From positions 26,905-90,904 of the forward strand of contig JACPOW010000035.1 of NCBI GenBank assembly GCA_016191335.1: a stretch of 64,000 bases of DNA, read 5' to 3'. The notes under the pieces were generated by a model, which saw only the letters and a list, made by a program, of their open reading frames with translations, searched no databases and was not told where the DNA came from. This stretch comes from Elusimicrobiota bacterium (GTDB taxonomy: Bacteria; Elusimicrobiota; Elusimicrobia; UBA1565; UBA9628). Shown one piece after another: positions 1 through 64,000 of the stretch; the first letter of the stretch is position 1, and each line of letters starts with the position of its first letter. The position numbers and the translations under genes are program-made.

Positions 1-372
1 ATAGAGGTAGGTGGGGATCTTCAGCTCCCCGCCGACGCGCGCCGCCAGCTTCTCGGCGAGCTTGACGCAGTCCTCGATCGTCACGCCGGCGACCGGGATG
101 AACGGGATCACGTCGACCGCCCCCATGCGGGGATGCTCGCCCTTGTGGGTGTTGAGGTCGATGAGCTCCATCGCGGTCTTGGCCACGCGGAAGCACGCCT
201 CGACGCACGCGTCCGGCGCGCCGACGAAGGACAGGACGCAGCGGTGATGGTCCGCGTCCGTCTCCACGTCGAGTATGGTGACCCCGGCCGACTTCGCCGC
301 GTCCACGACCTTCTGCACCTTCGCCTTATCGCGGCCTTCCGAGAAATTAGGGACGCATTCGACAAGCTTCAT
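1..372 (-). CDS. ftcD: Glutamate formimidoyltransferase, N-terminal part (runs off window edge)
   Basis: Manual translation from ATG at 372: MKLVECVPNFSEGRDKAKVQKVVDAAKSAGVTILDVETDADHHRCVLSFVGAP...NTHKGEHPRMGAVDVIPFIPV, typical FtcD N-terminus; next to other hut genes. Not in the ORF track because it is open at the window edge. Confidence 0.9.
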   Translation of the reverse strand, partial: MKLVECVPNFSEGRDKAKVQKVVDAAKSAGVTILDVETDADHHRCVLSFVGAPDACVEACFRVAKTAMELIDLNTHKGEHPRMGAVDVIPFIPVAGVTIEDCVKLAEKLAARVGGELKIPTYLY

Positions 373-401
373 ATATGCTCCTTGGCTGATTCGCGCTGCT
401 T

Positions 402-465
402 GGTGACAGACTTACCACTATTTTCACTTTCCAGAGAAAGTGAAAATAGTGGTAAGTCTGTCACC
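402..465. repeat. Perfect 30-bp inverted repeat with 4-nt loop (REP-like hairpin)
   Basis: GGTGACAGACTTACCACTATTTTCACTTTC (402-431), CAGA, exact reverse complement (436-465); lies between ALDH stop (468-470) and ftcD start (372). Confidence 0.9.
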
Positions 466-467
466 GT

Positions 468-1805
468 CTAAGATTTGAGGACCAACGTCTTGTGTTCGGT
501 GAAATCGTCCATGGCGTAGCGGACGCCTTCGCGGCCGATGCCGGAGTCCTTCATGCCGCCGTAGGGCATGGCGTCGGAGCGGAAGGTCGGGATGTCGTTG
601 ACGATGAGGCCGCCGACGGGGAGGCGGTCGAAGGCGCGCTGGACGAAGGCGAGGTCGTTGGTGAAGATGCCGGCCTGGAGGCCGAAGCGGGTGTTCGCCA
701 TGCGCTCCAGGGCCTCCTCGCGGCTGCCCACGGCGTCCAAAGTCGCGACGGGGCCGAAGGCCTCCTCGCAGGACAGCTTGCAGTCGGCGGGCACGCCTTC
801 CAGAAGGGACGGCGGTATGACCTTGCCCAGACGGGGGCCGCCGGTCCAGAGCTTGGCGCCCTTGGCGACGGCCTCCTTGAGCCACTCCTCGACGCGGATG
901 GCGGTCTTCTCGTCGATGAGAGGGCCGATGTCGGTCTTCTCGTCGGCGGGATCGCCGATGACGAGGAGCTTGATGTTCTCGACGAGCAGGCGGCGGAACT
1001 CGGCGTGGACCTCCTTCTCGACGAAGATGCGCTGCACCGAGATGCAGACCTGGCCGGAGTAGTAGAAGGCCCCCCACGCGCAGCGCGCGGCCGCCCAGGG
1101 GAGGTCGGCGTCCTTGCCCACGAACACCGCGGCGTTGCCCCCGAGCTCGAGGCAGGCGTGGGCCTTCACGGCGAGCGTCTTGAGCTTCCAGCCCACGGGC
1201 ACCGAGCCGGTGAAGGAGAAGATGCGGAAGCGCTCGTCGCGGACGAGGGCCTCGGCGGCGGGCAGCGGGCCGCCCACGACGATGGCGGCCTCGGCGGGCC
1301 AGCCGGCGTCGACGAGCAGGCCGATCAGCTTCTCCGCCGTCTTGGGGCAGCGGGGATCGGGCTTGAGCACGAAGGGCAGGCCGACGGCGACGGCGGGGGC
1401 CACCTTGTGCGCGACGAGGTTCAAGGGGAAGTTGAAGGGCGTGATGAACATCGCGGGGCCGCGCGGCACGCGCTTGACCACGGCGTAGCGTCCCTCGGAG
1501 GCGGCGTCCAGGTCCAGGGGAAGCATCTCGCCGACGACACGGCGAGCCTCCTCGCCGGCCCAGCGCAAGGTGAAGACGGCGCGGCCGGCCTCGCGGCGGG
1601 CCTCCTTGAGGGGCTTGCCCACCTCGGAGCAGATCAGGCGGGCGAAATCCTCGGCCTGGGCCTCGAGCGCCTCGGCGGCCTTGATCAGGATCTTGGCGCG
1701 GGCGTGGGCGGGCAAAGCCGCCTTGCCCGCCGCGGCGGCGCAGCGGGCGGCGACGGCGGCCGCGGACTTCTCGTCGGTCAGCTCAACTCGAACCATGTCA
1801 GCCAT
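468..1805 (-). CDS. Aldehyde dehydrogenase family protein
   Basis: 445 aa; ALDH motifs FTGSVPVGWKLK, LELGGNAAVFVGKDAD, GQVCISVQRIFV (catalytic Cys). Confidence 0.93.
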   Translation of the reverse strand: MADMVRVELTDEKSAAAVAARCAAAAGKAALPAHARAKILIKAAEALEAQAEDFARLICSEVGKPLKEARREAGRAVFTLRWAGEEARRVVGEMLPLDLDAASEGRYAVVKRVPRGPAMFITPFNFPLNLVAHKVAPAVAVGLPFVLKPDPRCPKTAEKLIGLLVDAGWPAEAAIVVGGPLPAAEALVRDERFRIFSFTGSVPVGWKLKTLAVKAHACLELGGNAAVFVGKDADLPWAAARCAWGAFYYSGQVCISVQRIFVEKEVHAEFRRLLVENIKLLVIGDPADEKTDIGPLIDEKTAIRVEEWLKEAVAKGAKLWTGGPRLGKVIPPSLLEGVPADCKLSCEEAFGPVATLDAVGSREEALERMANTRFGLQAGIFTNDLAFVQRAFDRLPVGGLIVNDIPTFRSDAMPYGGMKDSGIGREGVRYAMDDFTEHKTLVLKS

Positions 1806-2473
1806 GTTTTTATGTCCCTGAAGTCCTTCGCCAGATGATCCGGCTTCGAATCCTTGAGCGCCTTCCAGTCGGCGTAGCCGGTGCCGACGCCGACGGTCTT
1901 GTAGCCCGCCTTCTTGCCGGCGAGCACGTCGAAAGGGGTGTCGCCGATGACATATACATCTTTTGGGGTGAAGTCGGCGTGAGCCAGTTTTTTCGCGCGC
2001 GCGACGGCTTTTTTCAGGAGCGTGTGACGATGGAACGCGTCCGAGCCGTAGCCGCCGAACAGGAAGTAGGCGTTGAAGCCCGAAGGCTCCAGCTTGATGC
2101 GGGCGCCCTTCTCCATGTTGCCCGTGCCGAGGCCGAGGAGGACGCGCTTGTCGCGGCTGAGATGCTTGAGGAGCACCTTCAGCCCCGGCGGGATGTGGTA
2201 GGTCCGGCTGCGGATCGCGGATTTGACGTAGTACGGCAGGAAATGGAGGTACTCCTGATGGAGCCGCTCGACGGCCGCGGGGGTCGGCTTCCGGCCCGTG
2301 GCGAACCGGTAGGTCTGGGCGAAGTTATAGAGGTCGGTCCGGCCGGCCAACGACAGCTCCGAGCAGGCGTGCTTCACGCCGTAAAGCTTCAACGCCGCGC
2401 GGTTGAGCGCCTTGCGCCCGGCGCCGCCGCCGCGGATCAAAGTCCCGTCGATGTCAAAAAGAAGGACCTTCAT
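1778..2473 (-). CDS. HAD-superfamily phosphatase (phosphoglycolate phosphatase-like)
   Basis: 231 aa; N-terminal LLFDIDGTLIRGGGAG and YVIGDTPFDVLAGKKAGYKTVGVGTG; 28-bp overlap with ALDH start. Confidence 0.88.
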   Translation of the reverse strand: MKVLLFDIDGTLIRGGGAGRKALNRAALKLYGVKHACSELSLAGRTDLYNFAQTYRFATGRKPTPAAVERLHQEYLHFLPYYVKSAIRSRTYHIPPGLKVLLKHLSRDKRVLLGLGTGNMEKGARIKLEPSGFNAYFLFGGYGSDAFHRHTLLKKAVARAKKLAHADFTPKDVYVIGDTPFDVLAGKKAGYKTVGVGTGYADWKALKDSKPDHLAKDFRDIKTWLTWFELS

Positions 2474-2477
2474 TCTT

Positions 2478-3728
2478 CTATATCGCCTTCCACGCGATCT
2501 CGCCGCGCTTCATGACCCAGCGCGTCTTGGGCGCGCCGAACCAGTAGGCCAGCTCGCGGTGGTCCTCGGCGTCGAAGCAGGCGATGTCGGCGGCCTTGCC
2601 CGGCTCGAGGGAGCCGTGGGTCGCCCCAAGGCCCAGGGCGTGCGCGCCGTTGATGGTCGCCGACACGAGCGCCTCCGCCGGGCTCATCTTCATCTGCGTG
2701 CAGGCGATGGAGACGATCATGCGCATATCGTGGCAAGGACACGTTCCCGGGTTAAAATCGGTGGCCAGCGCCACGGCCGCCCCGAGGTCGAGGAGGCGGC
2801 GGGCGGGCGGATAGGGCTTGCCGAGGAAGTAGTTCGAGCCGGGCACGAGGCAGGCGACGGTCCCGGAGGCCGAGAGCGCGGGGATGTCCTCCTCGGTGGC
2901 GCAGTCGAGGTGGTCGGCGGTGACGGCGCCGAGCTTGAGCGCGGCGCCCAGGCTGCCCATGCGCGAGAGCTGCTCGGCGTGGACCTTGAGCTTGAGGCCC
3001 GCCTTGGCTCCCGCCGCGGCGATCGCGCGCAGGTCGTCGAGGTCGAAGTAGCCCTGCTCGCAGAACAGGTCCACGAAGGCGGCGAGCTTCTCCTCCGCGA
3101 CGCGCGGGATCATCGTCGCGCAGACGCGCTCGACGAACTCGGCCTTGCGTCCCTTGTACTCGGGAGGCACGGCGTGCGCGCCGAGGAAGGTCGGCACGAT
3201 CTCGAGCGGCCCGCGCGAGGAGACGGTGCGCATCACGCGCAGCAGCTTGAGCTCGTTGTCGAGGTCGAGGCCGTAGCCGGACTTGGCCTCGATCGTCGTC
3301 GTGCCGGAGGAGACGAAGTCGAGGGCGCGCATGCGCAGGCCCGCCGTCAGGTCCGCCTCCTTCGAGCCGCGCACCCCGTTGACGGTGGACAGTATGCCGC
3401 CGCCCTTCTGGGCGAGCTCGGCGTAGGTCTTCCCGGCGATGCGGCCCTCGAAATCGTCGAGGCGGGGCGCGGCGAAGACGGGATGCGTGTGCGCGTCGAC
3501 GAAGCCGGGCAGCAGCACACGGCCCTCGGCGCTCAGGATCTTGGCGCCCTTGGCCGCGGGGTTGGTCAGGACCACCGGCTTGGGCCCGGCCGCGATGATC
3601 TTCCCCTGGTCGATGAGCACCGCGCCGTCGCGCAGCAGGCCGAGGGTGCCCTTGTCCTTGCCCGCGCGCGGCCCATCGGGACCCGCCATGGTCAGGATCT
3701 CGGAGGCATTGAGGATGAGGGTCGCCAC
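2478..3728 (-). CDS. hutI: Imidazolonepropionase
   Basis: 416 aa; amidohydrolase metal site GFVDAHTHPVFAAPRLDDFEGRIAGKTYAE, ATDFNPGTCPCHDMRMIVSIACTQMKMSPAEAL. Confidence 0.95.
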   Translation of the reverse strand: MATLILNASEILTMAGPDGPRAGKDKGTLGLLRDGAVLIDQGKIIAAGPKPVVLTNPAAKGAKILSAEGRVLLPGFVDAHTHPVFAAPRLDDFEGRIAGKTYAELAQKGGGILSTVNGVRGSKEADLTAGLRMRALDFVSSGTTTIEAKSGYGLDLDNELKLLRVMRTVSSRGPLEIVPTFLGAHAVPPEYKGRKAEFVERVCATMIPRVAEEKLAAFVDLFCEQGYFDLDDLRAIAAAGAKAGLKLKVHAEQLSRMGSLGAALKLGAVTADHLDCATEEDIPALSASGTVACLVPGSNYFLGKPYPPARRLLDLGAAVALATDFNPGTCPCHDMRMIVSIACTQMKMSPAEALVSATINGAHALGLGATHGSLEPGKAADIACFDAEDHRELAYWFGAPKTRWVMKRGEIAWKAI

Positions 3729-3802
3729 GGCGTTATTCTACGAAATGCGCCCCTGGCGCGGCGCTCCTCCGGCGGTTATACTGGGCCCGGAACGCCCCGC
3801 CC

Positions 3803-4354
3803 ATGTCCCGACGCCTCCTGGCCCTCCTCCTCGCCCTCTCCGCGCCCTCCTGGGCCGCGGAGACCAAGGCGCCGTCGCCGTCCAAGGCCATCACCTCCGT
3901 CGTCCGCTTCTCGGCGCCGAAGGGCTGGCGGCCCGAGGAGTACAGCAACGGCGCCGACCCCGTCTTCGCCTTCGTCTCGGGCGAGGACCGGATCGTCGTC
4001 CGGACCTTCGGCGGCCCAGGCAGCGCCTACGCCGACCCCGCCGCATTCCTCACCGGCGCCTCCGCCTCGACCATGGGCCGCCCGCCGGAGAAGGCCGGGG
4101 AGGCGACCGTCGCCGGCCACCGGACGACCCTCTACCGGCGCGGCTTCCCGGTCAATCTGGGAGACCCGCACATCCCCTCCGGCCGCCAGCAGGTGCTGGG
4201 CCGGGAGGTCTTCGTGGTCCTGCCCCCGCGGAAAGGCCGTTTCGCCGTGCTGTCGTACGCCCGGGAGTCCCCGGCCCCCGACCTGGAACGCGCCGGGGAG
4301 AAGGCCTGGGAGGCGTTCCTAAAGACCGTGAAATCGCCCGGCCGGAAGACCTAG
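3803..4354 (+). CDS. Putative exported protein, unknown function
   Basis: 183 aa with signal peptide MSRRLLALLLALSAPSWAAE; no recognised domain. Confidence 0.7.
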   Translation: MSRRLLALLLALSAPSWAAETKAPSPSKAITSVVRFSAPKGWRPEEYSNGADPVFAFVSGEDRIVVRTFGGPGSAYADPAAFLTGASASTMGRPPEKAGEATVAGHRTTLYRRGFPVNLGDPHIPSGRQQVLGREVFVVLPPRKGRFAVLSYARESPAPDLERAGEKAWEAFLKTVKSPGRKT

Positions 4355-4414
4355 CCCGAAGGACCCGAGGGCCCTGGGCGGGACCGGCCGCCGTCCGTAC
4401 ACTGTACTAGAGGA

Positions 4415-6013
4415 ATGAAACGAAGCCTTCTGACGGCCCTTCTCCTGGCGGCCGCCGCGCTCGACGCGGCGGCCCAGCGCGTCACGCTCGAAGTCCCCCT
4501 GTCCCCCCGCCCCAGCCTGTCCGCCCCGGCGGCGACGATCTCCCCTCTCGCGCAGAGCTTCCCGCTCGCCCTGAGCCCCTGGGCCCCCGGCCTGACGGCC
4601 GCGGCGATCCAGGTCCCTCACAACGCGGTCCCGATCCCCTCTCCGACCATGGCCCCGGTGAAGGCGGCCGCCGTTCTGCCCGCTTTGCCCGCCGCCCTCG
4701 CCCCCAAGGCCCTCGCGGCCGCCAGGCCGCTCGTCCATCCCGGCGCGAAGGTCATCGACGCATTGCGCGAGCACGGCGCGGAATCGGGCAAGATCGCGGA
4801 CCTGAAGGGCGAAGCCGGAGCCGGCGCGCTGGAGCGGAACTTCATGTCCGCGGCCGCCCTCGGCGACGAGCCCGTCGTGCCGCCCCCGGGCGACGGCCCC
4901 AAGTCCCTCCCCGCCGCGGACTCCCGTCCTCTGCTGACGCGGATGCTCGAGCGCGTGCGCCTCGACGACCGCGGCCGCCCGGACGAGAAGAAGGCCCTCG
5001 AGGACTCCTTCAAGCGACTGCTCGACACCCCGACCGGCCGCCGCTACGCCGAGGAGTTCCTCGCCGAGGGCCTGACCGCGGTCGTGCACTTCGACGATTT
5101 CCCCGACTCCCAGCTCTACCTCGTCGACGGCCGCAAGCGCTTCTACGCCGCCCAGGCCTACACCGACTGGCGCCAGGAGGGCTACGCCGAGATCCGCCTC
5201 AACCGCCATTACGTCGACGGCGACCCCGACTTCATGCGCGAGTCCCTGCCCTCGATCATCGGCCACGAGCTCCTCGGCCACGGCCTCTGGTACGGCCGCG
5301 CCGCCAAGGAGAACCTCTACCTCGCGTTCCACTACCACGAGCTCAACGAGACCCTGGCCCGCCTCGTCGGCTGGGCGATCGACCACGAGCTCGACGGGCG
5401 CTTCGAGGAGGCCGGCGCCTGGAACTACCTCTCCGACCCCGCGCATTACCTGTCGAACCTGAAGATGCGCCTCCCCTACTACGCGGTGACCTTCGGCCGG
5501 GAGGAGATGGCGAACCCGCTGGCGACCTTGCGCGCGCGCCTGGCCGCCGCCGGGCAGGAGGTCGAACGCGCCAAGCGCAACCTCGCGTCCCAGAAGACAT
5601 GGCCTCCCGTGCTCGCTCATTTCATCGAGCATCACGGGATCCCCGCGCATCGCTTCACTTTGCTGCGCGAGGAGATGGCCGACCTGGAGGCGCACTATCA
5701 GAACGAGGTCGTCAACGCCGAGTCCATCGTGCGCGAGGTCTCCGGCCTGATGGAGCGGATCGAGGCCGAGCCCGACCACGCCTCGGAGATCTACCTGAAG
5801 GAAGCCTCGGCGCACCCGTTCTTCGAGCGTCTCTCGGCCGACACCGCGCGCCTGGGCGCCGCCCTCGGGAAGATGGCGAAAGCCGCTCCGCCCGCTCCGC
5901 CGCGTCCCTCCCCTCCTCGCCCCGCGGACCAGCTCTCATGGGACCAGCTGTCCGCCATGTACACCGACGACCTCGCCCAGGACAGGACGCGCTCCCACCC
6001 GCACTGGCGCTGA
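4415..6013 (+). CDS. Exported protein with HELLGH (HEXXGH) putative zinc-peptidase motif
   Basis: 532 aa; signal peptide MKRSLLTALLLAAAALDAAAQ; IIGHELLGHGLWYG at about nt 5264-5284. Confidence 0.75.
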   Translation: MKRSLLTALLLAAAALDAAAQRVTLEVPLSPRPSLSAPAATISPLAQSFPLALSPWAPGLTAAAIQVPHNAVPIPSPTMAPVKAAAVLPALPAALAPKALAAARPLVHPGAKVIDALREHGAESGKIADLKGEAGAGALERNFMSAAALGDEPVVPPPGDGPKSLPAADSRPLLTRMLERVRLDDRGRPDEKKALEDSFKRLLDTPTGRRYAEEFLAEGLTAVVHFDDFPDSQLYLVDGRKRFYAAQAYTDWRQEGYAEIRLNRHYVDGDPDFMRESLPSIIGHELLGHGLWYGRAAKENLYLAFHYHELNETLARLVGWAIDHELDGRFEEAGAWNYLSDPAHYLSNLKMRLPYYAVTFGREEMANPLATLRARLAAAGQEVERAKRNLASQKTWPPVLAHFIEHHGIPAHRFTLLREEMADLEAHYQNEVVNAESIVREVSGLMERIEAEPDHASEIYLKEASAHPFFERLSADTARLGAALGKMAKAAPPAPPRPSPPRPADQLSWDQLSAMYTDDLAQDRTRSHPHWR

Positions 6014-6023
6014 GCCGGCCGCG

Positions 6024-6278
6024 TCAGGCTTTCGGGACCGCCGGGGCCTTCGGCCGGAAGACGAGCGCCGCCGCGGCGCCGAGCAGGAAGCCCGCGCCCG
6101 TCCCCGCCAGCACCAGCTTCTGGTAGACCGCGATGCCCCACTCGACCGCCGGCTTGCAGGTGACGCCGAGCTCGACGGGAGGGTTGTAATACCAGGCGAT
6201 CAGCCGGGGGCCGAACCAGGCGACGGCGGCCGTCACGACCAGGCCGCCGGCGAAGATGAGAGTGAACGCCCGCCTCAC
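6024..6278 (-). CDS. Small two-TM membrane protein
   Basis: 84 aa with two hydrophobic segments; overlaps yajQ end by 4 bp. Confidence 0.6.
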   Translation of the reverse strand: MRRAFTLIFAGGLVVTAAVAWFGPRLIAWYYNPPVELGVTCKPAVEWGIAVYQKLVLAGTGAGFLLGAAAALVFRPKAPAVPKA

Positions 6279-6772
6279 CGGAAGTTCTTGAACTGCAGGT
6301 CGAGGTCGAACTTGCCGGCCTTGAGCACGCTCATCGCGGACTGGAGCTCGTCCTTGGACTTGCTCGTCACGCGCAGCTGGCCGTCCTGGATCTGGGCGTT
6401 GACCTTGAGCTTGTTCTCCTTGATCGCGGCCTGCATCAGCTTGGCCTTGTCCGTCGGGATGCCGGACTGGATGGTCACGTCGATGCGCGAGGTCTGGCCG
6501 AGGGCCGCCTCGGGCTTGCTCTTGGTCAGGTTCTTGATGGGAAGGCCGCGCTTGGCCATCCGGGTGAGCAGGACGTCGTAGACCTGCTCGACCTTGAACT
6601 CGTCCACCGCGCGGATGATCATCTTCTTTTCCTTCGTGTTGAGCTCGATCGTCGCGTTGGCGGCCTTCAGGTCGAACCGGTTCTGGATCTCCTTGATCGC
6701 CACGGCGATCACCTCGGACACCAGGTTCAGATCCACGTCGGACACGCAGTCGAAGGAATAGTCGCTGGCCAT
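6275..6772 (-). CDS. yajQ: YajQ family (DUF520) nucleotide-binding protein
   Basis: C-terminal part of ORF 6275..8377: MASDYSFDCVSDVDLNLVSEVIAVAIKEIQNRFDLKAANATIELNTKEKKMIIRA...LQFKNFR; ATG at 6772, 2 bp after hutU stop. Confidence 0.92.
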   Translation of the reverse strand: MASDYSFDCVSDVDLNLVSEVIAVAIKEIQNRFDLKAANATIELNTKEKKMIIRAVDEFKVEQVYDVLLTRMAKRGLPIKNLTKSKPEAALGQTSRIDVTIQSGIPTDKAKLMQAAIKENKLKVNAQIQDGQLRVTSKSKDELQSAMSVLKAGKFDLDLQFKNFR

Positions 6773-6774
6773 AT

Positions 6775-8424
6775 CTACCTCGCCATAGGGATTTTGAGAG
6801 ATCGGTGCTTGCGCGCGAACGCCTTGGCCTGCGGATAGCCGGCGTCGAAGTGACGGACCACGCCGAGGCCGGGGTCGTTGGTGAGCACGCGCTCGAGGCG
6901 CGCGCCCATCGCTTTCGTCCCGTCGGCCACGGTGACCTGGCCCGCGTGCAGCGAGTAGCCCATGCCGACGCCGCCGCCGTGGTGGAAGCTCACCCACGAG
7001 GCGCCGGAGGCGGTGTTGAGCAAGGCGTTGAGGATGGGCCAGTCGGCGACCGCGTCGGAGCCGTCGCGCATGGCCTCGGTCTCGCGGTTGGGCGACGCCA
7101 CCGAGCCGCAGTCGAGATGGTCGCGGCCGATCACGATGGGCGCTCCGACCTTCTTCTTCTTGACGAGCCAGTTCAGGCGCGCGCCCATCTCGGCGCGCTC
7201 GCCGTAGCCGAGCCAGCAGATGCGCGCGGGCAGGCCTTGAAACGCCACTTTCTGGCCGGCGAGCTCGATCCAGCGCTTGAGGGCCTCGTTCTTCGGGAAG
7301 GCGGCCAGGACCTCGCGGTCGGTGGTGCGGATGTCCCCGGGGTCGCCGGAGAGCGCCGCCCAGCGGAACGGCCCCTTGCCCTCGCAGAACAGCGGGCGGA
7401 TGTACTCGGGAACGAAGCCGGGGATGTCGAAAGCGTTCTTGACGCCCGCCTCGACGGCGCGGGCGCGGATGTTGTTGCCATAATCGAAAGTGGTGGCTCC
7501 CTGCTTGCGCAGGGCCAACATCCCTTCGACGTGGCGCCCCATCGACGCGATGGATTTCTTGATGTAATCCTTCGGGTCGCTCTTCCTCAGCCGGGCGGCC
7601 GCGCTGACGTCGTAGCCCCGCGGAATGTAGCCGTACAAGGGATCGTGAGCGGACGTCTGGTCCGTCAGAATGTCGACGGCAAAACGCCGTTTCGCGAGCT
7701 CGGGAATGATGTCCGCCGCATTGCCCAGAAGCCCGACCGACAAGGCCTCTCCCTTCTCCTTGGCACGCGTCACGCGCGCGAGCGCCGCGTCGAGGCTCTC
7801 CTCGACGACGTCGAGATATTTCGTCTTCAGCCGGAAGCGGAGCCGCGTCGGGTCCACCTCGATGCCGAGGAACGCCGCCCCGTTCATCGTGGCCGCGAGA
7901 GGCTGCGCGCCTCCCATGCCGCCGAGGCCCGCCGTCACCACGGTGCGGCCGCTCAGGCTGCCGCCGAAGCGCTGGCGCCCCGCCTCCGCGAAGGTCTCGT
8001 AGGTGCCCTGCAGGATTCCCTGCGTGCCGATGTAGATCCAGGAGCCGGCCGTCATCTGGCCGTACATCATGAGCCCCTTCTTGTCGAGCTCGTCGAAATG
8101 GTCCCAGTTCGCCCACTTGCCGACGAGGTTGGAGTTGGCGATGAGCACGCGCGGGGCCTGGTCGTGGGTCTTGAACACGGCGACGGGCTTGCCGGACTGC
8201 ACGAGCAAGGTCTCGTCGTCCTCGAGGACCTTGAGCGACCTCACGATCGCGTCGAAGCACGCCCAGTTGCGCGCCGCCTTGCCCCGGCCGCCGTACACGA
8301 CCAGGTCCTGCGGCCGCTCGGCCACCTCGGGGTCGAGGTTGTTCATCAGCATGCGCAGGGCCGCCTCCTGCTGCCACCCCTTGCAGGTCATCTTGCTTCC
8401 GCGCGCCGCTCGAATGGTTCTCAT
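6775..8424 (-). CDS. hutU: Urocanate hydratase
   Basis: 549 aa; [84 protein letters not shown]. Confidence 0.97.
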
Positions 8425-8459
8425 AAGAAAGAATTCAACGAATTTGCGTGCCTGACCCC

Positions 8460-9959
8460 CTATTCATCAAAGGCGCCGGACAGCACCAGCTCCCTGGCCG
8501 TCTCCAATTTACCCGAAAGCACCTCATCCCCGCGGGACGCTTTGACTTTCGAGCGCAGGACGGCGAGGCCGGCCTCCACGCCCTTGCCCGACTTCAGCGG
8601 GCGGTGGAACTCGATGGCCTGGGCGGCGCAGACGAGCTCGATGGCGACGACCTGCGCGGCGTTCCAGACGACCTTCTTGAACTTGAGGGCGGACCACATG
8701 CCCATGGAGACGAAATCCTCCTTGTTGGCGGAGGTCGGGACCGAGTCGGCCGAGGCCGGGTGCGCCAGGGCCTTGTTCTCGGAGGCGAGCGCGGCCGCGG
8801 CGTACTGGGCGATCATGAAGCCGGACTCGACGCCCGGGTCCGCGGCGAGGAAGGGCTTCAGACGCGGCGCGGCGCCGGCGGTGACCTGGAAGGTGCGGCG
8901 CTCGGAGATGTTGGCCAGCGCGGCGAGCGCTCCGGCCGCCGAGTCGAAAGCGAATGAGAGGGCTTGTCCGTGAAAGTTCCCCCCGGAGATGACGCGGCCT
9001 CCGGAGACGAGAGGGTTGTCGGTGACCGAGCCGAGCTCGACCTGCACGACGCGCCGGGCCTCGACGAGGCGGTCCCAGACCGCGCCGTGCACCTGCGGCG
9101 CGCAGCGCAAAGAGTAGGAGTCCTGGACGCGCGGGTCGTCGACGACATGCGATCTCCGGATCTCGGAGCCGGCCAGAAGACGACGCAAAGAACGCGCGGC
9201 TGCTATTTGACCGGGATGCGGCTTCAGCATCTGGATCGCCTCGTCGTACGGAGAGGGCGTGCCGGTCAGGGCGTCCAGGGAGGCGGCGCAGGCCAGATTG
9301 GAGGCGCGATAAACGCGCTCCGCGGCCAACAGAGCGAGACCGCCGACGGACTGCATGGCCTGGGTGCCGTTCAGAAGAGCCAATCCTTCTTTCGCGGAAA
9401 GAACGAAGGGCTTGAGACCGGCGGATTTCAACGCCTTCGCGGCGGGGACGACACGGCCGCGGAAGAGGACGCAGCCTTCTCCGATCACGGCTAAAGCCAT
9501 GTGAGCTTGCGGAGCCAGGTCGCCGCTGGCGCCGACGGAGCCGCGGCTCGGGATCAGCGGGACGATGCCGGCCTCCAACATGCGGGCCAGATGGCGCACC
9601 AGCGCCGGACGCACGCCCGAGAAGCCGCGAGCCAGTTCGTTGACGCGCAGGAAGAGGATCGACCGCGCCTCGAGAGCCTCGAGGGGCGCGCCGACGCCGC
9701 AGGCGTGGGACAGCACCAGGTTGCGCTGGACCTGCGCGAGCCTTTCCGTCGAGATCCGGGTGGAGGCCAGTTCGCCGAAGCCCGTGTTGACCCCGTAGAT
9801 CGTCCCCCCCGCCGCCATCGCGGTCTCGAGCACGCGGCGGGAGGCCGCCACGCGCTTCAGGGCCGACGACGGGAGCACCGTCTTCCGGCCGTCCACGGCG
9901 ACGGAGGCGAGGGCCTCGAGCGTGAGGGGCGAGCCGAGCTTAAACGAGTTCGAGGGCAA
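8460..9959 (-). CDS. hutH: Histidine ammonia-lyase
   Basis: 499 aa; MIO-forming [42 protein letters not shown]. Confidence 0.97.
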
Positions 9960-11085
9960 CGGCCACGGCCTCCCCGCCGCCGAGGCAGATGCCGGCGACG
10001 CCGCGCTTGCCGCCCCGGACCTTGAGCGCGTTGATCAAGGTGACGAGGATGCGCGCGCCCGAGGCGCCGAGCGGATGCCCCAGCGCGACCGCGCCGCCGT
10101 GCACGTTGATCTTCTCGTGAGGGAGGTTGCCGAGCTTGGCCACGGCCAAGGTGACGACGGCGAACGCCTCGTTGACCTCGAAAAGATCGACCTGGTCCAC
10201 GGTCCAGCCGACCTTGGTCAGGAGCTTGGCGACGGCTCCGGCCGGCGCGGTGGTGAACCACTTCGGCTCCTGGGAGTGGGTCGCCCAGCCGACGATGCGC
10301 GCGAGCGGCTTCTTGCCGGCCGCGCCCTTGGCCGACGACAGCACCAGCGCCGCGGCGCCGTCGTTGAGCTTGGAGGCGTTGGCGGCGGTGATGGTGCCGT
10401 CCTTCTGGAAGGCCGGCCGCAGCTTGCCGATCTTGTCGAGCTTGGCGCGGCCCGGCTCCTCGTCGAGCTCGATGCCGTCGACGGAGACGATCTCGTTCTT
10501 GAAATAACCTTTGGCGACGGCTTCCGCCGCGCGCTCGTAGGAGCGGACCGCCCACGCGTCCTGCATCTCGCGCGTGAGGCCGTGCTCCTTGGCGCACAGC
10601 TCGCCGCAGTCGCCCATGTGCACGCCGTCGTAGGGGTCCATCAGGCCGTCGCGCAGGACCGCGTCGAGGAGCTTGGCGTCGCCGTAGCGGTAGCCGGAGC
10701 GGGCCTTGTCGAGGAGGTAGGGCGCCTTCGACATGGACTCCATGCCGCCGGCGAGGGCGTACTCGTGCTCGCCGAGGGCGATTGACTGAGATGCCAGCAT
10801 CACGGCTTTCATACCCGAGCCGCAGACCTTGTTGACCGTGGTAGCACCCACGGAGACCGGGATGCCGGCCCCGATCGAGGCCATGCGCGCGGGGGCCTGG
10901 CCGATGCCGGCGGGGATCACGCAGCCGAGCACGACCTCGCCGAGCTCGTCGGCCTTGACGCCGGACTTGGCGACCGCGTCGGCGGCGGCCTTGGCGGCCA
11001 GCTGCGGAGCGGTGTGGTTGGCGAACACGCCGTTGATGGACCCGATGGCGGTTCGGGAGGCGGAGAGGACGAGGATGTCGTTCAT
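9940..11085 (-). CDS. Acetyl-CoA acetyltransferase (thiolase)
   Basis: 381 aa; [67 protein letters not shown]; 20-bp overlap with hutH start. Confidence 0.95.
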
Positions 11086-11095
11086 GAGGGACTCC

Positions 11096-11812
11096 TTACG
11101 AGTAGTAGACGAAGCGGGCGGCGATGCCGCAGATCACGGAGACGGCCGCGCCCATGTAGAAGGTGAAGGCGGTCAGGTCGAACAGGCGGCGGCGGCGCAG
11201 GAAGAACATCACCCCCAGCCAGCCCGCCGCGAGCAGCCCGGCCCCCAGAGGGGTCGGGAACAGGAAGCACAGCGCCAGCACGAGGCGCTCGGCCATCGCG
11301 AGGTGCTTCTCGTCGTCGGCGGGGTAGTCGGCGCCGTGGAGGTCCTTCTCGAGGAAATAGATGAGCACCGTGCAGGCGTGGGTGACGAGGACGAACAGGC
11401 AGCCGAGCACCGGCCATTTCTCCGGGAAGAAGCCCGCCGCGGGCGTCGTCGTGACGGCGAGCGGGGCCACGGAGAAGATCACCGCGTAATGGATGACCTG
11501 GTCCCAGGCGAAGAACAAAGTGTTGTCCGGCATCCCGTACTTGAAGATGGTGTACACGCGCCACCAGTCCTCGAGGAAGTGCGTGATGAAGATGATCGCG
11601 ATGCACGACCAGCCGTTCAGGCGGAAGAACGAGTTCTCGATCCAGTAGTCGCCGAGGAAGGGCCAGGCGATGATCAGGTAGGCGGCGGGATGCATCGCGC
11701 AGTGCGCGAGGAGGCCCCACATGCTCGTGCGCTTCCAGCGGTTGATGAAGTTCGTCTGGAGCGTGAAGTCGCAGAGCAGGTGGCCGAACATCAGCCGCCA
11801 GAAGATGTTCAT
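11096..11812 (-). CDS. DUF3307-like integral membrane protein
   Basis: 238 aa; MNIFWRLMFGHLLCDFTLQTNFINRWK...HFLEDWWRVYTIFKYGMPDNTLFFAWDQVIHYAVIF. Confidence 0.75.
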   Translation of the reverse strand: MNIFWRLMFGHLLCDFTLQTNFINRWKRTSMWGLLAHCAMHPAAYLIIAWPFLGDYWIENSFFRLNGWSCIAIIFITHFLEDWWRVYTIFKYGMPDNTLFFAWDQVIHYAVIFSVAPLAVTTTPAAGFFPEKWPVLGCLFVLVTHACTVLIYFLEKDLHGADYPADDEKHLAMAERLVLALCFLFPTPLGAGLLAAGWLGVMFFLRRRRLFDLTAFTFYMGAAVSVICGIAARFVYYS

Positions 11813-11813
11813 T

Positions 11814-13886
11814 CTATTTCGCCGTGAGGTTGAAGACCTGGTCCCAGTCGTCGGGCGGCAGGGCCGCGTAGTCCCGGGAGATGTTGAGATAGAGCTCGCC
11901 GGGGCCGTCCCCGGGCATCAGCTTCGCGAACTCCGTGAAGACGGCGAGGGATTCCTCGTACTTCTTGTCGTAGAAGGCCTTCACGCCCTTGTCCCAGACG
12001 GGCAGGGCCTTCGCCCACTTGGCGTCGAGCCGGCCCTTCTCGGCGAGGGGCTCGTACACCGGCACCGGCACGGCCTTGCCGACGACGCGGGCGCGCCCGA
12101 GGTAGCGGGCCTCGATCGCGCTCTTCGAGCCTTGATAGGTCGGCTCGCTGATGATGATGCTCGAGCCGAAGAACTTGTTCGCGCCCTCGAGGCGGGAGGC
12201 GAGGTTGACCTCGTCGCCGATCACCGTGTAGGCGAGCTTGCGCTCGGTCCCGGTGAAGCCGACGTTCATCTGGCCCGTATTGATGCCGATGCGGATCGCG
12301 GGGATCTCCGGCAGCCCCGGGTCGAGGTTCTTGTTGAGCTCGTTGATCGCCTGCTGGCAGTGCAGCGCGGACAGCACGGCGTCCTTCGCGTGGTCCTTGT
12401 TCTCCAGCGGCGCGTTCCAGAACGCCATGATGCAGTCGCCGATGAACTTGTCGATCGTGCCGCGGCGGTCGAGCATGACCTCGCTGAGCTTGGACAGGTA
12501 TTTGTTCAGGAAGGCCATCAGGGCCTCGGGGCCCATCTTCTCCGAGATGGTCGTGAAGTGCGCGATGTCGAGGAAGAGCACCGTCATCTCGCGCTTCTGC
12601 GCGCCGAGCTTGGCCTTCTCGGGGTCGTTGGCCAGCTCCTCGACGATCTCCGGCGAGACGAACTGCCCGAACTTGGCCTTGATCATCTGCTTCTCGGCGC
12701 CTTCGGTGAGGACGCGGTGCACGGTCAGGACGAGGAAGCTGACGAGGAGGGTCAGGCCGGGCGCGACGGGGTAGATCACGGTCCCGCGGCCCATCAGATG
12801 CAGGGAGCCGCCGAGCATCGCGGCGAGCACCGCCGCGACGGCGACCGCGCCGAGGGCGGGAGAGAGCGCGCGCAGGATGAAATAAGGCAGCCAGGCGGCG
12901 ACCAGCACGAGGACCAGCACGATCAGGCGGCTCGTGGCCTGGAGCGCGTCGCCGTTGAGGACGTTGTCGATGGCGGTCAGGTGGAACTCGGGCCCGGGCA
13001 TGTGGGAATTGAACGGCGCCGGGTAGTGGTCGAAGTAGCCGGTGGAGATCGAGCCGACGACGACGAGGGAATCCTTCAGCGCCTCCTTCTGCTCCTTCGA
13101 CAGCGTGTCCTTCACCAGGTCCAGCACGGAGATCGTGCGATAGGGCGAGTGGTTGACCTCGGTCGGCGGGCTGTTCGGATGCTTCAGCCATTCGAGAGGC
13201 CTGCGGAAGTTGAGGACCGGGATCGGCATCTGGTCGGCCGGGTTCTCCTTGAGGACCTGGTCCAGGGTCTTTCCCGTATAGCTCGCGATCGCCGCGGCGG
13301 GCAGGGACGTCGAGGGCTTGCCCGTCAGGATCGGGTCCTCGAACTCGGGGTTGAACAGCAGGAAGGTGCGGATGTGGCCGTCGTCCTCGAGGTGCTGGCC
13401 GATGCTCGGAGAGCCGAGGTACTGCGCCGTGGCCTTCAGGGGCTTGACCGCCATCTGGACGCGGACCTTGTCGGCTCCCTGAGGCTTCTCGGCGACGAAG
13501 AGCTGGACGACTTTGCCGTGGCGCTTGGCCGCCGCGGCGAGCTCCGCGTCGCCCTCCCGGTTCTCGAGGAACAACACGTCGAACACGACGGTCTTCGCGC
13601 CGAGGTCCTTCAGCTTCTCCAGGGCCTTCGCGTAGACCTTGCGCGGCAACGGGAAGCCGAGCTCGTGGACCGCGTCGTCGTCGATGGCGAGGAGGACGAG
13701 GCGGGGGTCGCCCGCCTTGATGCTCCCCTCGCGCAAGGTGAAGGCGTGATCGTGCCACACGCGCTCGACCGAGGCGAACAGGCCGTTGCTGGGGATGCCG
13801 ACGAGGAACGGGAGGTACGCGACCGCCGCCAGGACGCAGAACACCGCGCTGAAGCGTTTCGGGAAAGTTTTTCCGAGCAGGTTCAT
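11814..13886 (-). CDS. CHASE2 domain class III adenylate/guanylate cyclase
   Basis: 690 aa; CHASE2-like N-terminus, three TMs, cyclase core REMTVLFLDIAHFTTISEKMGPEALMAFLNKYLSKLSEVMLDRRGTIDKFIGDCIMAFWNAP, IRIGINTGQMNVGFTGTERKLAYTVIGDEVNLASRLEGANK. Confidence 0.95.
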   Translation of the reverse strand: MNLLGKTFPKRFSAVFCVLAAVAYLPFLVGIPSNGLFASVERVWHDHAFTLREGSIKAGDPRLVLLAIDDDAVHELGFPLPRKVYAKALEKLKDLGAKTVVFDVLFLENREGDAELAAAAKRHGKVVQLFVAEKPQGADKVRVQMAVKPLKATAQYLGSPSIGQHLEDDGHIRTFLLFNPEFEDPILTGKPSTSLPAAAIASYTGKTLDQVLKENPADQMPIPVLNFRRPLEWLKHPNSPPTEVNHSPYRTISVLDLVKDTLSKEQKEALKDSLVVVGSISTGYFDHYPAPFNSHMPGPEFHLTAIDNVLNGDALQATSRLIVLVLVLVAAWLPYFILRALSPALGAVAVAAVLAAMLGGSLHLMGRGTVIYPVAPGLTLLVSFLVLTVHRVLTEGAEKQMIKAKFGQFVSPEIVEELANDPEKAKLGAQKREMTVLFLDIAHFTTISEKMGPEALMAFLNKYLSKLSEVMLDRRGTIDKFIGDCIMAFWNAPLENKDHAKDAVLSALHCQQAINELNKNLDPGLPEIPAIRIGINTGQMNVGFTGTERKLAYTVIGDEVNLASRLEGANKFFGSSIIISEPTYQGSKSAIEARYLGRARVVGKAVPVPVYEPLAEKGRLDAKWAKALPVWDKGVKAFYDKKYEESLAVFTEFAKLMPGDGPGELYLNISRDYAALPPDDWDQVFNLTAK

Positions 13887-14974
13887 CGATTCACCTTTTT
13901 CGCGGGGGTTTTAGCGGGAGCCTTGACGGGCGTTTTGAGGGGCGTCTTGACCGGAGCCTTCTTGGCCGGCGCCGCGGCGGGCGCCTTGGCCGGAGCCTTC
14001 ACGGGCTCCTTGTCCGGCAGGCCGAGCCGGGCGCGGAGCTGGGCGCGGGCGTAATCCATCATGCCCGAGGTGTTGCCGTCCTTCTCGGTGGCGCGGGCGG
14101 CCTCGAGCGCGGCGAGGCCTTTCGCGTCGCCGACGAGGCCGACGGTCGCGGCCGCCTGCTGACGGGTCACCGCGTCCGGGCTCTTCAGGGCGGCGTAAGC
14201 GACGGGCAGCCCCGACGGGTCGCCGGCGCGGGCGAGCGCGGTCGCGGCCTGCACACGCACCCCCGCGTCGCGGTCCTGCAGCGCCCCGGTCAAGGCAGGG
14301 CCGGCGCTGGGGTCGGCGACGAGGCCGAGCGCCTTGGCGGCCTCGGCTCGGACCCCGGCGTCGGAGTCGGACAGGGCGCTCGACAGGGCCGGCACGCTCT
14401 CCCTCGAGGCGATCTCGCCGAGCGCGGAGATCGCGACCTTGCGGGCGGAAGCGTCGGGATCGCTCAGCACCGCGGCGAGGGCGCCGACCGATCCCCCCGC
14501 GCGGAGCTTGCCGAGCGCGCGCATCGACGCGTGGCGCACCGGCGGGGAGGAGTCCTTCAAGGCCCCGATCAGCACGCCGGCGGCCGAGCCGTCGCCGATG
14601 TAGACGAACGCGGTGGCCGCGGCTTGGCGCACGCGGGGATCGGAGTCGCCGGACAGCACCGCCGAGAGCCTGGGGACCGAGGCGCGCGAGCGCTGGAGGC
14701 CGAGGGCGTCGCAGGCGGCCGCCCGCACGAAGGGATGCCCGTCGCCGAGAAGGGCCTCGAGGGCGGGCACGGCCGCGGGGTTGCGCGAGAGGCCGAGGGA
14801 CTCCGCCGCCTGCCGGCGGACCATCGGATCGGAGGCCTTGGCGGCCTCGAGCGCCGCCTTGAGGGGGTCGGGGGCCTGCGCGCGGCCCATGGGCGCTACT
14901 AAGAGGAAGGCGGCCGCGAAAAGCGGGCGGAAGCTCACGCAGGGATAATAGCGAGTCGTCCCCCCCGCCTTCAA
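13883..14974 (-). CDS. Exported HEAT-repeat protein with Lys/Pro/Ala-rich tail
   Basis: 363 aa; repeated about 31-aa units (ADPSAGPALTGALQDRDAGVRVQAATALARAGD); tail KAPAKAPAAAPAKKAPVKTPLKTPVKAPAKTPAKKVNR; 4-bp overlap with cyclase. Confidence 0.85.
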   Translation of the reverse strand: MKAGGTTRYYPCVSFRPLFAAAFLLVAPMGRAQAPDPLKAALEAAKASDPMVRRQAAESLGLSRNPAAVPALEALLGDGHPFVRAAACDALGLQRSRASVPRLSAVLSGDSDPRVRQAAATAFVYIGDGSAAGVLIGALKDSSPPVRHASMRALGKLRAGGSVGALAAVLSDPDASARKVAISALGEIASRESVPALSSALSDSDAGVRAEAAKALGLVADPSAGPALTGALQDRDAGVRVQAATALARAGDPSGLPVAYAALKSPDAVTRQQAAATVGLVGDAKGLAALEAARATEKDGNTSGMMDYARAQLRARLGLPDKEPVKAPAKAPAAAPAKKAPVKTPLKTPVKAPAKTPAKKVNR

Positions 14975-15000
14975 GGGGAATCGGCGGCCCGGCGGCTCAG

Positions 15001-15056
15001 GCCGAGCTTCTTATAACCCCATCGATGGCTCGGCACAACGGGGCTACCGCCCCGTT
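15001..15056 (-). terminator. Two hairpins at the 3' end of the giant gene (possible terminator)
   Basis: AACGGGGC-TACC-GCCCCGTT at 15037-15056 (overlaps stop codon 15055-15057); GCCGAGC...GCTCGGC arms at 15001-15007/15028-15034. No clear U-tract. Confidence 0.4.
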
Positions 15057-18000
15057 AGTGGATGACGCCGATCTTGCGGATGACGGTGGCCGACCCGCCG
15101 GGCGCCTTCACCTTGATGCGGGCGACGTAGCCGCCCTTCGAGACGGCCACGCCGGCGTCGTTGCGGCCGTTCCACGGGACGAAGTTCTGGCCGAGCTTGC
15201 CGCCCTCGGTGCCGGGCGGGGAACTGATGGTCTTGACCAGGTAGCCGAGCGCGTCGTAGATCGAGATGGTCACGTCCGAGTCCCCGTTCAGGATGTAGGT
15301 GATCTTCGTGATGCCGAGGTCGCCGCCTTTTCGCGAGTCGAACGGGTTCGGGAAGTTGCTCACGCCGGTGACGATCTCGGAGGTGATGCCCGTGCCGGCG
15401 CTCGCGGCCAGAGGCGACCAGTTCGAGGCCACGCCGGCGCCGCTGATGGCGCGCACGCGGTAGCTGAAGAACTGGCCGGGCTTGCGCGGGCCCTCGCCCG
15501 GGAAGCTCGGGTCGCCCACGTTGTAGGTGGTCAGGCGCGAGGGGACGACGTTGATCGTGCGCCAGATCACCGTCTCGGACAGGTTCTTCGGGTCGCCGCC
15601 GCGCTCCTGGACCTCGTAGGCCGCGACGCCCGACACGAACTGCTGCGACGGGGTCCACTTGACCGCGAACGTGGGCTTGCCCTGCTCGAGCGGCACGGCC
15701 GAGCCGGGCGTGGTCGGGGCCGAGGGGTCCACGCGGTACACCCACATCGGCTGCGGCGGCGAGACCGAGCCCTGGGCGGAGACGAACTGGGCGAAGAGGA
15801 TCGCGCCCGCGTCCGACACGAGCTCTCCGCTCGTGTGGATGATCGGCGCCGAGCCGCGCAGGCCGCGGCCCGTGTAAGGAGGCGGATCGCCGTCCTGGTA
15901 GATGACCTCGAAGGTGTTGGAGGTCGGCCCGCGCTTGACGCGCATGATCTCCGAGCCGATGTACACCAGGCCCGAGCCGTCGGTCTTCCCCAGCAGGCCG
16001 GTGTTGCTGACGACGGTGAAGAAGGTCGTCTCCTGGGTCAGGGTCTGGGTCAGGCGCGTGACGTTCGGGATCTCGAGCACCAGGTTCGTCAAAGTGGCGC
16101 TGGTGATCGGCTCGCTGCCCGCCATCACGCCGTAGGAGGCGACGGAGAGGCCGGCGACGTTGACGGCCGTCACCGAGGACCACTTGTGGGTGATGCCGAT
16201 CGGGTCGTCGTAGTAGGCGCCGACGGCGACCTGGTAATAGCCCGACGTCCCCGTGACGGGCAGGTTGAAGGAGAGGGAGCCGGCGCTCTTGGCCCACGCC
16301 GAGGGCGACAGGCCCTGGCCCGGGTCGGGCGCCGTCTTCGCCAGGTTCCCCTGGTCGGCGATGTCGAGGCCGATGCGGAACGACGGCTTGTTCGAGCCGG
16401 CGGAGAAGATCACGAGGTCGACGATGCCGTCCTTGTTGATGTCGACGTCCAGGATGCCCGTGCCCGTGAGGTCGGTCGTGGCGTTGCCGTCGCCGAGCAG
16501 GGAGACCGAGGTCGGGCGGGAGCTCTCGCCGACCTTGAAGTTGTCGGGCGAGCCGTCGCCGTTGACGTCGATGAGCGGCGGGGAGCCGCCGCAGTTCGCC
16601 GGCCACGGGAGGCCGTTCTGGCAGATCCACTTCGCCTGGTTGGGCAGGGGGTTGGCGTTGCTGTCGTAGCAGATGTTGTTGCGCGGGTTGACCGGGTCCT
16701 TGCCGTTGTTGCAGTTCGTCTGGTCGACGAGCGCGTAGGCGGGGTAGCCGACCGCCGCACCCGGGACGCCGGTGCCCGCGCGCGTCATGATGATCGGGGG
16801 CACGGCGGAGCTGACCGACACGCCCGGGACCGTCAGCATGGCGACGAGGAACTCCTTCGACGAGAGCGGCGGGCGGCGCAGCGGGTCGGGGGCCGCCGTC
16901 AGCGGGGCGCCGCCAGGGTCGATGAGGTCGGTGAAGTTGGCGAGCTGGAAGCCGGCGGTCTGGTTCAAAGTCGAGGCGCCGGACCGGTCGATGAAGCCCA
17001 CGTCCGCGGTGAAGAACATGACCGCGGTCTTCGTCGTCACGCGCAGGTAGGGGATCGAGTTGACGGTCAGCGGGACGAGCGCGATGCCGTTGGAGAACGC
17101 GCCGGTCGACGACGCCACGAGCTCGCCCATCAGCGCGTCGGTCGCCGGGGTGAAGACCCTGTCGCCGTTGTCGAGCCAGGCCTTGATGCGGGACACGGTG
17201 CCGTCTCCGGTCATGGCCGTGGTCGAGGTCAGGATGGTCCCGGTCTGCTTGATGCGGATCGCGGCGATGTTGACGAAGTCCGAGCTCGTCTGCAGGTTCA
17301 GCTGCGCGACCGGCACGTTGGCGTCGCCCTGGCCGGCGCCGGCGGGCGCGAGCGAGAAGCCGTCCACGGCGAGCGTGATCGGGCTGATCGGGACGTTGCC
17401 GCCGACGTACGGGTAGGAGGTCGAGCCCGTGCCGAGCGGGTTCGTGCGCGTGATCCCGGTCAGCATGAGCACGTCCGCGTTGTCGCCGCGGGGCAGGCCG
17501 ATCCACGAGGGGTCGCGGATCGTCACGTTGACCAGGTCGTTCTGGATGGCCGAGTCGCCGATGTCGTAGGCGACGAAGAAGGCCTGCGCGGTCGGCCCGA
17601 CGTACTGGTCGCCGTTGAGCGTGACGAGGGTCTGCACGTTCGCGTCGGCGTTCTGGTCGAAGACGTCGACCTTCTTCACCGCCGTCCCGACCGTCAGGTT
17701 CAGGCGCGGCGTCGGGCCCAGGCCGAGGTTGTCGCCGCGCGAGGTCACGGTCACGCACGGCTTGCCCGTGATGTTGTCGATGCCGGGCGTGAACGCGGTC
17801 TGGCAGCCGGGGCCGGAGTAGGTCATCAGCTCGGCGCTGTTGACCCAGAGCCGGCCACCGATCATCTGGTTGGAGCTGTCCAGCGGGAAGCCCTTCGTCG
17901 AGGCCACGACCAGGTCGAACGGCGGGTTGGTCGTGGAGGACACCGCGACCGCCAGGGTCGTGTTGGCCTCGGAGATGTTGACGTCGTTGACGTCCAGCGT

Positions 18001-21000
18001 GTCGTCCTGGTTGATGTCCTTGAAGAGGCGGACGAACTTGACGTCGGTGTTGCGGCCGAGGGGCTTGGAGGTGTCCTGCGAGCCGCCGCCGCGCTCGAGG
18101 CGCAGCGCGCGCCAGGGGGCCAGCGCGATGTCGGTCGCCATGCTGAAGCGCAGCAGCGACACGTTGCTCTGGGCCTGGGTGACGCCGCGGATGCCCGCCG
18201 CGATGTCGCTGACGCCCAGGATCACGCGAGAGGTGACCTTGGTGACCTGCAGCAGCGGGTTGGAGGTGAAGCTCGTCTGCGGCAGGAGCACCGTGTTGGG
18301 CACCTGGACCGTGAAATAGCTCGGGGCGAGCATGGCGACGCCGAGCCCGTTGCCCTCGGCCGCGAACTGCGAGATGTCGTAGGTCAGGAAGTAGTCGGCC
18401 GGCGTCGTGCTGACGACGATCGGCGTGCGCAAAGTGATCGTGACCGTGCCGGAGCTGAACGTCTCGTTGCCGAACGAGAGCAGGTAAGGGCGGTCGCCCA
18501 GGGCGGTGACGGTCGAGTCCGCCGGGTCGAAGACGGCGTTGCCGTTGGAATCCGCCCAGACCTTGAGGATGGTGACGTCGCTGTCGAGCGAGCCGGGCGT
18601 GCCGGTCCGCGTGAAGCGGAGCTTCTGGACGAGAGCGGTGTTGCGGTCCGTCTTCATGTTGATGCGCAGCATCGCGACGTTCTTGTCGTTCTGCTTCGCC
18701 GTGTTGCCCGAGATCTGGTCGAAGGTGGCGGTGACCTGGTTGACGGTCGGGCCGATGACGAAGGTCGGGCTGGCGATCGGGGCGGTGCCGACGAAGACGG
18801 TGTTGTGGCCGGCGAGCGTCGGCGTCAGCTTGAAGCGCGCCGGGTCGGACACCGAGACGCCGACGACCTCGTTCGGAGGCGTCAGGGTCGGGTGCGAGAA
18901 CTTCGCCGAGGGCGAGACGTCGAACGCGACGTACAGCGTCGTCGGCGTCGACGTCACGATCATGTACCCCGGCGAGCCTATGTTCGGGTCGTTGATCGGG
19001 ATCGTCGCGCGGCCCGAGGTGTCGGGCGGCGTGCCGAAGCGGGCCTCGCACAGCGGGATGTCGCCGGCGTTGATGCCGGTGACCGGGTCGCGCTTGAAGA
19101 TCCCGTCGATCGACTTGTAGACGCGCACGGCGCTGAGGTCGGGGTCGTCCCCGTTCAGGCCGGTCGGCAGGCTGCGGTTGAAGCGGATCTCCGAGAGCTG
19201 GACCTGGAAGGCCTGCGTCCAGACATCCAGGCGCACGGCGGCGACGTTGGCGTCGCCCTGGTTGATCGTCGGCGAGATCACCGCCCCGGTCGAGTGCGCG
19301 GACGGCAGGGTGTTCAGGGCGCCGCGCTCGACGTTGAGGATCGCGGGCACGGCCGCGTTGAAGGCGGTGTAGCCGATGATCTCGCCGTCGACCAGGGCGT
19401 AGGCCGTCGTGCCCGGCGCGGGCGAGGGCAGGCCCATCGTCGAGGTCAGGATCCACGAGGACTCGATCGTGCCGGCGGGCAGGGCGAGGATCGGGGTCGT
19501 CAGCAGCGGCGCGGGGAAGGTGCCGCTCGAGGTGCTGAAGTACGGCGTCGCCCGGACGTACATCGTCTGGGGCGCGGCGACGATGTCGCGGGCCTTCGAG
19601 TAGAACGGCAGCGGAGAGCTCGGGTCGTAGCGGTTGGGCAGCGCCAGGGCGTTCTGGAACACGTTGTCGTTGACCGGGTCGTTGGTCGGCAGGGAGCTCG
19701 GGAGGATGGTCACGCCCAGCGAGCGGGGCTTCTGGGTGAGGGGGTCCGTGGGCAGCGCCGTCTCCGAGATGTGGTAGGCCACGAAGTAGCGCTGCGGCTG
19801 CGCGGCGAGCGCCGCGGTGATGATCTTGCGGACCGGGCTCAGGACGATCTGCGAGACCAGCGGCAGGCCCTGGTAGTTGCCGAACGTGCCGGAGCCGACG
19901 AGGATATCCCCGCTCGGCGGGTTGAACAGGCCGTCGTTGTTGGCGTCGTACCAGAGCTGGGTCGAATCGACGTCGGTGGCCACCGCGCCGCCCGAGGTCG
20001 CGGTCCCGGTCGCGTAGACCAGCAGCCAGCGCCACGGGGCGTCGGCGACGTCCGCCTGGACGAGGATCGACGCGACCGCGACCGTGCTCTTCTGCTGGGC
20101 GAACGGCCCGATCGCCCCGTCGAAGGTGTCCGACGAGGTCACCTTGACGAAGTCGGCGTATTCGGTCACCTGCGATATGAACGACGCCGAGCGGCCGCCC
20201 AGGCTGGGGAGCGCCACGTTCAGCCCCGAGATGGTCTTCGGGTCCTTGATCTGGATGTAGGAGGTGTTCGGGATCGCGAGGCCGATGTTGGCCTGCGTCG
20301 ACACCGTCGCCAGAGGGTGCAGGTCGTAGGTCACGAAGTAGTCGAGCTTGACCGTCTCGACGACCTGGCCGCCGCCGCCGACGAGGGCCTGGATCGGGAT
20401 GCGCGCCGGGCCCGACAGGATGGTGCCCGTCGAGTAGGCCTGGGCGGTCGTGCCCTCCTGGCCGCGCGCGCAGTTCGTGTAGATGCCGTTCGTCTGGTCG
20501 AGCCCCGTGCAGAGCACGACCTCCTTGAGCCCCTCGTCGGTCTGGCCGTCGTTGAGAACGAGGCGGCTGACCTGGTCGTTGGGGAACGGGTTGTCCGCCG
20601 GGAACATCAGGCCGATCTGGTCGACGTAGATCATGGTGTCGCCGGGGGCGACCGGCGTCGAGATGATGGCGGTCGGGAAGACGTGCAAGGTCGAGTTCTG
20701 CGGGCTGACCTGTGTGTCGGTCGAGGTCTGCAGGAGGCCGTCGCCGTTGCGGTCGAGCCAGACGCGGATGTTGGTGACGTCCGTCGCCTTGTTGGAGGAG
20801 ACCGCGCCGTTGTTGATGCCCGACGGCAGCCAGCGGTCGAGCTTGAGGCCCGTCCACTCGGCGGCGCCGGAGTTCACGCGCAAGGTCAACTTCGCGACGG
20901 GCTGGTTCCTGTCGTTCTGGCTGATGCGCGAGGGGATCGAGTCGGTCTGGGTGCTGCCGACGACGCCCTGGCGGTTCCAGTCGGTCAGCACGACCTGGTC

Positions 21001-24000
21001 CGGGGTGGCGATGACCGGGACGTCGGTCGAGGTGAACTGGGCGAAGCTGGTGTTGATCACGCCGTTGCCCGACAGCGGGACGATCTGGGAGTTCGTGATC
21101 TTGACGCCGTGCCGCTGGCCCTCGGCGGCCGACGCGGCGATGTCGAAGGCCACGAAGTAGGTCTTCGTCGAGGTCAGGATGGTCCCGTTCATGCCCGTCG
21201 GGTCGTTGATGGTCAGTGAGACCTGGCCCGTCTCGCCGGACGGGAAGGTCGCCTCGGCCACCTGCTTGTCGATCGAGAACTCGAAGGTGCCGTTTCCCGG
21301 GGTCGTGATCTGGTTCGGCTGGGTGTCCAGGTACAGCCGGACCTTGCTGATGTGCTGGTCGAGGCCGCCGCCCTGGTGCGACAGGGTGATCTTCGAGATC
21401 ACGCCGGAGAAGGCGTCGGTCCACAGGTCCAGGCGCGCGACGCCGACGTTGGTCATGCCCTGGTTGATGTAGCTGTAAGAGGAGAGCGTCAGGGACGGCG
21501 GCTGCCACCACGCGTTGATGTCGGTCGCCTGGACGTTGATGCGGGCCGGCTGGCGCTCGACCGAGGAGGTCGCCGTGCGGATGGCGAAGTTGTCCGCGGC
21601 GATGCGGACCTGGAGGCCGGTCGCCAAGGTGATGTTCGACGGGTCCTGCAGCTGCAGGCCGAAGCTCGCCGGCAGCTCGTTGGGCGCGTAGCCGGTCGTC
21701 GAGAGGCGGACGGTGAGGAAGAAGTTCCGGTTCGTGTTGTTGATCACCGTGTTGACGGGATCCACGATCTCGAGCGCGGTCTGGCCGAAGGTTGCGCTGC
21801 CGAAGTACCACGTGCCCGAGCCGTCGTAGGCGCCGGTCCCGAGCATGATGTCCCCCGCCGGCGGAGGGTCGAAGCGGCCGTTGGCGTTGGCGTCGAACCA
21901 CAGGCCGAGCTCGGTCACCTTCAGGTTGTCGAAGTTGCCCTCGGCGCGGCTCTGCACCCGCATCGAGCTCAGGCTCGAGGCCAGGGCCGAGGCCTGCGTC
22001 GCGGCGACCTGCATCGACAGGCGCATCATCGGGATGGGGTCCGGCGACTCGCCCGGGACGTTGCCGTCGCCCTGGTTCAGGGTCTTCTTGGTCACGCCCG
22101 CGGCGATCTTGTCCCCCGGGATCGGGCCGTTCGGCGGCGGCGTCGATTCGGGGGCGAGGTCCTTGGGCGTCACCACGATGCCGACGAGCTCGACGTCGCC
22201 GTCCGAGCGCAGGGCGACGTTCGAGGGCAGGCCCGTGCGCGCGCCGTCGGCGGTGATGCCGTAGATCGCCGGGTTGTACTGGTCGCTCGTGCGGACCTTG
22301 AGGACCTCCTGGATGATGTCGGTGACGCTGAGGTTGGCGAACACGCCCTGCTCGGCCGGGGTGAAGATGTGGTACGTCGCGTTCGCGATCGGGTCGCGCA
22401 GGGTCACCGTCGTCGTCGAGCCGGAGCTCATGAAGGAGACGATGCCGGTGTAGTAGTTGCCGTTCTGCGGGTCGCCGGCCGCGACGTTGCCGAACTTGTC
22501 GCGCGCCTTGACGACGATCGTGCCGGGGTTGGTGACCGGCAGCGGCGCCAGCGGCGTGTACGGGTGGTGCAAAGTCATGTAGGCCGCGGGCCCGGGCGTG
22601 ATCGTCTGCACCTGGGTGATCGGGGTGAAGACGTCGTTGCCGCCGAGCAGGGCCTGGGCCTGGATGGTGGTCCCCCCCGCGATCGTGTCCCACGCGTACA
22701 TCGGCGCCTGGGACAAGGCCGCGCCGCCGGGGATCGGCACGTCGAGCGACAGGGCGTTGAGGTTGCGCCAGCCGGTCGGGGCCGTCGCGATGATGACCGC
22801 GGTCGGGTCGACGCCGCCGTAGGTGGTCAGGCCCGGGCTCGTGTAGCGCATCGTGAAGGTGGCCGTCGAGGTCGTCACGTTGCCGAACTTGTCGCGCAGC
22901 TCCGCGGCGATGACGGTGTTCGTCGGCACGCCGAGCACGTACTGGACCGTCGTGCCGGCGACCAGGCGGCGCGGCGGGTTGTACCAGCCGATCTGCGCGG
23001 GCTGGCCGGGGAGCACGGTGTAGCTGGCGCGGGCAACGTTCCAGGTCGGGTAGGTGATGCCGGTGGCCGTGATCTCGGCCGTCGAGCCGGTGGTCAGCAA
23101 GGTGTCGATCAGGTAGAAGGAGGTGGCCGACTGGTTGACGAGGATGTAGGCCACGGCCGAGGTGCTGATGAAGTTGCCGGGCGTCGGGGTCGAGAAGGCG
23201 ATCTGGCCCAGGGAGTCGGACTCCAGGCGCACCTGGACGTAGCCCAGGCCCAGGTCCTGGCCCGGGCGGACCGGCGAGGGGTTGCCGTAGTAGTCGCTCG
23301 CCTCGAGCGTGAAGATCTGCGAGGTGGCGCCGGCCAGCAGGGCCTGGCCCGCGCCGGTCGAGATCGCGAGGCCGTCGATGCCGTCGGGCGAGACGGAGAC
23401 CTCCTGGGCGGAGCTGAACAGCCCGGGGGACGTGAGCGAGATCGTCGGGGAGCCCGGCAGCGCGTAGCCGTTGGACGCGGTCGTGTCGAGGTAGTAGAAG
23501 GTCGCCGAGTAGGAGCCGATCGGGATGTCCACGGTCTGAGTCGAGACCAGGAATGAGGGCGCGGCGACGCGCGAGCCCGCGAACGCGTCGCTCGAGCGGG
23601 AGAAGCCGACGTAGTCGTTGTAGTACGAGGCGCGGCGCGAGCCGGTGGACAGCGTCACGACCACCGGCGCGGTCGTCACCGCCGGGTTGGAGAAGATGTC
23701 CTGCAGCTGCGGCCGGAAGATGCCCGGGTTGTTCGAGAAGTCCACGACGCGCCCGGCGACGAGGTTGCGCACCGGGTTGCCGAAGGCGACCGTCTTGATC
23801 ACGTCCGGGTCCGTCCGCAGCGGGTGGGTCGCCTTCACGGCGACGCCGACCTTGATCTGGATCGACCACAGCCCGGGGCGGCCGCCCTCGGCCGTGTTCG
23901 AAGACGGGCTCGGCCCGGAGTAGGAGCTCATGCGGTCATGGTAGCGGAAGCTGGTCTCCGCGCCGGTGAAGCCGGGGTCGATCGAGAAGCCGGTGATGAA

Positions 24001-27000
24001 CTGCGAGTTGGAGGCGTCGCGGAAGCCGTAGTCGCCGATGTTCCCGAACAGGCCGAGGTTGTAGCCCCGCGCCGTGTGCACCGCCGTCTCGGCGACCGCC
24101 AGGGAGATCGGGGTGGTGCCGAAGCGCGTGACGTTGCCGAAGTCGTCGAGGCGCTGGATCACGTAGATGCCGCCGGCGCCCGAGACCTCGTTGATGCCGA
24201 CGGTCACGGCGGTCGGCGTGGTGACGAAGACGATCTGGCTGGCCGGCCCGCCCACGCTCACGATCGCGCCCGAGATATCCTTCTGCGCGGCGATGAAGCC
24301 GGCCAGGTTGGAGGGCGCGGTCATCGTGCCGATCCAGATGCGCGCCGAGTCGCCCGCGTTCGAGGAGACGAAGTAGCGGATCGCGGTGCTGATGCCGACC
24401 TGGCCGAGCGAGTCGCTGACGACCGTCGTCGAGTAGCCCACGTCCACGCCGCCGACGGAGAGGCGGCCGGAGGCGCCGACGGTCGAGACGACCTCGACGT
24501 AGACGGTCTGGGTCGAGGTGATCGGGTTGTCGAAGGCGTCGGTCAGCTGGCCGGTGATGGCGAGCGAGCCGGGCGCGCTCGGCACCAAGGTCCCGACGTC
24601 CTGCTGCACGTCGGCCGTCGGCGTGACCTTGATCGAGTCGGGGGCGGCCGGCGAGACGGTGATGAGCGGCCGGACCGAGTCCCCGCCCATCTCGCTGGTC
24701 AGCGCCGCGTTCAGCGTCTCATGCGCCTCGACCCAGCGCACGCCCGCCTTCTTGAGCGCGAGGAAGCCGGGGAGGGACTTGGAGCCGAGGTCGGTCGTAG
24801 AGGAGAACAGCACGCTCGACGGCGAGAAGATCGGGTCCTGGTTGCCGCCGAAGACCTCGCCCTTGAAGGTGACGTTGGCGCGGTAGGCGTTCGGGCCCGT
24901 GGACAGGACGTTGTCGTACTGGTCGTGGGCGCTCAGCACGCCGCTGAAGGTCACGCCGGCGACGGCGGTCGTCGGCAGGCCCGACCAGACGAGATGGTTG
25001 ATCGGGCCGGGCTGGACCGCGAAGGCCGCCGAGGGGCGCGAGGAGAAGAACACCGCCGAGGCCGCCGTCGTCGACGCGACGACGGTGTAGCCCGTCGCGG
25101 CGGTCAGCGGCGAGAAGTTGAACTGGCGGTTGCCCAGGATCAGGGCGGCCGCCGGCGGCACGCCCGCGGCCGTGTCGTACGGGAAAGAGAGTCGAACCGT
25201 AGGCATCACGGCCGGCGGGTTGGTGTCCTGGGACGGGCCGGCGGCGATGTCGCTGACCGGGTTGTAGAACTGGTCGACCAGCCAGACGTCGGCGGTCATG
25301 GCCGGCGAGGTCACGACGTACTGGTTCGGCGTGCCGTCCTTGCCGGCCAGGCCCTCGGCGGGCAGGAGCGTGCGGCAGACGACGCCGGGCAGGTAGTCGC
25401 ACTTGCCGGGCTTCTGCGTCTCGCCGGGCAAGGTCACCTGTAGGCCGATCGCGGTCGAGGCGAAGACGCGGAAGGGGATGGACGCCGCCGCGGGCGCCTG
25501 CGCGAGGCAGATGTTCGAGGGGCCGTTGCCGGTGCAGACCCGGTCGGGGACGGTGTCCTGCGGCGCGACGAGGACGGTGGCACCCGCGGTCTTCGTCACG
25601 AAATTCAAGGCGACCGGCAAGGTGCCGCCGATCAAGGCCGAGGTGGACGGGTCGATGTCGTACGGGTCGTTGGTATTAAGGTAGACGAGCGGCCGCGCGC
25701 CGGCCGGAGAGAGGTTCATGTAGCGGTCAACGAGGTTGACCGTGCCGGACAGCGGCGTGCCCGCCGTCGGCGTCGAGATCACGCCCGCGGCGCCGCCGTT
25801 GGGGTAGTTGCCCGAGCCGGGGACCGCGGTCTGTCCGGCCAGGAGCAGCTGCAGGCCGATCGGCGCGGCGGGCAGCACGGTGAAGGTCGAGGACTGGGGG
25901 TCGCTCGACAGGCCCGAGGCGCCGAAGTCCAGCGCGGAGACATAGTGTCCCGTCGCCGCGCGGCGCAGGCTCACCGTCATCGGCGCGGTGAAGCCCGCGC
26001 CGACGTTGATGGCCGCGGTGGACACCGCGGGCGCGTACGGATCGGTCGGGAAGGTCAGCTGCACGTCGGCCGGACGGCCCGGGACGAGGTTGAAGAAGCC
26101 GTCCACCACGCCGACCTGGACGTCGAAGCCCGTGCCCGCCGTCTGCGCGATCGGCGTCCCCCCCTTGCCGGTCGGGGAGCCCTGGCTGAACGTCTCGCCG
26201 GGAAGGACGGCGACGAGGCGCGAGGGCGTGCCGGCCAGGACCGTGATCGCCGTCGAGCTGTCCTTGGACACGGTCGGCAGCGACAGGTCGTCGACCATCT
26301 CGGCGCGCAGGATGGTGGAGCCCGCGCGCTTGAGCGTCACGGTGTACGTCGCCGAGGTGGTGACCACCTGGGTCGTCGGCACGATCACCGCGAACGGGTC
26401 GTCGGCGACGAGGCGGATTTGCTGGGTGACGCCGGGGGTCAGGTTCCAGAAGGCGTCCGCGATGTCCACCGTCGCGCTGAACGCGAAGCCGGCCTGGGCG
26501 GTGTGGACCGGGCCCGAGCGGCCGTTCGTCGTCGAGCCCGGCACGCGCGACTCGGCGGGCGTCAGCACGCGCAGGCGGGTCGGGTTGTTGGCGAGCAGGT
26601 CGAAGCCGGCCGAGACGCCGTTCGTGGGCAGAGAGTCCGTGCCGCCGCCGCCGTCCGTCGCGGTGAGCACGCGTGTGCCGGCCGTGCGCAGGAGTATGCT
26701 TGGCACGCTCGCCGCGCCCGAGTTCATTGCGAAGGAGCCGACGGCCGACGCGAACGGGTCGTCGGCGGTGACGATGATGGTGGGCTTGGTGACCGTGCTC
26801 ACCACGTTGTAGCGCGAGTCCGTCGCGTACACGGTCGCGGGGAAGAACACGCCGGCCGTGGACTGCGTGGGCACGCCCGTCACGCCGAAGGGCGCGACGG
26901 TCTTGCCCGGGACCAAGGTCTGCCCGGTGAGGGCGATGATCATGCGGTTGGGCGTGCCCGGGACGACCGTGATGGTGGACACGGTCTGGCCGGTCAGGGC

Positions 27001-30000
27001 GGGCGCGATCACGTCGTTGTCCACGCCGGAGACGACGAGGTTGCCGGTGGCCGCGCTGGGCAGGAACCCGGCGAAGATGGTCTGGCCGAGGGCCAACGAC
27101 TGCGGCGTGGGGACCACGGCGTACGGGTCGTTGGCGGAGAGGCGGACCGAGCGTCCGTCGTTGGCGCGGTTGTTGTAGAGGTCGACCGCGCGCAGGGTCA
27201 CGTTATAGGAGTTGCCGGCGATGAGGCCGGAGGCGCCGCCCGTCTTGCCGGTCACCGTGCCTTCGGCGTAGGTCTCGCCCGGCATCTGGACGAGCAGCGA
27301 CTCAGGCTGGTTCGCGTCCACGGTGATGCCCGTGACCGTATCGGTGCTGTAATAGGTCCCCGTCAGGTTCGTGTCGATGATCCGCAGCTGGAAGCCGGCG
27401 TTGCGCGTGACCGGGATGAAGGAGAAGGTGGTCGTGCCCGCGTTGAGCGTGCGCTGGAACGGGTTCGGGGACAGGCCGCGCCCCTGAATGTTCGCGTCGT
27501 TCAGGAAGTCGAGCTGGGACAGGGGCATCGTGACGCTGGCGGTCTGCGTCATGAAAGGCGTCGTGGCGCGCACGACGTTGTAGTAGTTGTCGACGAGGTT
27601 GATGGTGATCGTCGTGGTCACGCCAGCCGTCAGGAGGGCCGGAACGGCGGTCAGCCGACCGCCCGTCGTCGGGTTCGCGGTATAGGGCGGCTTGCCGGGA
27701 CCGGCGGACTGGCCCTCGACGAGCATCTGAAGCTTGGCCGGAGGCGCCCACCAGACCTTCAACGGCGACGGCGTGTAGTACACGGAGGTCGCGCCCGGCA
27801 GGGACGCGGACTGGACGGTGAAGCTCTGCGTCCCGGCGACGACCGGGGCGAAGACGAAGGTGGTGGCGCCGGACTGCAAGGTCTGGCTCTGCGAGCCGGT
27901 GAAGGAGTCGGTCCAGACGCGCGCCGTCACCGGGATGGCGATCGTCGCGTCTCCGTTGTAGAAGGGGTCCACCGCGTACACGCGCAGGGAGATGGTCGAG
28001 CCGGCCTGGACCTGGTCCGTCGCCCCGTAGTCCTTGCCGAACGGCGCCACGGAGAATTTGCCCTGCACCCGGATCTCGTTCGGGAAAAGCGCCAGCAGGC
28101 GGTCCGCCGCGCCGCCCACGACGACGACCGGCGTCGCCGGGTTGGCCGCGTTGGGGGTCACGCCCGAGCCCGTGGAGGTGACCACGTGGCCGACGGGGTC
28201 GGCCGTCACGAACACGCGGCTGAAGCTGACCGAGCCGGGCACGACGAGGTACTGGTCGGCGCTCACCGCAGAGTTGTTGACGTCGCCGTCCGTCACGTAG
28301 ACGACGGTCGTGGAGTCGGAGTCCAGGTTGTAGAAGTCGTCCGTGATCTGGGCGCAGTAGGTCACGGTCTGGCCGGCCGTGCGCGTGCGCGGCGCGCCGG
28401 AGCGGCCCTCGGAGCCGGGCGTGACCACGCCGGGCGCCGGCTGCTGGCCGAGCGGGTCGCAGTCCGCGATCATCTGCACGCGCGTGCCGACCTTGCGCAG
28501 GGCGGTCAGGTTCGCGACGCCGAACAGCGCCGAGTTGTCGGTCTGCTCGACGCGCAGCAGGCGCGGGCCGGCCTTGCGCATGCGGATGGTGAAGCTGCGC
28601 GAGCCGTTGTCGCCGCCGGTGCCCGTCGTGAAGGTGTAGTTCGCCGGCAGGCCGTGCAGGTCGTCCTGCGGGTCCGCCGTGTCCGGCGTCTCGGGGCCCG
28701 CCGCGCCGTCGAGCAGGAACTTCACCGTGCCGCTGTAGCTCGACGCGACGCCTCCCGTGCCGTTGGGACCGTCGCGGGCGGTCACAGTGACCGTCACGTC
28801 GTTGCCCACCGTGCTCGGGTTGGAGGAGACGGTCACCGAGAAGCTCTGAGCGACGCCCGAGATGAAGAACCGCGGGCCGCTCTGGATCACGCTCTGCACG
28901 TTGCCGGCGTTGTCCTTCGCCCGGATCCAGGAGACGTAGGGGTCGCCGCGCACCCAACAGGGGTCGGTCGGGACCAACCGCGGGCAGGTCAGTCCGTCGT
29001 ACTGCCAATTGCCGAACGCGTCGGTGAAAGTCGCGGGGACGTAGATCGGGCCGCCGGCGGCGGCCACCGTCACCCAGGTCGAGCCGTTCCAGAAGTAGCC
29101 GGTGCCGTCGTAGCCTCCGAACGCCACGGGGCCGCCGCCGATGAGCGGCGCGGTGTCGCGGAACACGACGACGTCCACCGCGCCCTGGTGCCAGCCGAGC
29201 GAGGGCACCACTCCCGCGCCGCCGCCGGAGATGCCGGAGGTGAAGTTCGGGTCGCTGGAGCCGCCGATGAGGATCTTCGTGTCTTCGTAGGTCGTCAGGT
29301 TCGAGGGGTTGGTGACGTTCGAGTCCGGGGTGTCGAGGTCGAACAGGAACCGCGAGGAGCCGATCGTGGACTGGACGTTGCCGACGTTGTCCGTCGCCGA
29401 CGACTTCACGAGGTAGTGACGCTGGGTCGTGAACGACAGCGAGCCGTTGGTGAAGGTCCATGAAGAAGCGAAAAGATTGGCCGGGAGGATCGGCAGCCAG
29501 ACCTCGGGGACCGAGGTGAAGGTGGTGCCGTTGAAGTAGCGCGTCGTCGCCTCGTCGAGGATCGAGAGCGCGACCGACGCGACGGTGCCGACGTCGTCGG
29601 ACGAGGTGCCCGACAAGGTGACGAGCGAGCGGTAGGCCGCGTTGTTGACCGGCGCGACCGGCGCCGAGACGGGCGGCACGTTGTCGAAGCGGAAGGTCCG
29701 GGTCGAGTAGACGACCTGGCTGTTCCCGGCCGCGTCGAGCGCCGCGGTGATGATGTTGAAGAGCTTGCCGTTGCCGCCGTCGTGCGTGCCCTCCTTCCAG
29801 GCGTAGTTCAGCGAGCCCGGGTTGTTGAAGTCCGGGTTCTGAGTGGAGTTGTACGCCCACGGGTTGATCGTGGCCGCGGGGCCGGCTGAGCCGCCGATGG
29901 ACGCGAAGCCGGGGTCCCCGGGCGCCCAGTGCGGGACCGCCGGGCTCCAGTAGTAGGTCGTGGGTCCCGTGACGTACCACATCTTGATGCCCACGTCGGT

Positions 30001-31089
30001 GATCGGCGAGGTGTTGTCCGTCGAGGTCCCGCCGATGACCGCCATCGTCGAGTAGGTCACGCCGTCGTTCGGCGGGTACAGGACGTAGGAGCCGGGACGC
30101 GTCGCGTCGAAGCTGAAGGTCGAGGAGGCGGTGGTGTAGTTGCCGGCGGCGTCGAGGGCCTGGGTCTCGACGCGCAAGCCGTTGTTGCGGTCCGGCCAGG
30201 CCACGGCCGACGCGTCGTAGCGCCAGGTGAAGACGCCCGACACCGGGGTCGAGTCGATGGCCGTGTTCCAGATGTCCGGGAAGCCCGGGCAGCCTGAGTC
30301 GACCCAATCCGGCAGGGTGAAGGACCCACAAGTGCCTGTCCCGCCCTTCCAATATTTATTGAGCGGGATGTCGTAGATGCGCACGCGCGGGAAGGTCACG
30401 TTGAACGCGCCGGGCGCCTGGTCCTCGGCGGTGCCGCTGATGGTCGGCAAGGTCTTGTAGCGCGAGCCGTTGAGCGGCAGGACGTTGGCGACCGCCGGCG
30501 AGGACACGTCGAAGCGGAAGATGTTCGCGGTGGTCGCGGTCTGGGTGTTCGCCGCGAGGTCGAAGGCGCGCGCCGAGATCTCGTACGACTTGCCGTCCTC
30601 GAGGCCGCCGGGCAGGTTGCTCGCCGGAGGCAGCTGGGTGTTCTTCGTCCACGGAGAGCCCGCGACCGGGGTCAGCCACGAGGCCTCGACGGCGCAGTTG
30701 GTGCCCCACGCGGCGCCGCTCCAGCAGTCGCCGGCGACGGTGCGCTTGATCTGGATCTGGCTGCCGCCGACGCCCGAGGCCGAGGCGCCGGGATCGCTCG
30801 CGACGCCGGTCACGGTCGGCAAGGTCTTGCCGTACGAATTGTTGGCCGGGAGCACGGCGGTCGCCACGGGCTTGGTCGTGTCCCACTTGACCGTGCTGGC
30901 GGGCGCGATCTGCTCGAGGCCGGCGTTGTTGATGGCCTTGACGATGAGGTTGTAGTTGCGGCCCGACGAGGCGGCGGGCGTCGGCGGCGTCGCGGTGAAG
31001 GTGTAGCTCGGCGCCGAGCCCGAGAGCGGCGCGTCGAACCACTTCGGCGTCACGGAGGAGAAGGTCGACGAGCCGCCGTCGTAGTACAT
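15055..31089 (-). CDS. Giant modular surface protein, C-terminal part (5344 codons; frame open further upstream to about 31.2 kb)
   Basis: In-frame translation upstream of the annotated ATG reads RVEDVFANGVSSNTFPYNTATPTVGVTGASVAYQEADTGMYYDGGSS, continuing the module series of the neighbouring ORF. Ends with FlgD-type Ig domain (VSNFPNPFDSRKGGDLGITKITYILNGDSDVTISIYDALGYLVKT...GGYVARIKVKAPGG). Confidence 0.9.
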   Translation of the reverse strand: MYYDGGSSTFSSVTPKWFDAPLSGSAPSYTFTATPPTPAASSGRNYNLIVKAINNAGLEQIAPASTVKWDTTKPVATAVLPANNSYGKTLPTVTGVASDPGASASGVGGSQIQIKRTVAGDCWSGAAWGTNCAVEASWLTPVAGSPWTKNTQLPPASNLPGGLEDGKSYEISARAFDLAANTQTATTANIFRFDVSSPAVANVLPLNGSRYKTLPTISGTAEDQAPGAFNVTFPRVRIYDIPLNKYWKGGTGTCGSFTLPDWVDSGCPGFPDIWNTAIDSTPVSGVFTWRYDASAVAWPDRNNGLRVETQALDAAGNYTTASSTFSFDATRPGSYVLYPPNDGVTYSTMAVIGGTSTDNTSPITDVGIKMWYVTGPTTYYWSPAVPHWAPGDPGFASIGGSAGPAATINPWAYNSTQNPDFNNPGSLNYAWKEGTHDGGNGKLFNIITAALDAAGNSQVVYSTRTFRFDNVPPVSAPVAPVNNAAYRSLVTLSGTSSDDVGTVASVALSILDEATTRYFNGTTFTSVPEVWLPILPANLFASSWTFTNGSLSFTTQRHYLVKSSATDNVGNVQSTIGSSRFLFDLDTPDSNVTNPSNLTTYEDTKILIGGSSDPNFTSGISGGGAGVVPSLGWHQGAVDVVVFRDTAPLIGGGPVAFGGYDGTGYFWNGSTWVTVAAAGGPIYVPATFTDAFGNWQYDGLTCPRLVPTDPCWVRGDPYVSWIRAKDNAGNVQSVIQSGPRFFISGVAQSFSVTVSSNPSTVGNDVTVTVTARDGPNGTGGVASSYSGTVKFLLDGAAGPETPDTADPQDDLHGLPANYTFTTGTGGDNGSRSFTIRMRKAGPRLLRVEQTDNSALFGVANLTALRKVGTRVQMIADCDPLGQQPAPGVVTPGSEGRSGAPRTRTAGQTVTYCAQITDDFYNLDSDSTTVVYVTDGDVNNSAVSADQYLVVPGSVSFSRVFVTADPVGHVVTSTGSGVTPNAANPATPVVVVGGAADRLLALFPNEIRVQGKFSVAPFGKDYGATDQVQAGSTISLRVYAVDPFYNGDATIAIPVTARVWTDSFTGSQSQTLQSGATTFVFAPVVAGTQSFTVQSASLPGATSVYYTPSPLKVWWAPPAKLQMLVEGQSAGPGKPPYTANPTTGGRLTAVPALLTAGVTTTITINLVDNYYNVVRATTPFMTQTASVTMPLSQLDFLNDANIQGRGLSPNPFQRTLNAGTTTFSFIPVTRNAGFQLRIIDTNLTGTYYSTDTVTGITVDANQPESLLVQMPGETYAEGTVTGKTGGASGLIAGNSYNVTLRAVDLYNNRANDGRSVRLSANDPYAVVPTPQSLALGQTIFAGFLPSAATGNLVVSGVDNDVIAPALTGQTVSTITVVPGTPNRMIIALTGQTLVPGKTVAPFGVTGVPTQSTAGVFFPATVYATDSRYNVVSTVTKPTIIVTADDPFASAVGSFAMNSGAASVPSILLRTAGTRVLTATDGGGGTDSLPTNGVSAGFDLLANNPTRLRVLTPAESRVPGSTTNGRSGPVHTAQAGFAFSATVDIADAFWNLTPGVTQQIRLVADDPFAVIVPTTQVVTTSATYTVTLKRAGSTILRAEMVDDLSLPTVSKDSSTAITVLAGTPSRLVAVLPGETFSQGSPTGKGGTPIAQTAGTGFDVQVGVVDGFFNLVPGRPADVQLTFPTDPYAPAVSTAAINVGAGFTAPMTVSLRRAATGHYVSALDFGASGLSSDPQSSTFTVLPAAPIGLQLLLAGQTAVPGSGNYPNGGAAGVISTPTAGTPLSGTVNLVDRYMNLSPAGARPLVYLNTNDPYDIDPSTSALIGGTLPVALNFVTKTAGATVLVAPQDTVPDRVCTGNGPSNICLAQAPAAASIPFRVFASTAIGLQVTLPGETQKPGKCDYLPGVVCRTLLPAEGLAGKDGTPNQYVVTSPAMTADVWLVDQFYNPVSDIAAGPSQDTNPPAVMPTVRLSFPYDTAAGVPPAAALILGNRQFNFSPLTAATGYTVVASTTAASAVFFSSRPSAAFAVQPGPINHLVWSGLPTTAVAGVTFSGVLSAHDQYDNVLSTGPNAYRANVTFKGEVFGGNQDPIFSPSSVLFSSTTDLGSKSLPGFLALKKAGVRWVEAHETLNAALTSEMGGDSVRPLITVSPAAPDSIKVTPTADVQQDVGTLVPSAPGSLAITGQLTDAFDNPITSTQTVYVEVVSTVGASGRLSVGGVDVGYSTTVVSDSLGQVGISTAIRYFVSSNAGDSARIWIGTMTAPSNLAGFIAAQKDISGAIVSVGGPASQIVFVTTPTAVTVGINEVSGAGGIYVIQRLDDFGNVTRFGTTPISLAVAETAVHTARGYNLGLFGNIGDYGFRDASNSQFITGFSIDPGFTGAETSFRYHDRMSSYSGPSPSSNTAEGGRPGLWSIQIKVGVAVKATHPLRTDPDVIKTVAFGNPVRNLVAGRVVDFSNNPGIFRPQLQDIFSNPAVTTAPVVVTLSTGSRRASYYNDYVGFSRSSDAFAGSRVAAPSFLVSTQTVDIPIGSYSATFYYLDTTASNGYALPGSPTISLTSPGLFSSAQEVSVSPDGIDGLAISTGAGQALLAGATSQIFTLEASDYYGNPSPVRPGQDLGLGYVQVRLESDSLGQIAFSTPTPGNFISTSAVAYILVNQSATSFYLIDTLLTTGSTAEITATGITYPTWNVARASYTVLPGQPAQIGWYNPPRRLVAGTTVQYVLGVPTNTVIAAELRDKFGNVTTSTATFTMRYTSPGLTTYGGVDPTAVIIATAPTGWRNLNALSLDVPIPGGAALSQAPMYAWDTIAGGTTIQAQALLGGNDVFTPITQVQTITPGPAAYMTLHHPYTPLAPLPVTNPGTIVVKARDKFGNVAAGDPQNGNYYTGIVSFMSSGSTTTVTLRDPIANATYHIFTPAEQGVFANLSVTDIIQEVLKVRTSDQYNPAIYGITADGARTGLPSNVALRSDGDVELVGIVVTPKDLAPESTPPPNGPIPGDKIAAGVTKKTLNQGDGNVPGESPDPIPMMRLSMQVAATQASALASSLSSMRVQSRAEGNFDNLKVTELGLWFDANANGRFDPPPAGDIMLGTGAYDGSGTWYFGSATFGQTALEIVDPVNTVINNTNRNFFLTVRLSTTGYAPNELPASFGLQLQDPSNITLATGLQVRIAADNFAIRTATSSVERQPARINVQATDINAWWQPPSLTLSSYSYINQGMTNVGVARLDLWTDAFSGVISKITLSHQGGGLDQHISKVRLYLDTQPNQITTPGNGTFEFSIDKQVAEATFPSGETGQVSLTINDPTGMNGTILTSTKTYFVAFDIAASAAEGQRHGVKITNSQIVPLSGNGVINTSFAQFTSTDVPVIATPDQVVLTDWNRQGVVGSTQTDSIPSRISQNDRNQPVAKLTLRVNSGAAEWTGLKLDRWLPSGINNGAVSSNKATDVTNIRVWLDRNGDGLLQTSTDTQVSPQNSTLHVFPTAIISTPVAPGDTMIYVDQIGLMFPADNPFPNDQVSRLVLNDGQTDEGLKEVVLCTGLDQTNGIYTNCARGQEGTTAQAYSTGTILSGPARIPIQALVGGGGQVVETVKLDYFVTYDLHPLATVSTQANIGLAIPNTSYIQIKDPKTISGLNVALPSLGGRSASFISQVTEYADFVKVTSSDTFDGAIGPFAQQKSTVAVASILVQADVADAPWRWLLVYATGTATSGGAVATDVDSTQLWYDANNDGLFNPPSGDILVGSGTFGNYQGLPLVSQIVLSPVRKIITAALAAQPQRYFVAYHISETALPTDPLTQKPRSLGVTILPSSLPTNDPVNDNVFQNALALPNRYDPSSPLPFYSKARDIVAAPQTMYVRATPYFSTSSGTFPAPLLTTPILALPAGTIESSWILTSTMGLPSPAPGTTAYALVDGEIIGYTAFNAAVPAILNVERGALNTLPSAHSTGAVISPTINQGDANVAAVRLDVWTQAFQVQLSEIRFNRSLPTGLNGDDPDLSAVRVYKSIDGIFKRDPVTGINAGDIPLCEARFGTPPDTSGRATIPINDPNIGSPGYMIVTSTPTTLYVAFDVSPSAKFSHPTLTPPNEVVGVSVSDPARFKLTPTLAGHNTVFVGTAPIASPTFVIGPTVNQVTATFDQISGNTAKQNDKNVAMLRINMKTDRNTALVQKLRFTRTGTPGSLDSDVTILKVWADSNGNAVFDPADSTVTALGDRPYLLSFGNETFSSGTVTITLRTPIVVSTTPADYFLTYDISQFAAEGNGLGVAMLAPSYFTVQVPNTVLLPQTSFTSNPLLQVTKVTSRVILGVSDIAAGIRGVTQAQSNVSLLRFSMATDIALAPWRALRLERGGGSQDTSKPLGRNTDVKFVRLFKDINQDDTLDVNDVNISEANTTLAVAVSSTTNPPFDLVVASTKGFPLDSSNQMIGGRLWVNSAELMTYSGPGCQTAFTPGIDNITGKPCVTVTSRGDNLGLGPTPRLNLTVGTAVKKVDVFDQNADANVQTLVTLNGDQYVGPTAQAFFVAYDIGDSAIQNDLVNVTIRDPSWIGLPRGDNADVLMLTGITRTNPLGTGSTSYPYVGGNVPISPITLAVDGFSLAPAGAGQGDANVPVAQLNLQTSSDFVNIAAIRIKQTGTILTSTTAMTGDGTVSRIKAWLDNGDRVFTPATDALMGELVASSTGAFSNGIALVPLTVNSIPYLRVTTKTAVMFFTADVGFIDRSGASTLNQTAGFQLANFTDLIDPGGAPLTAAPDPLRRPPLSSKEFLVAMLTVPGVSVSSAVPPIIMTRAGTGVPGAAVGYPAYALVDQTNCNNGKDPVNPRNNICYDSNANPLPNQAKWICQNGLPWPANCGGSPPLIDVNGDGSPDNFKVGESSRPTSVSLLGDGNATTDLTGTGILDVDINKDGIVDLVIFSAGSNKPSFRIGLDIADQGNLAKTAPDPGQGLSPSAWAKSAGSLSFNLPVTGTSGYYQVAVGAYYDDPIGITHKWSSVTAVNVAGLSVASYGVMAGSEPITSATLTNLVLEIPNVTRLTQTLTQETTFFTVVSNTGLLGKTDGSGLVYIGSEIMRVKRGPTSNTFEVIYQDGDPPPYTGRGLRGSAPIIHTSGELVSDAGAILFAQFVSAQGSVSPPQPMWVYRVDPSAPTTPGSAVPLEQGKPTFAVKWTPSQQFVSGVAAYEVQERGGDPKNLSETVIWRTINVVPSRLTTYNVGDPSFPGEGPRKPGQFFSYRVRAISGAGVASNWSPLAASAGTGITSEIVTGVSNFPNPFDSRKGGDLGITKITYILNGDSDVTISIYDALGYLVKTISSPPGTEGGKLGQNFVPWNGRNDAGVAVSKGGYVARIKVKAPGGSATVIRKIGVIH

Positions 31090-34000
31090 CCCGGTATCGG
31101 CCTCCTGGTAGGCGACCGAGGCCCCGGTGACGCCGACCGTCGGGGTCGCGGTGTTGTAAGGGAAGGTGTTCGAGCTGACCCCGTTGGCGAAGACGTCCTC
31201 GACGCGGGCGCGGTGTAGTTGCCCGACGGCGTCGCGTTGTCGCGCGCGCGCACCCAGACCTTGTAGCCGAACTGGCTGGTCAGCGGCGGGGCGTTGACCT
31301 CCCAGAACGTCGAGGGCACCGAGTACAGGCCGCCGCGGTCGCCGCCGGTGATCGCGAACCAGTTCGGCACGCCCGGCGAGGCGCAGGCCGCGGCCGTGAA
31401 GGTGCCGCCCGCGATGGTGCCGTTCCAGCAGGCGTTGTTAGGGCCGTTCTCGATGATGCCGATCTCGATCTGGCCGGCGGTCGAGACTCCGGCCAGCGCG
31501 TCCGTCGCGGTGCCGCGGATCTTCGCGAGCGTGGAGATCACCGAGTAGGGGCTCGGCGCGGTGAAGCCCGCGACCGCCCCGGCCAGGTCGACGGTGAAGG
31601 TCGAGGCCTTCACCGGGTCGTAGAAGGCCTCGGGGTTTCCGACCGCGAGGGCGTCATCGACGCCGGAGACGTTCATGTAGTAGGAGACGCCGTTCTGCAG
31701 GCCGGTCGTGGGATTGTCGGTCGACGGCGGCAGATTCAACGCCAAAGTCCAGCTGCTCACGTGGACCTTCAGGCCTTCGGACGTCGTCAACTCGGTCGGC
31801 AGGCCGGTCCAACCCGCGCCGTTCCAGTACCAGCCGTCGGTCAGGCGCGTCAGGCGCAGGCGGATGTTGAAGACCGCGCCCCAGTTGCCGAGCGGCAGGT
31901 CGTAGGCCGTGCCCGTGACCTGCGGCAGCGCCGAGACGGTGGAGAAGGCCACCGGCAGGCGCACGTCGGTGTAAGGCGCCTCGGTGTCGTAGATCGTGGT
32001 CTGCGTGGAGTAGGTCGTCGAGTAGGTTCCCGCCTGGTTGATGGCGCGCGCCTCGACGCGGTACGACTCGCCGCTCACCCACGGCAGGCCGCTCGACAAA
32101 GTCCAGTTCGTCCACAGCGGGTTGGAGACCGAAGCCGCGTCGAACCAGGCCGCGTCGCCCTGCGTCGCGGGGTCGAGGTCGAAGGGGTGGGCCCCGCCCG
32201 GGTTGGAGTGGCGGTTGATGCCGGTCGTGCGGGTCACGCGCACCTGGACCTTGGCCAAGGAGGTCGGGATGGCGTCGTTCGCCGTGCCGGCCAAGGCGGA
32301 CAGGTCGCTGCGGCGGAGCGTCGAGGGCACGGTGACGCCGACCGTCGGGGTCGCGGTGTTGTAAGTGAAGGTGTTCGAGCTGACCCCGTTGGCGAAGACG
32401 TCCTGCGTGTTGCCCGCGTTGTCCTGAGCGCGCGCGATCACGCTGTAGCTCTCGCCCGTCGTGTACGGGTTCGGGGTCGGCGTGTAGGTCCAGGCGCCCG
32501 GCAGGCCGGAGGCCGGGACGAAGTTCGGGCAGGGCACGGTGAAGCCCGCGCCGTACACGTAGCACAGGTTGGTGGCGAGACGCTCGATGGACACGGCGAC
32601 GGTCGAGACGTTCGTCGCCGCGCGCGGGCCGCCGCCATCGGGGTCGGGGTCGCTCGACGCGCCGGTGATCGCGAAGCCGCCGGTGCGGTAGCCGCCATCG
32701 ACCGGGATGGCCACCGTCGCCGTCGGGCTCGAGGAATCGAAGCGGAAGTTGAAGTTCTGGTCGCGCTGGTTGCCGGCCTTGTCGAGCGTGCGCGCGCGCA
32801 GGAGGTACAGCTGGCCGTCGGCGAGCGTCGGATAGTTCCAGGTCCAGTTGTCCGAGGCCCCGAGGACGTAGGTGCTCGTCGTGAAGAAGGTGGGCGCGCC
32901 CGCCGTCCAGACCGAGCCGTCGTACCAGTTCCCGAGCCCGGCGCCCGAGGAGATGGCGAGCTTGAGGTAAGAGATGCCGGCCGGCGCGTCGGTCGCGGTG
33001 CCGGCGATGCTGGCGATCTGCGGGCCGAGCGCGCCCGCCGCCGGGACCGTCACCGCGGCCGTGGCCGCGTCGGTGTCGAAGCGGAACGCCGCCGAGGAGA
33101 TCGCGGTCTGGACGTTCGTCGCGATGTCGGTGGCCGACGAGCGCAGGACGTACTCCTGGGCATGGACCCAGGGTTGAGACGGGAAGGCGAACGACCACGC
33201 GCCGACCGTGCCCTGGGCGCCGAACCAGGCCGCCGGGCAGGGCTGGTTGAAGGCGTTGGTCGCCGGGTTGTAGCACTGGCCGCCGGCGAGGTCGAGGATG
33301 GAGAGCATCACCGTCGAAACCGCGACGTTGTCGAAGGATGTTCCGTTGAACGAGGGCATCGAGTTGGAGAACGAGCCGTCCTTCGGGCCGATGATGCCCG
33401 CCAAGGGAGGCGTGTTGTCGAAGGTGAAGGTCGAGCCGCGCGGCGAATCCCACGCCTCGGTGTTCCCCCCTCCGCCCGCGTTGTCCTTGCCGGCGACGGT
33501 CAGGTAGTAGGACACGCCCGAGATCAACTGGCCGGGACCCGGGACCGGGATGTTGCCCGAAACGAAGTTCCAGGAGGACACGTACACGACCACGCCTTGG
33601 CCGATGTTAAGATCGACGATGGCCGGGTTCCACCCGCCGAAGCCGTCCCAGTACTTGCCGTCGTCCAAGCGTTTGAGGCGCGCGAACATCTCCGAGACGA
33701 CTCCGGGGTTGCCCGCCGGGAAGTCGGCGGCCGTGCCGGTGATCGCGGGCAGGGTCTTGACCACCGAGCCGTTGGCCGGGACGGTGACGCCAGACTCCGG
33801 CGTGAGGACGTCGTAGACGAGGGTCCGGCTCGAGTACGGCACCGAGAAGGTGCCGGCCTGGTTCTGCGAGCGGGCGACGATGGTGTAGGTGCTGCCGTTG
33901 AGGAAGGGCACCGCGCTCGACACCGACCAGCTCGTCCAATCCACGGCATAGGTCGCGTCGAACCAGGCCAGGTCGCCGTTGATCTGGTTGAAGCTCAGGC

Positions 34001-37000
34001 CCGCCGCGGGGTTCGCGTACACGTTGCTGTCGTTGAGGACGCGGATCTGGACCTTGCGCACGCTGTTGGGCGCGGTGGCCGACGCCGTCCCCGCGATCGT
34101 CGCCGGGACGGTCAGCTTCTGGCGGTTCGGAGCGCCGGCGTCGGGCGGGGTCACCACCGTCACGAGCGGCTTGGTCGAGTCGTAGGCGAAGGTGACGGGC
34201 GCGGCCGGGACCTCGGTGTTGCCGGTCGCGGCGCCCACGGCCTTGTCCTCGGCGAAGACCTCGAGCGTGTAGCTCAGGCCGTCCTGCCAGGTCAAGGTCG
34301 AGACGATCGAGTTGAAGCTCCACGAGTTGGTGCCCGGGGCGTAAGCCGCCGTGCTCTGGGCCACCGCCACGGTCCAGGTGCTGGCCAGCTGGTCCCAGTA
34401 GAAGTTGTTGTCCGTGCGCTTGAGCTGGATCTTGACGTTCTTGATGCCGGCGCCGTTCGCCCCGAACTGGTCGAGCGTGGCGCCCGTCAAGGTGGGCGGG
34501 ACCGCGAGGAACGCGCCGACCGTCGGGAAGGACACCGACGAGACGGGCGAGGAGCGGTCGATGTTGAACTGGCGGAGCTGGAAGGGCGTCTCGCGCACCG
34601 CGGCGTAGTTGATGCCCGTGGCCTTCACCGTGAACGTCGTGTTGTTGACGGCGGACCAGTCCGGCATGAACTCACCGCCGGGCGGGTAGCTCCAGTTGCC
34701 GCCGCTCGGCGTGACCACGCGCGTGTTGATGCCGTTGTCGACAAGGCAGGGGACCCAGTTGAAGCCCGCCCCGCCGCCCCAGCACTCGCCGGTGTCCGCG
34801 CGCTTGACCTGCAGCTCGACGGAGGACGTCACGCCGTTGGCCGTACCGGCCAGGGCGTTGAGGGCGTTGTAGAACTGGAGGCTGACCGGGGAGGTGATCG
34901 CGGTGACGGCGGGCGGCGGCAGGAAGCGCACGCGGCTGTAGGCCGGCTGCCCGGCGGTCGGCAGCGGCGAGGCGTTGCCCGCGCGGTCGGAGGCGCTCGA
35001 GTTGATGACGTAGTAGGAGCCGACGAACAGGTTCGCGTTGATCGTGGCCGAGTTGAACTGCCACTCGCCGCTGCCCGGGTTGTAGGTCGTCGGGTTCCAG
35101 ACCACGCTCGGCGACCAGTTGTTCAAAGCCGCGTTGAAGTACAGGCCGGCGAACGGGTCGCCGTTGCCGGTGTTCTCCGCGAAGACGCTGACGAACACGG
35201 CGCGCACGTCCGACGAGGACGAGTTGATCTTGAAGTCGACGGCGGTGCCGATGATGGAGGCCAGGCTCGTCGTGTCCAGGCCGTCGGTCGGGATGGTGAT
35301 GCCCGAGGTGGGCGGCGTGCCGTCGAAGGTGATCGTCGCGAGTCCCACCATGTAGTTCGGGAAGACGCCGGTGTTGCCCGCCAGGTCGGCGGCGAACACG
35401 CGCACCGCGTACTGGCGGCCGTTGGGCGAGGCGTCGCCGCGCACCCAGTCCGTGGGCAGCGCGGTCAGGGACCAGGAGCTGGCGTGGACGACGGCGGTGG
35501 TGCTGATCGCCCCCGCCTGCCAGCCCAAGCCATCCCAGTAGCGCAGGCCGCCCGGGATCGCGTGGGCGGGCGCGGCCTGGTCGGAGACGTCCTCGATCTG
35601 CACGCGGACCAGGTTGATGCCCGACGCGATGAGACCCGGAGCCACCAGGGGCTCGGTGAAGGTGCCCGAGGACAAGGTCAAGGTCGTCGTGCTGATGTAG
35701 CTCGCGTGGAGCGGGGTGTCGAACGCGGCCGAGGGCGTGGAGCGGTCCACGACGAAGGTCGTCGTCGAGTACACGGTGTCCGTGAAGCCCTGAAGGTCGG
35801 CCGCGCGGGAGATCACCTCGTAGCGGTAGCCATCCCAGAAGTTACCGTCGTTGATGGCCGCGCCCTGACTCTGGAAGGTCTGCACCGTCTGGGGCGCGCC
35901 GCCCAAGGTCGTGGGCAAGTTGAAAGGCTGGTCGGCGATGTTCCAGCCCACGCCGTCCCAGTAGCGGCGGGTGTTGACCGAGTCGATCTGCACCGCCTTG
36001 AGCTTCACCTCGAGCAGGCCCACGCCCTTCGTGGCGGCCAGCGCCTGGTCGTCGGCGGTGCCGAGGATGGGCGTGACGCCGCCGGTCAAAGCGGTATTGT
36101 TGGCCGGGTAGGTGAAGCCCGAGGTCGGGGCGAAGTAGTCCACCCGCATGGCCTTGCCCGTGCCCACCGTCGGCTCGACCGAGCCGCGGTTGTCGTTGCC
36201 GGCGCCGTCGATGCCGCGCGCGAAGACCTCGTAGGTGCGCGGCACGGCGTTCAAGGTCATGGCGGCGGCCAGGGCGGAGTCGACGAAGGTCCACGAGGAG
36301 ACGTGGATCGCCGCGGGGCGCCAGCAGGTCGCCGGGTTGTAGGAGACGAAGGCCGCGCCGTTCCAGAACGCGCCCAGAGGGTCGCGGACCGCGACCAGTA
36401 TCTGGAGGCCGGGCGGGGACACCGTCTCGGAGTAGGTGCCGGAGGACAGGACGAAGCCGGTCGCGTAGGACTGGTCGATGGGGCGCACGATGGTGGTCGT
36501 CGGCGCGAAGGCGTCGAAGGTGAAGAATTTAGTAACGTCCGCCTCGACGTTGCCCGCCTTGTCCGTCGCGCGCAGGTCGACCCTGTATTGCTCGCCGTCG
36601 CTCCAAGCGGGCAAGGTGTCCCCCGCCGGGTTCGACGGCGGGTAGGTCCAGGAGGCCGGATCGGCGGTGGTCGTGGACACGGTGCGATACGCCGGGGCCG
36701 GGTTGAAGCCCCCGCCCTGCCAGTAATCCCCGGTGCCGCCACTGTTACGGATCGCGATCTCGACCTTCGTCAGGCCGCTCTTGGCCTCGCTCGCGGGGAG
36801 GTTGACCCAGTCGAGAGCGGTACCCGACAGCGGCGTGCCCTGCCACGAGAGCGGGTAGAAGGACTGGCCGGGGACGGTGATCGTCGTCGAGGGCTTGTTG
36901 ACGTCGTACTTGAAGCTCACAGGCAGGCCGAAGCCGGAGTCGTTGCCCGCCAGGTCGACGGCCTTGGCGCGGAGCTGATAGGCCTTGTTGTCGATCCACG

Positions 37001-40000
37001 GGGGTGCCGCGTAGGTCCACGGGTTCGTCGAGGTCGCCGGCACGAAGCTCGAGACGGCCACCCACGCCCCCCCGTCCCAGTACAGGTTCGGCGTGTCGGA
37101 GACGTCCTTGATCTCGAGATCGACGCGGAAGACGCCGGCGGGAGAGTCGCTCGAGGTGCCGCGCAAGGTGGCGAGCGGCCGCGCCGTGCCGTAGTTCGGG
37201 AAGGCGGCCATCGGCGTGGAGACCACAACGCTCGGGCCGCCGCGGTCGAGGACGAAATGCGAGGTCGTCGGGACCTCGAGGTTGCCGGCGTTGTCGAGCG
37301 CGTGGATGGCGATGCCGTACGCCGTGCCGTCGAGCTGGGTGATCGTCGGGGCCTGGTAGCCGAACATCGCGCCGGGGTAGGTCCAGGCAACCACGCCGGT
37401 GGAGCCCGCGACCTGGACCGGCAGCTGGGTCGGGACGTCGGGCGTGCCGGTGTTCCAGGCGTTGCCGTTCCAGTAGACGCTGCTGGCGCCGACGACGTAC
37501 CAGACGCGCAGGTAGTAGGTGTTCGCCAGCGACAGGTCCGAGTTCGAGGTGCCGGCGATCGTGTTCAGGTTCTGGATGAAGCCGGTGCCGGGCGGATCGT
37601 TGACGACGGACACGGGCGGCGTGTCGTCCACCTTGAAGTCGACGAGGCTCACGTTCTGCACGAAGGTCGAGGCCAGGTTGCCGGTGAGCGCGCCCGAGGA
37701 GGCGCGTGCCCGGTCGCGGGCGCGCGTCTGCGCGTGGAACACCTGGTCGCCGACGGGGACCCAGTCGGCGCCGGTGAACAGGGTGGACCAGGTCGCCGTG
37801 CCGGCGGTGACCGGCTGCCAGCAGCCGGGGGTCGCGCAGGCCGTCAGCTCGACCGTCGTCGAGGAGAACTTGGTGCCGTTGAAGTTGACGGCGCCGGTGT
37901 AGTAGTAGCTCGTCGGGCCGACCACGTACCAGATCAGGTTCTCGACGGACTGGACCGCGTCGTTGTCCACGTACAGACCGGCCTCGGCGTCCGCCGAGGT
38001 TCCCGTCAGCGCCGAGCCGCCGTTGAGCTGGCTCGAGCGGTAGGAGACGCCCTGCAAGGGCTTGGTGAACGCGGCGGAAGGAGCGGCCTTGTCCACGTTG
38101 AAGGTGCGGCTCGACAGCGGCGCCGTGAAGAGGGTCTGGGTGTTGCCCGCGTAGTCCACCGCGCGCGCGGTGATCGTGTACGGCTTGCCGGAGGTCAGCA
38201 AGGTCGTCAGGTTGGCGTTCGAGTAGGTCCACGGGTTCGTGCCCGTCGCGACGAAGAAGTTCGGGCAGGCCGCCGTGAAGGTCTGGAACGCGTTGCTCCA
38301 GCAGATGTCGTTGTGCGGCTCGCGGATCTGCAGCTCGACGCGCTGGACGTCGGAGAACTTGTTGTTGGCGTTGGCGCCGCCCGGGTCGGTCGAGGTGCCC
38401 GAGATCGTGGCCAGGTTCAGGTACACCTGCCCCGACGACGGCTGGCTGAGGATGCCGACGGGCGGCGAGGTGTCGAAGACGAAGGTGAAGGCCGCCATCT
38501 GGCCCTCGACGGTCGTGTCGTTCCCGGCCTTGTCCCCCGCGTGGGCGAAGAGCGAGTAGTCCTCGCCGTCCAGGAGTTTGGCCCCGGCCAAGGTGGTCGT
38601 GCTCCAGGTGAAGGGGCCGGTCCCGGAGAAGTTCGGGGCCTCGATCAAGATCTCGGAGAGACCGGGAGCGAAGGCCGTCCCGTTCCAGTAGTCGCCCGTC
38701 ACGGAGTTCTTCAGGCGCACCCTCACGCCGCTGAAGAGCACGGACGGAGGCTTCACGTTGGCGCTGTCGTCCGACGTGCCCGAGATCGTGGGCAGGACGC
38801 TCAAGCAGGCGTCGGTCCCCCCGCAGGGGGCGGAGGCGGGATTGGTGAAGCCGGACAGCGGCGCGGTCCGGTCGAAGACGAAGGTGCGCGTGAACGGCAC
38901 GCCGGGCAGGCCGGCGCTGTTGAGGGGCGTGACGGTCAAGCTGTAAGACGCGTTGTGCACCGCGTACGGGGCGGACAGCGGCTGGCTCCAGTTCTGCGGA
39001 TTGCCGGCCGTGACGGTGACGAGGGTGAACGTCGACGCGTCGTCGGTCCAGGCGGCGGAAGGCTCGTACCAGTAGCTCGTCGGCGGGGTCAGGCGCTGGA
39101 GGGCCAGGCGCACGCCCCCGCCGGCCAGGCGCAGGTTCTGGCCGGTGCCGATGATGGTGTTGACCGGCGCCGCCGAGTTCGGACCGTAATGCTTGGGGTC
39201 CGGGCCGGTGGGCTGGGTCAGGATCAAGCTCGGCTCGGGCGCCTGCAGGTAGAACTCGATGTCGAACCCGGCGTGCGCGGTCTCGACGTTGCCCGCCTGG
39301 TCGACCGCCCGCGCGGTGACGGTGAAGGTCGAGAAGTTGTCGAAGGCGGTGGTCGTCGCGTCGTAGGTCCAGGCGTAGGTCGTGCCGGTGATCAGGCCGC
39401 CGATGACGCCGGAGGAGAGCTCGACCGCGCCCGCCTGCCAGGCGTTGCCGTTCCAGTAGCGGCCGACGTTGGGGCCGGCGGTCTCCTTGATGGTCAGGCG
39501 CACGCCCGCCAGCTGGCCGGGGATGTCGTCGCGCGCCGTGCCGTAGATCACGCTGACGCCGGTGTTGTAGAGGACGGGGGCCGTGGCCACCGACACGGGC
39601 TCGGCCGCGTCATAGACGAAGCTCTTCGTCGAGGTCACGACGTCGAGGTTCCCGCCCCGGTCCTGCGCGCGCACGACGACCCGGTAGACCTTGGTCGAGG
39701 TCAGCGCGCCCGCCGGCAGGGCGAAGGTCCACGTCCCGCTCGACTGGCCGACGAAGGCCGCCGTCGACCAGACGGGCGCTGCCGAGGCGAAGGACGAGCC
39801 GTCCCACCAATCCGTCGAGGTCGTGATCTGGGCGACGGCCACGGTCACGCTCGTCGCGGCGATGCCGGCCTCGAACTCGCGCGTGCCGGGGGCGCACAAC
39901 GGGACGTTCAGGATGCAGAAACGGTCCTCCGCGGTGCCCCGGACCGTTACGGCGGAGGAGCTGACGAAGGCCCCCTCGTTGGGCCAGACGACGGCGCTGG

Positions 40001-43000
40001 CGGGAGTGCTCAGGTCCACGACGAACGCGTACGACGGCGGCACGGCCTCGACGTTGGTCGCGAAGTCCCGGGCCTGGGACTGGACCGTGTACCGGTACCC
40101 GTCCACGAAGGTGCCCGCGCCGAAGATCTTCTTCCACGGGTTCGTCCCGGGACCGTCCAGGGCGTCGTCGAAGCCCGGGTCGACGCCGGCCCAGCCTCCC
40201 AGGATCTGCCAGTAGAATCCGTCGGAGCGTCCCAGTTTGTAGCGAACCATGCTGACGCCGGAAGGCTGGCGCACGCCGAAATACGGGTCGTCGCTCGACG
40301 TGCCCCCGATGGTCGTCAGCGACGGCAGGTTGACGAAGAGCGGCGGCAGGTTGGTGGCCGAGACCGGCGCCGTGTTGTCGTAGGTGAACGTGATGCCCCC
40401 GACGTCGTTGTCGAGGTCGGCGTTGCTCGGCGTCGCGGAGACGTTTCCGGCCGCGTCGACGGCGCGCGCCCAGGCGACGAAGCGCGTCGAGTCGAGGAAC
40501 GCGAGATTCGGGTAGGCCAGGCTCCAGACCGACAGGCCGGAGGCCGTGCGCCATTGGCCGTACTTCGTGCCGACCACCGTGTCCCAGTCGCCCAAGGTGT
40601 TCGTGTTCCCGCCGTTCCAGTAGCCGGCGCCCGTCCCGCCGCCGCCGATCTGCTTGGACTTGAGGATGATCTGGACGCCGCCCAGCCCCGAGGCGCCGGA
40701 CGCCTGGTCGTTGGCCGTGCCCGCGAGCGCGATGAGCCCGGCGAGATTGAGATAAGCCGAGGCGGTCGGGGCCGTCGCCACGACGACGGGCGCCTGGGAG
40801 TCGTAGCGGAACGCCGAGCCGGAGCCGACGGGCGTCGGCCCCTGCTGGAGGTTGGTCGCGACGTCGAGCGCGTCCACGACGACGCGGTAGGTGGCGCTCG
40901 ACTCGAGCATGCCGGCGGGCACGGCGGTGGACCAGGCCAAGGACGCCAGACCCTGGAGCGTCGTGCTCGCCACCTGGGTCCACGCGGAGCTCGGCGGAGC
41001 CGGAGGCGGGTCGGAGATCGTTCCGTCGAAGGCACTCGTGTTCCAGTTCCACCAGCCGATCGAGGCGGCGCCGCCGTCCGTGTGGCGGATGGCCATGTAG
41101 GTCTTGGACACGCCCGAGGGATTGGCGCCGGGGTCGGTCGCCGCGCCCGAGAACGCGCTCAAGGCATTGACGGCCGAGCCGTTCGCCGGGACCGACACGG
41201 TCGAGGTCGGTCGGGCGAGGTCGTAGGTGAACGGCTGGGTCTGGGCGCCCGCCGAGGCGCCGGGCAGCATGCCGTTGGAGAAGTTGACCGTGTTGCCCGC
41301 GAGGTCGCGCGCGTACACGAAGACGGTGTAGTTCACGCCGTCGGCGAGCTTGCCGGCGAACTCGGGAGCCACGTACTGCCAGCTCGTTCCGCCCTTGTAG
41401 ACCTGGGTCGACCACGCCACCGAGGACTGGCTGGTCGTGAAGTCCCGGTCGGCCTCGTTCCACCACACGTTCTGCGCGGCGCCCGAGGAGACGCCGACCC
41501 AGACCTGGGTGATGCCCGAGGCGCCGGTGCCGACGTCCGAGATCGCGCCCCACGTGTAGGTGCTGACCCGCGTGGACTCGGCGTTGTTCGAGTAGGGAGG
41601 GTTCGCCGGCGGGCTGGCCGGGAACGAGATCGAGATCGCCGGCGGGGTCACGTCGTAGTGGACGCCGTAGACGGTCACCGGCGACTGGACGTTGCCGACC
41701 AGGTCGGTCGCGCGGGAATAAAGGAAGTAGAGCTGGTTGTCCGCGAACGCGCCGGTCAGGTCGTTGTAGGTCCAGTTCAGGCCCGCCAAGGTCGCGGTCG
41801 TCCAGTAGGGCGTGGTGAACGTATAAGAGGAACCGGTCCAGTCCGGGCCGGTGACCGGGTTCGTGGTGATGCGGATCTCGACCTTCTGCGTGCCCGACAG
41901 GGAGCCGTCGTGGGTGCCGGCGAGGGCGGTCAGCGCGTTGACGTAGGAACCGTCGACGATGCCCGTCATCGTCGAGATCGGCGGCGTGCCGTCCACGATG
42001 AAGGAGGTGACCGCCGACGGGGCGCTCAGGTTGCCCGACGACTGGGAGACGCTGCCGTCGGCCAAGGTCGAGGCGTCGTGAGCGGTCGCGAACGTATGGT
42101 AGATCTTGTCCGTGGCGCCTCCGGCGCCGCCCGCCAGGTACTGCACGGGGGTCGGGACCAGCGGCAAGGTCCAGCTCGTGCCGTTGGCCTGCACCGAGCT
42201 GACCGTCGTGGAGAAGCCGGCGCCCGTCCAGTAGTAGCTCGTCGGGCCGATGACGTGCCACAGGAGGACGTCAATGCCGGGGACGAGCAGGCCCGCGGAG
42301 GTCCCGTTGATCAGGGGGTCGCTGGCGGTCCCGTCGATGCCGATCGCCGAGGCGGAGGCCGGCGTGTAGGCGGCGAGGCTCGGCTGGGTGATGGCGACCG
42401 TGGGCGCGTCCTTGTCCACCGTCATCGTGAACGAGGAGCCCGCCGCCGTGAACTCGGTCTGGACGTTGCCGGCGACGTCGACGGCTCGCACCGCGATCAC
42501 GTACTCGCCGCTGACCAAGGCGATGTCGAGGTTCGCGTTCGTGTAGGTGAAGGTCGCCACGCCGGGCGCGGACTGGTAGAACCCGGTCGCGGGCAGCCAC
42601 GCGGCGGGCAGGGAGCAGACGGTGCCGAAGTTGACGCCGCCGAAGCAGGAGCCGTTGGCGTTGCGCTGGATCTTCACCTGGACGGTGGCGATGCCCGAGG
42701 GCGAGCTGTTGGAGTCGCCGAGCTTCGGGTTCGGGTCGCGAGCGTTGCCCGAGATGGTGGCCAAGGTGTTGATGACGGCGGTCGGCAGGGGCACCGTGAT
42801 CGCCGCCGTCGGCAAAGAGATGTCGTAGCGGAACACCGTGCCGACGCCGGTCCCGGTGTTGCCCGCCTTGTCCGTCGCGATCAGGTTGACCCGGTACTGG
42901 TAGCCGTCCTCGAACATCATCTCGCTCGTCAGATAGGTCGTCGTATAAGTGAAGAGGCCGCCGCCCTGGTCGGAGCCCACGAGGTCGTCGCCGGGCGCGG

Positions 43001-46000
43001 CGACGAAGGTCGAGGCGTTGACCGCCCACTCCTTGGCGTCCTTCATGCGCACGACGCGGAAGCGCACGCTCGAGCTCAGCAGGCTGTTCGGCTGGCCGGG
43101 CGCGGACGGGTCGTTGACCGTGCCGGACAGGGAGGACAGCTGCCCGGCCTTATGCGCGGCCATCGACGGGTTCGTCACCGCGTTGACGGGCGCCGAGGAG
43201 TCGATGACGAAGGTCTGCGTGTCGAGCACGCCGGAGCAGCCGCCCTCGACGGAGTTGCAGACGCGCAGGTCCACGGTGTAGTTGGCGTTGTTGCGCCACG
43301 GTCCGGGGAAGGCGTACAGCCAGTCGGTGCCGACGACGTTGATCAGGGCGCCGGTGGGGCTCGTCACCCAGGTGCTGACGGCGATCCAGGGGTAGGCGGC
43401 GTTGTTGTCGAAGTAGAGGTTGGCGTCGGTGTCCTTGATGCGGAGCTGGGCGTGGGTGTTGCCCACCGCCACGCCGGTGAGCGAGGTCAAGGTCGTGGGC
43501 TGGTAGAACGGGAAGGTCGCGTCGCCGATCGAGGGCTTGACGACGCTGCCGGAGGAGCCGGGCGCCACGATGCGGACGCGGACGTGGTTGCTGTTGTTGG
43601 CGGCCCCGGAGTTCCACTGCTCGACGTTGTTGACGTTGTCGGTCGAGCGCGCGATGATGTGGTAGAACACGCCGACGCTCCAGGCCGAGACGGCGTTGGT
43701 GTTCAGGCTCCACGACGCGCCGGTCTTCTCGAACCAGTTCAGCGCGCCGGTGAAGGAGTCCGCGCCGGTCGGGCCGGTCGCCGACGGGCCGGTCAGACAC
43801 TTCGTGAAGTCCGGGCTGCCCGCGCTGTCCTGACAGATCGCGATGAAGGTCTTGCCCAGGCCCGAGCCGGTGCCCGGGTCGCCGGCGTTGCCGTCGATGG
43901 AGGCGACGGGCGCCGTGATGTCGCTGCTGTTGACCGGGTTGGTGATGACGGTCTGAGGCGGGGCCTTGTCGACGCGCACGCAGCGCACGCCCGTGATGGA
44001 CGGCGAGACGGTGTTGCAGTCGACGGGGGTGGCCGGGACCTCGGTGTTCGGCTTCCACACGCCGCCGGAGGTGACGGCGGAGTCCTTGCCGCGCACGCGC
44101 ACGCGGTAGGTGCCGCCGTTGGCCATGGATTCCCACAGGCCGCCGGGCACGCCGATCTGGGTGTTGTAGGTGTAGCTCGAGGCGATCACCGTCATCGCGC
44201 GGAACGCGGCCGGGGTGCCGCAGGTCGCGCCGAACGACGAGCCGTTCCAGCACTGGCCGCTGCCCGTGTCCTGGACCTCGGTCTCCACCTGGCAGATGTT
44301 CGGCGAGCCGCCGGGCCAGCCGCCGGGGCCGCCCGTCATCGAGCAGGACGTGTCGTTTCCGGCGCCGGGGCCGGAGACGGGCAGGTCGAAGGACCTCGTG
44401 ATGATGAACGGCAGGTCGAACCCGGTGTGCGACGAGTACCAGACGTTGTTGAAGCTCGTCGACGGAGCCACGAGGGTCGAGCTCGGGGCCTGGACCTCCC
44501 AGTGGAACACCGCCTTGAGCGTGATCGTCGAGCTCACGTTGGTGTAGGTGGAGACGACGTTGTCCTGGCCCCACACATACAGCTGATAGGTCTCCGTCGA
44601 GCGCGAGTCCCAGAACGAGGCGTTCAGGTCGCCGAGGGGCGAGAAGCTCCAGTTGTTTCCCGAGAACGAGGTGATGACCGGGTCGGCGCGCGCCGCGAGC
44701 CAGCTCGGGCCGGAGGCGTTGAACCACTTGCCGTCGGACTCACGGCGGACGCCGACGCCGACCTGGAACATGCCGGCGGGGTTCTTGCCGATCTGGTTGA
44801 GCTCGTCGACGGCCTGGCCGGTGATGGCGTTGGGAAGGTCGGCGGAGTCGCCGAACGTCGTGCCCGAGGAGACGCTGATGCCCGAGATCGTCGGCGGCGA
44901 GGTGTCGTAGATGAAGCCCCAGTCGTAGGAGCGCAGGTTCCCGGCGACGTCCGTGATCTCGTAGTGCAGGAAATAGTCCTGGGCGTTGCGCCAAGGGATG
45001 CTCGTGGCGAGCGCGACCTGGAACGGGATCGTCGTCGTCGAGGTCGCGTTGTTCCAATAGTAGGTCAGCTCGGGGTTCTGGAACGGCCAGGAGTCGCCGG
45101 CGACGGCGAAGGCGTTCTGGTCGTACTGGGTGAGGCCGAACTGGCCGTTGTAGCGCAGGTTGTAGCGCACGCTCGCGATGCCCGAGCCGGTGCCGTCGTT
45201 GAGGTGCAGGCGGATCGAGGTCAGGGGGTTCGAGGACTGGTACAGGCCGACCGAGGAGTTGGTCCCGATGACGACCGAGGAGTTGCTCAGCGCGTCCGTG
45301 CTGATGAGGACCTTCGCGATCGTCGGCGGGGTGTTGTCGAGGCGCAGGTAGTAGCGCAGCACCGGGGAGACCGCCGTCCCCGTGGAGTTGCCCGCGGAGT
45401 CCGTCGCGTAGGCCTCGATGCGGTAGGTCTTGCCGTCAGCGAATTGGGCGGCGGCGGCCGTGAGGTCCCAGGACCAGGGATCGGAGGCGTCCGCCGCGCT
45501 CAAAGTCTGGGTGAACTCCTTATATGCGTCGCTCGGCGCGATCGCGGCGAAAGCCAAGGTGCCGGGATCGAGCCAACGGGAGACGCTCTCGGCCGCGCCC
45601 GGCGCCAGTTCGGCCACGCGCACGTAGACGTGCTGCTGGTCGAGGTTGTCGGCGACGTTGTCCCGGATCGCGCCCGTGATGCCCGCAAACCCGGTCACCC
45701 AGGTCGCCGCGCCCGAGCTCAGCGCCAACCCGGCGGGCGCCGTGATCGTCACCGTGGGTATTTGCGTGTCGTAGATGAAGGTCGTGTAGGCGCTCGTGCC
45801 CGAGGTGGACTGGTCGATCTTGCGGCCGGCCGCGTCCTTGGCGAAGCCGGAGATCGCGTACTTTCGTCCGTTCTGCCACTGCGGCAGCTTGATCGAGGTG
45901 GCGTTGTCGATCTGGACGTTGGTGGCGCCGATCTGGCCGGCGGCGAAGACCGTCTGAGGCGTGTACGGCGCGGCGGTGGACAGCCACACCGGCACTCCCG

Positions 46001-48854
46001 GCTGGCCGCTGAGGACGCCCGCGGTCGTGAAGGCGACCCAGGTCTCGGTCGAGCCCGTCGGGATGCCGATGTCCTGGACCATGATGCTGCTGACCAGCAC
46101 GCCCGTGCCGAGGTCGGAGAACTGGTAGGAGATGGCGGTCACGCTGTTCGTGGCGCCCGAGACCGGCAGCTGCAAAGCCGCGGTCGGGGCGAAGCGGTCG
46201 AGGTTGATGCCGACCGTGCTGATCTGCACGGGATAATAAGGATCGCCGACGCCGCCGTCGCGCGTCTGCGCGCGCACCGCGAGCTCGTAGGGGCCGTCGT
46301 CGGGGATGTTGGCCGTGTTCGAGGTGTCGAACGGGAAGGAGTAGGTGGTATTGCTCGCGGTCAGGGCGGCGAGCTTCCATTTGTCCTCCTCGGTGACGAA
46401 GCCGGAGGTGGTCATCACCGAGCCGTTCCAATTCTTGCCCGTGGCCAGGTGGGTGATGCGCACCGCGGCCGAGCTGATCCCGGTCTGGCCGAAGTTGTTG
46501 AAGCCGACGGTGCCGGCGATCACGCTGAAGCCGAGGTTGTTGCCCGGTCCGGGCGAGGTGACCGAGGCCGTCGGCACGGTCACGTAGAAGGTGCCGCCCG
46601 CGGAGAGCGCGGTGCCGGAGGACGGATTGGTCACCAGGATGGTGTACTGGCCGCCCTGCGCCGCGGTCGAGATCTTAAGGTAAGTCGTCAGTCCCAGGTT
46701 GGTGTAGGACATCGAGGCGACGGTGATCTCGGGCTCGAGGTAGCCGTCCTGGCGCTGAAACTGGACCTTGACCGTGTAGGAACTCGGCACGATCGCCCCG
46801 GTCAGACCGGTCCAATTCATGAAGTCCGTGCCCGTGCTCTTGATCGGACGGCTCAGGAGGGTCGTGCCGTCGTTGCTTAAGAGCGTGCCGCCGGAGACGA
46901 AGCCGTTGAGGCCGGCGTCGAAGTCGGCGACACCCGTGATCGTCGGCGCGTTCAGGCGCAAGGTCAGGGGCTTGTCGGAGCCCGCTCCGCCGTTGCGGTC
47001 GTACTTCGTGGGATATTCCTGGCCGTCCGGCATGGCGACGCGCAGATCGTAGTCGAAACCGGCATTAACGAAGGAAGAGAGCGTGATGAACGCGCGGATG
47101 TTCGAGGTGGTGACCCAGGTCACCGAGCCCACCGTGATCTCGCTTTGCGAGCCGGAGCTCGACAGCACGTAGAACTTCGGCGTGGGCGTACTCGTCGTCG
47201 GGATGAAGTTGGTGCCGACGATATCCAGCTCGTAGGTCGGACGTGTCAGGAATACGTTCGCCGGCAGCGTCGAGACCGAGGTCACCGTGGGGATCGGGTA
47301 GGTCGAGGTGATGATCTTGTCGAAGTAGGTGCCGGTGTCGTCGTGCCAGATCACCGGGATCGGATCGGGGTAGACGGCCCAGAAGCCGGGCTTGGGATTG
47401 TCGATGTTCGCGCCGTTGCGCCAGGACACGATCCCGTCGCATTCGTTGTTGGCGGTCGTGGTCATGGTCGAGCGGCAGGCGCGGTAGAACAAAGTGTCGT
47501 TGTTGGTGCTGCCCCAGATGGCGTAGAAGTCGTTGCGGTTGCTCTGGCCGCCGCTGCGGTACAGCATCGTGACCGCCGGGTTCTGCAGCGGAAAGTTGCC
47601 GTCGTCGACCGTCCGCCCGGCGAGGACCATCGTGCTGGTCACCACGCCGGTCGCGTTGGCCTTGCGGCGATAACCGATGTGGCCGCCTGTCGAGACGAAG
47701 ACGATATGCGCGACCGGCGAATTGACCTCATTGATGATGCTGAAGGAAAAACCCTCGGTATTCATGCTGACGCCGGCGACGGCATCGGTATTGTTGTAGC
47801 CGTGGATGAGGTTATCCATATCGAGCATCACGCCGCCGTTAATGTCATAGTTTTGAGTCGTGTCCGGGTCGGCGCCATTCATGCTCCTCAGTTTGAGGGT
47901 CTGCGAGCTGATCCAGATGAGCGCGCCGTCACCCTGGTTGAGGGTCGTGGCGCCCGGGTCCACGTTGTTGAGGCGCGCGCCGAGGATATAGTTGGGCGTG
48001 CTGTTGTCGACGACCGGTGCGATGGACAGGCCCGCCGGGTTGAGCACGCTCGGGTCGCCGCCGTCGCCCGCGCCGGTGCCGTCGTTTTCGTTGCAGAACG
48101 CATAGACGTTCGGGTTGCCGTTCGTGTAGTCGCTGAGGTCGGGCAGCAGGTTGGTCACGCCGATAGCGCCCATGTTGTTGTTGGCGAGCAGCGCGTTGTC
48201 GGTGTTGCCGAACACCGCCACGTGGGAGCCGTTCGTGGAGCTCGAGTAGGCCACGACTGCGGGCTTACCGCCGCCCTGGATGTCCCAAACCGTGGAGTTT
48301 GTGAGGTTGGATCCGTACTGGCAGATCGAGTTGGCGACGCGCAAGGTCATGCGCTGGCGGCGGATGCCGGAGGCGGCGTCCCAGGTGATGGTGCCGTTCG
48401 AGTTCAAGGTGCCCCAGCGCATGAACACGCGGTTGCCGCTCGAGTCGCCCATCGCGAGGTCGGCGGACGGGGCGCTTCCGGGCGCGTCGGCGGCCGCGTC
48501 GCCGGCGGCCACATAGACGCGGTTGAGGCTGGCCACGTACCAGATGCTGGGCTCGCCGGCCGCGGCGTCGGGGGCCGTCTGCGAAAACGGGAATACGTCC
48601 AAAGGCGCCGTCCATTCCTGGCCGTCCACGGAGAAGCGCCACACGGCGCGGTCGGAGCTGACCTCCCGGAAGAACGACCAGTAGCCCGTCCCCGGCACGT
48701 AGATCACGTTGCGCTGGCCGCCGTAGGCGGTGCTGGTGCCGGCCACGCCGAGCTTGCGCTGGGCGGCGGAAGCGCCCAAAGTCAGCGATAGCGCCGCCAC
48801 CCCTGCCAAGGCCAGGCGTCCCAGGCGCGCCGTCAGGGAGAGCCGTTTAACCAC
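31050..48854 (-). CDS. Giant modular surface protein, N-terminal part (signal peptide, propeller-like domain, then about 40 Ig-like modules)
   Basis: GTG start at 48854; signal peptide VKRLSLTARLGRLALAGVAALSLTLGASAA; modules with GTA-D...YWNG...W...RA-D-AGN signature. Out-of-frame tail from about 31.2 kb (SRTSSPTGSARTPSLTTPRPRRSASPG...) is not module-like. Confidence 0.9.
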   Translation of the reverse strand: MVKRLSLTARLGRLALAGVAALSLTLGASAAQRKLGVAGTSTAYGGQRNVIYVPGTGYWSFFREVSSDRAVWRFSVDGQEWTAPLDVFPFSQTAPDAAAGEPSIWYVASLNRVYVAAGDAAADAPGSAPSADLAMGDSSGNRVFMRWGTLNSNGTITWDAASGIRRQRMTLRVANSICQYGSNLTNSTVWDIQGGGKPAVVAYSSSTNGSHVAVFGNTDNALLANNNMGAIGVTNLLPDLSDYTNGNPNVYAFCNENDGTGAGDGGDPSVLNPAGLSIAPVVDNSTPNYILGARLNNVDPGATTLNQGDGALIWISSQTLKLRSMNGADPDTTQNYDINGGVMLDMDNLIHGYNNTDAVAGVSMNTEGFSFSIINEVNSPVAHIVFVSTGGHIGYRRKANATGVVTSTMVLAGRTVDDGNFPLQNPAVTMLYRSGGQSNRNDFYAIWGSTNNDTLFYRACRSTMTTTANNECDGIVSWRNGANIDNPKPGFWAVYPDPIPVIWHDDTGTYFDKIITSTYPIPTVTSVSTLPANVFLTRPTYELDIVGTNFIPTTSTPTPKFYVLSSSGSQSEITVGSVTWVTTSNIRAFITLSSFVNAGFDYDLRVAMPDGQEYPTKYDRNGGAGSDKPLTLRLNAPTITGVADFDAGLNGFVSGGTLLSNDGTTLLSRPIKSTGTDFMNWTGLTGAIVPSSYTVKVQFQRQDGYLEPEITVASMSYTNLGLTTYLKISTAAQGGQYTILVTNPSSGTALSAGGTFYVTVPTASVTSPGPGNNLGFSVIAGTVGFNNFGQTGISSAAVRITHLATGKNWNGSVMTTSGFVTEEDKWKLAALTASNTTYSFPFDTSNTANIPDDGPYELAVRAQTRDGGVGDPYYPVQISTVGINLDRFAPTAALQLPVSGATNSVTAISYQFSDLGTGVLVSSIMVQDIGIPTGSTETWVAFTTAGVLSGQPGVPVWLSTAAPYTPQTVFAAGQIGATNVQIDNATSIKLPQWQNGRKYAISGFAKDAAGRKIDQSTSGTSAYTTFIYDTQIPTVTITAPAGLALSSGAATWVTGFAGITGAIRDNVADNLDQQHVYVRVAELAPGAAESVSRWLDPGTLAFAAIAPSDAYKEFTQTLSAADASDPWSWDLTAAAAQFADGKTYRIEAYATDSAGNSTGTAVSPVLRYYLRLDNTPPTIAKVLISTDALSNSSVVIGTNSSVGLYQSSNPLTSIRLHLNDGTGSGIASVRYNLRYNGQFGLTQYDQNAFAVAGDSWPFQNPELTYYWNNATSTTTIPFQVALATSIPWRNAQDYFLHYEITDVAGNLRSYDWGFIYDTSPPTISGISVSSGTTFGDSADLPNAITGQAVDELNQIGKNPAGMFQVGVGVRRESDGKWFNASGPSWLAARADPVITSFSGNNWSFSPLGDLNASFWDSRSTETYQLYVWGQDNVVSTYTNVSSTITLKAVFHWEVQAPSSTLVAPSTSFNNVWYSSHTGFDLPFIITRSFDLPVSGPGAGNDTSCSMTGGPGGWPGGSPNICQVETEVQDTGSGQCWNGSSFGATCGTPAAFRAMTVIASSYTYNTQIGVPGGLWESMANGGTYRVRVRGKDSAVTSGGVWKPNTEVPATPVDCNTVSPSITGVRCVRVDKAPPQTVITNPVNSSDITAPVASIDGNAGDPGTGSGLGKTFIAICQDSAGSPDFTKCLTGPSATGPTGADSFTGALNWFEKTGASWSLNTNAVSAWSVGVFYHIIARSTDNVNNVEQWNSGAANNSNHVRVRIVAPGSSGSVVKPSIGDATFPFYQPTTLTSLTGVAVGNTHAQLRIKDTDANLYFDNNAAYPWIAVSTWVTSPTGALINVVGTDWLYAFPGPWRNNANYTVDLRVCNSVEGGCSGVLDTQTFVIDSSAPVNAVTNPSMAAHKAGQLSSLSGTVNDPSAPGQPNSLLSSSVRFRVVRMKDAKEWAVNASTFVAAPGDDLVGSDQGGGLFTYTTTYLTSEMMFEDGYQYRVNLIATDKAGNTGTGVGTVFRYDISLPTAAITVPLPTAVINTLATISGNARDPNPKLGDSNSSPSGIATVQVKIQRNANGSCFGGVNFGTVCSLPAAWLPATGFYQSAPGVATFTYTNANLDIALVSGEYVIAVRAVDVAGNVQTEFTAAGSSFTMTVDKDAPTVAITQPSLAAYTPASASAIGIDGTASDPLINGTSAGLLVPGIDVLLWHVIGPTSYYWTGAGFSTTVSSVQANGTSWTLPLVPTPVQYLAGGAGGATDKIYHTFATAHDASTLADGSVSQSSGNLSAPSAVTSFIVDGTPPISTMTGIVDGSYVNALTALAGTHDGSLSGTQKVEIRITTNPVTGPDWTGSSYTFTTPYWTTATLAGLNWTYNDLTGAFADNQLYFLYSRATDLVGNVQSPVTVYGVHYDVTPPAISISFPASPPANPPYSNNAESTRVSTYTWGAISDVGTGASGITQVWVGVSSGAAQNVWWNEADRDFTTSQSSVAWSTQVYKGGTSWQYVAPEFAGKLADGVNYTVFVYARDLAGNTVNFSNGMLPGASAGAQTQPFTYDLARPTSTVSVPANGSAVNALSAFSGAATDPGANPSGVSKTYMAIRHTDGGAASIGWWNWNTSAFDGTISDPPPAPPSSAWTQVASTTLQGLASLAWSTAVPAGMLESSATYRVVVDALDVATNLQQGPTPVGSGSAFRYDSQAPVVVATAPTASAYLNLAGLIALAGTANDQASGASGLGGVQIILKSKQIGGGGTGAGYWNGGNTNTLGDWDTVVGTKYGQWRTASGLSVWSLAYPNLAFLDSTRFVAWARAVDAAGNVSATPSNADLDNDVGGITFTYDNTAPVSATNLPPLFVNLPSLTTIGGTSSDDPYFGVRQPSGVSMVRYKLGRSDGFYWQILGGWAGVDPGFDDALDGPGTNPWKKIFGAGTFVDGYRYTVQSQARDFATNVEAVPPSYAFVVDLSTPASAVVWPNEGAFVSSSAVTVRGTAEDRFCILNVPLCAPGTREFEAGIAATSVTVAVAQITTSTDWWDGSSFASAAPVWSTAAFVGQSSGTWTFALPAGALTSTKVYRVVVRAQDRGGNLDVVTSTKSFVYDAAEPVSVATAPVLYNTGVSVIYGTARDDIPGQLAGVRLTIKETAGPNVGRYWNGNAWQAGAVELSSGVIGGLITGTTYAWTYDATTTAFDNFSTFTVTARAVDQAGNVETAHAGFDIEFYLQAPEPSLILTQPTGPDPKHYGPNSAAPVNTIIGTGQNLRLAGGGVRLALQRLTPPTSYWYEPSAAWTDDASTFTLVTVTAGNPQNWSQPLSAPYAVHNASYSLTVTPLNSAGLPGVPFTRTFVFDRTAPLSGFTNPASAPCGGTDACLSVLPTISGTSDDSANVKPPSVLFSGVRVRLKNSVTGDYWNGTAFAPGLSEILIEAPNFSGTGPFTWSTTTLAGAKLLDGEDYSLFAHAGDKAGNDTTVEGQMAAFTFVFDTSPPVGILSQPSSGQVYLNLATISGTSTDPGGANANNKFSDVQRVELQIREPHNDICWSNAFQTFTAACPNFFVATGTNPWTYSNANLTTLLTSGKPYTITARAVDYAGNTQTLFTAPLSSRTFNVDKAAPSAAFTKPLQGVSYRSSQLNGGSALTGTSADAEAGLYVDNDAVQSVENLIWYVVGPTSYYYTGAVNFNGTKFSSTTVELTACATPGCWQPVTAGTATWSTLFTGADWVPVGDQVFHAQTRARDRARASSGALTGNLASTFVQNVSLVDFKVDDTPPVSVVNDPPGTGFIQNLNTIAGTSNSDLSLANTYYLRVWYVVGASSVYWNGNAWNTGTPDVPTQLPVQVAGSTGVVAWTYPGAMFGYQAPTITQLDGTAYGIAIHALDNAGNLEVPTTSHFVLDRGGPSVVVSTPMAAFPNYGTARPLATLRGTSSDSPAGVFRVDLEIKDVSDTPNLYWDGGAWVAVSSFVPATSTNPWTYAAPPWIDNKAYQLRAKAVDLAGNDSGFGLPVSFKYDVNKPSTTITVPGQSFYPLSWQGTPLSGTALDWVNLPASEAKSGLTKVEIAIRNSGGTGDYWQGGGFNPAPAYRTVSTTTADPASWTYPPSNPAGDTLPAWSDGEQYRVDLRATDKAGNVEADVTKFFTFDAFAPTTTIVRPIDQSYATGFVLSSGTYSETVSPPGLQILVAVRDPLGAFWNGAAFVSYNPATCWRPAAIHVSSWTFVDSALAAAMTLNAVPRTYEVFARGIDGAGNDNRGSVEPTVGTGKAMRVDYFAPTSGFTYPANNTALTGGVTPILGTADDQALAATKGVGLLEVKLKAVQIDSVNTRRYWDGVGWNIADQPFNLPTTLGGAPQTVQTFQSQGAAINDGNFWDGYRYEVISRAADLQGFTDTVYSTTTFVVDRSTPSAAFDTPLHASYISTTTLTLSSGTFTEPLVAPGLIASGINLVRVQIEDVSDQAAPAHAIPGGLRYWDGLGWQAGAISTTAVVHASSWSLTALPTDWVRGDASPNGRQYAVRVFAADLAGNTGVFPNYMVGLATITFDGTPPTSGITIPTDGLDTTSLASIIGTAVDFKINSSSSDVRAVFVSVFAENTGNGDPFAGLYFNAALNNWSPSVVWNPTTYNPGSGEWQFNSATINANLFVGSYYVINSSASDRAGNASPLPTAGQPAYSRVRFLPPPAVTAITSPVSLQFYNALNALAGTANGVTSSVELQVKRADTGECWGGGAGFNWVPCLVDNGINTRVVTPSGGNWSYPPGGEFMPDWSAVNNTTFTVKATGINYAAVRETPFQLRQFNIDRSSPVSSVSFPTVGAFLAVPPTLTGATLDQFGANGAGIKNVKIQLKRTDNNFYWDQLASTWTVAVAQSTAAYAPGTNSWSFNSIVSTLTWQDGLSYTLEVFAEDKAVGAATGNTEVPAAPVTFAYDSTKPLVTVVTPPDAGAPNRQKLTVPATIAGTASATAPNSVRKVQIRVLNDSNVYANPAAGLSFNQINGDLAWFDATYAVDWTSWSVSSAVPFLNGSTYTIVARSQNQAGTFSVPYSSRTLVYDVLTPESGVTVPANGSVVKTLPAITGTAADFPAGNPGVVSEMFARLKRLDDGKYWDGFGGWNPAIVDLNIGQGVVVYVSSWNFVSGNIPVPGPGQLISGVSYYLTVAGKDNAGGGGNTEAWDSPRGSTFTFDNTPPLAGIIGPKDGSFSNSMPSFNGTSFDNVAVSTVMLSILDLAGGQCYNPATNAFNQPCPAAWFGAQGTVGAWSFAFPSQPWVHAQEYVLRSSATDIATNVQTAISSAAFRFDTDAATAAVTVPAAGALGPQIASIAGTATDAPAGISYLKLAISSGAGLGNWYDGSVWTAGAPTFFTTSTYVLGASDNWTWNYPTLADGQLYLLRARTLDKAGNQRDQNFNFRFDSSSPTATVAIPVDGGYRTGGFAITGASSDPDPDGGGPRAATNVSTVAVSIERLATNLCYVYGAGFTVPCPNFVPASGLPGAWTYTPTPNPYTTGESYSVIARAQDNAGNTQDVFANGVSSNTFTYNTATPTVGVTVPSTLRRSDLSALAGTANDAIPTSLAKVQVRVTRTTGINRHSNPGGAHPFDLDPATQGDAAWFDAASVSNPLWTNWTLSSGLPWVSGESYRVEARAINQAGTYSTTYSTQTTIYDTEAPYTDVRLPVAFSTVSALPQVTGTAYDLPLGNWGAVFNIRLRLTRLTDGWYWNGAGWTGLPTELTTSEGLKVHVSSWTLALNLPPSTDNPTTGLQNGVSYYMNVSGVDDALAVGNPEAFYDPVKASTFTVDLAGAVAGFTAPSPYSVISTLAKIRGTATDALAGVSTAGQIEIGIIENGPNNACWNGTIAGGTFTAAACASPGVPNWFAITGGDRGGLYSVPSTFWEVNAPPLTSQFGYKVWVRARDNATPSGNYTAPASRTSSPTGSARTPSLTTPRPRRSASPGPRSPTRRPIPGCTTTAARRPSPP
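31125..31199. repeat. 75-bp direct repeat copy 1 (adjacent to frame change)
   Basis: CGGTGACGCCGACCGTCGGGGTCGCGGTGTTGTAAG(G)GAAGGTGTTCGAGCTGACCCCGTTGGCGAAGACGTCCT; one mismatch with 32330-32404. Confidence 0.92.
32330..32404. repeat. 75-bp direct repeat copy 2
   Basis: Same 75 bp as 31125-31199 with T for G at one position; 1205-bp offset. Confidence 0.92.
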
Positions 48855-49662
48855 GCACCCTCTTCAGCGCCTCGCCCGCTTCATGCCGTACGTCGGGATC
48901 GGCGTCCTTGGCGGCGGCCTTTAACGCCACGCGGGCGGGCAAAGCCGTCCGGCCCATGCGGCCGAGCGACGCGGCGGCCGCGGCGCGCACGATGGCGACA
49001 GGATCGGAGAGAGCAGCCATGAGGGGCTCAACCGCCCCCCCCCCGCCGACCTCGCCCATAGCCGCGCAGGCAAAGGTCCGAACCACGGGATCGCCGTCCT
49101 TGGCCGTTTTAACGATGGCCGGCAAGTGAGCCTGGGCGCCCTTCGCGGCCTTGGCCAGCGCCGTGCCGCAAGCGTTGCGGGAATTTTCGACCTTCAGGCA
49201 GCGCAGAAAATCCGGGATACGGGTCTGGGAAGCGGGCTTGGCGGTCCGCGCCAAGGCAGTGCCGGCCTGCGACCCCAAAACGGGGTCGTCCAACAGCCCC
49301 AGAAGCGGAGGAACCGCGGCGTCCCCGATGCTTTCGATCAACTGCAAAATGCGTTCGCGATGGTAGCGGTTGCGCATCTCCCCCACCAAGGCCGGAACGG
49401 CTGCGGCACCCCGCGCGAGCGTTTCGTCGCGATAGGCCAACCGGCGACCCGGGTCACGGTCGGACAGGCCGCGCACCAGTTCCTCAGGCGTCATGGTTTT
49501 GGCCGAAACGACAACGGCCGCATCCGGGATCACGCCCGCCTGCGCGCGCGTATAAGAAAGGGCGCACGCCAAAAAGAGCATGGACGCTGCGGTCCATGCG
49601 CTGTTTCGCGTGCGCGCGTAATAGGAAGCGATCGAAGACGCAATCCACCCAAGGCTGGTCAT
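48847..49662 (-). CDS. Exported HEAT-repeat protein
   Basis: 271 aa; hydrophobic N-terminus, HEAT-like units (DGDPVVRTFACAAMGEVGGGGAVEPLMAALSDPVAIVRAAAAASLGRMG); RBS-like AGAGGG before ATG; 8-bp overlap with giant gene. Confidence 0.85.
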   Translation of the reverse strand: MTSLGWIASSIASYYARTRNSAWTAASMLFLACALSYTRAQAGVIPDAAVVVSAKTMTPEELVRGLSDRDPGRRLAYRDETLARGAAAVPALVGEMRNRYHRERILQLIESIGDAAVPPLLGLLDDPVLGSQAGTALARTAKPASQTRIPDFLRCLKVENSRNACGTALAKAAKGAQAHLPAIVKTAKDGDPVVRTFACAAMGEVGGGGAVEPLMAALSDPVAIVRAAAAASLGRMGRTALPARVALKAAAKDADPDVRHEAGEALKRVRG

Positions 49663-49786
49663 TTGACCCTCTATAGTGCGGTTATTCAGCTCAGGCCGGG
49701 TGTCGGAATTGTTTCCGAGACGGGGTCCGTACGGTTCTGTAATATTAGGAACTTCGCCGGGCGGCGAAGGGGGGTTGGAGACCCCT

Positions 49787-50347
49787 TTAACAGCGGAGGA
49801 CTTCGATTGAGCTTTGGCGGGAAAGGGACGGCGTAAGGCGGTATCCGTGGCGTCGACAGAAGGCCACGGTCACGGCCGAGGAGGCCAGGAGGAGCATCCA
49901 GAGGACCGAGATCTTGGGCCCCCCTCCCGGCAGGCCGGGAAGCAGCTCCGGCAGGGCGAAGGCGGCGGCGGCCAGGCGGAAGGCGGCCCCGGCGTCGGCC
50001 AGGAGCTCGAGCGCGGACAGGATGGCGCGGGCCTTGGGCAGCGAACTGGTGAAGGCGTTCTGGGCCGCGCGGGTCACGGCCGCGCCTTTCAGGTCGGAGA
50101 GGACCTGCTCCCGGGTGACGGGGCGGCCCGCCTCGTCGCGGACGTCGAGCCCGTACTTGTTCTCGATCGCGGCCCGGGGGTCGACCCCTTGGGCGTCCAG
50201 GCCGGCCGCGGTCTCCGCGCGGCCGGTCGGGGCCAGCATCAGGAGGGCCAAAAATAGGCCCGGCCCCACCAACCATGGAACCCCTCTGTCCCGTCCATGA
50301 TAAGCAAGGGCCGAGCGAAATCGTGCGCGCACGCCGTGTATCAGCAT
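49787..50347 (-). CDS. Small exported/membrane protein; real start may be about 20 codons downstream
   Basis: Hydrophobic signal LVGPGLFLALLMLAPTGRAE and C-terminal TM + CRRHGYR. No SD at the annotated ATG; AGAGGGG precedes a TTG/GTG start further in. Confidence 0.6.
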   Translation of the reverse strand: MLIHGVRARFRSALAYHGRDRGVPWLVGPGLFLALLMLAPTGRAETAAGLDAQGVDPRAAIENKYGLDVRDEAGRPVTREQVLSDLKGAAVTRAAQNAFTSSLPKARAILSALELLADAGAAFRLAAAAFALPELLPGLPGGGPKISVLWMLLLASSAVTVAFCRRHGYRLTPSLSRQSSIEVLRC

Positions 50348-50350
50348 GTT

Positions 50351-50442
50351 TGGTTTCGGTAGCCAGGCGACCTCGGAGTTCTTCGAGGCCCTTCGCTTTG
50401 CGCCCCGCCCTCGCGAACGGTTTGCCGGTTTATCGCTCCAAC
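50351..50442 (-). ncRNA. GEMM-I (cyclic-di-GMP-I class) riboswitch
   Basis: Minus-strand GUUGGAGCGAUAAACCGGCAAACCGUUCGCGAGGGCGGGGCGCAAAGCGAAGGGCCUCGAAGAACUCCGAGGUCGCCUGGCUACCGAAACC: matches GEMM-I hallmarks GGCAAACC, P2 CCGUUC-[GCGA GNRA loop]-GGGCGG, GRCGCAAAGC, P3 stem CCUCG/CGAGG, terminal CUACCGA. Confidence 0.85.
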
Positions 50443-50455
50443 GTCCGACCTTCGG

Positions 50456-50483
50456 AGTATAACAGGCGCCGTTTTATTGTCAA
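50456..50483 (-). promoter_or_regulatory. Sigma-70-type promoter for the riboswitch transcript
   Basis: Minus strand TTGACA (50483-50478), 16-bp spacer, TATACT (50461-50456); predicted start lies just upstream of riboswitch P1. Confidence 0.8.
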
Positions 50484-50525
50484 GACCCAAGGCCCCGACA
50501 ATCGCATTCCTCGTCGATGGAATCA

Positions 50526-50729
50526 TCACGACTTCCCTTCCTTCGCATCCGGAGCGTCACGCAAGATCGATGAACCTTCCGGCTTCGGAAGGGCGCCGGC
50601 GCGGTAGGCGAAGAGCATCATCCCTTCGAGCCACGCCAATCGCTCCGCGGGAGTGACATTGAGCCCGACGGTCAATTGCCGCTTGCGCGCGTCCTCCCAT
50701 CCGCACTCCCAGTCGTTATCGTCAGGCAC
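50526..50729 (-). CDS. Small conserved-looking protein paired with nucleotidyltransferase
   Basis: 67 aa; 8-bp overlap with upstream nucleotidyltransferase gene; VTPAERLAWLEGMMLFAYRAGALPKPEG. Confidence 0.65.
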   Translation of the reverse strand: MPDDNDWECGWEDARKRQLTVGLNVTPAERLAWLEGMMLFAYRAGALPKPEGSSILRDAPDAKEGKS

Positions 50730-51234
50730 CGGAGTCTCTCATGGAAGAGCGTTTTTTCAGCGCTTCCAGCGCCTCGACATCCGACATATCCAGAGGACGC
50801 GCGGCGGCCCGCTTCATCGCGATCAAGTCGTCGATGGAGGCCACCTGTATCTTCACGCCCTTCAGGTCGATCGTCCTAGACCGCGACCACAAATCCTCGA
50901 AGGGGATCGGGTAGCGAACGAACAGATCCAGGATGAGGAGCGGATCGGCCGGGGAATGCAAACTGAAAACCGTCATGTTTTTGCCCGCGATCCACGACTC
51001 TCTTTGAGAAGGGTCGGCAAAAGCGGCCGGATCTACCGGTGCCCGAGCCTTCAGGCCGATCGCCTTCAGCGCCTCCATGGCCTTTCTCGCGGAGACCGGC
51101 TCCAAATCGAGGACGATGTCCACGTCCGCCGTCAGGCGCAGATGCCCGTGAAGAACGACCGCAAGCCCTCCGACGACGACGTAGCGCGCGCCCGCTTCAT
51201 TGAGAGCAAGAAAGACAGGCTCGAAGATGGGCAT
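50722..51234 (-). CDS. Nucleotidyltransferase-fold protein (AbiEii/MNT-like)
   Basis: 170 aa; YVVVGGLAVVLHGHLRLTADVDIVLD (GG...D-x-D), KGVKIQVASIDDLIAMKRAAARPLDMSDVEAL. Confidence 0.82.
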   Translation of the reverse strand: MPIFEPVFLALNEAGARYVVVGGLAVVLHGHLRLTADVDIVLDLEPVSARKAMEALKAIGLKARAPVDPAAFADPSQRESWIAGKNMTVFSLHSPADPLLILDLFVRYPIPFEDLWSRSRTIDLKGVKIQVASIDDLIAMKRAAARPLDMSDVEALEALKKRSSMRDSGA

Positions 51235-51243
51235 CGATTCAGC

Positions 51244-52539
<1,296 letters not shown>

Positions 52540-53487
52540 TCAACCCTTGAAAAATCGGCGCCACCACGAACCGTCGGCCCGGCCGTGCGCGGCGCCGCGC
52601 GCGGCCTTCAACAGCTTGTCCCCCGTCACGACCGCGTCGCCCGCCACGCCCACGGCGAAGCGGACCCGGGCCATGGTGCCGGCCGGGCTCGACTCGATCG
52701 CCTCGACCGGCACCTCGATGGGCACCGGCCCCGACGACGTCAGCCCGCCGAACAGGCGGGCCAGGTACTGCGCGATGTCCCGCCCGTCGACGATCCGGGC
52801 GAACACCATGTCTCCCGCGCGCAGCTCGGCGGCGGGCAAGCCCCCGGGATCCTCCTCCAGGGCGATCTTCAAGATGAGCAGGTCCTCCTCGGGCGGAACG
52901 CCCGATTCGGGCTTTCCGCGGCGAGCGGCCGGCGCCGGCACCTTGCGCAGGGACTGGAACTGGCCGAGGTCGAGGATATCCTTTTTGGCGCGCACGCTCA
53001 AACTTTGATCGCGGAAATGCCCGCGCAGCAGGGCCGACATCTCGGCGGTGACGTCCTCCGCGGTGGCGGCCCGCAGACGGTCGAAGACCGCCGGCTCGGC
53101 GGCGCGGAAATGGGCGGCCAGGGCCTGCTCGACCTCGAGGCTCTCGGCGGGCAGGCTCCCGTCCCAGAGGCGGCAGCCGTACAGGTGCTTCTCGAAGGCG
53201 AACCAGTCCTCGTCGAGCTCGACCGCGCAGACGGCCGGGTCGTAGGACATCACGGCGCGCGAGCGCAGGACCTTGCGGTTCTTGAGGTTCAGCACGACGA
53301 GGAAGAGCCCGTGCTGGTTCTGGGCGGGCCGCACGAACTTCCCTTTCACGGCGCAGATGTCGTTGAGCAGGCGCGGGATCTGCCGGACCGCCTCCTCGAC
53401 CTCGTAGCCGCACATCTCCAGGGCGAGCTCCGCCTCGCCGCGGTCGCAGCCGGTCTCGTCCATCAGCAGCTCGATCTTGTCCTTCAT
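52540..53487 (-). CDS. Conserved hypothetical with UBA/NAC-like N-terminus
   Basis: 315 aa; N-terminal MDETGCDRGEAELALEMCGYEVEEAVRQI resembles UBA-type helix bundle. Confidence 0.6.
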   Translation of the reverse strand: MKDKIELLMDETGCDRGEAELALEMCGYEVEEAVRQIPRLLNDICAVKGKFVRPAQNQHGLFLVVLNLKNRKVLRSRAVMSYDPAVCAVELDEDWFAFEKHLYGCRLWDGSLPAESLEVEQALAAHFRAAEPAVFDRLRAATAEDVTAEMSALLRGHFRDQSLSVRAKKDILDLGQFQSLRKVPAPAARRGKPESGVPPEEDLLILKIALEEDPGGLPAAELRAGDMVFARIVDGRDIAQYLARLFGGLTSSGPVPIEVPVEAIESSPAGTMARVRFAVGVAGDAVVTGDKLLKAARGAAHGRADGSWWRRFFKG

Positions 53488-53496
53488 TTTCTGTCT

Positions 53497-53616
53497 GGTG
53501 CCAGGCCTACCGATGTTTGCATAGGTGCCAGACCTACCTCAAACTCCGGGAGGCCTGACTTTAACGCAAACATCGGTAGGCCTGGCACTAACGCAATTAA
53601 CGGTAGGCCTGGCACC
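53497..53616. repeat. REP-like cluster: four copies of a 15-bp imperfect palindrome
   Basis: GGTGCCAGGCCTACC (53497-53511), GGTGCCAGACCTACC (53524-53538), reverse-complement copies at about 53575-53588 (last base differs) and 53602-53616; 53498-53520 and 53566-53588 form an exact 23-bp inverted repeat. Confidence 0.88.
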
Positions 53617-53623
53617 AATTTGC

Positions 53624-54526
53624 TCATTTTGAGCTTCTCGGATGGGAGTCCTTGTAGACTTCCTTCATCCGGTCGAGGGAGACGTGGGTGTAGATCTGGG
53701 TGGTCTGCAGGCTGACGTGGCCGAGCATCTCCTGGACCATGCGGATGTCGCAGCCGTGGTTCATCAGGTGGGGGGCGAAGCTGTGGCGCAGGACGTGGGG
53801 CGTGAACATCTTCCTGAGGGCGCTGGCCTTGACCCAGCGCGCGAGGAGGAAGACCAGGCCCGCGTCGGACAGGCGCTTGCCCGAGGGGCCGACGAAGACC
53901 GGCTCGGCGTCGTCCTTTTTCCGGCCCTCCAGGTAGGCGCGCAGGCACTTCAGCGCGCCGTCCCCGACGGGGACGACGCGCTCCTTGGAGCCCTTGCCGA
54001 AGACGCGCACGGTCCCGGTCATGTAGTCGATGTCCCCGCAGTTGAGGGAGACGACCTCGGCGCGGCGCAGGCCGGAGGAGTAGATCAGCTCGATGACCGC
54101 CCGGTCGCGCAGCTGGTGGCGGGCGTTGGAGGAGGCCGGCATCGTCATCAGCTCCGCCATCTCGCTCTCGGTCAGGAACTTGGGCAGCGGCCGGCCCCGC
54201 TTGGGCAGGGGGACGCCGAAGATCGGGTTGCCCTTCAGCTGGCCCGTCGAGCGGAGGAACTTGACGAAGGAGCGCAGGGCGGCCATGCGCCGCAGGATGG
54301 TCGCCCGGGCGAGGCCCCCCTCCTTCTGGAGGTCGGCCAGAAAGGCGCGCACGTGCACGCGCTCGATGCCGGACGGCTCGAGCCCGGGGTATTTGACGAC
54401 GAACGCCTCCAGGTCCTTGCCGTAGGCCCGCAAGGTGTGCGGGCTGTAGTTGCGCGTGGCGCGCAAATGCGTGAGAAAGCGCTCGGACTGGAGGCGCAGC
54501 GGCCCCTGAGGCGCTTCGGTCGCCAT
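53624..54526 (-). CDS. Tyrosine recombinase XerC/XerD-like
   Basis: 300 aa; SGLRRAEVVSLNCGDID, GKGSKERVVPV, HVLRHSFAPHLMNHGCDIRMVQEMLGHVSLQTTQIYTHVS. Confidence 0.92.
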   Translation of the reverse strand: MATEAPQGPLRLQSERFLTHLRATRNYSPHTLRAYGKDLEAFVVKYPGLEPSGIERVHVRAFLADLQKEGGLARATILRRMAALRSFVKFLRSTGQLKGNPIFGVPLPKRGRPLPKFLTESEMAELMTMPASSNARHQLRDRAVIELIYSSGLRRAEVVSLNCGDIDYMTGTVRVFGKGSKERVVPVGDGALKCLRAYLEGRKKDDAEPVFVGPSGKRLSDAGLVFLLARWVKASALRKMFTPHVLRHSFAPHLMNHGCDIRMVQEMLGHVSLQTTQIYTHVSLDRMKEVYKDSHPRSSK

Positions 54527-54536
54527 GGCCCCCCGG

Positions 54537-57002
54537 TCAGCTCGGCACCGTCGGGGCGGCGGCGGCGGCCGCGGCTTCGGCGGCCTTGCGGGCGGCGATC
54601 TGGGCCGCGCGCAGGGCCTCGCCCTCGACGCGGAGCTTCTCGCCCTCCTCCTTCGAGACGGGCTTGAGGTTGCGGCACTTGGGATAGCCCGGGCAGGTGA
54701 GGAAGAAGCCGCGTTTGCCGACGCGCAGCCACATGTGCTTCTGGCACTTGTTGCACGGGCGCGTCGTCTGAAGGGGGCGCGAGCCCTCGATCTTCTTGCC
54801 GTCGGCGTCGAGGGAGAAGGTGTTCTTGCACTCCGGATAGCCGGAGCAGGCCATGAACTTGCCCTTGCGGCCGGTGCGGATGACCATCGGCTTGCCGCAC
54901 AGGTCGCAGTTCTCGCCGGTGAGCTCGAGGACGACCTTCTGGCCCTCGGGCGTGAGCTGGATCTTGCCCTTGCACTTGGGGAAGGTCGAGCAGGAGAGGT
55001 ATTTGCCGAAGCGGCTCTCGCGGATGAGCATGGGCGCCTGACAGATCGGGCACAGCTCGTCCGACATCTTGGGCTCGATGCGCGAGGCCTCCATCTCGGT
55101 GGCGGCCGCGTCGAGCGCCTTGGAGAAAGGCGCGTAGAAGGTCTTGACCACGTCGGTCCAGGCCTGCTCGCCCTCGGCGATCTTGTCGAGCTGGGCCTCG
55201 ACGTTGGCGGTGTAGGTCAGGCTGACCACGTCGGGGAAGTGGCCCTTGAGCTTCTCGGTCACGAGGATGCCGAGCTCGGTCGGGATGAGCTTGCGGTCCT
55301 TCATGTTGCGGCGCACGTAGCCGCGGTCGACGATGGTCTTGATCGTGGGCGCGTAGGTGGACGGGCGGCCGATGCCGTGCTTCTCCATCGCGCGGATGAG
55401 GCTGGCCTCGTTGTAGTGCGGGGGCGGGCTGGTGCGGTGCTCCTCGGGCTTGAGCTCGACGAGCTTCAGCGTGTCGCCCTCCTTCAGCGGGGGCAGGCGG
55501 CTGCCCTCTTCCTCGGCCTCCTCCTCGGCTTCCTCGTCGCCCTTGGGGGCGTCGCGGTAGACGCGCAGGAAGCCCTCGCTCTTGAGCGTGCGGCCCGTGC
55601 AGTGGAACAGCGAGTCGCCGTTCTCGATGTCGGCCGAGGCGGTGTCGTAGGTCGCCTCGATCATCTGGGAGGCGACGAAGCGCTTCCAGATCAGCTCGTA
55701 GAGACGGATCTGGTCGGGGTTCAGGAATTTGCGGACCTCGTCGGGGGTGCGCAGGACGCTCGTCGGGCGGATGGCCTCGTGGGCTTCCTGGGCGCCGCGC
55801 GACTTGGTCTGGTAGGTCGGGAACTCCGCCGGGGCGTAGGGCTCCCCGTAGGTCGCCTTGACGAACGCGGCGCACTCCTCGGCCGCGGTCTTGGCGATCG
55901 AGAACGAGTCGGTGCGCATGTAGGTGATCAGACCGGCCGGGTCGGTGCCGCCGAGGTCCACGCCTTCGTAGAGGGACTGCGCGATGCGCATCGTGCGCTC
56001 GGCCGCGAAGCCCATCTTCTGCGAGGCGGCCTGCTGCAAGGTCGACGTCGAGAACGGGGGCGGCGGACGGCGGCGCACCTCCTTCTTCTCGACCTTGACC
56101 ACCTTGAACGTCCCGCCCTGGACGGTCTTGGAGACGATGTCCATGTCCTCGGCGGTGCGCAAGGTCGTCGCCTTGACGCGGTACTGCTCGCTGAACAGGT
56201 CGTAGGTGCGGGTCGTCTCGACCTTCTCCTTCTTCCAGATCGAGAGCTTGGCGTCGAACACGGGCGGGGCGCCGTCCTTCTCGAGGGCGGCGGTCAAGGT
56301 CCAGTAGCCCTCGGAGGCGAAGTCCTTGATCTCGTGCTCGCGCTCGGCGAGCAGGCGCACGGCGACGGACTGGACGCGGCCGGCGGACAGGCCGCTCTGG
56401 ATCTTGGCCCACAGCAGGGGCGAGAGCTTGTAGCCGACGAGGCGGTCGATGACGCGCCGGGCCTGCTGGGCGTGGACGAGGTTCTCGTCGATGGCCCGCG
56501 GCTCGGCGATGGCGGCCTTGATGGCGGTCGGCGTGATCTCGTGGAAGGTGATGCGCTTGACCTGGTCGGGCTTGAGCTTGAGCATGTCGACGAGGTGCCA
56601 GGCGATGGACTCTCCCTCGCGGTCATGGTCGGTCGCGAGGTAGACGAAGGCGGCCTTCGAGACGAGGGACTTGAACTCCGCCAGGATCTTCTTGGCCCGG
56701 GGAAGGACGACGTACTGGGGCGAAAAGTCGTCGTCGACGTTGACGCCGATCTTGCGGACGGGGAGGTCGCGCACGTGGCCGAACGAGGACTTGACCACGA
56801 ATTCATTCTTAAGGAAGCGGGAGATCGTCCTTTCCTTGGCCGGCGACTCGACGACCAGGAGGCTGGGGCCGGTGCGGACCCCTTTGGACGGTTTGGCGGC
56901 CTTGGGGGCCTTCTCTACGGCTGGAGCCTTCGCCTTGGGAGCGGCTTTGACGGCCTTGGGGGCTTTGGCGGGCTTCTTTTCAGCGGGCTTCTTTTTGGGC
57001 AT
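54537..57002 (-). CDS. topA: DNA topoisomerase I
   Basis: 821 aa; LLVVESPAKERTISRFL, GLITYMRTDSFSIA, three C-terminal C4 zinc motifs; Lys/Ala/Pro-rich N-terminal extension. Confidence 0.97.
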   Translation of the reverse strand: MPKKKPAEKKPAKAPKAVKAAPKAKAPAVEKAPKAAKPSKGVRTGPSLLVVESPAKERTISRFLKNEFVVKSSFGHVRDLPVRKIGVNVDDDFSPQYVVLPRAKKILAEFKSLVSKAAFVYLATDHDREGESIAWHLVDMLKLKPDQVKRITFHEITPTAIKAAIAEPRAIDENLVHAQQARRVIDRLVGYKLSPLLWAKIQSGLSAGRVQSVAVRLLAEREHEIKDFASEGYWTLTAALEKDGAPPVFDAKLSIWKKEKVETTRTYDLFSEQYRVKATTLRTAEDMDIVSKTVQGGTFKVVKVEKKEVRRRPPPPFSTSTLQQAASQKMGFAAERTMRIAQSLYEGVDLGGTDPAGLITYMRTDSFSIAKTAAEECAAFVKATYGEPYAPAEFPTYQTKSRGAQEAHEAIRPTSVLRTPDEVRKFLNPDQIRLYELIWKRFVASQMIEATYDTASADIENGDSLFHCTGRTLKSEGFLRVYRDAPKGDEEAEEEAEEEGSRLPPLKEGDTLKLVELKPEEHRTSPPPHYNEASLIRAMEKHGIGRPSTYAPTIKTIVDRGYVRRNMKDRKLIPTELGILVTEKLKGHFPDVVSLTYTANVEAQLDKIAEGEQAWTDVVKTFYAPFSKALDAAATEMEASRIEPKMSDELCPICQAPMLIRESRFGKYLSCSTFPKCKGKIQLTPEGQKVVLELTGENCDLCGKPMVIRTGRKGKFMACSGYPECKNTFSLDADGKKIEGSRPLQTTRPCNKCQKHMWLRVGKRGFFLTCPGYPKCRNLKPVSKEEGEKLRVEGEALRAAQIAARKAAEAAAAAAAPTVPS

Positions 57003-58089
57003 AGCGGTTTCCAGGGACCGAGAATACTCTTTCCTTTAACTCCAGCCCGAACATTATAGAGGAAATGCGTGTGGTGTCAAGCCCCGACAGCTGGACCAGT
57101 TCATCTAAGGAGAGGGCGTCGGAGCCGAGCAAGGCCATCACGGAGGCCTCTTCCCCCGTCGGGGGCGACATCGGCGCGGGGACCGGATCGGGGGCCGTCC
57201 TGGCGGCCAATAAATGACCGTCAGGCAGGCGGCCGAGGATGTCCGCGACCCCGGAGGCCATCGGCGCGCCCTCGCCCAGCAGCTTATGCGGCGCCTCCGA
57301 CATGACGGAGTCGGCGGGGCCCGGGACGGCCAGCACCTCCCGGCCTTGCTCCAGGGCGTGGCGGGCGGTGATCATGGCCCCGGACTTATAGCGGCCCTCC
57401 ACGACCACCGTGGACCAGGACAGGCCCGACACGATGCGGTTGCGGCGCGGGAACAGCTCCGGCAAGGGCTTCGTGTCGATCGGGCGCTCGGAGACCACGG
57501 CTCCCCCCGACGCGACGATGCGGCGGGCCAACGAGGCGTTCTCCGCGGGGTAGGGATGCCCCAGGCCGGTCCCGAGGACGGCCCAGGTGGGGCCCTTGGC
57601 GTCCAGAGCCGCCAGGTGGGCCTCGGCGTCGATGCCGCGGGCCAGGCCGCTGACGACGACCAGGCCGGCCCGGGAGGCGTCCCCGGCCAGCCGGCGGGCC
57701 ATGCGGCGGCCGTAGGGGGTCGGGTAGCGGGTGCCGACGACGGCGACGGCGGTGACGGAGGAGAGGGCGCCCTGGACGTAGAGGACCAGCGGCGGGTCGT
57801 GGATCGAGGCGAGGAGGTCGGGGTATTCAGGATCGCCCCTCAGGACTAGACGGGCCCCCAACGAACGGCAACGGAGCTCTTCGGTCACGACGTCGAAGGC
57901 CAGGGCGGCGCGGCGCCAGCGAACGACGTCTTCGAGGTCCGCCGCGCTGACGCGGGCCCAATCGGCGTCAACGGCGGTGGGGAGACCTTGCGGGCCCAAT
58001 TCATTGAGAATATCCCAGGCGCGGCGCGGAGGGGTGAGCGCGTTCAAACGCACGGCCCAACGCTGACGCTCGGTCCAGGGGACGGACAT
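56980..58089 (-). CDS. dprA: DNA-processing protein DprA
   Basis: 369 aa; YPDLLASIHDPPLVLYVQG, VVGTRYPTPYGRRMARRLA, GLARGIDAEAHLAAL, NRIVSGLSWSTVVVEG. Confidence 0.95.
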   Translation of the reverse strand: MSVPWTERQRWAVRLNALTPPRRAWDILNELGPQGLPTAVDADWARVSAADLEDVVRWRRAALAFDVVTEELRCRSLGARLVLRGDPEYPDLLASIHDPPLVLYVQGALSSVTAVAVVGTRYPTPYGRRMARRLAGDASRAGLVVVSGLARGIDAEAHLAALDAKGPTWAVLGTGLGHPYPAENASLARRIVASGGAVVSERPIDTKPLPELFPRRNRIVSGLSWSTVVVEGRYKSGAMITARHALEQGREVLAVPGPADSVMSEAPHKLLGEGAPMASGVADILGRLPDGHLLAARTAPDPVPAPMSPPTGEEASVMALLGSDALSLDELVQLSGLDTTRISSIMFGLELKERVFSVPGNRYAQKEAR

Positions 58090-58092
58090 AGG

Positions 58093-58494
58093 TTAAAGCA
58101 GCTCCTCGTCGAGGGGTTTGGAGGTATAGAACGGCGACGAGGTCGAGGATCGCGGGGAAGGAACGGATTTTGACGGCAACGGATTGGGTTTTCGCGAGAG
58201 ACCGGAATGCATCATGGCGTCGACGCGACGAAAAAGCTCGGGGTTGCTCGTCAACGATTTCCATTCGGAGGGGATGCGCCCCGCGGCGACGAACAATTCG
58301 ACGGCGTCGGTCTCCAGCGCCGCCGCCATCCGGCGCAGCACGTCCTCCTCGGCCGGGGGATTCCTTTTCCCGGCCAAGACCTTCGACAGGAACGAGGGAT
58401 CGAGCTTCGCCTGGCGGCACAGCTCCCGAAGGCCCAATCCGCGGCGGGCCATCGCGTCCGTGACGAGGCGGGAGAACGCAGGCGCTTCGCTCAT
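58093..58494 (-). CDS. XRE-family helix-turn-helix protein
   Basis: 133 aa; MSEAPAFSRLVTDAMARRGLGLRELCRQAKLDPSFLSKVLAGKRNPPAEEDVLRRMAAALE. Confidence 0.82.
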   Translation of the reverse strand: MSEAPAFSRLVTDAMARRGLGLRELCRQAKLDPSFLSKVLAGKRNPPAEEDVLRRMAAALETDAVELFVAAGRIPSEWKSLTSNPELFRRVDAMMHSGLSRKPNPLPSKSVPSPRSSTSSPFYTSKPLDEELL

Positions 58495-58874
58495 TTGAAT
58501 TTGATGTACTCCAGCCGCCTCTCGGCGACGCTCTTGTCCTTGTGATCGGGGAACTCCTCGATGAAGCGCGCCAGGGACTGGCGGGCGGTCTCGAAGTCGC
58601 GGTTCTCCTCGGCCGCCGAGGCCAGGCGCAGAAGGCCTTTGGCGGTGTAGGGCCCGGTCGCGTAGTCGGTGAGGAGCTGGGTGAAGGCCTCCTGGGCCTT
58701 CGGATACTCGGCCCGCTGGTAGTAGACCATGCCGACGTAATAATCCGCGGCCGGGGCCCACGAGGCCTGGGGGTTCTTCTTGGCGTACACCAAGGTGTCC
58801 GCGAAGTTGTAATGACGGCTCGCGTACCAGTACGTCCCGTAGAGCACGACGAAGACGGCGATCCACTTCTTCAC
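58491..58874 (-). CDS. TPR-type protein with N-terminal membrane anchor
   Basis: 127 aa; MKKWIAVFVVLYGTYWYA, YYVGMVYYQRAEYPKAQEAFTQLLTDYATGPYTAKGLLRLASAAEENRDFETARQSLARFIEEFP; 4-bp overlaps on both sides. Confidence 0.78.
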   Translation of the reverse strand: MKKWIAVFVVLYGTYWYASRHYNFADTLVYAKKNPQASWAPAADYYVGMVYYQRAEYPKAQEAFTQLLTDYATGPYTAKGLLRLASAAEENRDFETARQSLARFIEEFPDHKDKSVAERRLEYIKFK

Positions 58875-59369
58875 GCTGCGACCTCCAGGTTGGACCGAAG
58901 GCGGTCCAGGCCGCGCAGCGAGGCGGCCTCCAGGACGGCGGAGGCTCCCACTGCGTCGTCATGCGACAGATCGGCGATCGTCCGGGCCACGCGCAGGACT
59001 CGGTCGAGGGCGCGGGCGGACAGGGCGGCCTTGCGCTCGGCGGCGGCCAAAGTGTCGGGGGCCTCCGGCAGCACGCGGGCGGAGCGGCGGAACGAGGCCG
59101 CGTCGACGAAGGCGTTGAGCGGAGCGGGGGCGGCGGCCCAGCGCTTCCTCTGTCGCGCGCGCGCGGCGGTGACGCGCGCGCGCACGACGGCGGAGGTCTC
59201 CCCGGTCGCGCTCTCCGCGGCCCAATCGCCGAAGGCGACGGACGGCGTCTCGACCTGCAGGTCGATGCGGTCGATCAGCGGCCCCGACAGGCGGGACAGG
59301 TAGCGGCCCACCTCGTTCGGGGCGCACACGCAGGACTTGCGCGGATGGCCGCGCCAGCCGCACGGGCAT
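58871..59369 (-). pseudogene. comM: ComM / Mg-chelatase-like AAA+ protein, C-terminal fragment (5'-truncated)
   Basis: Starts at the CPCGWRGHPRKSCVCAPNEVGRYLSRLSGPLIDRIDLQVETP block of ComM; the AAA+ N-terminal half is absent, replaced by unrelated sequence at about 59370. Confidence 0.85.
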
Positions 59370-59811
59370 GCCCGCGTTGCCATTTGGCAAGCTCCGTCTG
59401 ACGGCGAAAAAGCCATTAGATTCATCATATCCTGAGGCCCTGCATACCCTGGGAGATCACATCCGGAAGCGCCGGTTGGATCTGGGGCTTACCCAAACCT
59501 CACTATCTATACGATTGAGGGTGGACAATTGTTCCCTCCTCAATTGGGAATTGAACCGGACTTCTCCTGCTATCCGCTACATTCCTCGCATTTATGACTT
59601 CCTGGGATATTGCCCCCTTCCAGACGGAGGAACGAGGACATTATCCCAAATTATCAGGACCTGGCGGGAAGGACTGGGGATGAGTCAGGAGGAGCTGGCC
59701 AAGGCCATAGGTGTGGACGAATCGTCCATAGCCAAGTGGGAGGCGGGCCGAGCCAAGCCTATGCGGAGGTCGAGGGAAAAACTGAAAGCGTTCTTTGGAA
59801 GTCGGATTTAG
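59368..59811 (+). CDS. XRE-family transcriptional regulator with two HTH units
   Basis: 147 aa; LHTLGDHIRKRRLDLGLTQTSLSIRLRVDNCSLLNWELNRTSP and IRTWREGLGMSQEELAKAIGVDESSIAKWEAGRAKP. Confidence 0.82.
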   Translation: MPALPFGKLRLTAKKPLDSSYPEALHTLGDHIRKRRLDLGLTQTSLSIRLRVDNCSLLNWELNRTSPAIRYIPRIYDFLGYCPLPDGGTRTLSQIIRTWREGLGMSQEELAKAIGVDESSIAKWEAGRAKPMRRSREKLKAFFGSRI

Positions 59812-59814
59812 GGA

Positions 59815-60669
59815 TTATACGGTCCCGGGCGGACTATCTTTCCCAATCTCCTCAAAGTGACTCGGATTCATCACGAATGTCGCCGTGTTATCCGTAATGG
59901 CAAGAACTGCTCCCGCATAGCCCAACATCGCGGAAAGCGGCGCCGTGCATTTGACGCGCTTGAGGCCCGTTCCGGTGATTTCGAGAATCTTGGCGCGACG
60001 ACCGTTGAGATCGCCGACGACGGCATCCAGATACTTCTCCGGCACCATCACCTCGCATTTCATGATGGGTGCGAGAACGACCGGGTCCGCTTTTCCGCAG
60101 CCCGAGCGCAACGCCATTCCTCCGGCGATTTTGAACGACATCTCGTCCGATTCACCGTCGCGGCTCTCGCCTCCGACCAAGATCGCCCTGACGCCGACAA
60201 TTGGATAGCCAGCGAGCAGGCCGTTTTGGAGCGCGTCGTGCGCTCCTTTTTCGACTGCGGCGGCGTGTCGAGCGGATATCTCCCCCTGCTTCACGGCGCT
60301 TACGAACTCAAAGCCCTCGCGCTTCGCTAAAGGTTCGAACTCAAGCACGCAATGCGCGAATTGACGGCGCCCCTCGTGCTCGCGAATGTATTTCGCTTCC
60401 TCCCGCAATCGGGTTCGGATCGTTTCACGACAGAACACCTCATACGGGCCGAACTCCGACAGGACTCCGAAATCCCGCCGCAACCGACGGCGGATGGCAT
60501 CCAGATGGAGCTCGCCTATTCCGAGAACGAGCAGCTTGCCTGAATCAGGATCGACCTTCGTTCGCAGCGTCTTGTCTTCGCGCATTAGCTGCGACAAGGC
60601 GTTCGCCACTCTGAGTCCATCGTCCTTGCCTTTTGAAATAACGGCAAAGAAGAGGACTGGTTCGATCAT
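59815..60669 (-). CDS. EF-G-like protein consisting only of domains III-V (no GTPase domain)
   Basis: 284 aa; SGKLLVLGIGELHLDAIRRRL (III), EGRRQFAHCVLEFEPL...EMSFKIAGGMALRSG (IV), PIMKCEVMVPEKYLDAVVGDLNGRRAKILEITGTG (V). Confidence 0.85.
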   Translation of the reverse strand: MIEPVLFFAVISKGKDDGLRVANALSQLMREDKTLRTKVDPDSGKLLVLGIGELHLDAIRRRLRRDFGVLSEFGPYEVFCRETIRTRLREEAKYIREHEGRRQFAHCVLEFEPLAKREGFEFVSAVKQGEISARHAAAVEKGAHDALQNGLLAGYPIVGVRAILVGGESRDGESDEMSFKIAGGMALRSGCGKADPVVLAPIMKCEVMVPEKYLDAVVGDLNGRRAKILEITGTGLKRVKCTAPLSAMLGYAGAVLAITDNTATFVMNPSHFEEIGKDSPPGTV

Positions 60670-60671
60670 TA

Positions 60672-60866
60672 TTATTTAGCCGGGTTATAAACGAAAATAG
60701 TCTCGCTTGTTCCGATGGGTGAAAGCTTATCTTTCACGATAAGCACCCCGCGTCCGGATTTTGCGTGCCCGGGGTCAGGCGGAACTCTTGCACGTGACAC
60801 ACAACCGATACCGGACAGAAAAAGCGGCAGGAATAAATTTCGACGCATCAGTTGCCGGGCGGCCAT
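60672..60866 (-). CDS. Small putative lipoprotein
   Basis: Internal start MAARQLMRRNLFLPLFLSGIGC with lipobox-like LSGIGC. Confidence 0.45.
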   Translation of the reverse strand: MAARQLMRRNLFLPLFLSGIGCVSRARVPPDPGHAKSGRGVLIVKDKLSPIGTSETIFVYNPAK

Positions 60867-60870
60867 GACG

Positions 60871-62121
60871 CTACAGCAGACACAGGTCGGCAACGACCTC
60901 CGCCGGAATCCAGACACGGTCGCCCTTCATTCCGACAAAAAAAAGATCGTCTCGTAGGACGATTTCCCGCCTATCGCAGTCGGCAACGATGAATGTACTG
61001 CTGGATAGTTTATCGACGCGGTGCGGCTCGCCTTGCGCTTCTTTGAGGCCAACCAGGCAGACCGCGAAATGTTTCCCGCAGGGACACCACACAACTCGAT
61101 CTCCCGCAGTCTGACTTAGAACAGCGGGCAACGAAATTATTTTTTCAGGCGCAGCGTCACCTGGACCCTTGAGCCAGACTTCATAATCGTGCACCGTGAA
61201 GGCAAGCCATTGTCCGTCCGGAGAAAACGAAGGGGAGCCGCCGAAGCCAGTCAGAGCCATCTCCCGGCCGTCGGGAAGCGCTTCCCTGATCCCCGCATCG
61301 CTGGCCATCCAGGAAAGACGCGTTCGTTTCGGAGAAAGCTCCACATGCATGAGAGGAGTCACGCCAAGAACGGAAACGCTCCCGTCGACAAGGTCAACCT
61401 CGACGATCTCCCGTTCGCGTCCTCCCTTCTCTTTCTGTAAAAAAACGATGGCCTTGCCTCGATTCCAGTCGATAGCCATCGAGACCGGCCAAGCCTGGAA
61501 ATCGGCCACTAATCGAACGGGGCTCGAATCCAGTTTAGCGGAGTGAAGACTGTATCGATAGTTAACCTCGTAAGGCTGTCTCTCTCCGGAGTCATATCGA
61601 GCGCGAAGCTCGCTTGAAGGTACATCCTGCTTGGCGACCAAATAGAGCAGCCGGGGCTCGTCTTCGTCGCTGAGCCACATGTGCTTGACGCAATAATACT
61701 CAGCGTCGATCGGAATGATCAATCGCTCCTGACGGCTCTTCAGGGAAAACCCCACGATTCCCTTTTCACCCGAAAATATGAGTTCGTTCGTGCGGCGATT
61801 AATAACCGGAGCGTCTCCTCCAGGCAAGCGGGCCTTGACTGGAAGCTCGGCACTACGCCCATGAGCGAAGTCCAGACAGAGCCAAAAAAACCGCTGACGC
61901 CCGTCGGCGATCTCGGTCGTCTTCGCGATAAGTATTTCGTCTGTGGCGAGGCGGGAGACTCGCTTCCAGCCTTTGCCTATCTCTACCGCATGGTGTTTGC
62001 CCATTGAGAACCCTTCATGGCGCACAGAAGCGGGTTCCGCAGACCCCTCTTTCGCAGGTGTTCGCATAGTACCGCCCCTCAGCAGGCGTGCCGCAGCAAT
62101 CATAGCCGCAGATGTTCTCAA
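60871..62121 (-). CDS. TolB/WD40-like beta-propeller protein (start may be internal MGKHHAVEIGKG)
   Basis: 416 aa; repeat-like blades, FGGSPSFSPDGQWLAFTVHDYEVWLKGPGD typical propeller blade. Confidence 0.65.
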   Translation of the reverse strand: MRTSAAMIAAARLLRGGTMRTPAKEGSAEPASVRHEGFSMGKHHAVEIGKGWKRVSRLATDEILIAKTTEIADGRQRFFWLCLDFAHGRSAELPVKARLPGGDAPVINRRTNELIFSGEKGIVGFSLKSRQERLIIPIDAEYYCVKHMWLSDEDEPRLLYLVAKQDVPSSELRARYDSGERQPYEVNYRYSLHSAKLDSSPVRLVADFQAWPVSMAIDWNRGKAIVFLQKEKGGREREIVEVDLVDGSVSVLGVTPLMHVELSPKRTRLSWMASDAGIREALPDGREMALTGFGGSPSFSPDGQWLAFTVHDYEVWLKGPGDAAPEKIISLPAVLSQTAGDRVVWCPCGKHFAVCLVGLKEAQGEPHRVDKLSSSTFIVADCDRREIVLRDDLFFVGMKGDRVWIPAEVVADLCLL

Positions 62122-63451
62122 ACGGCGGACCGCCCGGTGTGCAAAAGTGGCTTTCGAGTTTGCACTGCAACGCTCCCTTGACGACCGTCACCGGCGCTGA
62201 AGCCTCAGCCGTGGCGCCCAATGTATCCTTCCCGTTTACGATGACAAGCCCTTCCGCTGGATCTTTCCCAGAGGTCAATGTCGCGTGCTTCTGGTCCTTC
62301 GGATCAATCAGAAGAGTTCCGATGTTGCCGGCAGTGTTTTTTGTGGTCCACAGATAGCTGACCGGGCACGGATTATCTGCGGGCGCCGCGAAGGTGGGCG
62401 TGGCAAAAAAATCAAGAATTCCTCCACCGACCTGGATGGGCGGCGGTGCCGCCGGAAAAATCTTCATGCCGACCAATTTGTCGCACTTGGCTTCCAGGGC
62501 CTTCTTCGCCTGCTCGATGAACGGCTTGATCCGGAGATTTTCCCAGTTCTGCAACCGCACCCGGAAACCGCTCACGCGAGGCTCCAATTTGTCGTAGTTC
62601 GCATTCCAAATCGCAGCGGCTTGGTCATATCTCTTGACGGCGGCGTTATGCCTGTCCGCGCAGGAGTTGAACCGGTCGGCCCATTGATTGCAGGCCGCAA
62701 CTTCGCCGGGAGGCAGAGGGCCGCTTCGGCAGCGCTGATTGTATTCCGCAAGCAGCCTCCGGCCGATCGCCAAGCGCGCATCAATCCGGTCGGACCAAAC
62801 ATTGAGCCGCACCGCGTCGGTGTACAGCGCGCCATCCTCCACGTCGAGGCCGTTGCCGTCATTGGTCAGACCTGAACCGATGGATTCGATCTCATTCCAA
62901 TCCTTGAGCAGCGCGCCGCGCGTATCAGCGGGAATAGACGGAGCTGTCTGCACCTGATTCTTGAGCCCCAGCCCCTCGCGATAGATCGCGCCGGCTTGCG
63001 GCATCGGCCCGAAGGGACCGCCGAAAATAGCTCCAGGCGCGACCACCAGATCGCGGAGAAATTCCGGAAGGAGATCGCGCACGGTCGAGTTTTCAGAACA
63101 CGCCTTGATCTTTTCCTCTCCAGGACAGGGTGAGAGTATCCCCGACGGCTGGCCATCATTTTCCGGAGCATACGCATCGCAGGCCGCGGTCGGCGACTCG
63201 GAAGGCGGCCCCAGAACCAGTTTCAGCGAAGACGGGACGGGAATCTTCGAGAGCCTGGCGGAGGGAGCGATCTCCATCAGCGTCTTCAGCATCCGGACTT
63301 CAGAAACTCCGCTCTTCTCGCGCGCCTCCTTCAGCAGAGCGGACGCATTCGGTCCCTGGTCAAAGTCCACCTTCGGCTTATCGTCAGCGGCAAAGGTGAG
63401 TTGGGCGGACAGAAGGAGCGGCAGGGCGGCGAGGGCGAGGTTCAGGCGCAT
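62015..63451 (-). CDS. Exported Cys-rich-tailed protein, unknown function
   Basis: Start at MRLNLALAALPLLLSAQLTFA; C-terminus CKLESHFCTPGGPPFENICGYDCCGTPAEGRYYANTCERGVCGTRFCAP. Confidence 0.7.
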   Translation of the reverse strand: MRLNLALAALPLLLSAQLTFAADDKPKVDFDQGPNASALLKEAREKSGVSEVRMLKTLMEIAPSARLSKIPVPSSLKLVLGPPSESPTAACDAYAPENDGQPSGILSPCPGEEKIKACSENSTVRDLLPEFLRDLVVAPGAIFGGPFGPMPQAGAIYREGLGLKNQVQTAPSIPADTRGALLKDWNEIESIGSGLTNDGNGLDVEDGALYTDAVRLNVWSDRIDARLAIGRRLLAEYNQRCRSGPLPPGEVAACNQWADRFNSCADRHNAAVKRYDQAAAIWNANYDKLEPRVSGFRVRLQNWENLRIKPFIEQAKKALEAKCDKLVGMKIFPAAPPPIQVGGGILDFFATPTFAAPADNPCPVSYLWTTKNTAGNIGTLLIDPKDQKHATLTSGKDPAEGLVIVNGKDTLGATAEASAPVTVVKGALQCKLESHFCTPGGPPFENICGYDCCGTPAEGRYYANTCERGVCGTRFCAP

Positions 63452-63592
63452 GGGGATTCCCTGGGCCAAAAGGCCCAAAATGACAATGGGCCAATCATAC
63501 TACATGGGAGTCAAATGTGGGCCGGGGAAATGTGATAGTGGCAATGTCGCACCACAGAAGATCGAGAGGGAATTTGGAGGAATTCGTTAAGG

Positions 63593-63934
63593 TCATTCGG
63601 GAGGGGCAACTACTGTCCCGGACTTCTCGTGCAGCGCTCGATCCACTAGATTTATCGCAAGACCTAAAAGCATCGTCCAAACCGGAACTGCAAGAATCAT
63701 GAGCGCGATGGAAACGATTTTCAGGCAATCAATCCACACGGGCAGTGAGCCATAGCCCGTAGTCGTCACGGTTTGAATAGCAAACCAGGTCGCATCAAGA
63801 AGCTTTGGAACATAAACGGGGCCGTTGATACACCCGACCCCATCAGGAGAACAAATGATGGGTCTTCTCCGCCCTGAGTGGGTAAAATCAGCTTGAAAAG
63901 CGTGCAGTCGCCGACGGGAAAAGGGCCCTTGCAA
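63593..63934 (-). CDS. K+ channel-type pore domain fragment (pore + TM2; first TM not evident)
   Basis: LLDATWFAIQTVTTTGYGSLPVWIDCLKIVSIALMILAVPVWTMLLGLAINLV, TTTGYG selectivity filter; non-ATG start and no TM1 upstream in frame. Confidence 0.65.
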   Translation of the reverse strand: MQGPFSRRRLHAFQADFTHSGRRRPIICSPDGVGCINGPVYVPKLLDATWFAIQTVTTTGYGSLPVWIDCLKIVSIALMILAVPVWTMLLGLAINLVDRALHEKSGTVVAPPE

Positions 63935-64000
63935 CCAGCGCCAAATCTGGCACGCTTTGCGGATGAAGAAACTGCGGCGTCTTTGGGACGCCTATCGCTT

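Follow-up and report, generated by a model that had tools for sequence, protein, structure and literature searches.

A predicted c-di-GMP-I riboswitch in front of a giant surface-protein operon in Elusimicrobiota, with a covarying terminator hairpin that also occurs apart from the aptamer

Among the described riboswitches of the c-di-GMP-I (GEMM-I) family, RF01051 (Vc2, Cd1, Bc2), Cd1 has an OFF arrangement in which aptamer and terminator coexist, whereas the two folds of the pilM ON switch are mutually exclusive (PMC9262584). Bc2 of Bacillus thuringiensis is an ON switch for the collagen adhesin Cap (PMC4933901). Short RNAs derived from riboswitches, such as RZ from the SAM-II riboswitch (PMC9373788) and SreA, are a further point of comparison. 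The locus analyzed here lies in a 64-kb stretch of DNA (the window) from an MAG of Elusimicrobiota, a little-studied phylum without good genetics. It resembles the RF01051 riboswitches in the sequence and fold of its aptamer, in the bases that contact the ligand, in controlling an envelope or adhesion gene and in using an intrinsic-terminator platform; it differs from them in its terminator, which is conserved as an RNA element in its own right, has a near-invariant loop and exists apart from the aptamer, and in its operon, whose giant product falls in the 10,000-residue class. With Bc2 it shares a GEMM-I aptamer and terminator placed 5' of a surface protein, but it belongs to another phylum, uses a different platform and is predicted to act as an OFF switch. 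A literature search, mostly outside subscription journals, found no report of this kind of riboswitch in Elusimicrobia. What is new is the terminator, a covarying RNA element that is absent from Rfam and persists without the aptamer. The explanation we favor, as the more probable one, is that a c-di-GMP-I riboswitch controls the giant surface-protein operon by transcription termination, as an OFF switch of the Cd1 type. Such a switch would link c-di-GMP directly to the production of proteins that are among the largest in bacteria and whose regulation is mostly unknown. All evidence presented is computational.

The sole Rfam match in the window was to RF01051 (cmscan, 50436-50355 on the minus strand), which scored 54.4 bits (gathering score 35) and covered the model at full length (positions 1-87 of 87). 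The promoter ahead of it combines TTGACA (50483-50478), a 16-nt spacer and TATACT (50461-50456), matches the consensus at 11 of 12 positions and has TG ahead of the -10. It was the single promoter-like site in the scanned stretch (0.1 ± 0.3 in shuffles), and TTGAC-spacer-TATACT was retained in nearly all relatives having the locus. The aptamer starts about 20 nt 3' of the -10 and so sits, as is usual for riboswitches, within a 5' leader that follows a promoter. An earlier, sequence-only reading of this DNA had proposed a GEMM-I riboswitch behind a strong TTGACA-N16-TATACT promoter heading the giant-protein operon, and had named an Infernal search against RF01051 as the check. That search was run and gave a significant match, the promoter was found at the position given for it with an extended -10, and the arrangement is conserved in relatives; as far as sequence comparison can do so, these results confirm the element as a genuine GEMM-I riboswitch in front of the operon. 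The same reading had ended the control region at 50351; aptamer and promoter stand, and the end does not, since the terminator hairpin at 50321-50250 belongs to the region too. That hairpin and its separate conservation had been missed. Features are listed in Table 1.

Table 1. Positions of the leader elements and genes in the window
Feature	Position	Strand	Evidence or remark
-35 hexamer TTGACA	50478..50483	(-)	promoter scan; present in almost every orthologous locus
Extended -10 element TGTTATACT, predicted start ~50449	50456..50464	(-)	promoter scan; retained in relatives
P1 5' strand UUGG	50438..50441	(-)	able to pair with CCAA 50353-50350; from sequence; similar pairing in relatives
c-di-GMP-I (GEMM-I) aptamer, RF01051	50355..50436	(-)	54.4 bits, E 7e-8; orthologs in order
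P2 3' strand with junction GAGGGCGGGGCG (proposed antiterminator)	50401..50412	(-)	pairs with 50317-50306; swap test, folding
Motif X, 22-bp covarying hairpin, loop CGGGAYAGAGGGGU, U-tract; predicted terminator and expression platform	50250..50321	(-)	
Motif X loop segment GGGACAGAGGGGT	50280..50292	(-)	sole exact copy in genome
Terminator U-tract UAUUUUU	50250..50256	(-)	
Small secreted protein; 186 aa when read from ATG 50347 (uncertain start)	49787..50347	(-)	C-terminal -LRC conserved
HEAT-repeat protein, probably exported	48847..49662	(-)	Pfam E 7e-23; hydrophobic N-terminus
Giant surface protein gene, Ig-like domains, ~11,270 codons	15055..48854	(-)	frameshift-split; intact in relatives
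CHASE2 + adenylate/guanylate cyclase gene	11814..13886	(-)	usual gene after promoter and motif X in GEMM-less genomes

Promoter, GEMM-I aptamer, small secreted protein, HEAT protein and giant gene form a conserved unit in the order and the wider class: the three genes follow, in series, the orthologous aptamers across genera and families of the order, and a further two families of the class have them too (G226; G233/G234). The relatives gathered on the basis of the giant protein are Elusimicrobia MAGs. All three downstream genes named by the earlier reading (186-aa, HEAT and giant) are present, but a second ORF continues the giant gene, and the frameshift that splits it had been missed. The two giant ORFs (31050-48854 and 15055-31089) encode 5,934 and 5,344 aa and meet at a frameshift near 31.2 kb. 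Because the first has an out-of-frame tail, the second starts in mid-domain and relatives have single frames of 8,007-14,139 aa (intact frames of 11,265 codons in G017, 11,356 in G020, 12,135 in G007, 14,030 in G011 and 14,139 in G048), the two are evidently one gene split by a frameshift, which may be either an assembly error or a real mutation; the gene of the relatives is intact. All domains that Pfam recognized in the giant protein are Ig-like. The 186-aa protein and its orthologs, from several families, are highly variable, yet almost all terminate in -LRC (49787-49800 in the window), and the codons of this tripeptide change synonymously, so that the C-terminus itself seems conserved.

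Across the order, GEMM-I was found under strict filters in 43 of 56 genomes; as these are MAGs, absences may be gaps. A profile of the conserved part of the giant gene matched 26 of the 56, all of them GEMM-I-positive (26/43 against 0/13 GEMM-I-negative genomes; Fisher p = 7e-5, uncorrected for ancestry). Loss of GEMM-I through lost c-di-GMP synthesis was ruled out, GGDEF being kept in 56/56 genomes.

The hairpin downstream of the aptamer, here called motif X, consists of 72 nt including its U-tract and has the build of an intrinsic terminator with a 22-bp covarying stem. Across 16 orthologs, 98.6% of cells were paired and 8 pairs had changed on both sides; the covariation score was reached by 0 of 500 shuffles, paired cells and double changes each exceeded all or nearly all shuffles, and pairing was halved when the partner columns were slid by one. 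With 36 sequences, 97.7% were paired and double changes occurred in 10 of 22 pairs. The loop was invariant in these 36 except at the Y site and for one A/G exception, an invariance that is partly ascertained, most of the sequences having been found through the loop pattern. That pattern occurred 36 times in the 56 genomes, compared with about 5 times for its reverse. A covariance-model search of Elusimicrobiota genomes added G006, G019 and a degenerate G001 copy to the loop-pattern finds. Strong matches (E below 1e-14) were obtained in 35/56 genomes of the order and in G226, G233 and G234, with one copy per genome except for two in G016, and marginal scores in G001 and a few other members of the phylum. 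Comparison with 4227 Rfam models matched no family (a more lenient search of the leader gave, apart from RF03167 at the aptamer, che1 at E 4.9, a chance match), which ruled out motif X as a second aptamer copy or a known Rfam RNA. No copy was found in IMG/VR viral contigs, and no long perfect complement to the loop was found elsewhere in the genome. A stock terminator scan of the stretch did not list motif X because the loop exceeds the limit of that scan.

Promoter and motif X occur without the aptamer in eight genomes (G016, G019, G021, G025, G038, G050, G051, G054), generally just 3' of purA; in G021 the contig ends before the promoter. Neither GEMM-I elsewhere nor a giant gene was found in these eight. 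The distance from promoter to hairpin is some 15-65 nt in GEMM-less genomes, and the whole transcription unit of promoter and motif X measures only 75-130 nt. A CHASE2-cyclase-like or HEAT-like gene follows on the same strand after roughly 25-120 nt in 7/9 aptamer-less copies (checked with Pfam for G025); the gene that comes next in G019 and after the second G016 copy lies on the opposite strand. On a PurA tree the aptamer label changes five times, four of these changes being forced by well-supported branches. Since distant families have aptamer, hairpin and operon together, repeated loss of the aptamer and giant operon, with promoter and motif X kept, is the simpler reading. That motif X was apparently kept, with compensatory changes, after this loss argues that it has a role beyond terminating the giant operon. 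Sister species, some with aptamer and operon and some without them but sharing this promoter and hairpin, form a natural series in which the relation between a riboswitch platform and an independent RNA element can be tested.

As to what that role might be, we put forward tentatively that motif X represents a new regulatory RNA class in Elusimicrobiota, acting either in trans or as a protein- or ligand-sensing attenuator, and that it was joined to a c-di-GMP aptamer which it outlived in several lineages. If this is true, c-di-GMP decides between a small RNA and an 11,000-residue surface protein. Both forms of the proposal concern motif X and are compatible with the riboswitch explanation. In the first, which we regard as possible at somewhat below even chances, motif X provides a second input, in tandem with GEMM-I, by acting as an attenuator whose loop binds the protein or ligand sensed. 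The same-strand CHASE2-cyclase-like or HEAT-like gene behind most aptamer-less copies, together with a near-invariant, purine-rich loop that resembles a binding site, points in this direction, while the opposite-strand neighbors of the second G016 copy and of G019 speak against it. Its corollary, that motif X alone controls the CHASE2-cyclase gene in GEMM-less genomes, is held equally tentatively.

In the second form, which seems to us a little less likely again, motif X is a small trans-acting RNA, released by riboswitch-induced termination and made constitutively in GEMM-less genomes. The short promoter-hairpin gap there leaves little besides the hairpin, motif X is single-copy in all genomes but one, and riboswitch-derived sRNAs such as RZ provide a precedent; as with RZ and SreA, termination induced by the ligand would yield a short structured RNA, although here trans action is hypothetical and the hairpin, unlike those RNAs, also stands alone in aptamer-less relatives. 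Against it, a target search found none and most copies have a same-strand gene downstream. Order-wide searches of the 56 genomes gave no Hfq and a single genome with CsrA, counts that weigh on the same side. They also ruled out motif X as an Hfq-dependent sRNA and, with the G006 loop lacking GGA, as a CsrA sponge or CsrA-binding RNA.

For the riboswitch itself, transcription termination as the mode of switching is fairly strongly indicated and the OFF direction moderately so. Transcription would start shortly 5' of the aptamer, at the strong extended -10 promoter. If c-di-GMP is bound while the aptamer is being synthesized, the aptamer would stay folded, motif X would form and RNA polymerase would stop at the U-tract after ~200 nt; in the ligand-free RNA, the 5' arm of motif X would instead be taken up by pairing with the P2 3' strand and the junction next to it, termination would be prevented and the 186-aa, HEAT and giant proteins would be made. 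In a stratified swap test, only partly corrected for relatedness, native aptamer-terminator pairing reached -20.65 vs -19.73 ± 0.26 kcal/mol, and a fraction of 0.0004 of permutations was as good (0.0068 within genus, 0.0024 among the rest). Swap controls with the aptamer 5' part and the P3 3' strand showed no native advantage. When the window leader was truncated before the 3' arm, the terminator 5' arm paired with the aptamer at 0.83. The antiterminator pairing was supported by folding in about half of the leaders and fell below 0.2 in 13/31 truncated leaders (e.g. G029, G031, G034, G048, G049, G011, G012).

The chief alternative on direction, an ON switch in which c-di-GMP binding blocks the terminator as in Bc2 and high c-di-GMP induces the giant protein, has that switch as a precedent and would suit the usual sessile programme; we consider it unlikely, as aptamer and motif X have no common strand and can coexist, which is the Cd1 OFF arrangement and unlike pilM (PMC9262584), and as the co-selected pairing disrupts aptamer and terminator together. 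Speaking against control by termination alone, the 186-aa frame may, in the genus of the window, begin ahead of motif X, at ATG 50347, so translation may also matter.

The contact bases G20, A47 and C92, numbered after established GEMM-I structures, are all canonical in the alignment (GGCAAACC, CGCAAAGC and CUACCGA), the window aptamer having G at the first position (GGCAAACC) and A at the second (CGCAAAGC). RF03167 (c-di-GMP-I-GGC), a family of the same clan, scored the window aptamer at 52.3 bits, under its gathering score of 59, and its consensus carries G47 (CGCGAAGC) where the window carries A47, which together ruled out the GGC variant. The window's own genome has four GGDEF domains with GHxxGD and GG[DE]EF, a fifth with GD at the specificity site, two weak tandem GGDEF matches within one protein, and five PilZ matches. 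In this genome as in those with A20 aptamers, every GGDEF domain inspected at its specificity site has the c-di-GMP-type Asp. Canonical contact bases and c-di-GMP-type enzymes together strongly suggest c-di-GMP as the ligand. The earlier reading had left ligand choice uncertain over a departure from Vc2 just 5' of GGCAAACC; the departure is present but lies outside the ligand-contact positions, and the choice is narrowed by G20, A47 and the GGDEF Asp. Recognition of 3',3'-cGAMP or another dinucleotide is very improbable: the change to A at position 20 linked to cGAMP recognition (PMC6274999) does occur in a few relatives, at the window-orthologous locus of G233 and G234 and at other GEMM loci of G048, G009 and G010, but the window has G20, which ruled out GEMM-Ib, a class needing A20, and the Asp is found in the A20 genomes as well. 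At L172/L173, upstream of motif X, the orthologous aptamer of G233/G234 reads AUAGCAAAACC, with A20, and the GGDEF domains read look c-di-GMP-type.

GEMM-I is present in three copies in the window's own genome. The copy on contig 79 heads a gene array with MotA- and MotB-like members, and that on contig 82 lies 5' of a CsgG/FlgO-like gene. The contig 79 type forms a second class (L053 9452-9531 and relatives), with an upstream hairpin-like conserved element, GGATC-n-GGGGTTGG-n-GATCC, and a terminator-like hairpin seemingly downstream, inside signal-peptide codons. A third class (L054 6005-6093 and relatives) has GGCACACC where the window copy has GGCAAACC, and an upstream GTGAATTTAC/TGTTAGACT pattern unlike the sigma-70 promoter of the window's copy.
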